DNA from: Fasciolopsis buskii
Taxonomy: Eukaryota > Platyhelminthes > Trematoda > Plagiorchiida > Fasciolidae
Direction of reading: 5' to 3'
NCBI GenBank assembly: GCA_008360955.1
Contig: LUCM01000101.1
Coordinates: 26,678-90,677, forward strand
Length of the DNA: 64,000 nucleotides
The position numbers and the translations under genes are program-made. The notes beneath the pieces were generated by a model, which had not been told where the DNA came from, did no database searches, and worked only from the letters and a program-made list of their open reading frames with translations. Of the stretch, positions 1 to 64,000 are shown one piece after another. Within the stretch, counting starts at the first letter, position 1. Each line of letters begins with the position of its first letter.

Positions 1-354
1 ACCCACACCTTAGGAGGCATACATACAACCAACCGTACTGGTCGACAAATGCGCAGATTAGAGATCATCTTTAATTGTTTAATGCTCATTTATTATGTTC
101 ACTCGAGTCTAATTTGCCCTTTACCTCGTCATCGGCATGCTCACTGTTCGTGCGTGGATTGGGCTTTGCCGATGTTTCCCAATGTGGCGAGTCAGTTTAG
201 TATTGAAATCATTCACCTGGCACCAAGATGTTTTGATTTTTGTCGTGGCATCACAGTTTCATCCACCCAAAAGAGTTGAGAGATTATAAGAAATCGTGAG
301 AGATGAATTGGAAAATAATAACTGGAAAAACCACATAGACGAGGATAGATTTCG

Positions 355-640
355 TAATCAAATACTCCATTCAGTGTGAGATTGAGCCATGTGACCTATG
401 ACTCCACTCAACCGTCTGTTGGATCTCGCGGACCCCAAACCGGTTGTTTAACCGCACCTACGAAAACCACCACATTAATGACCAAAGCTTCGTATCTTTT
501 TCCTGTCATCAACTGTCCAGCTCGACGCATCTTCGTTGCATTACCTATTTCGGAAAACAGCGTACACCTAGACGGGCTTTTTGTGGACATGAGCCAAACA
601 TGCTCCACCCGCCTTAGTTAGTTCATATTCAAAGCCTGTT
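355..640 (-). pseudogene. RTE/SR2-like LINE, C-terminal fragment
   Basis: Minus-strand relic of the C-terminal region that follows the reverse transcriptase in trematode RTE-like non-LTR retrotransposons. Reading from high to low coordinates, a degenerate version of the RLRWLGHVLRM block appears as LRRVEHVWLM, followed by RCTLFSEIGN and the diagnostic WGPRD block (PVWGPRDPTDG, ending near 408). After a frame change, GHMAQSHTEW corresponds to the conserved DMAQ..SQW block close to the family's stop. A stop codon lies just before LRRVEHVW and there is at least one frameshift, so it cannot code. No reverse transcriptase core is visible upstream. It resembles the 3' parts of the elements near 30, 37 and 51 kb but is a separate, older copy. 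Boundaries are by eye. Confidence 0.6.
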
Positions 641-1511
641 CGTAAAATTGTACACTGGTACCCAGCGCCTTACGCGTAACGTCAGTGTAGTGGTTTGGAT
701 AGTACTATAACCACAAACCGTCTAAATTCGATAGGTTTTCGAGTTCTACTCTTATTATTATTCCTTCGTTAACACATTATGTTGCGTTGTCTTCCACAAA
801 CTTTTATGGGTTTTAGACAGATGTAAATAGGTCTTTATGTGAGTTGCACTGGTCGAGTTTTCCTCATGGCTTTTGACTGCTTAGTTCTTGGTCTGATTGA
901 TTCAAACACGAGTCTGTACATGATTGCAATCAACTAAGCCTATCCTAAAACTCTGCTGCATAACAACAACCACTTAGGAAAGATTAGGTAAAATACTATT
1001 TAAGAAACAGGTTCATCTAACTGCGTTGTTTTGTTTTATTGCAGACCATACTACTGACTGAAAGCCGCAGGATTTTCGTTTTCATAGTTGATGGGTAGCC
1101 ACTGTGCTGATTGGTTAATTGTATGCGTTGGCCACAGCGAACCCGTACAGAACCTTATCACAATCCGCACGCAGGCCCATCGTTGTCATGCTGGAACAGA
1201 GCTTTCTCCCGCTAGATCTAAGTGTATGGTTGATTTTGTTGACGAACTTCGCCAGAGCGAATACTATTACTGAGAAGATTAGTAGGTTAAGCATTATTTG
1301 GAAAATGCACTTCGATGGGTCTAGGTTTAGATCACACAACACATTTCAGTGTAGCACTGCTGTCGTTTGCAGATAAAACTCGCGAACACTTACTTTGTCT
1401 AATATCAGAGATATTTCATCAGTTTTTCTTAACTGGGGTCCGTGTCGCTACCTCTGTTTTCGTTGCTACCACTACATGTCCTCATATGAGAAGTTCACTG
1501 TGCGTCCCTTC
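641..1511. other. Unassigned interval
   Basis: No coding, RNA or repeat signal was recognised. Short overlapping open frames on both strands (61-85 codons around 1.09-1.38 kb) have no family motif and look like chance. Confidence 0.5.
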
Positions 1512-1607
1512 GTAAAACTTGCCTTGAGAAAGACTACCCACGGCAGTCGAAACAATGGCGAATTACATCTACCAACAACGCTGTATTAGTAACATTATAC
1601 ATTCACA
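1512..1607 (+). repeat. Hairpin repeat, copy 1
   Basis: About 96 bp shared in direct orientation with 3820-3916. The common core is GTAAAACTTGC, TTGAGAAA, an inverted repeat GACTACC-CAC-GGYAGTC, then CGAAAC and TTACATCTACCAACAA. In this copy the hairpin (1532-1548) has one A.C mismatch. The layout (purine-rich box, short hairpin, GAAAC) resembles hairpins in the terminal repeats of Penelope-like elements and a degenerate hammerhead core, but CUGAUGA is absent. No reverse transcriptase was found between the two copies. Confidence 0.6.
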
Positions 1608-3819
1608 ATAAAAAACAACACATGCGTATTGATTTTTCGATACACTCCTTACGTCATTAAGTAAAAGTACTGTGGGTAACATCGTTGATTACTAGTTTCT
1701 GATAAATTCATGCTGACTCGGAATCCTGTTTTATCTACCTAAACAAATCTTACTTGGTTTTGTGATGTCAAACTCTAAGAGCCTTTAATAACCACTTTTC
1801 TTTGCGATTGCTTTTGTTGTTCAGGTGAACGTGGTTTAAGATACCTCATAAAAATCTGTCTTGTTTAAATCAACTGTCTTTATCGAGCAACGAAGGAAAG
1901 TGATTCCGTGAAAAAATCAAAAGGTATGACAGACGTGTCAGCGATCAGCTTTTCCACTGTAGTATTTTTAAATAGAAAATCCTGGAAGTTGTTGAACAAT
2001 ACATAAACAAACACGATCGTTTTAAATACACACAGGGAGTGAGACTTATCATCTCGGGAGCATCTAATAGACCTTGGAGGATTATGTAACATGGCTTCCT
2101 GTGATCAATAATTGGATGAATTTTATCTGTAATCAGCTTTTCCCAAGACAGGCCTTAGTCATTGGGACAGATTTTGTCCATTGGGCTAAAGTTTTACACG
2201 TAGCTCCTAGAACTGTTTGTCCTTCACGGTATTATCGCTTTCCACTTCGCCCTAACAGAATGGAAGAAAACTGTTCCGTCCTCGACAATAGTTCACCCAT
2301 TTTGCTATGCTTTTTTGTGGGGCATGGGATGTCTGACACTTACGAAATCCGGATTCATCGGATACTCCGTCCTCCTGTCAACTCCATCTTCCATCTGTTA
2401 CCAAAAAGAACAATGACAAAATAAATGGGTGGTAGTGCAGCTATTGAGCTGCAATGAATGACCATTTTGATCAAAGTTTTGTCCTTAGCATCCTTCATAA
2501 ACTAGTGATACTGGGTGGTTTCCCGTACTTTTTCCCCGGCCGTCTAGAAAAAAATGTGCATATATATGACAGATTGAATCAACGTGATTTTAAGGTCGTG
2601 CAGCTTACAGCAGTGCTCTGGTAAACTCACTTGCAGTTTGCATGATACGGTTCGATACAGCGTCGTGAAGAAACACAGCTTAAAACACGACCAATCAGAA
2701 GCCGAATACCAAACAGACGAAGAAGTCTGCATACGAAGACACTGATTACTGAACGATTTACCAATGAGATCGCTCAATCACGCACATTAGCGCAAATGTT
2801 ATCTCTCAATGACGACCATCGTGCCACTAATCAAACCTCTTCTTCTGACGTATTTTGTGTGCATAGCCCTGAATTTAACTCGTGTATAGCACATGCATGT
2901 ACGCGGTCCAGCAGAAAGAGCCAAACGATCTGTAGTTGTTTACACCCAATTCAAGTGCATCTATGGCTGGCCGCACAAAGAACTGCCGGTTGCAAAGGTT
3001 GTTAGTGGAAGGCTGAGGGCCGAATGCATCCGTATGTCCGCGTATCATTTCTACATCAAAATAACTATTTTTGTTAAAGTCGCTATTAAGTGGACAGCGA
3101 CTGCTGATGTTTTACAAAGTTTAAAACACTAAGGATGATATAGTTTCACGATCACGTAAGCTGTACTGTGCCATCAAACCACCACCATGCGGTGGGGGAA
3201 GTGCAACACTCGTCTCAGCCTTATCTGGATGACTAGTTAGACAAAAATGTCGAAGTTAATCTGTCGGACAATCACATGGCCGAACTGAGGAATACATAAA
3301 ATCGATGAATATCTATCAAAATTTAACTCATGTATCTTTAAGAACGCTTTCAAAAAACTGTGACGGGGTCTCAAAGTACGAAGTCCGCGGCAAATAGTGC
3401 CAAAAATACTCATTTAGGTAATAGAATTACGATAGTTTTGTTTTTTCCGACCGTATTTCTTAATTTTCGCGATATTTAGTGAAAATACCTCGTCTGGAAA
3501 CAGTGTGATTACCCGAACGGTGAAAATGACAATACAGTCGAAAATTTGGCGTGAAAGTGAACAAGGGACACTATTAAAAACGGAACGGACTAACCTAGGG
3601 TTATCACTTGGGAAAAATGTCTTCCGTTGATACGAATCGGTCAGTACATAAAGACCCCTTCGCCAGACTCACTGAAGACCGAGAAATAAATTGAAACCGG
3701 TGCAATAATAAAACTCAATTATAACAGGTAGACACGTTTAAATAAAGAGAACCTAGTGGCAAACAAACAGACAGCTAAACATCAGTTGGCATGTGAACGT
3801 TCCTGCAGCCATTAAAATT
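1608..3819. other. Interval between the two hairpin repeats
   Basis: About 2.2 kb. If the flanking repeats were terminal repeats of one element, a Penelope-type RT and GIY-YIG domain should lie here. The longest open frame (2074-2424, 116 codons, plus) shows no such motif and no other family could be recognised. Confidence 0.4.
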
Positions 3820-3916
3820 GTAAAACTTGCTTTGAGAAAGACTACCCACGGTAGTCGAAACGTTGGCGCATTACATCTACCAACAAGGCTGTTATTAAAA
3901 TTATGTCATTCACAAA
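3820..3916 (+). repeat. Hairpin repeat, copy 2
   Basis: Second copy of the 96-bp repeat at 1512-1607. The stem GACTACC/GGTAGTC (3840-3856) is perfect over 7 bp with a 3-nt CAC loop and is followed directly by GAAAC, as stem II and its 3' flank would be in a hammerhead ribozyme. The 5' half reads CTTTGAGAAA instead of CUGAUGA, so self-cleavage is not expected. The one loop-proximal difference from copy 1 is T versus C in the 3' strand. Confidence 0.6.
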
Positions 3917-6900
3917 GGGAACCTAGTGTTATACTTTATGAGGAAAAAATTAGCTGAAATACTAGTGCCACTATCAGGATGATTTGTATAGTGTACGTGA
4001 TGAATAATGTCCCAGTGAGTTTTCGAATGAAAACGACGAAAAGATGTAGACGTTAATTGCGGTAAACCCTAGTTTTTATAACGATGAATCTAGATTGACA
4101 CATTGGTTTTTGATTAAACATAACTACTTTTCCAGCGCATAATATCCTGAATTGTAAAAGTGGGGCCGTTGAGCTGCTATACTCCAACTCGGGGCTAACT
4201 TTAGTTTGCAGCCTTTCAATGGCCGCTACCTTATACCAGCAATAGCGGAAACTTTTCTGCATTTTAATAAGAAATAAAAAAGGTTAAGACAACCTTTATT
4301 AGTACTGTTTTTAATGGCATTGGTACAAGTAGTGGTGTTAGTAGTGGTTGCAACCAACGTCAAATCATGGCGACAAATGTTCACATGGCCAGTCGAACGA
4401 TGCACACGTGAGGCAGCGTTTAGATCAAAACGTCTAGCTGTTCTCACATTGTCTGATTCAATCTACAAGATTTGGGAGGCCCATATGAGAGCTCCAAAGC
4501 AAGGTATATTGAAACTTTAGTTTGCAGACAATACGTGCAAATGTTCTGCTCTAGCTGCGTATTGATCTATGCGGGGTCTAATTTGACCAGAAATACGTTT
4601 CTCTGGACAACTCATTTGTGTCTGTCTCAATAAACTCAATGACTGTTATTTCTCGGTGATGCCACTGAACAGAAGGAGCTCTACATTACCCTCGCATACA
4701 AATGCACACGTATAGATAAGTAACGCATCCAAAATAAAGAGAATAACAATGATCGAATCAGATGTCGGATTTAGAAAACAGAATTAACTTCATTGATTTC
4801 AAGAAGAAAATGTGATAACAACTAGGAGGCAAGTTGACAGAACCAAGTGTGATAAAATAATGTCATAGCATTGGAAGTTCGGGAAAATATCTAGTTATCT
4901 GCTGAATCACTCAGTTCGGGATGCACAAGGAAGACCAGAAAAGGACAAAAAACCATCTAAACCCTACTTGGTTGCAACTCCAAAGCGAGAACGCCGATCA
5001 AAGGGTTTCAACGGAAAGTTCTTTGGTTCGTTCTGTTACACGAAGCACAACATGCCGAGAATACAGTGATTATCGCAAGTAGATTAGTGTTCGTTAGTTT
5101 GCGCTTCTAGGAAGATGATCCATTTCTTTACCATGAACTTATATCCCTCGATGACTATTTTTCTTTCGAGTCAGGAGATGAAGATGTTGATCCTAATTTG
5201 GACAAAAAACAAGCTTAATGCTGTTAACACTTGTTTACTCAATTAGACAGAACGGGATTTTTAGATTCTCGAGAGTCGCACTTAAGAGTAATTACTCACG
5301 ACTCAAAGCATCCTCTCCGAACCCAAGTGTTTATCATTTACTCAATATACTGGTAGATATGGTGTGGGCAAAAAAAATCATAAAACATTCTCACAGGCCA
5401 CGTATTTTCGCGTGAGGACAGATTAAAACTGACAACCAGTGAGTTGCACCTAACATTTTGAGGTTGCAGGTGAAATCAAAATAATCCGAAGCCCAGTTCC
5501 TATAAGACTGACACTGAAAATTATAACAGCTGCTTGACGCACACGATTGACCCGTTTTATTCCCACGTGGGAATGTGGAAAACTTGGTTTCAACTCAAAT
5601 AACATCACAAGTTCATTACAATTCTAAGGAGCAAGCAGCTCGTGACCATGATCCGGAAACTTCAAATAGTAAGCCGTAGAAGATCCCAGTGGACGAGGTA
5701 CTGAAACATTTTTTGGGGCAGCGAGTTGTCGTCAAAGCTAACAAACAGTAAAATAGCACGAAAACGGACCTAAGCAGCAGCCAGTGGAAATGCTAAATTT
5801 ATAACCAGCCTTTCAACCCTTTCCTTCTTTTTATTTACTACACTACCAATGTACAGAGGAGGGCTCCTAGAGGAGACGTCACTGAAGGTGGAAGAAGTCC
5901 AGTCCTCGGATCTCGCCCGAACGCTATGATGTCCGACGCGTAAACCACGGAAGGTTATCCGATCTAACACGTTCGGCCTCTATGCGCGATATACACACTA
6001 TCGTTACATAATTGGCGACTAATCAAAACACTGTTTGACGTCGAGCCCTCGGTCACGTGAAATGTCTGATCCAATGGCAGAACCGAATGAATTCATAAAA
6101 ATGTTACTTTTTCACCGGCAGTGCGCGAACTTCTGCAATGTCACGACTGGTATGGATAGCGGTTACCATATTTGAAACTTTCTTCTCAGGAAATCTGTGC
6201 GAATCGATCATCACTAGTTTATTTTCACCTGCATTTAGTTATGCAGGTTGCGAATTTTTTGTCCACTACTCTAATGTTTCTTTTGCATCTGGGTGCGACT
6301 GAAAGGGAAGCACTGGTCAGTAACGTCGAAATCAGAAGCCGACAGTGAGCAGTGTGCATGCCGGTTAAAAGCTCGCCTGACAAAATACCCAAAGTTAACT
6401 TCCATTTCTAATTCAAAAAGAACTATATTTATCTAAATCCACGAGTTAGAAGTCAGTGGAAATGGTACTAGCTGGATGCTTTTCTTGGGACCCATTCAAG
6501 TGATACTACAGAAACACCTAAGGTGTCAGGGGACTTTCAATATACTATTGCGTGTTTTTCGGTTAGACAAATCGTGCTGCTTAAAGATGTAAAATATCTC
6601 AAAGACGTGTTTACTGAATGCGAAACTATAGACTGTCACGATGAGATTTCCCATGAAACAATCGGTAAAAGAACGTGAAAACTGAATTAGTGACACCATA
6701 TTAATAATTATGAAAGACCAACCGTAAAGGAACAGCCCATCGTTACAGTCACGCAGTCTAACAATTAATTCTCCGAATCCCCTTCAAAGGAGAGTGAAGG
6801 CTCCGCAATCCCGACCTACTTCTCTAGAAAGTAATTAACTAGTGACAGTCTAACTAATTGTTTCGTGAAGCATGGATGATAGACTTTATACCAACGCTGA

Positions 6901-7848
6901 GAAGCAAACTTGAAAATGAGAATCTGGAATGTTAATTTTAGCGGTTACATGCAGCAAAAATTTCCATTTAAATTGACCACAACTTAACAGATCAAAGACC
7001 CACATCAGTCAGGACCCAAGAACTGCTGAGCGCAATCAGTGACATAAATCGCAGACAACACTGAAAATGCTCCTACCAGTTGAAGCACCGAGTTCTTGCG
7101 AATTTCGGGATATTCTTGCGTCCAGTCAGCGAGTTTATTTTCAAGTGAGCCTAAAAAGCTCCCCTCAGCGTCTCGTGCAGATGAGTCAGGTCACCGGAGC
7201 GAATCGATTTTGCCCAACTCTCAGATATTCGACAAGTGACACGACTTCACGTTAACCAACGGGCAACTCAGACTTCGTGGGTGAAATCGCCACCATCCAC
7301 TCTACGACACGTTCGTCTGTGTAGTCGTAGAAGGAGGATAACCTGAACCCGTAACAATACGAACATCATCGCCATTCATGACTGATCACATTAAATATTA
7401 AGTCTATTCTTCCAAGACGATCACACATGTCTCGTCGAGTGAGAATCGTTACAAGAACGGGGTCTATATGAATTCCTTCCTATAGCCGACCGGGCCCCCG
7501 AATATGAACACATCGGACAGTTCATGAGACCACATTGAAAAAATGCGGTGATGAGAATTTGTCAGTTTCACTTTTGAATTGTCCCGCGAATATTTAAATT
7601 TGCCATTAATATTCATCGGCGACTGATAGGCGACGCGATGCGAATAGTCTGGGTATTTTGAGGTGTTATCTGCGGGAATTCGAGGTATCTGTTTGTGCAA
7701 TATATTTTTTCTTAAAATGAATTGTTATGCATTATTGTCCTTTGCTATTCTTGTTTATTTACCCCACTTTTTTAGTGTGGTGAATATACGTGTAAGTCAT
7801 GATGCACTTCTGTACAGCTTCCCGCTAGCCTGCCTAGACAACAAATGA
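3917..7848. other. Unassigned interval
   Basis: Nearly 4 kb of AT-leaning sequence with only open frames of 73 codons or fewer. No motif of a retroelement, transposase, RNA gene or exon series was recognised on either strand. Confidence 0.4.
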
Positions 7849-8050
7849 ATGAGAACCGCGGCGACAAGCAGTCGTGAAACTCAATCATCCCTCGATAGCG
7901 ATTGGACGGAACTTATCCTAGCAATCAAGACATGTCCAATTTTGTATGTAAACCCGTGAGCACTAAATGCAACTTGAACGTGTTCCCCTTTCGTAGTGGC
8001 CCTTTTGTCGTGTTCGTTTGAAGTCTAACTATTGCACATATTCATTACAG
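7849..8050 (+). repeat. TATA/CCAAT LTR-like repeat, copy 1
   Basis: Diverged member of a family also seen near 25.0, 48.0 and 53.1 kb. Shared blocks in order are GACAA..GTCGTGAAAC, ATCCCTCGA, CGATTGGA, CCAATTTTGTATGTAAACCC and a pyrimidine-rich CCCTTTCG..GTGG..CTTTTGTCGTGTTCGTTTG. The ATTGG/CAAT blocks followed by a TATA-like TGTATGTAAA fit a Pol II promoter in an LTR. In this copy the TATA element is mutated. No retroelement coding region was recognised next to it. Confidence 0.55.
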
Positions 8051-11000
8051 AGATGAACGTGGCCATAAGTGGCCTGTGAAACAGTGCGGTGGCTCTAAGT
8101 GTGATTTTTCGCAACAACACGGAAATGAACCACCAACACTGTTCGGACTGGATAAAAAACCAGGCTACGCAATAATAATAACAAGTTTTTTAGTTGAATT
8201 ACAATACGTTCGTAGTTGTATCAGGCAGACAGAAATATCACAAGGGTAGTAGCTCCGGACCAGTGGTCGACGTGCAATGTTTGGCTTCACTCTCGTAGGT
8301 CCCAACCATTCTGATATGTTGGTATTTATCACAGGCAATAGTGGATTTGTGCTGGATTACGTCATTCCATTTCTAACTTTACTCGTATTATCGTGTCGTA
8401 ATCGTCGTGCCTACTTCTTCGACCCATTTCCTATTATGTGGCAAGTGACAGCAGCTACCTGCTTATGTCAACCTATCGCAAAATTCGAACCATCTGCTAC
8501 CTCTTCTATGTATTTTGATGTTTTGTCTTTCAAAGATAATTTGGATAGATCTGGTGCCTTTCCAGGGAAGCAACTTTGGTTGACACCTTGCAAATGTTTA
8601 TATTTTATAAAGGTGCCGTAGTGATGAATTGGCTTTATGCCACTTGGAAAAGGTGAACCGATAATTTCTGGCGCAGTGCTAAGTACAAAAGAACTGAAGG
8701 CGACAGAGCAACAGAAACCAGCAAACCTCCTTTAGAGAAACTAACAAGGTGTGACGAACAGGTTTATTTCCAGTTATCCATAATCATGCCAATATGTAGC
8801 ATTAATTATGATTTACAATAAATGAAATGTGGGGTGATAGGTTATGGTTCTAATTGTCAAAACACGTACACTGTTTTGTGTGGATGTGTGAAACGGACGG
8901 TAGTCGAAATTATGAGGTGGGGTGATGTAATTCACAAGGGATTCCAGAGATTTTCGGGGGCGGCAAGTGGGGCGCAGAAGTTTCAGTGTTTGCGCGAACT
9001 GCTTTTGGCACACAACGGTGTATCGCAGAGACGAATACATACACCCTCAGATGCAGATAAGACCAGGAACTTTAACATTCTTGATAACCCAATCCAGACT
9101 GCGTAGATTATCCTGAACGATTCAGTTACATTCACTAAGTGGATGGAATCAATCAAATTTAGACATACACACAAATACGCAACAGTGGGCAGGTTTTGAC
9201 TATAAGAACTGTAATCTACCGTCCCCCTCTCATTTACTGTAAATCATATTTAACTTTATGTATTGCCAAGTAACTAGTAACTGATAACGAACTTGTTCGT
9301 CACGCTGCGTTGTTCCTCAATGTGCTCTGTGGGATTATTCGGAAAGCCTCTCATCCTTGAAACTATCTGATTCATATCTGTCCTCCAGGTTAACGAAATG
9401 AGTAGAATTAATATCTCTCTCCTTGAACCACAGAATAATTCATTCTGTTAGCTATCTATAGTCAGAACCTATATGCACAATTTTTTAATGTAGTAAACCA
9501 CTCCCATCCCTAAATTAATCGGATCCACAGGGCAGAACTCAGTCCATCATTCATTCTATACGAGCCCAGTTGCGGGAATAACTTTAACGACCCTCTGATG
9601 TCTGGCTAGTCTTCAAGTATCTTTCAAAATACAGTACTATTTAAGAAATAGAACGTTATCTTTCACGCAGCTGGAGCAAGTAGCTTCATTACAAAGGGGA
9701 CATCGTACGAAACCCTGGGACCGCTTAACTTTGTTATTGGTGGTCAACCCTCACCAGAATGGTATTCGCAATCATATGTAATATTCTAGTGCCTTAGTCA
9801 GCTTTGAACCACTTCCCTGGGCTCATCATAAGTTCTGCTTGCTTATCTTCCCATTCCTACTGCCCCCTGCATGTATTTTCCCTTGCCACAGATCACCAAG
9901 AGTTTACCAGTCAGAATTTCAATATGGCTCATCCAGTTTACCCTGTACTTTTGATAACAGCCTGGTGCACATATCGTGCACCCTTGATGTACTTCAGTCC
10001 CATTAAACTGATTCGCGCTTTCATTCTACCCTAGCAGGTACCGGTCGACATCGAAAAGTAACCGCCTTCAAGTCATTAATAGATAGAGCACAAATTCAGT
10101 GGCATGAGTAACTGTTACCTTGTTGACCGAGAAAAACGGTAGCGTGCAACGAAACGCTTAGCCGCATGCAAGGGAAAAGCGCCAGAGATAAGAGGAACCG
10201 GCCATGAAAGGAAAGTCAATGAACTGACAGGATGTTCATCTTCTAAGTCTGGTGGGTCCACCGGATCACTGTTTCCCGATATTAGGATAGCGAAGTAAGG
10301 GATACTACAATGGAGCCCAGTTTCAGTTTAAACGTGTCTCCTGACTTAATACTTTGGAATTCATTCATGACTTTCATTCAGCACTATATTTGAACTATTT
10401 GAAGATTGGACATGTATTCCATTTTTTAAATGTCTTTTGGGCTGCTAAAGGTTCAGATCCACTCATGGACAGCATCCGGTTCCAGAAACTACGTGAACTA
10501 AACTGACTGAGCCCCGAGGTCACGAAGCCAGCTTGAACCGCTGTGGCTGCCGCTAAACGAGAGGTTTGTTAGCATAGGATAACGATCTCAGATTCAGTGA
10601 AACAAATCGTCCAGGAGTGAGTTTGATGCTGGGGACGTGATCACGGCTGACGAAAGCTTAGGGCAATTGTTAGTGCTTACTAGGCTCTTGATTATTACAA
10701 ATCAATACCTCGGTTGTGAGACGACCATGAGATGAAGAATTTCGTAACGTCTCAATTCGCTTGCACTTGATTCTTGAAAATCTGAACATAGTGATCTAAT
10801 CATTCGTTTCATTGCCGAGGTACAGTTCCGCCAAAGACGTACAACTTCCCGATAAGCTCTAACTATATGTTGACTGGTCAGGAAAAACATTTTGGTTAGA
10901 AGAAAGTTCATCCAGTCTCTTCCACCCTTGTTCTGTTATACTTCATGCCTTCATTATTTCGCCTAATTCATGGCGGTTTTCCGCTTCGGGAAATGTCATT

Positions 11001-12408
11001 TTATGTTTACTCATCTTCCATGTAGAATCCTTTTCCACAAGAAAATAAAAGCAGCCTATCTGTACGGGTGTCTTGAGGACTAGCCAAACAATTTTCTTAT
11101 CTCTGCTTGCTTTTTTCACCCTTTCTTATCACGGCAGCATATAAAACAGCACTGAATTCTTATGCAATCATACTTTATTTCCGGTAGCATAATACTGAAT
11201 CGTGGGCGACTGTAATTACGGCACCTTGGTTATCACGATAATTCGGCCTGAGGTAGAGAAGTGATAACCACGTGCCAATGACTTCCGATAGACGTAGTTG
11301 TCATTGGCATTTTCGGTCGCCTTGAGCCAGTCACACGCAGTTCTTCATGTTGTAACGTCTAACACATTTAGTTGACACGAGCAAAAGGGTAACGGAAAGG
11401 CAAGCACATCGTACTGCATACCCAGCTGTACGCGACCCAATAGCAAACTCGCGACTGGAAGCAGTCCTCTGTCAAGCCAACATAGATCAATTAGTTAAAT
11501 CATTCTGGCTATGATTGGGGATTGCCTGACAAAAACCAAATAAATTTACTAATTTATCGACAAACCCGTGGAGTTTTGGAACTCTATGGGGCCGATACAT
11601 ACGTATCCCTAATTTATCCGGTAAGCAAAGAGAAGCTTCTGTTCCAATTTTAATATAATCGGGTTAGAACAAAATGCGTACGAGGCAACAACAACAACAG
11701 GGCCAGATTGATTACGTTGTCACCCCCATTCATATTTAAGAACAGCAACAAAAAACTGTGCTCATCCAGGAACGTTTCCCCGAGGAAATTTCACAAAACT
11801 GATGAAATAAAATGAACTCCGGCTCTGTAACCGACATCTAACGCATAAACAAGTGAAGATTTGTTGAGACCGTGGTGTCGTTTCGAAGTTCGATTGATGC
11901 AATCATTAACTCTGAACTAGTGCTCTGGTCTTGATTACGGCCTTAAGGCACCATCTGCTCAGAAAAATAACAAATAACAAAACAAAATAACAAAACATAC
12001 GTGGACATCGGCCGTAAAGTAGTAAATCAAAGAAAGATTTTCGCTGCAAGAACGCTATTGAATGCAGAACTGAGACAAATCACGTGATTCCCTAAACCTC
12101 CGATTGAGCTGGGATCACGGACATCAACTGGGTTGTTCAGCCAGACATACACAAGTCGATAAACAGCAGTAGTGTCCCGATTATCGATTACTACTTGTGA
12201 GCCCTGAACAAGTGCAAAGAAAAATTATCAAAACAGTGGCCATGAACGGAAAATCCCCGTCTGATTAATTCCGTTATATTTCAGGTTTAGACATCATTTC
12301 AGCTGATAAAAAGAAATACAAAAAGAGGGAAAAATTCAGGTTCGACTGTGAGTACTCCATTTAGTTCAAAACGCATTCGGAAAACTAGGACACCACGCAG
12401 GGCAGTTT
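8051..12408. other. Unassigned interval
   Basis: About 4.4 kb with nothing recognised. The longest open frame (8277-8621, 114 codons, plus) has two hydrophobic stretches but no family motif, and the composition around it is ordinary. An A-rich stretch near 11,960-12,000 consists of repeated AAATAACAAAA units. Confidence 0.4.
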
Positions 12409-12758
12409 TATCCAAGCTCGTACAACCGCCTGACGCATAATCAGACATCCGCTGTCGTCTTTGCAGATTGAAACCTTAATTAAGTAATTCTTCCCCATAA
12501 CTCTCCTTCCCATTAGGCCTCTACCTCTCGGAAAAGATACGCAATCCCCCTCGCGTCCGTACATTTGGACCTGTACGCACAAACTTCCGCCGACCTTCAA
12601 TGTTAGCATTGGAATATGCCAGTATTTCCAATTACCGCATTACGGTAGCCTGACCCTTGTTCCATTTCCCCAAACTAACCATACCCTAACTGCGACGAAA
12701 CTCCTGTTGTCACGGGTTTCAGATCACAATTCACGGAAAATTACACAGACCAGCGTGT
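12409..12758. repeat. Long inverted repeat, left arm
   Basis: 350-bp arm whose reverse complement lies at 13225-13574. The outer ~335 bp match the partner with no difference seen; a few mismatches occur in the last ~15 bp at the inner end, where homology stops. The outer boundary is abrupt at position 12409. The arms contain a mirrored 67-codon open stretch of unknown meaning. They could be long terminal inverted repeats of a DNA element, the product of a fold-back duplication, or an assembly fold. No telomere or rRNA similarity was seen. Confidence 0.9.
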
Positions 12759-13224
12759 TGGGTAGTCTGAGAGATTTAATGCAGATCTCATGGTTCTCGA
12801 GCCGACCAGTCGCTCCACTCAGTTCATTCATTGAAGGACCGAGTGCACAAGACATCTGTCACAATATTACCTAACATTTTCCGTCACAAGTTCGCCCCAG
12901 CTATGATTAAACAAATGCTATTTGATGTTGGGTTGCTTGCGTGCCCAGAAGTAAGTGTTGTACTCCGGACGGAATTGGGGGGGTGGTGGGGGCGAATCCC
13001 GTCACGCCTCATTCATGCAAATGTTCTCATATTCTCGTCACAACTTTCTCATCGTGCCTCTTGTCACGTGATTGAGGCGAACTGATCTCGGCGTCTCATG
13101 CACATCTGGGCGGTTCAAATGGGTGTGTCGCTTTTGTTAAGCATCGGAACATTTGACACATGCCACATTTGCGCTTCGGGGTTGGGTTGAGTCACTATGC
13201 CCTGCGTAGGGAATATAGCTCGCG
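12759..13224. other. Spacer of the long inverted repeat
   Basis: 466 bp between the two arms, not itself palindromic. It contains an open frame of 84 codons on the plus strand (12831-13085) with no recognisable motif and a G-rich run near 12,977-12,993. No function could be assigned. Confidence 0.5.
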
Positions 13225-13574
13225 ACACGTTGGCCTGTTTAATTTTCCGTGAATTGTGATCTGAAACCCGTGACAACAGGAGTTTCGTCGCAGTTAGGGT
13301 ATGGTTAGTTTGGGGAAATGGAACAAGGGTCAGGCTACCGTAATGCGGTAATTGGAAATACTGGCATATTCCAATGCTAACATTGAAGGTCGGCGGAAGT
13401 TTGTGCGTACAGGTCCAAATGTACGGACGCGAGGGGGATTGCGTATCTTTTCCGAGAGGTAGAGGCCTAATGGGAAGGAGAGTTATGGGGAAGAATTACT
13501 TAATTAAGGTTTCAATCTGCAAAGACGACAGCGGATGTCTGATTATGCGTCAGGCGGTTGTACGAGCTTGGATA
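13225..13574. repeat. Long inverted repeat, right arm
   Basis: Mirror image of 12409-12758 (coordinate sum 25983 throughout, so no indels). It ends 213 bp before the open start of the Merlin transposase relic, which makes an association with that element possible. However, no matching third copy of the arm was found downstream of the transposase, as expected if the arms were this element's own termini. Confidence 0.9.
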
Positions 13575-13787
13575 GAACCATTTCCGGATCTTTTCCGGAG
13601 TTTTTCCAGATAAGCCCCGCAACTAATGCAAAAAGTGAATGCGCGAAGACTTAAGCCCCGCCGCATTTTGCCAGCTCCAACTTAATGGACGCACACATCC
13701 TTGATCCATTTTTGATGAAAACAATTCCTTATCCGAATCCAGGCCCATTTTGTACAAAACTTTCCTCCGTTCGGATTTAAACATTAA

Positions 13788-14674
13788 ATGAACTTTCTAA
13801 CGCTTTCAACTCTAGTTCATGACAAGGAGACGGCACTACGTTTATTGCAAAGCCACGGAGTGATCCATCAGCAACGTTTCTGCAACAGTGGCCACCAAAT
13901 GACACTTTTAACCGTTTCTGACAGGTGGCGGTGTAATGCCCGACAATGTCGGCAAGAAACCGGTCTTCGAATGGGAACTTAGCTGGAGAGGTCTAGGATG
14001 GAGTTTAGAATAGTAATTCTATTCGTGTATTGCTGGTCCAAAAATTTGGCAAAAATCAAATTCTGCTCTGGGGCTTTATCCATTAGGCACACGACCGCTG
14101 TTGACTGGAAGAACTTTCTTCGCGAAGTTTGCGCCTGGCGCCTTTTGCAGACTCCAGCAGTTATCGGCTGCCCAGGTCTAAACGTCGAGATCGATGAAAC
14201 GCTAATATCTCGCCATAAAATCCACGCAGGGCGAGTCCTTCCCCAGCAGTGGATTTTCGGAGGGATATACTGGGAAACTAAAGAGGTATTCATGCATGTA
14301 GTGCCAGATGGAACTGCGGCCACTTTGATGGACACAATCCAGGCCCGCATCGCTCCCGGTTCAATCATCATCTCCGATATGTGTGTATCATACCAAGGAA
14401 TTGAAACGATGATTGACATGAATTATACTCATGAAACGATTAATCATACCGAAAACTTTGTGGATTCAACGACTGGAGCTCACACACAAACTTAGAATTT
14501 CGTTGGCACGTCTACAAGATGCAGAATAAACGCCAATGCGGCACACACCGATCTTTAGTGGACAGCTACTTGTGTGAGTTCGTTTGGAGGCAAAGATACC
14601 GAAAAATTGACCTTTTCATGCAAATTATTAATGACATCCCAATTTCACCCTCTTCAATAAAAAAAGTCTTTTGA
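13788..14674 (+). pseudogene. Merlin-type (ISXO2-like) DDE transposase relic
   Basis: Relic of a cut-and-paste transposase of the Merlin superfamily, the eukaryotic relatives of bacterial IS1016/ISXO2-like enzymes. The N-terminal part (13788-13979) keeps a zinc ribbon with FCNSGH and RWRCNARQCR. The catalytic core follows with the first acidic residue in VEIDET and the second in IIISDMCVSY. The third (E) lies just after GAHTQT but in a shifted frame, in EFRWHVYK, with the C-terminal part continuing to a TGA at 14672-14674. Two lesions break it: an in-frame TAG at 13980-13982, at the place where the family has a conserved Trp after GT, and a one-base-type frameshift at about 14492-14495. Otherwise the reading frame is well kept, so inactivation seems recent relative to neighbouring LINEs. 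The ATG at 13788 is the first in frame. Confidence 0.85.
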
Positions 14675-17576
14675 TTTATCCTGGCTGGAATTCATAAGTG
14701 ACAACAAACTCGGTTGTTCAGTAAAGGCACTTATTCCATCCGCGACAATGTCTACATTCGTAAGCTGAAGATAATGATGTTAACTTTGATATTTTGCGTT
14801 AATTGGAGTCTAGTAATCATGGTCGATCACGATAGGAAAAACTCTCTTTTAGGGCGGATCTTGTTTTGCATCACAGTTGACCTTGACTCAAGGTCATTCA
14901 TTCCAGTCGTCCATATTGTTACTGTGGTAGTGAACCAGCGAGCAAAAGACGGTCAATTCTTTTGGTACCACAATGTAGAGGATTAGGAACTGATTTCAAA
15001 ACACCGGCTCATTTAGAATTTTGTGGTTAAACTTTTCAAGCTTTTAAACGAAACAAGGTCACCAATAACATCATATTTAACGAGTAAACTATGCCAACAG
15101 CACGGTTATCATGGTGAAAATCAATTATATTCAAAAGTGAATTTCGTCGCTGTGCTAACGGAAATATTCCTTTCAGCCCCATAAAGTAGCGAATGTAAAG
15201 TAACTGCCGTACATCCGTAAGAAGCTCCTTGTTTCACTCCACTAGGATCTGAAAACCAAGTTTTTCAAAGTAGGGTGGTTTTTATTTAATATGAATTTTT
15301 CGGATAAAACACACTTGGGTGGTGGGTATGCTTTGTTTAAAATCCTACCCCGGCCTGAATCGTGATTCTACCTAACATATGTTTCATGTCGTGATGTGTC
15401 AATTAAGGGAGATACTTATCCAATGAATACTGATTTTGTAGTTCTAAAGCTTCTTGGAATATGAAGCAAAAGTAATTTCGGCTTGGAGGTCCGGAGTCCC
15501 GGATCCAAGTAACCAAACTGGGTCTGAACGACAGTGGTAGAGCCATCGGTGACCAAAGTTCACTGATGCTGGATTCCTATCAATACCCGCTCTAAAATAT
15601 TGTGAATTAATCTTACTTTGTTCTTCCTAACGAGCTCATGATGCGTCTTGGTTGGGATACACATACAGTGGCCAAAACTCTTGAATTCCATAACTTATTG
15701 TGTAAAAGATTTGCCAGTTCGCGCTGCATAAGAGGAATATAGTTTCAAGTAATTGCTTCCCTAGGATGTTGCCTACTTTAGGAGAAGTTTCTCATATGAC
15801 TGTTGTTGCAAGAGTTTCAGCAAGACTTGTACATATGTGGTTCTACGTAATGTCTAGTGAATGACCTTGCTGATAAGTGCCACTCTTTCAAAAACTCCAC
15901 AAAAACTCCGTAGTTTGATCCATGTGAATAATTGGGCCTGACACGAAATTCCTACGAATGCTGAAATGACCGAACGCTGTTTTCATGGTTTTTTCTTTCT
16001 GATGAGTTCAGTGTTGATACCGCAGCGTGAAAAATTTTCCACTTCCTTAATATGTGAACTTCATTCGAACTTATTGAGTGTATTTTGCTTGTCTCCATGG
16101 CAGATCGAAAAGTCAATATCATTCTCATTGTGCCGTTAGACAATATCAAAACGACTAATAGGAAGAATGGTAGTTTTGCCGTTGTTCTTGGTTTGCTTAG
16201 TCACCCATTTGAGAATTTGGCAGCGAGTATTGAATGAGCAAAACTTGTTCCTTCATTACTGCAGCACCACTTATTTCATCTTTATAGGCGTTCTCCAATG
16301 TAAATGGCAATCAGACAGCAGTCAAAACGTTCAAATAAATGGTTTTCCAGGCTCTCACAGGCGTCATCCTGGAACACACATGAGATATCGAGAAATTAGG
16401 ATTGCAAGCATGTTGGACTGAGCTCCTCAAGAATTGGGAGTCTTTGAAAACTATGAGATATGCTTTGCACCGAAATCTTGGGAACGATTTCAATTCCCTC
16501 GATGTCAATCTTAATCGTTTATAATCAATAGACTTCCAAAAATCTTTCTCGTTATACAATTTCAGCAAGCCCTTTTGTCTCCATCTCAATTAACCTTGAT
16601 CAGACCACAGCTTTTGTACAAGAAATGTGTTCTGCTGTATCGACGACACTAGTCAGGTGCCGACCAATAACTAGTCGGTCCATTTGTCAAGTCCAACTTT
16701 TTGTCACAGACTTAATTGGGATTGGATCCGACACCAATACCTCAGTCTCTACCGACGGTCGTACAGACAGCAACCTGGTCTGAATGAAATCAAAAGGTTA
16801 CTTTGGGTAACTAATGATGCAAATAGGCGTATTAATTTTCCGTTTATCACTGTTATTGAATGGGATTCTAGTTACGACTTTTCGAGGCCATCCTATATTC
16901 GTGACTACGACCAGAGCTATAGTCTTGGTCCCAGCTGGTGACTAAAAATATAGAGCGTCACCATGGCACCTAGATCAAGCGAAATTTAAGTGGAAATAGG
17001 TCGCTCGCAATTTTTTAATGTATGTATAAATTCCGGTGTTTCTGATTCGTGTCGATGCATGAACACAAGAAAGGGCGGAGCTTGGAACTCCTGATGTAAT
17101 TGATACTTTAATCCAATAGAAACACCACAGACTGGAGAATGAAACCCATGTAGTATCCAGCTGAGGTTGGAAGAATACGCTGACATCTACATTTCTCGAT
17201 CAAGTAAGCAGTTCAACAATAGTCAGGTTAAGTAGCCACAGCTTGGAAAAATTTGAAAGTAGTAACACAACCGTTTAGACGAAAGTTGAGTCACGTGTTC
17301 TTTGAAGATGCACAAAAAATAAACCAGGAACAATAAAATATAACAAAATAATTCAAAGCTGCAGCCCGGAGCCAAATTTGAAATAGGACGTTCGTGAAAT
17401 AAACGAAGGCTTTATATTTCAGTCAGATCTGTTGGGGTAAGTAGAAAGCATGGAGTAACGAAGCAAACAATACAAGCAAAATGATCCAGATTGCATAACC
17501 ATGGAGTTTTCCATCATTACACAAATGTGGCCATCGGATTAGTGGAGTTAAAGTTTGTAGCTGAAGCAACCTTGCC
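14675..17576. other. Unassigned interval
   Basis: About 2.9 kb. Open frames reach 90-92 codons (14714-14986 plus, 16311-16589 minus, 16684-16941 plus); none shows a family motif that I recognise. The frame at 16684-16941 has a somewhat protein-like composition (DWIRHQYL, NRRINFPFITVIEWD) but cannot be named. The terminal inverted repeat expected downstream of the Merlin gene was not found. Confidence 0.35.
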
Positions 17577-19098
17577 CCAACGTGCTCTGGTTGGGGCAGC
17601 TGCCTCAAAACGTCAACTACTAAAACAGAAACTAAGAACGGTTAATCGCAAACTCCGACGGTGAAGTACTAAGAGGAAGGACTACGCAGAAACAGAAGGC
17701 CTTCCTTGGAAGAACGCCACTAACTGCGGCACGAAGCCATATCACGCAATTGTCTCAAACCATCGACTTGGAGCATCCCGTGGACCCCAACCCGGCGGTC
17801 ATACTGCGTCCACACGAGCTATTCCATCAGTTAAAGCTTTCATACTTTTTCCATATCACCGATTGATCACCCAGAACCATCTTCCGGCCATTAACCTGTC
17901 TCAAACAAGAGCGTACAACTAGTCAAGCGTTCTGTAGGCATGCCCAAAACATGTCCCAACCACCTTAACCTATTCTGATTCAATGCCCGTTCTGAAGACT
18001 GGAACCTAGGTTACTCACAAAATTCTCCCAGCATATTCTACCGATATTACAAGGAAAATGGTGATCAAACGCTAAAAGTCTTCGCATATCTTCTGCTCTC
18101 AAAGGCCATGTTTCGGAACCTTAGAACAATACCGACCTCACTGCTACTGCGTATACTCGATCTGTGATCGATAACCAGATGGCAGGCGCACTCCAAAGAT
18201 GCCTCAAATTAGCAAATGCCAATTACAGCCCTTTGTATGCGCGAAAACAATTCATTCGATATGCGACCAGCACGTGAGATACAACTACCCAATAAACTAA
18301 ATCTATCCACCTCACCTAGTTCTTCCCCTGCAAGAATAAGGTTCAGCTTTGAGCCATTTTAGTTCTGCAACTGCAACGCATGTCAAGCACACAAACACTA
18401 TCGTCCAAACGATGGGAAAAAACTTGCAGCTTATTTGGGACTTCATTCAGGAGCACAACATCGTCCGTATATTCTAAGTTAGACGGTTTGCTGTCTGAGC
18501 GAATATTACTGCCATTATTCTCACATTAGGACAGCACGACTTCCGTTATCATATCGATGATAAAACTGAAAATAAAAGATGAAGGAAGGGGATTCTGGCG
18601 AACACAATTTCTCGTGGTGAATTCGGGTGAAATATCGCGATAAGCACGACCTCGGTTTCGGTTTGTTAACATACATAGATTGGGCACATTCGTTTTTTGC
18701 TAGCGCCAGATAATGCCTGCAAGCAGTTTGGATGCGATGCTTACTTCACTAATTCCTCTGAGAGTTCCACATGAGGATTTATCACCTTTCCTGTAGAGAG
18801 GCAATCGCCGATTCCCATCAGTCCTTAGGAATCTTTTCCCTTTCCCAGATCGATCCAATGAGTTTTGTTAACTCCGGCGATAACACTTCGTTACCGTCCT
18901 CTAAGGAGGACGGAGACAGTTCATCTGGTCCAGCCATCTTATACCTTTTCGGAAAACCTATCTCCCTAGTCACACTCATTTCCGATGATGTGCTCGTATT
19001 TACCTGCATTGGTCCACTTGCAGGCATAAATGTACCGTCCACTGTGGCTGTGGGTCAACTAAACTGCCCCCTAAAGCGTCTTATTCAAAGCGCCAGCC
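17577..19098 (-). pseudogene. RTE/SR2-like LINE, 5'-truncated RT copy
   Basis: Non-LTR retrotransposon on the minus strand, starting inside the region before the RT at 19098 and running to about 17577. Visible blocks are YKMAGPDELSPSSLEDG (start of RT), IGSIWEREKIPKD, the catalytic block EYTDD with VVLLNEV (18460-18474), the GEELGEVDRFSLLGSCIS thumb block, RLRWLGHVLGM and the GWGP region. Many stops and frameshifts make it dead. Positions 17735-19098 are an almost exact reverse complement of 36309-37672: no indel, and the single difference noticed is at 18908 versus 36499, synonymous in the RT frame. Beyond 17735 the two copies stay homologous in their LINE 3' ends but are only roughly 65-70% alike. 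Above 19098 no LINE sequence was recognised, so this copy appears 5'-truncated. Confidence 0.88.
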
Positions 19099-20544
19099 AG
19101 GGGTTACAGTTTCTCTCAATAATTCACACAGGCATCTATGCGAAACTCCACACAAAGGCTATCTGGAGTGTTAACTAAGGCAAAATAGGATAACTCTTCA
19201 GACTTACCGATAGAATCATTCACTGTAGCTTCTGGAGACTCGGCAGATTTCATGCCTCATCCGTTCAAAACCCACGGACAAAACAGTCGCTTTCCATAAG
19301 ATCCTTGGTAAAATGGGATCTGAATTTGGCGTATTGCCATGATTTAGCGAAGTCCCTCATCCTGTAGTTCTCGAACGAAGTCCGGCTGCGACTTTCAGAA
19401 CTCGCCGGAAGATAATGGAGTGTGCACCAACCTCCGGTGTACGAGAGGTGTATTTCCTGAACCACACTGTATTCAGTACGGGATTTTTTGTACGGCAGTC
19501 CACTAATAGGCACCCATTGAGCTGATCCTTTCACGGTGTTTGAGCCAGAATTGTCGATCCAGGATTCATTATCACCGGAGTTATCCTAAGCAATGCTTTG
19601 ACTTCAACCGTTGAACTTAGGCAGAAAAGGAGAGAAACTAAGTCACTAAAGTACCCCTTGGTCCTCATTTGGTCAACCGGGTGTAAAACGTGTCTTAGTC
19701 CGTCAACAACCGAGCTTCTCGTGCAGATTGGTACAGATAGATCATGATGCAAGCTTAATGATTTTTTCCAACTGAGTTGCGTTTACCGGCTTGCCCTCCG
19801 CACGTCAATGCTAGTTTAAAAAGATCGGTCATGCTGTACTTCCTTATTTAAAATTCATTTTCGGCACCCGGATTTAGCAAACATGATGGCTTTTGAAGAA
19901 TCATCGGCATCTGAGTTGGCAAGGAAAAAACACGAAAATTTTTCAGTCCATAGTACTCGCCCCAGTCCTTCTTGTCAAGACCGACTGTTTTATGGTTATC
20001 GTCAGAAAGTAGCAAAGCTTCGCTGTCAGCTTTGAGTGCCAGCATATAGTATTGTGTTTATATCATAACAGAGTTTTCTAGTTTCGTGAAGACTTGCATT
20101 ACACCCTAAAAACATCCGGAAGCAGATCAGAAATAAACAATAAAAGAAATTTGTCCAGATTTGGGGAAAATTTGGGGGAAATTTGTTCTCTCATGACTGT
20201 CTTCGCTAACCAGAATTGGGACAGATGTGGAACGGTGGGATTTCGACAACCATTAATACGACAGAGAACCATTCTAAATGCTCATCAAGTAGACGAGTGC
20301 AAACTTTATAAAGGTAGGTGATTAAGTGGAGGATGAGTGGGGTATGGAGGCATTTTGATGTAAATGTTTCCACACCATTTGTGCCTCACTGATAAGTGAG
20401 TCAAATGGAATAGAAAAAAACATGGCTGTAACCACACGGTCCTTGGCATGAGAGGATCCTTGCCGATCGGGCCAGAAAGATTACTGGAGAGTAAACCAGT
20501 AAGATGAGGAGAAAATGCTGAAGAACAAAAAATAAATGACAGTT
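19099..20544. other. Unassigned interval with three minus-strand open frames
   Basis: Minus-strand open frames at 20045-19848, 19752-19531 and 19534-19265 (65-89 codons) follow one another. The last reads as plausible protein (SGLPYKKSRTEY, LSYTGGWCTLHYLPA) but I cannot assign a family, and splice signals could not be established. They could be exon-like or remains of an unrecognised element. Confidence 0.25.
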
Positions 20545-20760
20545 TTCAAGAAATAATTCATCATGTGATATCAACGCTCAACTCGCCACTAGAAAACCGT
20601 GGATACATTGCACACCTGCTTTATTCTTGTTAAGAATCATCAGTAGTGCATATCCACCGCGTCCACTCTGGGATGCGAACTCGGGACAAACGAATGTGAG
20701 CGCCATGAATACTGGGCAGGTTCTCAACGGCTTGCTGAACTTAACCAAACGTTACAGGGC
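20545..20760 (-). repeat. tRNA-headed SINE with hammerhead domain
   Basis: Short interspersed element on the minus strand. From its 5' end (about 20760) it shows a tRNA-like head with a B-box-like CGAGTTCGCATCCC at about 20672-20686, then a hammerhead-type domain (20599-20657), then a tail GGCGAGTTGAGCGTTGATATCACATGATGAATTATT read on the minus strand in two halves (20545-20590). The same tail, closely related, forms the arms of the palindromic element at 61.9-62.1 kb, which establishes the family. The order tRNA promoter, hammerhead, tail matches the schistosome Sm-alpha type SINEs described in the literature; assignment to that family is inference. Confidence 0.75.
20599..20657 (-). ncRNA. 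Hammerhead ribozyme, degenerate, type I layout
   Basis: On the minus strand the core CTGATGA (20643-20637) is intact and is followed by a perfect stem II TTCTT-AAC-AAGAA (20636-20624). The GAAA box reads TAAA, so the conserved G12 (20623) is changed to U. Helix I outer pairs GTGGATA (20657-20651) with TATCCAC (20605-20599). Helix III is short and imperfect. The change of G12, the general-base nucleotide, predicts a cleavage-dead ribozyme. The sister copy at 62.0 kb keeps GAAA but has lost CTGATGA. Confidence 0.75.
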
Positions 20761-20919
20761 CACGGACAGCTGTGGCACAGCAATCGACCCTTACTGATAG
20801 GTAAATTCTGAGCGAGTAGCCTATGTAAGACAAAGGCTTTGAACGGAATGACTAATCAAATAAACTGCCCCCGTTGGAGGATCTAGGACGACAAAATGCT
20901 TAATTTCTAGCACAGTCAA

Positions 20920-21760
20920 AAATGTGGGAGTAAGGTCGGAAACTGGTGCTCATCATTAATGCCTAGATACTTGACGAACTCGACTTTTGGAACGGAGATA
21001 ACTGACAGCCGAGCGCTCATTGCCATAAGATAAACAAGAACGGGGAAAGTTGGTCCAAAGCATTTAGATGTATTAGGGTGAAAGCAAAATAGTGAGGAAA
21101 AGATCCGTGTTTAACGTAAATTATTTCCGAATGATAAAATGTTGGATCCAGTGATAATGGACTGACACAACAAGACATTGTCAACATGCTGGAGACAGCA
21201 ACTTGTAGAACAACACAATTGTTAATTAAGGGGTTGGATAAACGGGAATCATATTTATTGTTAATGGAAAAATAACCCTTTATTCACGACAGTTTAGGAG
21301 TGAGACGGGCCAAAGACCCAAACCTATGACGAAGAGAAGAAAGGGGAATCGAGTAAAACACAAAGGAATAATCCATAAATGTACAGTCAAATGACTTCAC
21401 AGAACGGCTTACGTGAGGTGATACAACTGCGTTCGCAGTGCATCTAGTGAGGTTTTGTGCCAACTGAAGTGGATCATTAGAGGATATTCAAGGAGAAACT
21501 CGAACGGCCCGTTTGGCCGGTTTGAGCGTGGAGGAAACCATGTTGATAGGGTTGAAATATTTTGATAAAATATTCGAAGTCGGGCGTTTCGGAGTAGATA
21601 CAGCTGTTAAAGATTTCCAGGAGGTTGGGATAACGCCAGTGATGGCGGTTTTGTTCACAAAGGTGGTCATAATTTCCGTGAGCTTGTACCCTCCCAATTT
21701 ACAAATAGCAGCGAAAGGGCCATTCGAATTGGTGGTTATGGCTGCTTCTAAAGATCAGAT
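20920..21760 (-). pseudogene. CR1/jockey-like LINE reverse transcriptase fossil
   Basis: Minus-strand remains of a non-LTR reverse transcriptase of the CR1/jockey kind, a different lineage from the RTE-like copies. In order from 21760: LGGYKLTEIMTTFVNK and GVIPTSWKS (about 21637-21611), the fingers block of these RTs; YFNPINMVSS, matching the YRPI..LS block; LTRCTANAVVS; FMDYSFVFYSIP (about 21387-21344), the first catalytic-Asp block; LSWIKGYFS-like residues interrupted by a stop; and, after a frameshift, VEFVKYLGI (20976-20950), the block after the YxDD motif. The YxDD block itself was not found. Several stops and frame changes show it is dead. The element's 5' and 3' ends were not located. 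Confidence 0.65.
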
Positions 21761-23160
21761 AAACTTACAACTTCCTTCAAAGAAGAGTTCAACTCATGTT
21801 ACGTCAAGCAACGTGGAAGATGGTAGAGTGTATGAGAACAGATGAACCAACGCGACATTCATACTGCTACATTCATATTACGGATCGATAAGCGTATGTA
21901 TTGTCAGCACTGAAGCCCGTTTTCATTTCAGAGAACTTTACTGGTTGGTGAACTAGGAGTTTGATCAAAAAACGAAATAACAATTCACGAAAGTTTGGTC
22001 GTGAAGTTTCAGTCTTCTCAAAGATGAGAATAAGAACGGTTTCTATGGGATAGCAATGATCAAAAATTACATTCAATGTCTTTGCCCAACAAAGTTAAGG
22101 AGTATTCAGGGAAGACCTAAGGGAAACAATGAATAGGAATCGTCTAAGCATAAAATTATTGGCTGGAGACATGGTTCTATCCTCAGCCTTCATTTGTTTT
22201 GTTCTAACAACTGACAGATGTGCAGTACGTAAATGAAATTCGGACCTAACGAAGGTGTGAGTGATCAGCTGATGAATCCAGAGAGGGCAAATATAAGTGA
22301 AAAATTTCAGCATGGTTGGTGATTTCTTCGCTTAAAACGGAGATGAGATTACCAACAAAGCTCAGAATTCGATTTACGTGATACCAATCAAGAACACGTT
22401 CTCCATATCCCGCTTACGGGATCTAGTTATCTTTGAGTGTTACACCCCGGAAATATTCATGATCTGTCTCATTCGTCCCCTGGATAATCGAGACTTTTTT
22501 CTCCCGGTTCGTCATTGTGACCGATTCCGCAAGCAAGGCCTGGTTGACCGTGCCCTTGAGATTAGTATTTTGTGAAATTCGCTGAACGGCAGCAGCTGCC
22601 GGGCCAGATGTGATTGTTTATGCCAGCTTTATTGACCTACAGTACACATTCGGGTCAAACGACTGATACACATTTGTTTTTCAACTGTTTTCTCACCGTC
22701 ATCACTTACGTACGGTTCGATCGATCCATATGATATCAACCATTGTCTTGTTTGTCACGATCTGTTTTCAAACCTGGTCCACTCAGGCACACAAATGATT
22801 TCATTTTATTTACGAGGGGTTTACAGATAATCACGTGTCAACAAAATGGAGATTGCGTTGGTTCGGCTTGTGATATTTTGGTGAGACTCGATCTGGGGAT
22901 AGTAACGGTTTAGTAGATAACATTTGGACTTTAATATGTGGTGCCCATCATTTCCTAAACAACAACGCATTAACAGACATTGGTCTAAATATTTCGTCTT
23001 TGACAGATTTATTTACTAATTCCTACATGCGGTAACAACAGTAGGCCGATGAGAGTGACCGGGAGATGCCACGTGATAATGATTACTGTTAGTGAGAAAA
23101 CAGTTAATCTGCGGGAAAGTTTGAATGCACAACTCAAGACTAGGAATGGATTCGGGCTTT
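21761..23160. other. Unassigned interval
   Basis: About 1.4 kb with only open frames of 72 codons or fewer and no recognised motif. It may include unrecognised 5' sequence of the CR1-like LINE at its low-coordinate end. Confidence 0.35.
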
Positions 23161-23200
23161 CCTGACATCCCCAGGTTCGAATCCTGGTCATGGCAACGGT
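23161..23200 (+). other. tRNA T-arm-like sequence (B box)
   Basis: CCAGGTTCGAATCCTGG at 23171-23187 forms a perfect 5-bp T-arm with a TTCGAAT loop, identical to the Pol III B-box consensus. No matching acceptor stem, D-arm or anticodon arm was found upstream at tRNA spacing, so this is read as the remains of a tRNA-derived repeat and not as a tRNA gene. Confidence 0.5.
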
Positions 23201-23340
23201 TTGGCCAGCGGTGGCCAAGTGGATAAGGTTGTGACGCTTGGACGTGAAGGTCGCGGGTTCGAATCCTCCAACTCCCAGTCAACTTTCCCACTTGGCAGCC
23301 CTCTGTTGACCGCGGCCCCCTTCCAGTATTGAAGTGTGTG
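23201..23340 (+). repeat. tRNA-derived SINE, copy 1
   Basis: Starts with AGCGGTGGCCAAGTGGATAAG, containing an A box (TGGCCAAGTGG), and has a B box GGGTTCGAATCC at 23253-23265. The tail GGCAGCCCTCTG followed by the GC-rich GACCGCGGCCCCCTTCC is shared with the copies at 45.6 and 52.6 kb. It sits directly after another B-box remnant, suggesting two nested or tandem tRNA-derived repeats. Confidence 0.8.
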
Positions 23341-24977
23341 ATTGCAGCAAGACTTGAACCCGAAAATCCTTTTGATCAGTTCACCTGCTCAAAGCCGATC
23401 TTGGGAGCGGTTGAAGAAAATGGGGTTAAAATCCACTCCTGGTTATCCTCAGGTCACTCGTTTTGACAACATTTCATAATTGTGTGCGATATTTGGCCTC
23501 TTATTACCGCTAACAACTTCTATTCGGCTGGTGGGAAATTTGAGATTTTGGCTTCCTAAGGTCTCACTAAAGCAAAGCATTTATTTTGTTCCTGTCGCCA
23601 GACCAAAAGAGTTCCACATCTGGTGTTCTCGCTTTGGCAGAAGTTTCAAAAATACCGTCAGTCCACCAATCTCGGGTGCGGGATCGTCGCTGATCAACCA
23701 GTGATGGATTGACAACGATAAAATGGAGATTAATCTTCCAACGGATATTCAGCTAATTAGCTATTGTGTGGGAATCACGTGGTACCATTTATTGCTCCTT
23801 AATACCGGCTTGGTCTTTTCCGGAATTCCTCATGAACTGTGTGAATCTCCAACAAGCTAACGTTTTGAAATAGTCACGAGACTTTACTATTAGAGTCCTG
23901 TAACCATAGACAGATATGGATCTGTTCCTCAAACTCCCCACTTGGACGGCGAACAGCATATCATCCCAGAACAACGGACTAATCATTTTACCCACATCCA
24001 ACAAAGGCATGTTCACTGGAAGAAAGTAAAACCGGACAGAAATTCCCAAGAATTTACTTTCTACCAGATTACCGCAAACTAAATGATCAATTACCAATAG
24101 AGGATTCCTGAATGAGAGAAGCAGAAGTGACGGGATTTTTGTGCAACACGACAATTCTATGTTTGCTAAAACAACGCAGCGCAAGTAACTTGTAACAGGG
24201 TATTTGGGATTGTAAACAAATTCCACCCAAACCTCCACCCTTTTGGAACAATCAACTCTGAAAACAAGTTAATTTTATCTAGTTTATTACTGCGCAGTTA
24301 GAGTCAGAGCACCAGTTTCCACAAGATATCCGTTACATTGTTCGCTATTCTTGTTTGTTTCTCATCATAAAGGAATATCGAGGCAATGTTTTGTAAAATG
24401 AGTGGCATCTGCAACACATTTAATAGGGCTACTGAATACCTCCGAGTGCCGTAGCTTATTGGATTGGTAATGAAAAGCCACTGACCTCGGGGTTCCCGGG
24501 TAAAGCAGAAAGTTTGGTAGTATTGTCTCGTCAACAATCATTGAAATAGCATTTGGTTGACCGTGGATACTGCGTATCTGCACAGTACTGATCCCGTGTG
24601 AGGCCTCCAAAAACATCCGGCATTGAGATCGGTCTCTGGCTCAGGGATTAATCCGAATGAAGTTGTTTCGGCCAGAACTTCTTCATTCCACTTTCACTTC
24701 TCAATTTCTTCCTTAAAGAAAACGCATGATACATCATTTTCAAGAACGAGATCGTGACCAACATAAGGCTGGTAAGTGGAATACTTGGCCGGCCGTATGA
24801 ACAATTCATCCCGCAACCTTCCCATTGAACCATCTTGATGTTGACTGCTTCACCCCCGCCAGCCACGCAGACAGATTAAATCCCGAAATCGATTAACTTG
24901 AAGTGTTACCATTCTACTCGATCTGTTCAAATTGCACTCCTTACATTGTTAGCCGCGGATTAAAAACTTACGTACAA
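23341..24977. other. Unassigned interval with a 149-codon open frame
   Basis: The minus-strand frame 24238-23789 is open for 149 codons and hydrophobic in places, but no domain was recognised and no neighbouring exon could be supported. Further short minus-strand frames follow at 24304-24866. Nothing else was identified. Confidence 0.25.
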
Positions 24978-25300
24978 GCCACGTGATGTAGTTCGGCACA
25001 TCTTCAGGTTAGCCTGATTAGATAAGCAGTTATTGATAATCGTAATGACAAAGGGTCGTGAAATCCAAGCATTCCTCGAAGGTGACTGGGTGAAATGGAT
25101 TCCGCCAGTCGGAGTAATACCAGTCTTGTATGTAAATCCATGAGCTGTAGATATAACTCGAACTTATTTCCGTTCGGCTGTGGTTTTCTTGTTGACCTCA
25201 TTCGCGTACCTTGAGTCGAAGCTGATTCATTACTTACTGGTTACTCGTGTCCGCTCGTTTCCGTAGCTGACCAAATTCCATATGCTAATCACAGATCCAA
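24978..25300 (+). repeat. TATA/CCAAT LTR-like repeat, copy 2
   Basis: Contains the family blocks CACGTGATG near its start, ATGACAAAGGGTCGTGAAAT, TCCTCGAAGGTGACTGG, a TATA-like TTGTATGTAAATCC, TTTCCGTTCGGCTGTGGTTT and, towards the end, CTGACCAAATTCCATATGCTAAT, which matches the 3' part of the copy at 53.1 kb. Older and more diverged than that copy. Confidence 0.6.
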
Positions 25301-28300
25301 ATAATGCATAAGCGCGATTTCGACAATGAAATCACATATCATTCGGAAGCTCCTTATGAAGTAATCTAACCTCCGACGGTCGTTTGATCTTCGTTTATCA
25401 ACATGGTCGGAATCAACCGTACATGTCCATGTTTCTTCGTATTTTCTCAGCCTTTAGATGTAGTTCGTTATCACCATATCATCGTTCCTCATCCGTGTTG
25501 CATGGGTTTTCATCGGCGTTGGATAATTCTCTGCTTTTGGCAGCAGATTTTTTCATAGTTTTATTTACCGTTGTACTGCCTTTCATCAAGGTACATTAGG
25601 GTAAAAATCAAGTTGACCTAAACAACTTTTGCAAGCCTATGCTGCATGACATATAACGCTCGTCATGACCCAGCTTTATTTGGGAAGGAGTAGGCAGAAA
25701 ATGGTTTCTGAGTGTTCTACAGCCGACGAACAGCTTATGATCAAACAGTTATAAGCCACTTTCAAAGGTTCACAAGCCGACACACAGGTGGCCGAAAATG
25801 CAATCTAAAGTATTGTGCTGTATTCGGTCTCGGGAGACGTTACAGAGCTTCTGGTTACGTAAACTGGACCAGTAACTCTCAGCATAGCATGCCAATAAAC
25901 CAGCTCATCTGAGTGAGTGGATTTTGTCCGTTTTCGGGGAACTGCCATCTATCGCGATTACGCGTCGGCATTCGAACCATATGTAGTGCCTAGATCAAAT
26001 CAGCGGTATTCGATTTCAGTTTTGGTTGAACATCGTCCTGAGCGCGTCACAATAAGAGCATCGTCGCCGTCCTGAAGTAATGCATTTAGAGGGGGAAGAA
26101 ATCTGGCAGGCTGGTGGAATGCGGAAAATTCACCTTTTTCTTTCCCGAGTCGACAAAAGTTCTGGAGGATAGACTCACAAGTATGAGCACGTCGATGCGT
26201 AAGTGTCGTATTCTGGGATTACATGGGAATTAAAAACCCATAGAATGCAAATGTTCAATTCAGACCACCACAATAAATATCTCACAAAGCGAGAGCCGTT
26301 ACATTAACGCTAGGGGGATAATGTCTTGTTTACGGTCACTTGGGTAGTCAAATTTGAATCCGCTTCAGAAACAAGTGGAGCTATTTGAAAAGAAATGCAG
26401 TTTGCGAAATGTTATTTCAACAGGTTTGGAAGATTTCTCCAACGGCTGCCAGATAATGAGTCATGAAAAGTCGGGTTTCCATTGCTTCCAGAGGCGAAAT
26501 AACAAGGCATTAGGCTGTACATCATTTCCGTTTTTTCCATTATTTTCGTGTTCCTCTTTCTTTTTTCTTTGGATTCTCACAATCATGATGAGGACGGATA
26601 TTATCTCAGGCTACACAGGAATCAAGCACCTGAGAAAATGCATTTTTGCACTATGTACAATTGAAATTAATGTCGTTTTCGAACCCTTGATGCATAATAA
26701 TAACAACATTATGGGCATACATCGAAAGGTTCCTTTTTGAATAGCCCATGGTGTCAAATTCTAACGAATTTCATATAAGCCCAGCCAATATGTAGGTTTA
26801 TGGATAACCCCTTATAGAATTAGACAGCAAATTTTGAGATCACTGAAGTAAGTCCGCGGGAGTCGCCGCGATGAGAACGGAACCCGAGCAATCGAAGCTT
26901 AAATACGGGACGAAAACAATCCGTTTTACCATTTTAGGTAGGTAATATAAAGTATTTCCAAGTACTCTTTTATTTTAATATTCAGTTTAACCTCGTTTGT
27001 ATCACGATCTTATTTGGTGTATTGCAGTGATCCCTAGTTCAAGGCACTTGCACATGAAATTCGAATTAATCTTTCAAGTTCTTCAGTTCTATCGGCCCAG
27101 TGCCCGCTATTGGATGTTAGAACCACAGTAGAAGCTTTTTGGAGTGTGGGTAAGTTCAAACCAACCCAAATGTGAAATGAATGAAATCTGGGCCTTTTTA
27201 CAATTAAAATGGCATCTTAGCTTTTTGACCCAGACAAGTATTCCATTTTGAGCACGAAATCGTCACGGCAATAAATCTTGCCCAGGTACGAGTGTATATG
27301 TACACTTTCGTTACGGAATTCACCGTAACACTCAACTGAGACAATGACCGAATAAAGACAATAGAACCCTTGATTTGGGAAATTTCTGTGATGAATTCCA
27401 GGAAGTAACCAAAAAACGAGTGCAGTCACAAATTCAGTGTTAATCGAAGTACGTTAGTACCTGCATTAAGCGTTGTTTTTTGTGGGATTAAAAGTTCAGG
27501 TCTTTTTAAGGTTCTAACTCCGGTAGCTTTTATAAAATCCTAGACCACTTTTTACCAATTTGAAAGTATGACTTTCCAGTATAACCTGGAAAAAGACTAC
27601 TACACCGGTAAGTAGGTTTCGGTGGACTCTGTTCACGTTTGTCCTATTTGAAGTCGACAGTTTAGAAACGTGACCCGCGTTTGTCTCAGCAGACGTAGCG
27701 TACCTTTGTAATGTTTCAGAAACTCATCTACATAGTCGATATGCTCAGAGGCAGAAAACGAAAAGGCCACATCATCAGGATCATTAAGTTTAAATCGGTC
27801 GTCCGAAAGGGCTTTTAGTCACGGCACCAACTTCTTTACATTTCAAGATGATCGGTTAGATGTAGGAAAAGAAATGCAAAATAGTTTGATTTTATCCAAA
27901 TGGAATTAGGATAATCGACCGGGAGACACTATAGCTTCAGATTTACAATTATGGGGAGCAAATAATATTACTTTTCGGGTTTATATCCTACAAACTTAAC
28001 TTCATCTATTTCGATTCCTCTTGAAACGTTCAATTTTGTCAATCCACAGAAGTTAAGCCAGATCAAGTCACGAATATTCTGTGAGCAATCACGAGAATGA
28101 TCGCAATCCACTCTTTCCTTGTTTTTTTCTTTCCATTCACACAGATCTAAAAGCGGAGGTGGAGAAGCGAACCCGGATACAGTGTGACACGGGTCGATTT
28201 ACAGTAGGTAAACGGCGAATCCGGAATCGGACGTCATGACGAGGGCGATCGTAAGCGAGAAACCACTACTCTCAGGCAGAAGGGATAATCACCTAGTTTG

Positions 28301-30011
28301 TGGACAAGCATCATGTCAACCTATGCAAAACTTGTTGGTATCACTAGGCTCACCGCTTGTAAGGATTTTTTCAACTGCCCTCAGCATCACTGCTGCGTGT
28401 CGAAGATGACCGAACGAATTTATCGATCCGTTGTCTGGTTGGTTCGATTTGGGAGATAGTCACATTTTTATCCTCGCTCACACATACCAGAGCACAAACA
28501 ACCAATCCTAGTGACATTACTACCTAACACTTTCGACACTACCGAGATCGGTTATTGGGGCCAGTCAGCTCTCACGTCTGTGTTTCCCATTATTTCGTGA
28601 AGCGATAGGGTAATCACCTTATCCAAAGGTTAGGCTATTCCAATCACCGATTGCTTTGCATCACGTCAAATCTTAACCATATAAACAACCGAAAACGTAC
28701 CACTCCTTTCTCGTCCGCACGAAATATCATACGGCCAGAAGACTAAATTTTATTGTTCGTTATCCATGGTGGATACTATTTGTTCCCATCTTTTTACAAC
28801 CTGCGAAACCGTCTGTCACCTTGATATCATGTGAAAAACAAATTCTGCACCAACAGTTATGCGGTTGTCCCAGTGAAATGCATATGCACATATATCCATG
28901 AATTCTCAGATCTATCGTCAGGTAACTAAAAAGAAAGTCAAGATATCATATCATAAAAGCATTATTATGATTCCATCCTCCTACCCACCTCACACGTAAA
29001 CGAAATTGTTTATCCAGCCTCCAAGGTTTGCATTGAAGTTTGCCACCCAGCGTGTCACGTGGCCTAATCAGTCGCTCAAATAAAAGTATCACAACATGCC
29101 GCACAAATTTCGTTCGCCGCTGCAATCTCGCCGTTCACCACAGTAGACGATTTGGTTGAGCACGTGAACGTGTCAAATGCAGTTTCAGAGACAGGTCAAA
29201 TAAGAACAAATCGATCAGCGTTCAGCACACAGGAATGCCCTGTTCTAAGCCGCACTTTTCAAACCAGCCCACAAGTCACACTACCAAATAAATTTGCTTT
29301 CCGAATGATGAACAATGTATATCCGCTTATAAGGCAATTAGCAACAAAACAATACCTTTATAAGTTTGCGACAATTTCCGCTGGTAATTCGGTTCACCAG
29401 ATTTGTTAGAGGCTTTCGGACAATAACACAATACGGTTTTCGTTGTCAAAGGTAGTTTAGTCGAAACTTCTGATTAACTCTTAGGGCAGACAGAAGATAG
29501 GGAAATAATGAGGACTCCAGGAACTATCGCGAAAATTTTTTATTCTTGCTTGAAACAAAGATTGGTTCATCCAAGTACTGATGCAAATTTTGCATTAAGG
29601 CCCAGAGAAGACATGCTTTCAGTCGGCATCATGAGCGTATACAACCGAACAGAACAGAACTATCATCTTTTCATTTTTACGGCTAAATTCCAGAGGTCAG
29701 TTTGCCAAAACGGCTACAGACAAAACAATTGGTTGTTATTTATAACCGGTGTTGTTGCCTTGGTTGGTACCATATGTAACCCTGGATTAGTCAGCCACGA
29801 ATTCGGTCATCATCATCATCATCGTCATCGTTCAGCGTTAAACAGCAAGGCAAGTCTCACTGATCGCCGCCTTTTCTCCAGAGTTACACGTTTCTATAAA
29901 AAGAGTGAATATCCAAGGGGAACAGGGAGTGGACCTGCACAGGCAGGAAAATACAAGAATGCTGACGTAATCAACATGCGGAACACAGTCTAACTGTAAA
30001 AATTCACTCTT
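25301..30011. other. Unassigned interval
   Basis: About 4.7 kb. Open frames of 128 codons (26354-26740, plus) and 161 codons (29508-29993, plus) show no known domain; the latter contains a CAT-repeat coding five His in a row (29808-29830), a simple-sequence effect. Splice structure could not be established, and no transposon motif was recognised. Confidence 0.3.
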
Positions 30012-30580
30012 TCAATCATTCTGATTCGATAGAAAAAGACAACACGATCGCCACTGTTCACGGTTCACTGCCATATCCTTAAGTGTCTTCAGCCGGCAAG
30101 TCGACAAGTCTTTCGGACCCCAACCACGAAGGCGTGAGACACCTACTTTACCTAACTTCGCTGTACATTTTCTCATTCCACGTTGCCACGTCATTTGTTG
30201 GCCTCCACATGGCTTCTTCCATTCCTTAGGAGGAACAACTTAGGGTACGGAATGGTAGACGAGTGTTCGTCATACGCAACACGTGACCCAACCAGCGTAG
30301 TCTACTAAGTTTCATACGCTGAAACAAGCTATTCTCAAAAGTGGCACCCAATACCAGATTCCTAACCTTAATATTACTCACCCGGTCACTCCATCCAATC
30401 CTAGCCATACTACGTAAACATCGGTGATCGGAAATCTCCAACCGACGAACATCGCCCACACGCATACTCCACGTCTCGCAACCGTACAACAGAACTGAAT
30501 ACACTGCGGTACAGTACACAAGACCTTCCAACTTCAGTGAAATATCCGGCCGATGCTACAAGTGCTTCAGTCACAACGAG
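30012..30580 (-). pseudogene. RTE/SR2-like LINE, 3' fragment
   Basis: 5'-truncated non-LTR retrotransposon on the minus strand. From 30580: LKHLWHRPDISLKLEGLVY, VLLYGCETWSMRVGDVRRL, SDHRCLRSMARIGW, RVSNIKVRNLVLG and LSRLRWLGHVLRM, the typical post-RT thumb and C-terminal blocks. The frame stops at 30226; the remainder continues in another frame as MTWQRGMRKC, RLRGWGPKDLST and LKDMAVNREQWRSCC, ending in a TGA near 30012. There is thus one frameshift in an otherwise well preserved stretch. It is younger-looking than the copy at 0.4 kb and belongs to a different subfamily from the 36-kb copy by residue content. Confidence 0.85.
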
Positions 30581-32400
30581 ACTGCACCTTGACGTGGTGT
30601 GACGGCTTGCGTGCCTCCATGATCCAACGAGCTATACACGATTGCTCTTTTCAAGCCGAAGATCCAATATGGCTGAAAGGTCAATGGGTAGAGACCTGAC
30701 GAAGTAGTCTCCTGGTCTTCCCAGTCGGGGCTGATCTGAGTAGGCAGCTCAGTCTGAAGAACCAGTGGAAGAATAATTGATCCAAGTAGATGGGTTTCCA
30801 CTCAGCCATGGCACGCTGCCTTGCGGTCAGGTTCTTATTAGAACTAAAAGATTTGGTTGAGAACCCTAATCGTTCTTCTACTTAGCGGCTGGAGTCCCTA
30901 GCAATACCCACCCATCAACCCCCACGAATTCGGTGACCAAGGCCGACGTTCACTGAATCGTCAAAATCACTTCATCGCTTATGTACAATAATATGGTGCC
31001 CTGTGAACTCCCTCTTACCTTAAATTGGTCACAAGTCAGGAATGAGTAGAAATAGTCGGTTCTCTTGGCATTGAAAGTTGGAGAATGGTAATATGATTAA
31101 CATAAGTTACCACATAGAAAGATCACGCTGTTCAAATACACGCGAACGTTGGGTCATACGAAGTGATCATTCGTAGGTTGTTTGATACTTCCTCATTCCC
31201 ATTAAGTTTATCAGACCAGTTTTACAGAAATGTGGTTGAACCATAGTAAACGATAATCGAATGAGTTTATGGCCAGCAAAAGGGGGCTATTTGCCGCCTG
31301 CTTGATCAACAGCAACGTTAATTGTTGCTATCCTTTCAGGAATCGTGTCGTCAAAGCTTGGTATATTTTTCGAGGATTTCGCTAAGTAGATTTCGGAAGT
31401 CATTCCCAGCAGAGGGAATAAGAATGAGGGTAGAGAAACGCGGTGAATCCAATAGAAGTTCATGCGTCAGCAACCATGGATCACTGAGGCCAGCTAAGAA
31501 TACACATCAGCCGATCCGCCTCTATACAATGGGTAAGTCAAAAGGACAAAGAACATTCCGAGTAATGGTCCACAAGCAATCCACTGATACGTCCGTAAAA
31601 TTAATTTTAAACGTTAATTTTGCTTCTGTGTAAGTTCTAGCGAACTATTTCCGACTATCTGAATCTAAGCGACGCTGGATTTTGGGGGAAGTGAGGTACA
31701 CAACAGTCCCTTGCCACATGCAGGAAAGTTCACTCAACTCGTTTTACATCCTCAGTGTTCACGGCTTTCAACACCATTGAATGCGGAATGCTTTTTACTG
31801 AAAGAGCGCAGACTGCAAGGCTGATTACATTTGTGACATTCTAATGTTGAATGGAAGAACACCGCATCTGGGTCGGCTTACGTAATTGTTCATTATCTTC
31901 CAGATGTAATTTCAGCTCCGGGCTGCACATTCAGCTGTTCATGAGTAAATGTCTTCCAGTACTACTGCTCATTCCGATGCTCTAAGATCAAGTTTAAGGA
32001 AGATGCAGCAGATTTCAAGGTGTAAGCCAATAAGGAAACAATCAATTTTTTGACTGGCACAGGAGAAACGAAGATGACTAATTACTACCTACAGTTTAGA
32101 ACTGGCTGGTCGAATTGTATCCGGACTTTCATTACCCACTTCCTCACAAAAAATTGCTACTGTCTTTTGTTGCCTTTCTGTCATGGTCGCGTGAATTGCC
32201 TAATATTCATTACTCTGTATTCTATCCGGATAAGTTGAGTCGAAAAGTATTTGTTTCTACCTCGACATTGATATAGCTGGGATTGACGATGCGAAAAATC
32301 TGGAGACTCAGAATATACTGTTTCCGTGTCCTTGCTCATCATTGAATCACGCCGTCTTTTAACCAACTTGTGTAGGTGATTTTGATCTGCCGCCCACTGA
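30581..32400. other. Unassigned interval
   Basis: The sequence from about 30,598 looks GC-richer and unlike its surroundings up to about 30,960, and might be untranslated 5' sequence of a LINE on the plus strand, but no motif proves it. An open frame of 103 codons (31322-31633) is unassigned. Nothing else was recognised. Confidence 0.3.
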
Positions 32401-33120
32401 ATGCACCATAACGTCGAAGCAGGCCTTGTTGTCGTGCCACCCACGTCAACCATCTGCATCCCCATCCTGTCGTATCACGTGGCCCACCGATTGCCTGGGC
32501 TGAAGGGTTGGCGCACCTATTGGTGCGATTTTTCAAACAAATATCCAGCGACGCTTGACGCCAGAATAGGGCCCTCAAAAAGTTTGATCGTTGTGGTAAC
32601 TTCGACTTCCCCCCTCTATATGATGATTATCAGTATCATAGTGGAAAGGAAATCGAGTGCGAGAAAGCCAGCGGTCCGTTCGTTAACCCTTCATATTTTC
32701 GCGGATGGCAGTAGCGGCCGCTCGAATTTCTCTTGGCCTGTTTTTTGCACCCGTCGGTTGGTTGTTACCACTAACAATTGGTCCCATCTTTTTGTTGAGG
32801 CACTTTATAAACCCTATAGAGTTCACAGGTTTTCCATTTGCACACCTTCTTTTGTCCCTAAGGTACCCACATGCTTTCAACTAGGCTTAAATCCGCAGTC
32901 TCAGCTGACGGTCGAATATGTCTTATCCGACTTCCCCGTCATGCCCTCCTACAATTCCCGTTCGATGCAATATTATAACAGTTTTTTATTTCATTATTTT
33001 TATGCGTTATTTATGACTAAGATTGCGGCCTTTAAGAGACTGTTAAAAAAGAAATGGCTGACGGTGGCAGGGTTGGAACTCGCAACATTCAAAATAAACC
33101 TCAAGATGCTAGAGGCTTGA
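32401..33120 (+). other. Longest open frame (239 codons), unassigned
   Basis: An uninterrupted plus-strand frame from ATG at 32401 to TGA at 33118-33120. No domain or family motif was recognised. The last ~25 codons (VAGLELATF) overlap a minus-strand tRNA-SINE relic, so at least the 3' end is antisense repeat DNA. The opposite strand has frames of 79, 94 and 65 codons. The frame could be an old element read in antisense, an exon, or chance in a locally GC-richer stretch. The length is unusual for this window, whose other unassigned frames are below 170 codons. Confidence 0.2.
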
Positions 33121-33128
33121 TCAACGTG
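33048..33128 (-). repeat. tRNA-derived SINE relic
   Basis: Antisense remnant of the SINE family at 52.6 kb. Plus-strand order TGACGGTGGCAGGGTTGGAACTC, then CGCAACATTC, then CTTGATCAACG parallels the other copy's GGTGGGAGGACTCGAACCCGCGA, CCTCACG and CTTGACCACCG. The B box is degraded (GAGTTCCAACCC on the minus strand). Confidence 0.5.
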
Positions 33129-35101
33129 AATTTTGAGTGTAAGCGCATACATGTCACTGCGAACTGTCGGTCTTTATTCTTACAGCAAGTGGTCCTCACT
33201 GCAAACCACTTAAGCTGACATCATATTTCTTCAGACATACATTCACAGACCCTTCTTTACTAATTATACTCGACAGCGTGGATTTTGCAATCGAATCAGC
33301 TCGGGTCATTTTTCGTTCGCACACTTTCCCACCTGGGTGGTTTTAAGGAAACCACAACCGGTCGAACATTTCACCTCGATTTTATTGAACGAACCGACGT
33401 AGATAGTAGTTCACCTGCCAGTCGAACTGGCTGACTTTGCAAAAATATCGATCGAAGAAACTGATGGATCGACCTGAAAGCCGATTGGTTGCATGTGGCT
33501 CAATGAGAAATACCATTGGCGCTACAAATGTCATGAAAAAGGTTTATCAAAGCGCGCACGATCTCGAACAGCGAAATTGCAGAAAAATCTTCCAAGGTCA
33601 AATGTTAATCAGCATACCAGCTCTATTTGAGATTCTAGTGCACGACTGACAGGTTGACTCAATGTAATGTAACACTAAGAGCAACGGGTCCAAATCCTGT
33701 GACGTGAAGCGGGAGAAATACGTTAACGGACAGACAGAAAGATCCACTAGAATTAAACCGTTCATTAGGGGGACTAGAAGCAACACTTTCCACGGTCTTT
33801 CGGATTTCGGCCACATTTTACTGGTCCCAAGGATTTTTTTACCAGTCAGTTGTAGGAATTGTTATAGAATAGAATAACTAAGCAGAAATGTCTTATTCCG
33901 AGTGAGCTGTGGTCATTGCAGCGGTTGGACCGCCAGGTGCTGGATATGATGACTTTCGCTACAGGCTTATATCTTGCATCCCCGCCGACTGAGGCACAGT
34001 CGACGACTCCGTTCTCAAGGGGTTCTTGTCTCCCCCCTGGCCTCTATCCCCGACAACTGTTTGTGCGACCAGAGACTTGTGTTTCAGTAAATTGCAATCA
34101 ACTGGTAGCCGTTTTTCTTCATACTATACACTGTCAAATTTTGGAATAAAGTTTTATCATCCCGGTTGATGATACAATTAGATAAAGCATTACGCCACGC
34201 ACAGCTCGATTCCTGTTCGAACCACCGCGGCGGTTTGTTCCCAACTGATTGTGGATGTCACAACAGAGGACAGTTTATAGAGCTACGATGGTTGGATGCA
34301 TATCCAGGTACTTTGGTATGGCAAACACTTGCTAAAGCTATAAAAGATATTGTGTGGAAGGAAAATGCAACCCTTTTGCATTGAGTAAAACGGAGGAAAA
34401 ACAACGTGAACGACAGTAATTATTTGTAAAAGCTCATAATGCGAAATTACCTGGCAACCGACGTAAATCGTTTCTGTACTGATTTATCAATTCTCAGCCG
34501 ATTATTTATAATTGAACAGGGAGGGCTTTGTGGAAGCAGTGGCAAACTTAAAAAATAAACCGGTTTGTCAGGTAAATTGAGTTCACAATAAAAGGCTGTT
34601 ATGATCATAGCTTTCGGTTGTAGAAAAGAAATGTGATCGGTAGGACAAGATAACAGCAAGCAGACTAATCAGAGCCTAAAGGATCCACTCCTGGTTCTCG
34701 AAATTCTAGCTAAAGAATCCTAGTGATTAAGTGAGTTGTTTTTGGCCGTCAGTGAAATCGGCATGAGAATCGAGTTAAACGGATTTAAACCATCATTCCA
34801 TCCAATGTACAATGCTTGAGAGATCACTGTTTAGCAGCATGTACGTCTTATCCCCGTCTATGTCAATGAGCTCATATTCAGAGTTCATCAGAAGAGGTAG
34901 GACACTTCGCTTGATCAAAATAATAATTTCATCTCCTATGTAGGCAAGCTTTCTAATTTCCGTTCTTTCGATGTAGGGACCGCTTAAACTGCCGCTAAAA
35001 ACTGCGGCTCGATTGATTGATCTGATGACAGCGTTAAGAAAAGGGGAAGAAATAGTTCGTAAACATAACTAAAATCTAAGTGTTCATTTCAGTTGGGTCC
35101 C
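33129..35101. other. Unassigned interval
   Basis: About 2 kb with open frames of 60-77 codons only. No family was recognised. A TTCGAACC motif near 34,215 is B-box-like but isolated. The upper end may include untranslated 5' sequence of the following LINE. Confidence 0.35.
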
Positions 35102-37825
35102 TTCAATTTCCGCACACTGACTCAAATAGGGCAACAAGCCGCCCTAGATAGAAGGCTTGTAACTCTCAAAGTAGATTTATACTGTCTCTAAAACGTGCAA
35201 ACAGGATTCCACTTCCGAGCCTAAATGTAACCTTAATCTATCCCTTCACTCTCCGCGTGTCAGGGTGATCCGGTATCGAGCGGTCATGTTCAGGCTGGCT
35301 TTAGGATTGCTCTGACCATACGAGCGAATACCCGCTTATGTGCATTTCGGTTGGACAGCTCTGTACGTGTCAACGGCAGTCGATTGAGGCTTCGCTGTTT
35401 GTTCGACGTTGACAGCAGATCACGTGAGGTGAAGAATTCGTTCCATTGGGAGTTACCTCGGTTACTCTACAGTGTGCATTCAACAGACGTTGGGATCGTT
35501 GCTAGTGAATTTAACGCCCAACTTGGGAACTTAGCGAAGACGGAAAAGCACATCGGAGGTCGATTTCCCGTCGAAGTCGATCGCACTGACAACAGAAATC
35601 ATCTCATCCAGGTTTGTTGTAGCTGCAGTTTTGTCATAAAAACAACATCAGCTCGGCCGGCACCCCTCTTAGGCTTCACAGTACTGGGCTCAGATCGATC
35701 ACATGGCCAACGGTCACCGGTTGCGTTGATCAATCGAAAATTATCGGTCATTCTGGTCCACGCTTCTGGACTCCGCTCACTCTTTGGTCCGAGCTCGCTT
35801 TTTCGCACTCAGTCTGCAGTCACACCAACACAAAAGCTACTTGTCCGACACAGCTGACTCTGTATGACAATTGCCGAATTCAATTCCAGTCGAAATTTTC
35901 AATGCGGTTGTTGTGTGAACCAAATGCCCAAGATCTCAACGAACACTGGAAGCGGAAAAATGTAGCCCTGCACTCAGCGACAACTACCACGCAGGACTCT
36001 TTGTAACGTAAACCTAAAAACGATGGATATCCTCGATTTGATTTACACTGTTAGATGCTCGCAGATCCGTCCCCCAGATGCAAAATACAATGAGATGCGT
36101 ACATCCCTGAGACGTCAAATGACCAGGAGTCTGATAAATTACCGGGATCAGTGGTGGACAGGAAAGTGTAGGGAAATGCAAAAGGATGCAGCAATCAGAA
36201 ATGGTTGGAGCCTTCACCGACTGGTTAGGAATATTGGTCCATGGAAGTTGGGCGTAAGCAAGGTGTTTAAGGAATCCAGGAACACACTAATTCACTCCCA
36301 ACACCGTCGGCTGGCGCTTTGAATAAGACGCTTTAGGGGGCAGTTTAGTTGACCCACAGCCACAGTGGACGGTACATTTATGCCTGCAAGTGGACCAATG
36401 CAGGTAAATACAAGCACATCATCGGAAATGAGTGTGACTAGGGAGATAGGTTTTCCGAAAAGGTATAAGATGGCTGGACCAGATGAACTGTCTCCGTCGT
36501 CCTTAGAGGACGGTAACGAAGTGTTATCGCCGGAGTTAACAAAACTCATTGGATCGATCTGGGAAAGGGAAAAGATTCCTAAGGACTGATGGGAATCGGC
36601 GATTGCCTCTCTACAGGAAAGGTGATAAATCCTCATGTGGAACTCTCAGAGGAATTAGTGAAGTAAGCATCGCATCCAAACTGCTTGCAGGCATTATCTG
36701 GCGCTAGCAAAAAACGAACGTGCCCAATCTATGTATGTTAACAAACCGAAACCGAGGTCGTGCTTATCGCGATATTTCACCCGAATTCACCACGAGAAAT
36801 TGTGTTCGCCAGAATCCCCTTCCTTCATCTTTTATTTTCAGTTTTATCATCGATATGATAACGGAAGTCGTGCTGTCCTAATGTGAGAATAATGGCAGTA
36901 ATATTCGCTCAGACAGCAAACCGTCTAACTTAGAATATACGGACGATGTTGTGCTCCTGAATGAAGTCCCAAATAAGCTGCAAGTTTTTTCCCATCGTTT
37001 GGACGATAGTGTTTGTGTGCTTGACATGCGTTGCAGTTGCAGAACTAAAATGGCTCAAAGCTGAACCTTATTCTTGCAGGGGAAGAACTAGGTGAGGTGG
37101 ATAGATTTAGTTTATTGGGTAGTTGTATCTCACGTGCTGGTCGCATATCGAATGAATTGTTTTCGCGCATACAAAGGGCTGTAATTGGCATTTGCTAATT
37201 TGAGGCATCTTTGGAGTGCGCCTGCCATCTGGTTATCGATCACAGATCGAGTATACGCAGTAGCAGTGAGGTCGGTATTGTTCTAAGGTTCCGAAACATG
37301 GCCTTTGAGAGCAGAAGATATGCGAAGACTTTTAGCGTTTGATCACCATTTTCCTTGTAATATCGGTAGAATATGCTGGGAGAATTTTGTGAGTAACCTA
37401 GGTTCCAGTCTTCAGAACGGGCATTGAATCAGAATAGGTTAAGGTGGTTGGGACATGTTTTGGGCATGCCTACAGAACGCTTGACTAGTTGTACGCTCTT
37501 GTTTGAGACAGGTTAATGGCCGGAAGATGGTTCTGGGTGATCAATCGGTGATATGGAAAAAGTATGAAAGCTTTAACTGATGGAATAGCTTGTGTGGACG
37601 CAGTATGACCGCCGGGTTGGGGTCCACGGGATGCTCCAAGTCGATGGTTTGAGACAATTGCGTGATATGGCTCCTTGCTGCAGTTACTGACGATCTTGCA
37701 TTCGAAACCTTTCTTGTATGTATCTCTTCAATTCCGTATTCTGCAGTTGATCATTTTTTGTTTCGCGTTCTTTTTCTTTTTCAGCAGTTAAGGATTTGTT
37801 GCTTCACACGCGACGTTGGTGGAGG
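35102..37825 (+). pseudogene. RTE/SR2-like LINE, near full-length coding relic
   Basis: The most complete retroelement in the window. An apurinic-type endonuclease begins at 35102 with FNFRTLTQIGQQAAL and continues with EFNAQLG, HIGGRFPVEVDRTDN and, after a frameshift, WAQIDHMANGHR and NYRSFWST..DSAHSLVRAR (to about 35,830). The linker (36023-36322) has LRRQMTRSLINYRDQWWTGK and LHRLVRNIG. The reverse transcriptase starts with MAGPDELSPSSL, keeps IGSIWEREKIPKD and the catalytic EYTDD block (36933-36947; Y-x-D-D intact), GEELGEVDRF, then RLRWLGHVLGM and the GWGP/LRDMA C-terminal blocks. Stops and frameshifts occur throughout, so no protein is made. Positions 36309-37672 are almost identical, inverted, to 17735-19098. 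Confidence 0.9.
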
Positions 37826-40266
37826 TTTATGGTGGTCCAACCGAAGCTGAACTGATCTGTGTGAGGACAACACGGTTTTCACTAAACTCGCTAGAGATCT
37901 TCCTGTGAAGTCGAAGTCAAGGAGAAAGTCATTCGGATTTTTCTTTACTGTAGTTTTTCTTGGGCTTCGCTCACTGACGTTCATTTGTGAATATACTAAT
38001 TTACTACCCGGGTGTTTTTTTATTCATTTGACGAACAGTTTTTGATTTGTTCATGTGATCTTTTTCGATCTACAAATTTGCGTATCGACTGTTGAAAATT
38101 AAAAAAAATGAATTGAACTACTTAGCAAAATACGTGCAAATCAAATTCTGTGCTTGGACAGGTTAAACTATATGTGATTCCAAATCTGAAACCAGACAAT
38201 GAATATCGACTCCATGATTTCATGAATTTCTAACCAAGTGAACAATTTTTACCCTCCCAGGGTTTTCGGACTAACGAGACAGATAGAACCACCATCTAAG
38301 CAAGAACATACGCACGCGAACATGCGCGCCGTTCGCGTCATGGCACATGTCCACCAAACCGGTTACTGTTTTCCGGGTCGTCTAAGCCGGTTTTACGTTC
38401 ATTCTATCGGTTCACACTTGATTTTGTAGAATGGATCAGGATAGGGTCGCGCAACTAAACGGAACAACCTGAAATAAACATTTGGGAAAATTAAGTTGAA
38501 TGAGAAAGTTGTAATAACATTTTATGCTAGATTTCTCGATGGAGTAGTTCATTTTATCATATTTCGATCAAATCAGCCTCAGTTTTAGCTCAACGTGGCT
38601 ACTAAATTATAAGAATACTTGAACCTACCTATACAATATTTTCTTACTTTTAAAACTGGCTCTAATGATAATTATTTGAATCGTCCGCACAGTAGATTTC
38701 CTGCCATCACTAGTTTATGGTTTAATGTTGTTAGGTGGAGTCTAAAGAAAGTTGGACGAAAATAATTTGGTATCAATGCGTTATTGTTTCCTTTCCTCCA
38801 TAACAATACCTCCAGCTTTTTCCGCAAGTCGTCAGTCTTTTTGACAAACTTTTCTAACTGGTTGTAACGGAACAGTTGTTCGTGTTCTCACGGAAAACTC
38901 AGTGTTAAGATAGCGGATGTGGGATTGAAGAGAATGACCGTGCAACAATCCCAATTGCGGGAACCGAAATTACGCTCAGACAGTCAGTGATATAAACGGA
39001 AATCGGTGAGGCGAAATCCGAGAGAGTCAGTGACTGACAGATTTGGTTGGTTATGCTTTCGGGAAATCTGAACATCTTGTCAATTAGCGTGGAACTGCAG
39101 GGCAATCAATCACACCGTTAGTCACTTCGTCAGTTTCTGTCAATCAAATATAGATTTACCGAAAATCAAAGTGAAAACCTTTCGCATTTCTACCTTGAGC
39201 TTACCAGCTCAGATGATATTCGCACAAGGCCGAGCTCTGTAATACTGAGTGACCGACGACGGAGCAACACGCCCACATACAAACATGCAGAGTTCGCTTT
39301 TCAGTCCCACGGGATGGAGTTCGAATCTAGAGAACATCAGCCAGGTGAAATCGGAAGGCTGCGATAAATTTTTATTGATCAGTACGGAATCGCAACGTCG
39401 ACATAGAAACAAGGTCATCCTATGGCTATAAACAATTCTTAAGATTTCTAGGCACTTTTAGGCATCAACCGTTGATAGACGAAATGTGATGAGATTGTAC
39501 CAGTCTAGTCTAATTATGTGGTCATAAGAAAATCTGACTGGCCTAGCATGACCATAATTCGTAGGCAATGGTAAAGTCAAATTCTAGCTACAGGTGCTTT
39601 CAAATGTCTTAGCTTAGTCGGGGATGGGTGACCCAAGCTCCCAGTTGGCTGCTCCTCACGAACCCTTCTAGAAGTGCTCCCAAATGACCGGGAGTCCTAA
39701 ATACCCGCGGCTGAAGTAGTTCTTACTTACTACCTTCTAGTAACAGGGTTTTCACCAAAGTGCGACGACGAAGGCCAATGCACAGCGCTCTCTATCCGCT
39801 TGCCTGATGGCCTGACTGGTGGCCAGTCCAGGGAAGATGGATAAACCCCGATTCGAAACCAACCACTGACGGTATACAAAGTATACGGCGATGTAGTCAG
39901 CGGAATTTGAGGTGGAGAGATGTCTGGATTCATCCGGAGAGCGTATGAACTGATTCACCAGTTACCTACTCCCTATTGAATACGATGTCCTCGAATTATC
40001 ATACTGCCTTGTAGATTACACCATTTGGTCAAAGGCTCGAGGTAGGGTTCTCTAAGTCAACCCTCTACTGCTATTTGGGCAACGTGGTAGTATCAATCTA
40101 ACTGGCGAACCATGTATCTTGATAGACGGTCGTTGAATCAGACATGGAGAACGGCAGGACTATCAATTGTGATTAACTCTACGCAGTTTTTCTTTTCTTA
40201 TCTGCCTTCCATATGTTTTTACACCACTCTGAATCGAATGGCAAATGGTCTGCACGGAGATTTTCG

Positions 40267-40267
<1 letters not shown>
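37826..40267. other. Unassigned interval
   Basis: Nothing coding was recognised. A run of A around 38,100-38,108 could mark a LINE tail. The stretch 39,600-40,000 is GC-richer and has overlapping minus-strand frames (65-68 codons) of the sort produced by old repeats. B-box-like GAGTTCGAATCT occurs at about 39,308. Confidence 0.35.

Positions 40268-40315
<48 letters not shown>
40268..40315. repeat. (TA)n microsatellite
   Basis: An uninterrupted TA dinucleotide run of about 48 bp. Its perfection suggests it is polymorphic in length. Confidence 0.97.
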
Positions 40316-40317
<2 letters not shown>

Positions 40318-41639
40318 AATTTACTGATCGATTTGGTTTTTGCAAGAGGTTATCGATATACTCCTTGAAGTAAACTGAATTTCAAGTCGTCCAAGTCTAA
40401 AACATTTGGGGTCCTGTTACTAAGCCGGTATACCACACGCGTTAGCGATGAGTAAATGATGTCCATATCCGAGTTCGAATCCATCGGAGATATAAGAATT
40501 TTGGCTCTTGAATCAATTAAACAATTTTGAAAATCTGAAACTCGGAAATTCTATTGGCTAAAGTACTCAACATGAGACATCTTGAACCGTTCCAGTGTAT
40601 TTATCGAGCTGAATAAAAAAGTTCTGCTGAGTCTACGCGCCACTAGATGTGTTATATCGTCGAACCTCACAACCGAGAACTACGCCACAGTATAAAGGCT
40701 GTTTTTTCGGTTTGGTAGACCTGTGGCTTATTTTGCAACCATAAAATCAGCCCCTTTTGTCCTTTTCCTCGAGTTAGAGCGAAGGCTGACTCCAATCTTA
40801 CCCCCACATATTCATTCTATTGGACCTTTGGCCCATGCCTCACTCATTTGGTCCCTTCGAGGTTTGTCGGCTTCACCTGATTTCTGAAAGTCTCACTACC
40901 CGAAGCCCATTCCTTCACGATATCCACCAATTAGATTGATTAACACTACACTTAAATGCACGCGTTATTTCAGACGAAAATTGCAACTAATATTGCGAGT
41001 TACCACCGTTCCCGCCTCCTGTTTTGTAGCATACCACTAATTCCATCAATATCAAGTAGTTCATTTGTCATGGTTGGCGTTCTCTGATGGGTTTGTCTAG
41101 AGCTGGGCAATCAAACGTTATATTTGCTTAGAGAAGTTCCTGCGTCTCCCAGAGCTCCGGCTTCTTCTCTGCTGAAGGAGTTGAAGACACTGTTGCGCAA
41201 TCCCTTCGATACAGACATTTCGCAAACCAGTCTACGAGTACTCTTTCACCCATTGCTTTTAAGTCCGATTATGAAATTTGATGAATATGCTCTCATAAAA
41301 CGATCGTAAGAATCTATTTACAAATTTGAAAGTCATTTAGAAGTCCATCTATAAGAGCTGCGGACTGCTGATGTTCATCTTATTTAAAGGAAACTGGTAC
41401 TCAAATAAAATCGGACTTTTCGACGCCCTATCACTTTGTGGGCTATCCGAATAGCAGTTCTGAAGCTACCGTGAGCAATTCCTTCGGCCAATTTTATTAA
41501 GTTTGATACTGAACTCCCGACAGTTGAAAGAAATGTAATACCAAGTCAGTCACCAGGAAACCGGAATGCCGTGTCAGACAACGACTGAAAGCCATTTCTT
41601 TCCTTGTCCTGAATTTCATCTTCGACCCACTGATCTCAA
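40316..41639. other. Unassigned interval
   Basis: No coding or repeat family was recognised. A B-box-like GAGTTCGAATCC lies at about 40,473 without a convincing A box or cloverleaf. Confidence 0.35.
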
Positions 41640-41960
41640 CGGGCAGATCAACTATTGCGGAACTAAAGGCCTTGTTTCTCTGAGTCATCTTTATAGAGGG
41701 GAGTTCAAAATGTTGTCTACGAATACTGTTCCATGGGGCGTGCTGCAGTGCAAGTTCTTGTCGTTTGGCGGGCATGTCTTCAGGTATGGCTGAAAAGGTA
41801 ATAAAACAAAGTGGTTCACGGTCTGAACAAAGTGATAGTGTACCAAAACGATGTCATCAATTGTGCGATACCACAAGGGATGAGTTTTCACACTAAATGC
41901 GAATGGAAACCGAATAAATCCTGGGCACTGTGGTACCCTGGTAGTGAAAGAATTAGAAGG
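41640..41960 (+). pseudogene. Ty3/Gypsy reverse transcriptase scrap
   Basis: Plus-strand remnant of a Gypsy-type RT palm. TNTVPWGVLQCKFLSFGGHVF (about 41,721-41,785) corresponds to the NTPWGLFQ.NFLPFG..VSP.IF block of this RT class. After a frameshift, HGLNKVIVYQNDVIN (about 41,814-41,858) matches the GL..V.VYQDDI catalytic block, with the first Asp of the DD pair replaced by Asn. It is clearly inactive. Flanking RT or RNaseH blocks could not be recognised. A second, longer fossil of the same class lies at 58.3-59.5 kb. Confidence 0.5.
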
Positions 41961-44900
41961 ATCAGGTACATTTACGTTCCATTACTCCCGATTCACCCCG
42001 AAATCCCCAAACACACCACAACCATCTCACGTATCTCAATTACCAAACGAGCGACTATGATCCGAGTGGTGTGAGAAAGTCTCGCGAAGTTTGATTAAAA
42101 AATGGCCAAACTTAGTTCCCTTCGCGCCATTCCAACCTAATGTGTGAACTACTGGTGAGTCCGAAGTAGAGATCGGAAACGTCTTAGAGCAGCAGTACTC
42201 TTCGAATATGCCCCAGATCTTCCTGAAGTCCCAGCAGGAATATATTCAGAGACATTGAAGGTAGCATTAATAAACGGGAATGTCATTTGTCACCCTTCTT
42301 TTTTAACGATAGGTTTAGTTGGTTTAGGCAAATAAATCTTCGTTTCTTACACGTGCTGTGAACCTGGACAGAAGTAGGAATTCAATATATAGCAAAAATA
42401 TTGTCAGGTGTATATTTTTATTCTAATGTTTTAAGCTGTTTTCCCTTGCTTTTGAATTCGGTTTTCCTCCAATCTGATTTTTATCAGAACGGTGAGCGTG
42501 CCTCCATTAACAACTTCACTATATTCACTTTATTCAGTCAGGCAGTGAAAATTAAAGATAGTCTAGTCAAACTGACATGGTTGTTGTGACAGAAGAAAGA
42601 ATTAAGAAGTCAGAATTAAATGGAACAAGGCTACTTTTCAAATGACTAATATCTAGTAAAGTGAGTAATTTCGAACTTACTTTTAGAAAAAATCTCTGGA
42701 TAGCGTGCACTCAATGCTCGAAAATGACTTTCTGCTTTGGCTGAACATGTGCCCACCGAAGCATACCGTCCGATCACTGCCAAGGGACGCTGGAGGAAAG
42801 CAGAAATCTCAATTTTACTATTGACGGTGTTGTCGACAATCAAATGTCGGTGAAATTAATCGAGGCTCAGTGGCAAAATCATCTGCCAGAGGAAAATTCC
42901 AATGAAGCCAAGAGGCATGGCTGACTCATCATCTGACAGACTGAACCGAACCATTTCATTCTCATATAAGCGGCCAACAGTTGAACACCAAACAGAAATG
43001 CGAATTTCCTTCCGAATTTGTTTTAGCCTGATAGAAGTAGGACGATAAATTGCCAATAATGCCGTGACAAAAGTATTCCACTTCTGAGGCCCCGCTCCTT
43101 TGAGCTTGTCTGGTGAAATGTTCACGAATCATTCCACTTCAAATTATCACGTATCTTCTGGTATGCCATGTGCCAGATTTTGAGTAATCTCTTTGTCGAC
43201 ACCATTCGTCTTACTGGTCATGGCTGCCAATAATTTCTATTCTGAAGCATAATACTTGGTAAAATCTTTCAGTTAGAATGAACCGTCTGTTTTCTTTGAG
43301 TTTCATATCGGAATTGCATGCAGACCGGATCACCGTTCTCTTATCATGGGAGGATATTCAAGATTCGGTTAAAAGTGAATTGCCGATTTCGAGATTCTTT
43401 TTTTTTGTGGTCACGGAATCCGTATGACCAATTGATGTGTCTACCAGCACAGCAATCAATTCAATGCACGAATATACTTTTCTGTATCTTTCACACTGGT
43501 GTGGTCACTTTGGCCGTTCACTGGCCCAGAACTCTAAAGCATCCACTTATTGAAGAACTGTTACTGTTTCCGCAGATGGTGTTAACATTAATCTGGACCA
43601 AACAGTCACAGATTGATGAAGCAAACAAACTCCTGTTGCATCATGCTACGTGAACTTCAGACCACTGTAATCGCTGTTCTACTCATAGTTTTTCCGAACT
43701 TATACATCCTACTGTTTTTCGTTGGAGCGCCTATCGTAGTTATGGGACAGAAACTTCTAGTCCATGCTTGACGTTATAAATACCAAATTACATCCGTCTA
43801 CTGACGAAAGTTTTGGGTTGTGTCCAACCCGTCATATTTCTTGTTTTTGTTGCTTCCGGTTTCAGCACTGCGCTACGATAAACCGGGGTCTGTCATACCA
43901 ACAAACGGTCTTACAGGAACAGCGTTTCATCTAAAAAAAGCAGCGATCCAATTTTCCCCCGGTTCACCAAGACCGACATTAGCTTCTGTCAATTAATTTA
44001 GCCTTTGCCCTAAATTGAAGGTCACTGCAAATTACGAGACTACAGGGCTAACATCAGATCGCTGCACCAGGTGCAGAATATGTAATTCGATAGGTTGTTA
44101 CGAGAAAGGTGCAGCACAGAAACAATAAGTCACGTGGTATAAGATTGGTTTAAATGCGCATAGCCTGAGGGATGCAGTAATGTTATTGTATTAATATTTA
44201 CAACCTTCCGGTAAATTTCTATCTGAATGATAGATAATTAATTGAAATCCCAAACTCCGGCTCTCGACTACATTGCAAAAGTGGGTTTTGCTGCGCATAT
44301 GCAGCGAAAATGGAGGACGTGCATAAATTCCCCGTCTAAATTCTTCCAAACGTGTCGAAGTCGACAACAGGATGCGCATATCACAATGCTCAAGCGTGCA
44401 TTGATTGGCGCATATTACCGGTTGCATTGAAATTCTCCATGCAATTGCTCAAACCTAGAGTTTGACAATTTCAACCACGAAATTCAATCTCGTGACGGGG
44501 TGAAAATTCGGATGCATACCAGAATAGTCCGTATTCGTACCTGCACAACTTAGCTTGGAAGTTGAACGGATTTTCGACAGTCCCCACTCATATCAGTTAC
44601 CAAATCACTGACGGATCATGATAGCCAGAAGCAGGAATAATGATGGTAAAATTATCTCCCACGCTATTGAAACAGGCTGGTTCTTCCTCATATGCCATCC
44701 ACACAACAGGTCTTCACTCAAATCCACGTGATCAGTGCATGTCGGAAATTTACGCTCTCGTGCACTCCCAACCATAATCACGCAATATTGAACTATGGGA
44801 ACAATGTTACTGTGGCCTTGTGCCCTTAAATCGTTGGATTCACCTTTAAAAAGTCTTCACTATTTGGTTTAAATTAAACTGTGAAAAGCACGTAATCTTC

Positions 44901-45547
44901 ACACATATGAGTTCATTGGATTGATCTTTGCAATTCGGGCATCGATCAGTTGCGGTATAGCCCCGCATGGTTTTGTGCTGACTCCTCTAGCTTTGTTTTC
45001 CTGACTTTTTTATCACCATATTAGAATCAATCAGTTGAGTGTTATCACATGCTGACAACGAGGTCACGTGAGTTTCACGTGTGTGGGAAACCATGGTCTA
45101 GAGGGCGGTGTAGTTGCGTTCATGAGTCACACAATGGTCCCCATGTTACGAACTGAGTAGACATACGTAAATTCTGATCAAGCTCATTAAATGAAATGAG
45201 ATTCTTTACCTAAAGCTGTTAGTATGTTTCACTGTTTACGAGATGGATGTTGCTATTTCCCTGTAACCTTCGGAAATCTGACGGTAGATATCCACCAACC
45301 ACCAGGTGCCAATCAAGCGAAATAACCTCATTTGTGCACAAAGGCCTACGAAGTCAAAGTCTGAATAAAAACTGCGACATGCACATTTGTCGATGATCTC
45401 ACAGTTTCTTTGCCTCGCTTCACATCGATTTACTGAGCATGCAGCGTAACTTTTCCAATCACTCAATGAGTTTATACGCAATTCACCAATCTTCATGAAT
45501 CATACTGAGGTCGAATATCTTATGTTTGACCTCCTTTACTAGTGAAA
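41961..45547. other. Unassigned interval
   Basis: About 3.6 kb with open frames up to 111 codons (43318-43653, plus) and no recognised family. An A-to-T rich composition dominates. Two CACGTG motifs lie 13 bp apart at about 45,065-45,083. Confidence 0.35.
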
Positions 45548-45690
45548 TAATAGTGCACACCATTTTTCAGGAGGGGGGCCATGGCCAGCAGAGGGTTGCC
45601 AAGTGGGGAAGATGACCGGCGGTGGGAGGATTCGAACCCGCCACCTTCACGTTCAAACACCACAACCTTATCCGTTGGGTCACCATGCTT
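45548..45690 (-). repeat. tRNA-derived SINE, copy 2
   Basis: Minus-strand SINE. Its tRNA-like head (from about 45690) has the A-box region TGACCCAACGGATAAGG and a perfect B box GGGTTCGAATCC (complement at 45630-45642). The head ends in CTCCCACCGCC, followed by the shared tail GGCAACCCTCTGCTGGCCATGGCC and AAAAATGGTGTGCACTATTATTTCA-like sequence. The A box is more diverged than in the 23.2-kb copy. Confidence 0.85.
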
Positions 45691-47974
45691 AATTACATGT
45701 CGTAGATAGATGTGATTGAGACTCCAACGGTCGCTCGTTTCTTGCTGCCGCTTAGATCAAATGTAGCTAAACCGAGAAAACGGGAGCACTTGTGTGAATT
45801 TGAGGGCACCTGAATCGAAGGTGGGCCGAAGGTAGCTCTGAGCTTAAAATGAGTATCCATTCGAATCAAAATGCTTCTAAATTTCACACAAGACAGAATA
45901 AGAGGGTATTTTGAAGTTCAGAAGTTGAACGATCTCTTTGTGCAAAACCAAAAAGATTTGTTTAAACAAAAGCTCAGTGGTGCATAACACTTTTACTGTG
46001 GCACCATCTTCAGTTTACGAACATTACCTCTTCCTACTCAGGCGGTGCATTTAATCTTCGCATGAAAACCGTTTGACCGATCGTCGGATATTTGCTCTAT
46101 CTGAAAGTGGAGATATTGCGAAGGCTTAAAGTGCGAAACATTTGTTAAGGATGGTACGTGTCTGATGCAAATCAATTTCAGTTCGATTAACCCATAGCCG
46201 TATTCCTCTTGAAGAATGAATATTCAGTACAGAGGTTACTGTGGTTGCCTATGCTCTTAAGTGATGCTGTCAAAAAGAAACTTGAAAAAGAGATAATCTC
46301 GTCTTTGCGTAAATTTTTCCCTATTTTCCCGCAAGATGACAAGTCGCCTCGATGGGGATCCCGGATCTTTGCTGACTACTGCACGGCGGCTAGAAGCAGG
46401 CACTGATACAACTCTTTTTCCACCTTCGGTCTCCGTAAAAAGACCTTATGCTGGAAATCTCTATTTCATTTTCAGTTGCCTACTAAATCAACAACACCAG
46501 TTAGAGGAAAGGGAGTAACAGATTACCCTACTTAGTTCTTTACTGGACATCCAATCGCTGCAGTTAGTTGCGAGAATTGTCGTGATCGAAGAATTCCAGC
46601 TTTCGGGCAAACTCGGCTAGCAGCGCCAGTGGACTTCCTTGTTACGCTCCAACTCAACTGACTCGACTTGTTCGCGAATTCCATCGGGGTGAAAGTGGAT
46701 TCAACAAGAGAAAACAAAGCCTTCATGACCAATCCATATTCAACAAATCAACAGCTACTCAACAGGACTAAAAGTCGGAGAAGTTCCTTCATGCGGAAGA
46801 TCCACACAGAGCAACTGAATGAGCACCCCGGAGATAATGGTTTGAGAGACGTTGTCAAACCATTAAAACCAAAAGCGTAAGGTTGCTGAAGCTATCGACC
46901 GGGAAGCAACTTCCAAACATCGATTTTCCAAGACGAAATCCAAGGATGCGATTTTGACGACGAGATCCCAAAAGGCAAACTGATTCAGTTAAAAGTGATG
47001 GAGACGGATTTCCCAGACACATCGATCCGCAAGTTCCCGACTGACAGAATTCCGTGTGGAACGAATGTCAGACACCATTAAAGCGAAACTAGCAGAATAT
47101 GGCTAACAAACCTTAAACGCAACTTTGAGGCTGTACATCGACGATGCTGGCGGCAAAGCATGGCGTTGCTAGAGTTATGGAGACTTCAAATTAAGTAGTA
47201 ATGGGATGTGATGTCTAGCTTCCGGGAAATTTGCCTCATTTGAACAGTTGGGCTTGCTTATTTGTCGTTGGCATCTTCAAATATGAATTCCACCCATAGA
47301 TTATCCGGCACTACTTCACTGAGTCTCTGTCAAGCTGTTTCGTGTCTATTGCAACTGAGAGGTCAAGTGCTCAGGTAGTCATTCCACTTGAAAATCGGTT
47401 TGTTGATAACGTTACAGTAATACAAGATGTGCTAAAGGGTTCGGCGATGCACTTGCACCGGTTGATTATTCTCGAACCATTATGTTTGACCGACTGCCCT
47501 TCGGGTTACGCTGTTCATGCACAGACTTAAGGTCATCCGGCCAACTTTAACTTCGGGAGAGCTCCCATTAGGGCTTGACAGCGGTGCATTTCTAACTCTG
47601 CGACCACAGCTCGAACACAGGTCTTTCGTCTGGGAGGAGTATTTGTTACTACCGCGCCACCAGCTCCCGTCCAGGTTAATCAGAATTGCCAAGTTCAGCG
47701 TTTGCAGACGACAGCCCCCAGCTTCGGCAGTAGGATATAATATTTGACCCCTATTGTGACGGTCAACAGCACACCATGAGGTCGCCACCTCCAATTTGTT
47801 CGTTCAGCCTTACAGTGACAACATCGGTAACGATAGTATTCGTCAATATTCGCTGATTTCAGAAGACTCCAGCATATCTTCGTCTGACTCAGTGGCATAG
47901 CTACAGTCTATGAGTTGCAACTAAGATGGTGTGTCAGCGCTAAAGAATTGTGAAAAATAGATAGGAGATTACGT
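45691..47974. other. Unassigned interval
   Basis: About 2.3 kb. The region 46.2-47.1 kb has several plus-strand frames rich in charged residues (for example 46668-46880), and 47480-47794 is open for 104 codons on the minus strand. None could be assigned. Confidence 0.3.
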
Positions 47975-48190
47975 GATGAGTCTACGTGCAAGTCACGTGA
48001 CATCGACCGATGCAATTTCGCTAGCGCCTGGACATAAGACCAGCCAATCAGAGTCATGATGACAATGCGAGAGTGAAAAGCAAACACTCCATAACGGCCA
48101 TTGACCCAAAGGTATTCTGCCAATGGTGTTTCTGTTTAGCCAATGTAAATACGAACGCGGCGTAAATAAACACGGGCTAGATTTCCGGGT
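47975..48190 (+). repeat. TATA/CCAAT LTR-like repeat, copy 3
   Basis: Begins TGATGAGTCTACGTGCAAGT followed by CACGTGACATCG, the counterpart of TGTGGTGAGTTTACGTGCAGG at 53125. It continues with CGCTAGCGCCTGGACA, CCAGCCAATCAGAG and a second CCAATG. The downstream TATA part is diverged (TGTAAATACGAA). The CCAAT boxes are the best kept portion. Confidence 0.55.
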
Positions 48191-51100
48191 GTGGGGGTCC
48201 TCCTCTTTTCTTCGGTTGTATAATCTGGGATTGGAGAGGTTCGAACATTTGCCGGTTATCTGTCTCCATGCCTTATTACGGCCGATCTCGGTTAGCACAA
48301 CCATTTCGCGCATACGTATTATAGGTTATGGGTCCTGGCTAACATGCTAAGACGCAAGGCTAAACGTTTGCTGGTGGCAATTGAAGAAAAATGGGCTTTG
48401 TCTAGGGCTTGATGCAAACCGCTGTCCAGTGAATTTTCAATTCGCGGACCGCTCACCCGATTCTCAGGTCAATGAAAACAACTGGATAGTCAATGCATTC
48501 CGTCTGGTGATGTTGCAAGGGCTTCGGTCAAGGGTGAAATATTTTGCATAGCGTATTTACGGACCTAAAAGCAGATAGCCTAGGTTTCTGTTGTAGAGCA
48601 ATTCGACATATTTAGGGTTGGAGATTCATGTCTTAATTAAGCAAACTGCTCAGAAAGCTTCCAGTGACTGGGTTCGACCAAAGATGTCAATGATATGGGA
48701 ATATAAAACACCCATGGAAAGCGTGTCTTGTTCTCCCTCGGTAGGAGTGAATCAAGTGGATTAGTCATTGTCTTCCACGTTTGGGTCTGTATTCCACACA
48801 AGTCTTGAAGTGACTAATAAAAGTCTAATTCTTTTCGGAATATCCATGTTCGTTACGTCCATGCTATCTATGACGAGTAGCGAGTGATGACGCTTTAGGC
48901 GGTCAGTACTGAGTTCTGTGGCTGCCGTTCCAACTAAGGTGCGGATGCAGTAAGTATCCGCGCATCGTCCTACCGGCACAATTTTATCAAGGGCTTCTTG
49001 TTCCTCTTCTCCTTCAAGTTTCTCCACCGTGCTCTAGTTCACTTCGAAACCTTAAAGGCTTCCTAGGTCGAATTTTCTGTGCTTTAGGATTTGGCATCAA
49101 TTCGTCTCGTAATTACTTTTTCTTTACCCGATCCTTTAATAAAAACGGCCGAGTTGTGTCAACCTGGAATCTAGAATTATGCCTAGAACAATGTGAAAAT
49201 TCTCCAAAAGGAGCTTGCCTTTAAGGGTTGTTTCCCACATCTCCCTTGGATTGGTTTCTGATCAACGCATTGTTGCCAAATCAGAAGAGGAACCAACGAT
49301 AGTTGGGTAAGTCGGAAAGTGAAACCAGAATACTCCTTTTAGTAGATTTTCACAAAATTAGTTCCTCGTCCGAATGGAGTGCTGTTACCGAGATGCTCGT
49401 TCAAAAACCGCACTGTCATCAAACAAATGCACGCAGATGTGAAAAAGCAGATTGATTTATTTTGAAGCCCAGTATACTCAGTGAGATCGAAACTACATTG
49501 TCCAGAAATAATTTAATCAACCTTAGCGAGAGTGAAAGTCTGTAGTTTCGTTATGCGCTAGGATCCACAAGTTCTATGAATAACAGACAAGTAGTTTAAA
49601 CGGACATTTGCCTTATTTGATTTAAAGCCCTGTAAACTGTTGGTGAAAGTAGCGCCTCAAAACAGATGTAATCAGGTTAATAAGCAATGTGGAGCGGACG
49701 AGAAAAAGATTGAATCGTTACCACCCCGAGCTGTTCTTGATCAACGCAAAATTAATCATCAGCGGGGGCTAGTTGCGTCCAGCTGCCGCCCTAGCGGTCA
49801 AGACTAAATACATGTCTACTCACGTATTTGAAGTTGATTTAGACGTCCAGTTATGAGTCGGGTAACCAAAGGAATCCAGGTCCGTGTGAGGACGACACCA
49901 TGAGGGGTCATGTGCACCGTTCAGTGGGCGAAACCAATCTAAGTGATCCGTTTGTTGTTAAATGAGAAAATCTGTACGAACATCCGTGTTGCCTAAAGAC
50001 AAAATATCTGCATGAAATTTTCATCACATCTAGAAATCATCCTAAGTAAAGGTCATTAAACTTCGTAAGATCCTAAGACTATAAATAAGACAGAACAACC
50101 GTTTCTTCCCTTCTACACCGCCAACAACAAGAATTAGACTTACAATGGTAGATGACATTTTTTTCAGCAATACAATTAGGATCATCAATTACGCTGTTGT
50201 GGTCAGCTATCGTAACAGCGTGTCCCGAATGGTTGTGGGCACAATCTTTCCGCACGTGTTGAACGAGACCGTGATTGCGTGCCAGCGCTGGCATACGTGA
50301 GCGTCTCTTAAGGTTAGCAGCAAGCACAAGCGCCTATGTGAAGGATCACGTGATGCACAAGCCATTACTCGTGTGCGACCCTCGATAAGTCCGATCTCAT
50401 TGATCCCAGTCCGTTAGACAAGATCAGGTGATTTGGGAGGAATGATAGCGTGCTGCAGGGCTGCGCGCACCGCATGTCTGCAAAATGTGGTGTTGGCGTC
50501 AAACACGGTTTTAGTCTGGCGCTTACATTATTGGTCCAAATGGTGGAGAAGTGGAATGCGATTGAGATCGACTTTTTGGACAGAGGCCCAGAAGGCGGAT
50601 GCTGTCAGGCTGACCGGTTCTGTTTTCGCTGTCCTCGGGGTGGATTAGTAGGTAAAATATGAAGTGTATTGATGACGCACCTTGGGGACATAAAAACAGT
50701 GCACCAATCGTCCTCCGCCGTTCCATCGTCACTTCGTATATGATCACAGATGCAGTGGCATGCTGTGTATATGCGGCAAACGTGCTCAGGGGTTCGTTAC
50801 CGTTCGGACCGTACGCGCGCAGACTTGTTTAGAGGTGTACAGAGTGTACGTCAACATCGGCGATTGTTTCTTCATTTGTCTATGGAGTGAATAGTAAATA
50901 ATTATTGGATAGTTTTTACTTCACACTGCTTTATCATCAAGATACCCCAACCGTAAGACAGGGAGAGCTAGTGGATAACGAACAGTATTTCATGTGTCAC
51001 AATACTAGACGAATTGCTGAAAGTAATGGACTTGACTGACGCTGCCAAAGCTTGGCTTAAATTTATTTACATACTAAGTAAACTGAGCAAACCAATCGGA

Positions 51101-51204
51101 GTGAACATTTCTTTCAGGATTTTTATGTGTGTATGCCATCCTCATATCGTCCTTGAAACTACGAAGCGATAAAGAGAGCAAACATTCTCTACTACTAAAA
51201 CGGT
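48191..51204. other. Unassigned interval
   Basis: About 3 kb. Minus-strand frames of 88 (48761-49027) and 82 codons (50079-50327) were examined; the latter is rich in Cys/His near its end (YHCKSNSCCWRCRRE), reminiscent of a zinc-binding segment, but no family fits. Nothing else was recognised. Confidence 0.3.
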
Positions 51205-51760
51205 TTGGCAACTGCTTATTCGCTAAACTCGTCTCGAATTGCGAAAACCGGAGCAGCTCTCGCGAAAGTACGGTACATGTGGGGCCGCCATGAAACTCGG
51301 CTTTTCCTCAAGGGAAGGGCGTACAATGCCAGAATTCACACTGATGTTTACGGTTGCGAGACCTGGCCTGTCCGCGTTGAGGATGCCCGGCGACTTTCTG
51401 TGTTCGACTACCGATGCCTCCGAAGCATTGCTTAAGTCTGGTGGGAACATCGGGTGCTCAGTGACGAGGTGCATGGTCGTGTGTTGGGTTCGGACAGTCG
51501 TCCTCTGACTGTGATAATTGCTCTACATCGCCTTCGGTGGCTTAGACACGTATTGCGTATGCTGCTTATCATCTAGCTTTTCATACTCTTTTTTGCATGT
51601 GGTGGGCAAGACTGGAGGAAGCGACGTGACGGTCGGGCTATGACTTGCCTTAGAGGTATGAAGAAGTAAGCGTCGGCTTTGGCCTTGGTTGGTGCTTCCC
51701 GCCTTCGTTGTTGGGGTCCAAGAGATTGAGACTGTTGTTGGTTCGAGACGCTAATATGGG
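51205..51760 (+). pseudogene. RTE/SR2-like LINE, 3' fragment
   Basis: 5'-truncated LINE on the plus strand. The first frame reads NSSRIAKTGAALAKVRYMW, RLFLKGRAYNARI, YGCETWPVRVEDARRLSVFD and YRCLRSIA before a TAA at 51433-51435. The sequence continues past stops and shifts with VLGSDSRPLT, LHRLRWLRHVLRM, GQDWRKRRDGRA and LRCWGPRD, ending in a degraded WFETL block near 51,755. It contains the same post-RT blocks in the same order as the copies at 30 and 37 kb. It is inactive. Confidence 0.85.
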
Positions 51761-51970
51761 TCAGTGGCGCGAATACTGCATGGTCTGTGAAGAGAACTCG
51801 TCTCCCTTAAAATAATTCGCAAACGATCAAAAAATCACAAGATGTGTACGGTGAAACCACTGACAATTAGTTTGTTGTGGTTTATTATTTTTCACTCTTA
51901 TATACTTGCCTTCTGTGAAACTCCAGTTGCGTGTTGTTGCATTGGCACCATGCTTGTTTTCAAGCCGGTG

Positions 51971-51972
<2 letters not shown>

Positions 51973-52010
<38 letters not shown>
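51973..52010. repeat. (AT)n microsatellite
   Basis: An uninterrupted AT dinucleotide run of about 38 bp, the second long one in the window. Confidence 0.96.
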
Positions 52011-52013
<3 letters not shown>

Positions 52014-52560
52014 GTCACATCGGCACCTCTCTCGAGTGTCGAAACGGGGGCTTTTGGAACGGACCATTGACATCAAGCACTGCATACACTTGGAAATTTG
52101 TTTGTCTACGGGGCCTCCTTGAGTGATGTATGGTCAGAAGGTATACGTATCAGGAGATAGTAAAATGGTTTAAGCGTCTGTCACCCGGAGGACAACAGGT
52201 TGGAATCATAGATATGCCGGTCAGTTTGGTGGTCGACGGCAACTCGTCGCCTCCTGGCTCGTCATCGTACCTAACCCAGTGTGACTTTGTGTGATTCTAT
52301 TCTACTCCAAGTTTTATGGTCGAGATTGCCGTTCCTCCCCTCAGATTAGTGGGTCATGCTTCAATGTCATAAAAAGCGCTCATTTTGCTGAACTCACACT
52401 TGTGTTATTCCAGTTTTGAGTTCGAAAAAATTACTGATACCCAACTTACTCTCATCACTGCGCTGCAGGACTTTGTAAGGACGAACACAGTTTCAGTTTA
52501 AATTTAGCAGCACGGAATATTTCAGCATAATATTCTTTTATCTTTTTACCTTCTGTATTA
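52011..52560. other. Unassigned interval, possible tRNA-like relic
   Basis: GGTTTAAGCGTCTGTCACCC and AGGTTGGAATCA (52,167-52,209) have the spacing of degenerate A and B boxes, so an old tRNA-derived repeat is possible. No further evidence supports it. Confidence 0.3.
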
Positions 52561-52712
52561 ATGGAATAGCAATGTACATCATTTTTCACGAAGGGGGCCG
52601 CGGCCAGCAGAGGGCTGCCAGACGGGGGAGCTGACCAGCGGTGGGAGGACTCGAACCCGCGACCCTCACGTCCAAACGTCATGAGCTTATCCGCTTGACC
52701 ACCGCCGGCCTC
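52561..52712 (-). repeat. tRNA-derived SINE, copy 3 (best preserved)
   Basis: Minus-strand SINE with the tRNA-like head intact enough to fold. Acceptor strands GCGGTGG and CCACCGC pair over 7 bp; the A box is TGGTCAAGCGG and the B box GGGTTCGAGTCC. The tail GGCAGCCCTCTGCTGGCCGC and CCCCCTTCGTGAAAAATG ends near CATTGCTATTCCATT. Copies 1 and 2 align along the whole length. The head is SINE-like and not a functional tRNA because the anticodon arm cannot be placed convincingly. Confidence 0.88.
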
Positions 52713-53124
52713 ATAAAGCCGTACCCAACTGTAACTTTAGATTCGTACTATGCACAGCATGTTTCACCCACAGAAATCGCTACGCAGCTCCATCCCAGTA
52801 AGCCCGCCCGTCTTATTCGCTACGAAGTTGCAAATACGATGTTTATTATTGTGCACCAATCACTCCAATCAATTCAGATTTGATAAACTTCAGGGTCTGT
52901 TTACTTAGTGTATGAAAAAGACTACTTGCCGATCACGTTTATTCTGGTTTACTCCGATTCTCTGCTGGCTCCGAAGACGGTCCAAGCAGAGTGAGGTACG
53001 TGGAGGACGACCGAAATGTTTCCTTCGAACTTATCTCCAACCCGATTCTGACGCCATAAGTAGGCGCAGTTCCTTCAACCAATAGGATGGAGAAGACTCG
53101 CATCGCAGACCAGATGCGCACCAC
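52713..53124. other. Unassigned interval
   Basis: About 400 bp between the SINE and the LTR-like repeat. No signal was recognised. Confidence 0.4.
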
Positions 53125-53467
53125 TGTGGTGAGTTTACGTGCAGGTCATGTGATAGAGTCCGGTACAGCTTTACGCTGACCTGCGCGGACAAGCAACCAA
53201 TGAAAACCGTGGTGACAACTAGTCGTGAAACCCAACCCATTCCTCAAAGACGAATGGAAGGAACGTATTCCACCAATCGGAACATCTCCAATTTTGTATA
53301 TAAACCCATACAAAGTAAACGCATTTCCCTTCCGTTATGGTCTTCTCCTGTTCGTTTGCGTGATTTGAATTGGAACCAATTCAATATCTGTTAGTAATCC
53401 TTATCCGTTCTTTACTATGACTGACCGAATTCCGTATACTAATTTCAAGTCCAAATACTACAATAAC
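53125..53467 (+). repeat. TATA/CCAAT LTR-like repeat, copy 4 (best preserved)
   Basis: About 343 bp starting TGTGGTGAGTTTACGTGCAGG. It carries CCAAT boxes at about 53197 (ACCAATGAAAACC) and 53271 (CACCAATCGG), and a clean TATA box TATATAAA at 53297-53304, then a pyrimidine-rich stretch and ACTGACCGAATTCCGTATACTAATTT near its end. The start with TG, the promoter layout and the copy spacing fit an LTR. Whether this is a solo LTR or the 5' LTR of a decayed element cannot be decided; no primer-binding site was recognised immediately downstream. Confidence 0.6.
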
Positions 53468-56400
53468 GTGTCTTATATATCATGACACCGAAGCATTGCC
53501 GATAGAAGAATAATGGAAAAAGTGAGACATAACAGAATTCACCAGGAGGTAAGCGAAGCGTCTCGAGTATTACAGAATCAAGCGGAAGCCTAGTTATCAC
53601 GTACAGCGAAAGCGAATGCAACCAAGTGACTGTCGAAAGGTCGTAGTCAAGCGGTAGAGCAAATGACAAAGAAAATGATGGCCTAAACTAGTGAACTTCC
53701 TCCGAGAAGGAGGTTCCGCCACAAGGCTTGTATGTGTACAATTTTATCCCCTCTTGTGGGACCAATTCGTGGCAGATAATTTTATTCTTCTTCGTGCTAA
53801 AGTTATAAAAGGTGAAAACAAATGGACCCTCACAGCAGGCGGGTTCTTTCGAAATGCGATAAGCCAATATACACACGAGCAAAATCGAGCGATTGTCCCT
53901 ATATGCCTTGAAAAAATCACGTGATTTCATCAGTGATGCTGCAAAAGAGGCAGCAGATTCAAAAATGAAACATCCCGAGTGAGCTCAAAACCCAGTCTGC
54001 AAAATCAGCGTAAGCCATACAGCAGTCCATTATCAGAACATCGGCGAAAATATGCGGATATCAGGACTAGTTTAGCAAAAGACGAATAGGCCAGAAGGGG
54101 CAGTTGTTTTTGAATTGAGGTCCAACCGTTTGCTAGATAATTCATCCGTCAGACTAAATGGCTCGGCAGGACCAGTTTCAGAACCCGGTGCTTTTGTTGA
54201 GGTATCTAAGATCGATTACCCTGGGCACGGTATGTTCGCTAAGTACGCGCTGTCTGACCGATAATGACAAGTTTATCGTGACAAAAATTAACGGGAAACA
54301 AGCTGAATAGAACGGAGTTCAGTGAAATTACAAAGAAAAAATGGAGGCCTATGGTTAAGTTTTCGGGGGTATGAACGGGCCGAAACATAGAACGGCATAA
54401 GAGGGCTCGAATCGTCTGGATTGATGAACATGAACTGAGGGGCCATTTAAATAAACACTCAGACAGTATACAAATGAATTACTTGCATTCAATGATATTA
54501 GTATTACGGTGGTAAAAGCCGAAACTGAGTTAGTATTCAGTGGACTCGATGATCACATTGTGCAATCTCTCTCCTCAAATAGGTTTTCGTGGTAATCATA
54601 TGGGAATATGTATTTCCTTGATGCACCGGATTGCTCAAGCGGACTTTACTGATTGCGCATTGTGAAGTCGTACGTACTATATACGGTCATATTTCCCTAT
54701 TTCTGCAAAGTGCTCAGGTCCTTACTTGCTCGAAAAAAATAAATGATGGTATCTGACTGCTGTAATGCTCTACCGGGTTCCGCCTAACCAAAAGATAAAA
54801 ATCGTTGGGCATCGGAAAAATCCATAATGGTCACCTTTCTAGTTTTAGAAGCTACATTTGATTAGGACAAATAAATCGGAAACACTTATTGCTGTGGTGT
54901 TAGCCTGGCCCTGGTTCATATGTGTTTATTCTTTAGTGGACTGGAAATTTACTTGGATTTGGTGTGAAATGCTTCGCTACGCAGCGCTGATCTCCATCGA
55001 TAATATTGTTTGTCATAGCTTAGAATTTTTTTGAGGATGGATCATAATCACTATCTTCATTCGACCGGTGGTGGTCAAGCGACTAGCATTTGTGGTGCTT
55101 GGAGGAAAACTCCCAAATTCGACTCTTCCCACTGTCGATTGCTTTCCCAGTCGAGCGTATACATACAGGATTCCTCGGTTTGCCCTACTCTCCGATGCTG
55201 TTTGCGGTTGAACAGTTGGTAAAGATTGGGAAACATTAACAAAACGGAAATGTGCGAAGGTCCTTACCGCGTTTAGTAGTCGGGTGTGGCAGGTATTTGA
55301 GTTGGGTCCATACTATCCGCCCACTGGTATTTGATGAAATGGCTGACTGCGCACACCGTGGCGCAGATGAATTCAAAAACTTTATTTTGCGGTTTTTCCC
55401 TTCGGATACCTCTGTGACTTCCGTTCGGACTGGAATTCAATGCCAAACGGTAAAATGTCCAGATCATTGCAGTGTGACATCGAAAGTTGACAGGAATAAA
55501 CTGACATGACTAACAAGACCACATGGATTGCACCGGTGCTCATAAATGGTTCATCGGTTAGCTGCTCGGACCGAAACGTATAGCTCCTAACTTAGTTACT
55601 AGGATAACCAAATATGACTCATCTGCTTCGCATGGATCTCTCAAACACTAAGTCAACTTGTGCACGCGCGCCCGTATTTGTGCCCGTGTATGTGCATGTG
55701 CATACACTGACAGTCCGACCTGCTCTCCACGCCCTCAGGTGTGACTCATCGAATCGACAAACGTCAGAGGCGAGATTGATCACGTGGGCAACAGAAATGC
55801 TGGCGTCAGTTACGTGCGCAAACTGCCAGTGGCGTCTGATGCGGATTCGGGTTGCGTGAATCGATGGGGCGCCTATTTTGGAAGGAACGGTTTTCCCACG
55901 TTCATGTCATTGGTACCGTGAGCCACAGAACGATTTCGTCATTTGAAATTACGATCGATTTACTTCGAATCAACTGAATGGATTAAGTCGTGCCCTAGCT
56001 TTTAAAACCAGCATGCTCGAAAAGTCACTTTTTGAGTTACTGGTTTTTACCACTTTACGCTTTTCCTACTTAGCCTATGGATACAATTTTTAATTTCAAA
56101 AATGTCATCATCAAGTAGTCTGCGTGCTACATGGGAATAAAACTACCAGACAGCTGAAATAACTGTCAGATTATTTTTTGTGTATCGACTAGCCACACAA
56201 CTCGGGATCCGTTGAAACAGAGCTGATTGATCAAGAGGAGGAACAGCTGTCTGAATAAGCCGTGATTAGCCATAGGTCGAACTCCCACACCCCTCTGATG
56301 CTCCCGAAAGGCGCTTCCACAGGGATGTCACATGAGCTGGCTCATGATTGACATTTCTGGTCTCAACGGTAGCCTGGGTGTTTTAATGTGAATCATCCAT

Positions 56401-57039
56401 GGGGCTAAAACTACCAAAGTCGGATTTAGAAATACAATCAACAGATTAAGACAACTGTGTATTCTTCTCTCACAAGTTCTTCTTCCAGTATGAATCCGGA
56501 AAAGATCCCACTTGAACAATGAAATTTGTATACGAAGCAGACTGCTGCCCACAATTTTTGGATGAGTATTACAAATGTTCATCAACAAATACCAAACGCA
56601 TTCATTGAGCGCACAATTCATTTCGCCGTCTCAACACCGAATGAATGTTGCGAACTATGAAGTATTGTCTCCAATAATCTAGATTCAAAATTTCCGTGAA
56701 AGAGCTGGAGGTCGTTTTGGATGCTTGTGTCAGCTATAAAGAATTTGTAAACCGCTACATTCACGAGAGCTTTTCATCCTGGCCCTCGTATTAGAGCTTT
56801 GCAAGTCAGTGATTCTGCCAATGGAAGCCGAGGAACAATCATAGCAGAGAGTAAACAGCACGGGGCGTTGTGCACACAACCCGGCGGTGTCTGCGCAAGA
56901 GGCCTACTTTGGGAGCACGAATATAAGTACGCCGAAAGGCCATATTGATCATGGCCTAGTTGGATAGACAGATGGGAAAAACCTCAGGGTTTATTAAAAA
57001 AGTACATATATATATATATGTATATATAAATCACAAACG
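53468..57039. other. Unassigned interval
   Basis: About 3.6 kb downstream of the LTR-like repeat. No gag or pol motif was recognised. Open frames are at most 97 codons. A GT/CA-rich stretch lies at about 55,665-55,710. A short interrupted AT repeat with an internal TATATGTATATA is at 57,004-57,030. Confidence 0.35.
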
Positions 57040-57168
57040 GTAATATCGTTGACGGAATACCTATGAGCCAACAACAATCTCGAAATGTTTGATTTCCACG
57101 TTCATGAGTCGCCACCATTCTGGTTGACTGGGTGTAGTTTGAGGCAACAGTTAAGCTATATCGAACTG
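57040..57168 (+). repeat. Direct repeat A flanking the Gypsy fossil
   Basis: Weakly similar (roughly 60% by eye) to 62101-62229 in the same orientation. Shared landmarks in order are GGAATAC, GAACCAA/GAGCCAA, GAGTCG, GACTGG, GTAGTT, AGGCA and AAGCTAT..CGA. The pair brackets the minus-strand Gypsy pol, as LTR remains would, about 5 kb apart. Confidence 0.4.
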
Positions 57169-58329
57169 TATCACTTGGGTTGGGTATAGTCCTTCATGAG
57201 ATTTCTCCCTCAAAACTCCAAATCGGTTTAACTTGCTTGCCGGACTGGTTTCCGTGTCACGACAGGCACATCATTAGAGGAATAACCTGAGACGTCATTC
57301 ACCGTTCTGTTAGCGTCTAAGACTTCGTTCGGTACATTTGGTTTGCTTGAGTGGATCTGTCTTACATGTCTTTGGAGCACAGCTCGGATCCATTACTGAT
57401 TGATCCAGTTGTCTCTATGATTTCGCGAGTCCAGTGGAGTCCAGTGCTAGGGAAGTAGGTAACAGCACTCGAATCGAGACATCCAAGTAGTGCCGCCATA
57501 GTCTAAAGTTGAATAAGGCTACCATGCTTCCGATTACAGATGCATGCACCGCAATGTGACAGTAGCGGAGGAGGTCATCCATGACGTCACCTGTAGTAAT
57601 CCATAATCTCACTGGGAATCCGCGGATTACGTAATTCACGAGCTTACACTACCACACACATACGAATCACGATATGAGAAAAACATGGAATTGCACAGCA
57701 ATCTCTTCGTGCAAGCAGCTTTTAAAACAACCAAACAGTCATGTTCAAAGTTCATTGGCAACCGTCACATCCGCCGAAGCCCGAGTGAGGCTCAGGGTTT
57801 CCTTGAGTTCGTTGTCCTTTGTTGTGTAATCTTCCGGATCTTCACACTTCGGCCATTTGGTTGCTTGTGGACGGAACAGAATTTTTCTTTTCAAAAATAG
57901 ATTCAGAAATTACAGAACTGGTACACTCAGCAATAGGACTAGAAATAGGTCTATTGAAATTAACTTGCTCCTAGTTTCTACGATGTACGGAACAATCAGG
58001 TAAATAAGGAATTTGACACGTGTTTCCCAGCGGATTGAGGATTATACCTTTAGTTCCCGGTGGCAAATCATTTCCAATGATTCTAACTGTAGCAGATTAG
58101 TCCGTAAAGGCCTCAACAGTCCGCATTAACTCTCTTCCAGGCTTCGCACGATGAAGACCATGGAGTCCATTTTGAGGGTTGGGACCGAACTTTATGTGTG
58201 AGGTCACGGCACCGATTAGCAAAGTGGCCTAGATCAGCATTAATTTTAAGCCAACACAATCACAGTCTCCAAGTTTTACAGTATTCTGGGATTAGCCGGA
58301 ACCTGAGTGTTTTTCGTCGATCGCACCAA
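57169..58329. other. Expected integrase position, nothing recognised
   Basis: If the Gypsy fossil on the minus strand were complete, integrase would lie here. No HHCC or DDE integrase motif was recognised on the minus strand; the sequence is too decayed or the part is missing. Confidence 0.35.
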
Positions 58330-59503
58330 ATTTTTTTTACCTAGTCAATGTATATGGCAATTGCAGGCTGTCAGGGTAACACTATCCCTGGACCACAGTA
58401 GGTGTGGATTTAGCCACAGGTTTATTCGGGTCGAACAGGAACTGATGACCGGCGACGATTGTCAATTTAAGTCTGATCAGGTAATTGGGAAGGTGATTCA
58501 TTGACTGAAATACGTTCGAAGCTTATCTCCATGTTTAGAAATGTTCGCTATCGGCCTTGTTGAGTAGACGGGAGAGGCTAACAACTGGGCATAAATCCTG
58601 TCCCAGAACGGATCTAATCCTTCCCTCAGATACATCGGTGAATAACACAGTCCGTTTGGATGGTGCAAATGGAGCTAATGTTGGTCAGTCGCCAGCGTTT
58701 GTGTTCAGATTACCTGCAATTCTTTCAGACTTGTCGGTCTACCACAGCTCGTCTGACAATTAAGCTAGGAACATCAACTGTGCTGCCGTTGTGAAGTAAA
58801 GGACGAGGCGACTGTAATATCGCAGGCACCCAGAATTGGGACGTAGACGAATCTGGCTTCTCCGTGGTTTCATCTGCACCATAGGTTCAGAGCGCTCACG
58901 ACAGGCTTGATATCCAAGATATTTCAACTGTGAGACGTTAGAACTGGAGCTCTTCTAGTTCGTGGATCTGATGAAAACATTCAACCAATCAGGTATTATC
59001 TTCAGTCGTGAACTATGCTGTTTGCTTGTGACTTCGGAAATGCTGACATCACATTGGCAAGCAGTCACCTCAAACAGGTCATGGCTCATCTTGTCGTAAG
59101 TAGCACTGAATATGAAAGACGATTTGTGGGTGTAAAGCGATAGAAAGTTGTAGTGGAACAAATCCCAAGGAATGGTAATGGTAGTCAAGGATTTAGGTTC
59201 GAGCTATGCTGGGGTTTGTAACCAATCATTTGCCAGATGAATCTTTGGAAAACATCTGGTACCATGTATGAATTTCATAAAGTCCTTCGGTCCCATGACT
59301 GATGCACACCCAGGCCGCCGTCAATTGTGGTCAACCCGCAGAAACCTACGAATGTGAGGTGTTTGACTGTCTCCTTTCATTGCAAGCACAGTTGGAGTCG
59401 CCCACACTAATAAACTGGCAGGTGAAATAATGCCCTCCTGATGCAACTTGGTTATGGCCTCCAAGAAGGCTTCCCCAACAACAGTAACCTTTGTTTTAGG
59501 CAC
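58330..59503 (-). pseudogene. Ty3/Gypsy pol fossil (RT-RNaseH)
   Basis: Minus-strand relic of an LTR-retrotransposon polyprotein. From 59503 in one frame: LEAITKLHQEGIISPASLLV followed by WATPTVLAMK (RT start), MGPKDFMKFIHGTRCFPKIH, LTTITIPWDLFHYNF, then CQCDV where the family has the catalytic Y-x-D-D block, so at least one Asp is lost. In-frame stops occur at 59321-59323 and near 59213. RNaseH follows with LKYLGYQ, LRYYSRL, VLFTDVSEGRIRSVLGQD (about 58,652-58,600), VVSLSRLLNKADSEHF and NKPVAKSTPTVVQG (58,426-58,385). Block order and spacing match RT then RNaseH. The element is inactive. Gag, protease and integrase were not recognised. Confidence 0.78.
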
Positions 59504-60269
59504 CCTGGATCTCTACCTTCTTCAAATTTTGCAAACTCTACTACCATTCTGTTTTTTTTGCTGCAATATTCCTCAATTAGTCGCTCTAGTATAGATTGGT
59601 CCATGGCGGTTCTCATTTTGGTTGAAGTGAAACAAAATGACCCAAGTCGCCTAAGGCGTCCGAGCTCAGGATAGGCGGACTTTAAATAGGGACTAAAAAC
59701 CGAACAAGGACATATTTGTTCTTCAGCCATACTAGAAAGCCCGAATTGTCAAGTGTGAGGGGGTGTGACACCGTAGATACGCAAATTAGTTAGTTGGACG
59801 CAATTCCCGATATCAACAATGGCCTGAACCTATTGGATACGGCCGACGGTTTTAGTGTAAAAACGGTACTGGTAGTTACCTGCGAGATCCCGTAAAATGC
59901 ACTCGTCGCGTTGCAATTGGACTGATGAAAATGATATTTTCTTAAGAACGGCATATACCGCTACACAGTCTATGGGAGATGGAAGTGGTCGCATGAAAAA
60001 TTAGGATTGAGGACTTTGTCTCCGCTTTTGGTGTCTTCCTGACCATCAACTTTGGATTTGTTCTGTATGAATGGCCAGATGAGAGAGATCGAGTCTTTTG
60101 GAAATGACCAATAGTATGTTCAACGGTGGCTTTGGAGACCTAGCCAGAGTTGACAGAAATTGACCAATCCTCTGCAAAACTGAGGTCTTGGATGAGAAGT
60201 AGCTTTTCATGGATCTGTGGAGAGGTGACATCAATAATCAAGCAGTCACTTAATTGAACGCATTTAGAT
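59504..60269. other. Interval upstream of the Gypsy fossil
   Basis: On the minus strand this is where gag and protease would lie. The open frame 59730-59452 (92 codons) partly overlaps the RT start in another frame and shows no gag or protease motif. No zinc knuckle was seen. Confidence 0.3.
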
Positions 60270-60896
60270 GCTTGCAACTATCGAAACAGGATGAATTTGA
60301 GAATTTCCATTTTCAGTATCTGAACCGAAGGGAAGCATTCGACATGGTCGGTCGCTTGGCAACTGGATGATAAAGCGCGATTAACCAAGACTTCAGTTTT
60401 TCGAATGAAACCGATGCTGGAGTTTTGGTAAGCGCCAAATTCCCCTTGGACCAATGCAGTTACCATTCAGCATCAATCAGGGAAAAATAAAGTGTGATCC
60501 TCCTTCTTCACGTCCCTCTGGATGCTCTATTATAATTCAAAACGTTCGACCTGTCATCAGTCTCAGCTGCCCCAGTATAGAAATTCAGCTGCTGGACACT
60601 GTGAAGCTCCGTTGTATAGCGTCAATTGCAACAGACTTAACTAAAATATTAGCAGTGGCCTTAATCGATTGTAATGACACGAAAACGGATCACCAGCACG
60701 CATGGGGGACTTGGTATCCCAGACTATGCAACTGAGGCCAACAAAGAAACCGCGGTAGCTAATATATATATATATATAATGGTTTATTTACAAGACATTC
60801 GTATTTGATACATTTTAGTAGTAGGAGATTGAATGTTTACATGAAATAATTCACCATGTGATATCATCACTCAACTCACCATAAAGAAACCATGGA
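60270..60896. repeat. Contig-end overlap, left copy
   Basis: About 627 bp repeated at 61352-61987 in direct orientation, without a difference seen except a longer AT run in the right copy. This copy ends at the first N, at the exact end of the left palindrome arm (CCATGGA). The right copy begins with the first base after the gap. That geometry is that of two overlapping contig ends that were not merged. Confidence 0.95.
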
Positions 60897-61351
60897 NNNN
60901 NNNNNNNNNNNNNNNNNNNNNNNNNNNNNNNNNNNNNNNNNNNNNNNNNNNNNNNNNNNNNNNNNNNNNNNNNNNNNNNNNNNNNNNNNNNNNNNNNNNN
61001 NNNNNNNNNNNNNNNNNNNNNNNNNNNNNNNNNNNNNNNNNNNNNNNNNNNNNNNNNNNNNNNNNNNNNNNNNNNNNNNNNNNNNNNNNNNNNNNNNNNN
61101 NNNNNNNNNNNNNNNNNNNNNNNNNNNNNNNNNNNNNNNNNNNNNNNNNNNNNNNNNNNNNNNNNNNNNNNNNNNNNNNNNNNNNNNNNNNNNNNNNNNN
61201 NNNNNNNNNNNNNNNNNNNNNNNNNNNNNNNNNNNNNNNNNNNNNNNNNNNNNNNNNNNNNNNNNNNNNNNNNNNNNNNNNNNNNNNNNNNNNNNNNNNN
61301 NNNNNNNNNNNNNNNNNNNNNNNNNNNNNNNNNNNNNNNNNNNNNNNNNNN
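60897..61351. other. Assembly gap
   Basis: 455 ambiguous bases (N). The gap size may be an estimate. Open frames running across it are artefacts. Confidence 0.99.
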
Positions 61352-61987
61352 TGCTTGCAACTATCGAAACAGGATGAATTTGAGAATTTCCATTTTCAGT
61401 ATCTGAACCGAAGGGAAGCATTCGACATGGTCGGTCGCTTGGCAACTGGATGATAAAGCGCGATTAACCAAGACTTCAGTTTTTCGAATGAAACCGATGC
61501 TGGAGTTTTGGTAAGCGCCAAATTCCCCTTGGACCAATGCAGTTACCATTCAGCATCAATCAGGGAAAAATAAAGTGTGATCCTCCTTCTTCACGTCCCT
61601 CTGGATGCTCTATTATAATTCAAAACGTTCGACCTGTCATCAGTCTCAGCTGCCCCAGTATAGAAATTCAGCTGCTGGACACTGTGAAGCTCCGTTGTAT
61701 AGCGTCAATTGCAACAGACTTAACTAAAATATTAGCAGTGGCCTTAATCGATTGTAATGACACGAAAACGGATCACCAGCACGCATGGGGGACTTGGTAT
61801 CCCAGACTATGCAACTGAGGCCAACAAAGAAACCGCGGTAGCTAATATATATATATATATATATATATAATGGTTTATTTACAAGACATTCGTATTTGAT
61901 ACATTTTAGTAGTAGGAGATTGAATGTTTACATGAAATAATTCACCATGTGATATCATCACTCAACTCACCATAAAGAAACCATGGA
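61352..61987. repeat. Contig-end overlap, right copy
   Basis: Second copy of 60270-60896. The AT run at about 61843-61869 is some 8-10 bp longer than its counterpart near 60763-60780; this length difference, together with the adjacent palindrome, is a likely reason the contigs were not joined. Confidence 0.95.
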
Positions 61988-62074
61988 TTCCTAACAAGGA
62001 TGAAACAGCTGTACAGTGCTTCCATGGTTTCTTTATGGTGAGTTGAGTGATGATATCACATGGTGAATTATTTC
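61896..62074. mobile_element. Palindromic hammerhead-SINE insertion with TSD
   Basis: An inserted unit of about 179 bp flanked by a perfect 12-bp target-site duplication ACATTCGTATTT (61884-61895 and 62075-62086). Inside, 54-bp arms (61934-61987 and 62021-62074) are perfect reverse complements around a 33-nt centre (61988-62020). The arms are the tail of the SINE family at 20.5 kb, arranged in opposite directions; the left arm carries extra tail sequence (61896-61933). The centre is the 3' half of the hammerhead. The tRNA head and the 5' hammerhead half are missing. Confidence 0.85.
61988..62019 (+). ncRNA. Hammerhead ribozyme, 3' half only
   Basis: Stem II TCCT-AACA-AGGA (61989-62000) is followed by GAAA (62002-62005), a self-complementary ACAGCTGT (62005-62012) that fits a very short helix III, a candidate cleavage nucleotide A at 62013 (GUA), and CAGTGC (62014-62019), the 3' strand of helix I. 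The CTGATGA core and 5' strand of helix I are absent, so no cleavage is expected in cis. Confidence 0.65.
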
Positions 62075-62100
62075 ACATTCGTATTTATAGTAACTTGACA

Positions 62101-62229
62101 GAAACATCATTTGTGGAATACTTTTGAACCAATGGCAACCTAAGAATGTTCCTCCTCCTTCGTGAGTCGTCAAAAATTCGACTGACTGGTTCGTAGTTCC
62201 AGGCAGAAATGAAGCTATGCCGACCTGGG
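62101..62229 (+). repeat. Direct repeat B flanking the Gypsy fossil
   Basis: Partner of 57040-57168 (see that entry for shared landmarks). It begins 14 bp after the target-site duplication of the palindromic SINE, so the SINE inserted next to or into an older repeat. A CACGTG pair follows at about 62,231-62,248. Confidence 0.4.
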
Positions 62230-64000
62230 CCACGTGATTTACACGTGGACTTAACACAGTCTCGTTAACAAATACCTGTTCATAACTGCCTCTGATAACC
62301 AGGTCCTTCAGTCCTTATTCAAACTCAATGTATCTTTGGCCTGATAAACAGCTGGTATGGTTCAAAACGAAGTGTTATCCTGGCGGAGTCCAACCAAAAC
62401 TTTTTGCATCGACCAGGTGTGGTGAATCTACAGTCCGGTTTTTATCTCGGTACCCGTGATTTATACCAGTAGAACAGTGCACCTTCTTGCACCATCTGCT
62501 GTCATGTCAAGTGAGGAACAATGGAACTTAACAAGATATCAAAATCTCTGTTGATTTAGGCTGTTAGGAAGGGAAGTGGAACTATACTTAGTTCTTCCTG
62601 CAACGGGGAAGAGAGGGGCCAGCTATCTTGCAACCGGATGAAGGGCTATAACTTTGGTGACTGATCGGTGATCAGGTCTTCAAGTTGGAATAGAAAGCAA
62701 TAGGCTTTGTTAGAAATTGTACGCAGTTGCTTTTCAAGTATGACTTTCTTCACTCAATCAACTGATTTGATGTCAGACGCTGGCCGCAATTGCCAGAAAT
62801 CTATGGAAACTATTGACTTAGAAAACACTGGTTTGACCCACAGTAACAGACTCCCATGATAAAGCAGTAGAAGACGGTCTTACGTGTCCGAAAGTAGAAG
62901 TGAAGAAAAGTTTACGTTGTGCATATGGCTCAAACTTCGCGATGGGTGCTCACTGGTGGATGGACTCATTTGGATGTCACGTGGACAATAGTTCACCCAA
63001 ATCCCATGAATCGAGACCCGAGAACTCGACGGGAGGAAATTTCGCAGGATTCAAATGAATCAGCTATTTTTGAAGCCGAGCTAAAGTTTTGGCACTTCCT
63101 GTGCTTGATCCAGTGAGGAACTTTCACCTCCGTAATCCTATCTTTCTTAGGCAACCGACACAATGAGCTGGATGCAAACAAAAGGGGTTAAGATAGATAC
63201 ATTGTTCTGGCGTTTTTCGAGCGTTTTTTTGTGCATTCATAAGTTCAACTCTTTCCATGTGCTTCCACTAGTTTGATAACTAGTTTTGTTGTGATGTATT
63301 AATCCCTGGTGCAAGAAACTCAAAAAGAACTATGGTTTACCTTTCCCATATGACAGATTTGTTTGTTCGACTGCAAATGTCTCGTCGAGAAAAGCAAGCT
63401 AGGCATTTCGAAGATGTAATGCAGAGGAGAATACAACTACACTGAATGGAAGGGGCAATCGATCTCGCGGTACGAGCCAATCAGAAGCCGTCGTCCGAAG
63501 AAGCAATAACGACTGTGAAAAACGCTGTCTGACGAACAAAGGCCGCGTTAGTAACAAACAGACGCAGGAGCGCCAGAATTCAGATAGACAGCACGACTCT
63601 CCCAGCTGAGAGCAATGGTTCAAATCGCCACTCAGGGGAGTAGAACTGACACAGTCAGAGGGAGACCCAAAAGAACTAAAGCAATAATCTTCGGGGACAC
63701 GGTCTGATCGGCCCGGGAATTTTCAGCCAGTTAGAATATGGATCTTGCGTGAGCATGGTTTGGCAGAGAACAATATGCACGGCCGAGCGGGGTCCGGGAA
63801 CTAGAGCTTGTTTTGCTGCCCAATAAAAGCGTGAGCCACTCGCTTTCCCACATTAACAAAACATCTGAGTCTAAAATGACCAGAAAATAAGCATATTGTG
63901 TCATTCCGAAGCAAAAGTTAATCCATTTGGTCACCTACCTGTCATCGTAATGCATTTGGAAGAAGCAAGAACAAATGCATCCGTTTGAACGCGCACACAA
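62230..64000. other. Unassigned interval
   Basis: About 1.8 kb to the window end with open frames of 74 codons or fewer. A motif GGTTCAAATCGCC at about 63,620 is B-box-like, but no tRNA or SINE structure could be built around it. Confidence 0.35.

What the first reader, a model, noticed from the sequence alone, without database searches (positions are those of the whole stretch)
17735..37672. Two dead LINE copies, inverted and 17 kb apart, almost identical over exactly 1,364 bp
17735-19098 (minus) and 36309-37672 (plus) match as reverse complements with a constant coordinate sum of 55407, meaning no indel in 1,364 bp; the only difference noticed is 18908 versus 36499. Both share the same stops and frameshifts, so neither could have copied itself in this state. 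Past 17735/37672 both continue as homologous LINE 3' ends but at only about 65-70% identity by eye. An abrupt fall from near 100% to about 70% within homologous sequence is a classic mark of gene conversion (or of a recent inverted duplication, or of one contig piece placed twice).
Basis: partly seen in the sequence, partly recalled or inferred. Interest (0 to 1): 0.8.

Follow-up and report, generated by a model that had tools for sequence, protein, structure and literature searches.

The report
Dead LINE piece present twice, inverted
A 1,364-base piece of a long-dead jumping gene appears twice, almost identically, 17 kb apart in a flatworm-like genome; similar local copies found elsewhere in the same assembly suggest it was pasted in while the genome was being put together, although a real repair event that overwrote one copy with the other is not ruled out.

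Summary
Both are wrecks of one LINE family sharing a ~220-base RT deletion. Among the 40 genome candidates scored, no other match over 100 bases exceeds 74%. Copy B (36.3-37.7 kb) is LINE across both edges. Copy A is LINE in register past its 3' edge (tails 67% alike) but not beyond its 5' edge. So B's body was copied into a different old LINE, A, not by retrotransposition nor by blind duplication.

Such blocks are frequent in the sequence sampled: 7 pairs of at least 350 bp and 97.8% identity in 171 kb of two contigs, 5 inverted; six have centres differing by at most 0.31%. In C54 no pair of 150 bp or more lies between 79.5 and 97.8%. Two of three short N runs seen are flanked by such duplicates. 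Real duplications should leave intermediate ages, so I rate copying during assembly (gap closing) somewhat likelier than real homology-primed repair. Only reads or PCR can decide.

The parts
17735..19098 (-). Copy A of the 1,364-bp tract (likely receiving site)
   Evidence: 1360/1364 identical to copy B, no indel
36309..37672 (+). Copy B of the tract (likely donor)
   Evidence: LINE continuous across both edges
17568..17734 (-). A's own LINE 3' tail, in register with the family
   Evidence: hits in 5 of 14 other genomic copies; 42/59 and 44/69 matches to an 11-copy consensus
37673..37790 (+). B's own LINE 3' tail, in register
   Evidence: hits in 8 of 14 other copies; 44/57 and 50/70 matches to the same consensus
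35336..36308 (+). B's LINE continuing 5' of the tract (end of endonuclease region and linker)
   Evidence: hits in 10 of 14 other copies; protein match E 6e-21 in the 600 bases before the edge
19099..20098 (-). A's 5' flank: not LINE by these tests
   Evidence: 0 of 14 other copies hit at E 1e-3; best protein match E 0.041 in the first 600 bases
36698..36724 (+). Place of the ~220-bp deletion in the RT, shared by A (18683-18709)
   Evidence: 10 of 11 other copies with matches on both sides carry 176-220 extra bases here (reckoned by hand); P0002 aa 182-267 missing
36412..36412 (+). Difference 1: A in B, G in A copy (18995)
   Evidence: CpG context
36499..36499 (+). Difference 2: G in B, C in A copy (18908)
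36719..36719 (+). Difference 3: C in B, T in A copy (18688)
   Evidence: CpG context
37591..37591 (+). Difference 4: T in B, C in A copy (17816)
   Evidence: CpG context

Best explanation
The A locus holds a different, old, decayed copy of the same LINE family, of which the 3' tail is genuine. Its body (17735-19098) shows copy B's sequence instead of its own. The copying was directional, B into A. It joined in register on the 3' side through LINE homology and without visible homology on the 5' side. Most likely it happened in the assembly: a gap at A was closed with sequence from B, 17 kb away and in inverted orientation, as seems to have happened at other places of this assembly. Shown: the anatomy, the direction of continuity, the lack of a third near-identical place among the scored candidates, and the frequency of like blocks in the sampled stretches. 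Inferred: that gap closing rather than the worm did the copying, and that the four substitutions are allelic differences of locus B. One route that fits 'local and inverted', untested and recalled rather than read, is mate-pair libraries contaminated with short paired-end fragments, which would offer inverted reads from about one insert length away. Centre-to-centre distances of the seven inverted pairs are about 0.8, 9.6, 9.8, 16.2, 18.6, 22.6 and 38.1 kb (reckoned by hand from the coordinates).
For: Self-comparison of C54:1-120000 (111 kb without N) and 60 kb of C1980 gave 7 pairs of at least 350 bp and 97.8% identity; in C54 the next pair of 150 bp or more is 79.5%. One comparison between the two contigs (60 kb x 120 kb) gave nothing above 83.4%. 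Centres of six of the seven pairs (all but the one around the window's N run) differ by 0-0.31%; under a uniform spread over 0-15%, six that young has p about 2e-10. Over ten blocks examined, two of which overlap (C5799), the centres differ at 12 of 13,315 positions. In 5 of 5 pairs with informative LINE context one copy's LINE runs through an edge where the other's stops or jumps (C5799 not scored, P2, P3 and P6 not informative). Two of three short N runs in the held sequence are flanked by overlapping near-identical sequence: the window pair 60269-60896/61352-61987, and a 776-bp overlap at a single N in L010. The two longest (AT)n arrays in C54, of six with 8 or more units, lie on block edges. 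False duplications amounting to 4-16% of sequence, some joined by wrong gap filling, are documented for older assemblies of three species (PMC9516828, passages).
Against: There is no N at either edge of A or B. The four differences (0.29%) exceed the 0.09% mean of the ten blocks, which are heterogeneous (chi-square 19.8, 9 df, p 0.02). A join at 21 of 28 bases is loose for an assembler. The third short N run (L019) has no duplicated flanks. Sequence of intermediate divergence does exist locally: pairs under 150 bp at 80-88% in the window, a 127-bp pair at 96% and a tandem array at 80-85% in C1980, and an 85% pair over 3.1 kb in C6173. None of the (AT)n arrays of C1980 is near a block edge. Assembly method and reads are unknown, and so is the origin of the N runs (the tool says withheld stretches also read N). 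Long stretches without N (60 kb of C1980) could mean long reads, which would make the blocks real.
Confidence: 0.5

Rival explanations
1. Real ectopic copying in the worm: a break in LINE A was repaired by synthesis on the inverted LINE B 17 kb away. One end was primed in register at the 3' LINE homology; the other was end-joined (synthesis-dependent annealing with end joining) or stopped where A's 5'-truncated LINE ends (ordinary non-crossover gene conversion).
For: In-register junction at the 3' edge with both tails true LINE ends. Shared deletion absent from 10 of 11 informative copies, and shared stops. No third near-identical place among the scored candidates. Four substitutions, three of them transitions at CpG found in either copy, look like mutation after the event. 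P4 (window 51278-51974 and its partner beyond the window) is a second case with LINE on both sides of an edge. 8 of 17 scorable block edges show more similarity than any of 307 mismatched edge pairs.
Against: Surviving flank identity (67%) and family background (64-74%) are below what conversion usually needs. It does not explain why the sampled stretches hold several equally young local blocks and, at 150 bp or more in C54, none of middle age, nor receiving sites whose LINE ends at the block.
Confidence: 0.33
2. Long-term concerted evolution: old local repeat pairs, mostly inverted, are kept identical in their centres by repeated conversion while their ends drift.
For: Near-perfect centres with short diverged ends in several pairs. 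Inverted bias: 7 of the 9 pairs other than the one around the window's N run. Known for palindromes with arms over 99.9% alike (PMC3723533, passages).
Against: Needs a homologue at both sites, but several receiving sites lack LINE beyond the block. The 12.4/13.2 kb pair has no third match in the genome (2 of 2 candidates scored). No pair of 150 bp or more between 79.5 and 97.8% in C54.
Confidence: 0.08
3. A simple recent inverted duplication of B's segment into a random place.
For: Size and local inverted orientation match young duplicates of C. elegans (median span 1.4 kb, often adjacent and inverted; PMC2728529, passages). Another block here, C4768, has no significant similarity outside either edge.
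Against: The copy landed in register beside a LINE tail of the same family and orientation, which chance would hardly give (the odds were not computed).
Confidence: 0.07
4. Retrotransposition of a transcript of B, with or without template switching onto another LINE RNA.
For: A's abrupt 5' end resembles 5' truncation.
Against: Target-primed copies start at the 3' end (general knowledge), yet the 3' ends differ by a third. A's tail is decayed at least as much as B's. Part of the RT is deleted.
Confidence: 0.02

Closest known systems
False duplications in draft assemblies (PMC9516828, passages seen)
   Same: Near-identical local copies, differences at allele level, some beside gaps or wrong gap filling, a few percent of the sequence
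   Different: Those described are mainly uncollapsed haplotypes; here most blocks are inverted and A/B have no gap at their edges
Ectopic (non-allelic) gene conversion between dispersed repeats (PMC3758752, PMC3924818, passages seen)
   Same: Sharp drop from near-identity to family-level divergence inside homologous sequence, in register
   Different: Homology is missing on one side and only about 67% on the other. [quoted passage not shown]
Small inverted local duplications of young C. elegans genes (PMC2728529, passages seen)
   Same: About 1.4 kb, local, inverted
   Different: In-register landing beside a homologous LINE tail; almost no older cohort in the stretches sampled
Human Y palindromes (PMC3723533, passages seen)
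   Same: Inverted arms with very low divergence
   Different: Large arms in a haploid region; here blocks of about 0.3-4 kb

Membership tests
Non-LTR retrotransposon (LINE); the clade name RTE is recalled, not tested | Reverse transcriptase homology along the element | tested here: met
   P0001, P0002 and others, E down to 1e-52 on the tract; no Pfam hit on the decayed frames
Non-LTR retrotransposon (LINE) | Dispersed family of copies in the genome | tested here: met
   6615 candidates, 40 scored, 64-74% identity over 100 bases or more; 14 copies read
Functional LINE | Open frame with intact RT | tested here: not met
   stops and frameshifts, ~220-bp RT deletion
Gene conversion tract | Near-identity bounded by homologous but diverged sequence in register | tested here: inconclusive
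   met on the 3' side; not met on the 5' side, where A is not LINE by these tests
Gene conversion tract | Pre-existing identity high enough for recombination (mainly >80%) | tested here: inconclusive
   tails 67% and family 64-74% speak against; the original A body cannot be seen
Retrotransposition copy | Identity includes the 3' end of the element | tested here: not met
   18 of 46 bases differ just past the tract
Inverted segmental duplication | Unrelated flanks on both sides | tested here: not met
   3' flanks homologous in register
False assembly duplication | Half read depth or discordant read pairs at the copies | not testable with these tools
   no reads are held
False assembly duplication | Gap between or at the copies | tested here: not met
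   no N at or between A and B; N between or at the copies in two other pairs of the same assembly

The most novel reading that the evidence does not exclude
The blocks are real: this flatworm-like genome keeps copying 0.3-4 kb patches to places within about 50 kb, mostly inverted, often using short imperfect homology at the edges, and removes or rehomogenises them so fast that hardly any of intermediate age remain, at a density of about one pair per 25 kb in the stretches sampled. The LINE pair would be one such patch that landed in register on a sister element.
Probability: 0.2. Interest if true: 0.75.

Novelty: not a real feature. Interest (0 to 1): 0.3.

Why it matters
If the copying is an assembly effect and the sampled density (7 pairs in 171 kb) holds genome-wide, which is an extrapolation, thousands of such blocks would distort repeat ages, duplicate counts and any claim of gene conversion made from this assembly; the pair gives a simple test case. 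If it is real, a genome with such frequent local patch copying would be a good system for studying template switching and repair between poorly matched repeats.

Tried and rejected
Rejected: plain retrotransposition (3' ends differ); a high-copy family carrying the tract (only two near-identical places among the scored candidates); an exact contig string placed twice (four substitutions); polishing errors (they cannot turn about 70% identity into 99.7%; inference). Led nowhere: Pfam on the decayed frames, solved structures, Rfam and tRNA scans of the window, the antisense ORF of the tract in the protein collection (7 candidates, none with E up to 10), LINE relatives in viral contigs (none of 6 stretches) and bacterial contigs (1 of 8 stretches, 41% identity, not used). 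A check whether the assembly is one of the Paragonimus assemblies of PMC7370270 found none with its size and contig number (passages). Dropped from the block counts: a 127-bp pair and a tandem array in C1980, window pairs under 150 bp and the 85% C6173 pair. Three pairs (C5799, C4768, C6173) were found through the LINE hit list, not by self-comparison. One pair (P2) is cut off by an N run of unknown origin outside the window, so its true length is not known; two long N runs in fetched stretches were not counted among the short ones. The edge test could score 17 of 20 edges; C6173's two edges scored as chance there although its alignment shows short similar ends. The 14 LINE copies were picked from the list, mostly for reaching the end of the tract, not at random.

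Full report
WHAT IS THERE. Window 17735-19098 (minus, copy A) and 36309-37672 (plus, copy B) are reverse complements with coordinate sum 55407: 1360 of 1364 bases agree, no indel. The copies are separated by 17.2 kb.

WHAT IT IS MADE OF. Read through its broken frames, the tract is the linker, reverse transcriptase and C-terminal part of a LINE (relatives P0001, P0002; 10 proteins with E up to 1e-5 among 7993 scored candidates). It has many stops and frameshifts and lacks residues 182-267 of P0002, a deletion of about 220 bases within the RT. Of 14 other genomic copies read, 11 match on both sides of that place and 10 of these carry 176-220 bases more there; the eleventh (L017) has a deletion of its own (reckoned). 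Among the copies read, the deletion is special to A and B.

HOW OFTEN IT OCCURS. The assembly (703,196,239 bases, 6974 contigs; the window is part of contig C54) shows two near-identical places, both in the window. All other listed matches longer than 100 bases are 64-74% identical (61 matches, 40 of 6615 candidates scored). So the pair appears private, and about 70% is the normal distance between copies of this family.

THE EDGES. Copy B is LINE on both sides. Its 5' flank hits 10 of 14 other copies and its 3' tail 8 of 14; the LINE match spans about 35336-37790. Copy A is LINE from its 5' edge (DNA match from one base outside, protein match from 18 bases outside) to about 17568. Its 3' tail hits 5 of 14 copies, its 5' flank 0 of 14. 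The tails of A and B are 67% identical (100 of 149 aligned, score 26 against a shuffle maximum of 20.5; with flanks of 1000 bases the maximum is 25.0). Against a consensus of 11 other copies, which favours those 11, A matches 42/59 and B 44/57 in the first 60 columns (the 11: 43-52 of 53-60), and 44/69 and 50/70 in the next 80 (the 11: 28-61 of 60-70). Both tails are therefore genuine ends of this family. Divergence jumps from 4 of 1364 to 18 of 46 at the edge (p 3e-25). Hence B's body was copied, in register, into another old LINE. Retrotransposition starts at the 3' end and is excluded by the different 3' ends; a blind duplication would hardly land in register.

THE WIDER PATTERN. Self-comparison of C54:1-120000 (111 kb without N) gave six pairs of at least 350 bp and 97.8% identity: four inverted, this one included, the direct pair P3, and a direct pair around the window's N run. 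The next pair of 150 bp or more is 79.5%. In C1980:200001-260000 there is one more, inverted, 1166 bp, 98.2%. Between the two contigs the best row is 83.3%. Three more pairs turned up through the LINE list: C5799 (inverted, 3.6 and 1.3 kb blocks that overlap), C4768 (direct, 2.6 kb) and C6173 (inverted, 0.9 kb). Over the ten blocks the centres differ at 12 of 13,315 positions; for the six from self-comparison other than the one around the N run the values are 0 to 0.31%. If such pairs arose steadily and aged, six so young has p about 2e-10 under a uniform spread over 0-15%; a mean lifetime below about 0.5% divergence would be needed. Against a clean gap in ages stand shorter window pairs at 80-88%, a 127-bp pair at 96% and a tandem array at 80-85% in C1980, and an 85% pair of 3.1 kb in C6173.

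EDGES OF THE OTHER BLOCKS. Several centres are flanked by some 15-75 bases of looser similarity and then none. Eight of 17 scorable edges have more matches in 25 bases than any of 307 mismatched pairs. In all five pairs with informative LINE context, one copy's LINE runs across an edge at which the other's stops or jumps (ours, P4, C6173, C4768, C1980); C5799 was not scored and P2, P3 and P6 were not informative. That looks like directional copy and paste rather than exchange between two equal homologues. The 354-bp pair at 12.4/13.2 kb has no third match in the genome. Of the three short N runs in the held sequence, two are flanked by overlapping near-identical sequence (window 60269-60896/61352-61987; a 776-bp overlap at a single N in L010) and one is not. 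The two longest of six (AT)n arrays in C54 lie on block edges; none of those in C1980 does.

HOW IT MOST LIKELY AROSE. The age spectrum, the locality and the duplicated N flanks fit wrong local gap closing, a known source of false duplications (PMC9516828, passages). I put this at about one half. Real homology-primed repair or conversion is the main rival at about one third. It explains the in-register edge well, but homology of about 67% is poor for recombination (PMC3924818 and PMC3758752, passages), and it does not explain the shortage of middle-aged pairs. Three of the four differences are transitions at CpG; if CpG is ancestral, two were lost in B and one in A. That suits either mutation after a real event or allelic differences. 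Any deletion at A and the original A sequence cannot be seen here.

WHAT IS KNOWN. Ectopic conversion, small inverted duplications and false assembly duplications are all described kinds. My three searches on conversion between LINEs or in trematodes listed no paper whose title or abstract start describes this case (listings of 15 of 77, 2 of 2 and 12 of 27 papers).

Noticed in passing
window 12405-12758 and 13225-13578: Inverted 354-bp pair with 466-bp spacer; 335 central bases identical, differences only at the ends; the two copies are the only matches found in the 703 Mb genome.
   Followed up: partly
window 60269-60896 and 61352-61987: Direct near-identical pair, no mismatch and one indel, on the two sides of a 455-N run; looks like unmerged contig ends, if the run is an assembly gap.
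   Followed up: partly
window 39595-40279 and 51278-51974: Each has a near-identical partner on the same contig outside the window (direct, 49 kb; inverted, 38 kb), with an (AT)n array on one edge of the window copy.
   Followed up: partly
window 36412, 36499, 36719, 37591: All four A/B differences fall at a CpG in one of the copies, three as transitions (p 0.003 for three of four), although CpG is not depleted in the window (observed/expected 0.93).
   Followed up: no
window 13983-14492 (+): Open frame of 170 codons with an ISXO2-like transposase domain (PF12762, E 1.6e-8); a Merlin-type DNA transposon by recall.
   Followed up: no
P0002 (protein collection): A LINE reverse transcriptase related to this family (45% identity) is filed under Streptococcus dysgalactiae on a 2.2 kb contig; probably eukaryotic contamination of that record.
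   Followed up: no
L010:2622-7546 (C5799): A 776-bp near-identical overlap sits on both sides of a single N, and both sides are inverted copies of one continuous stretch about 4 kb away.
   Followed up: partly
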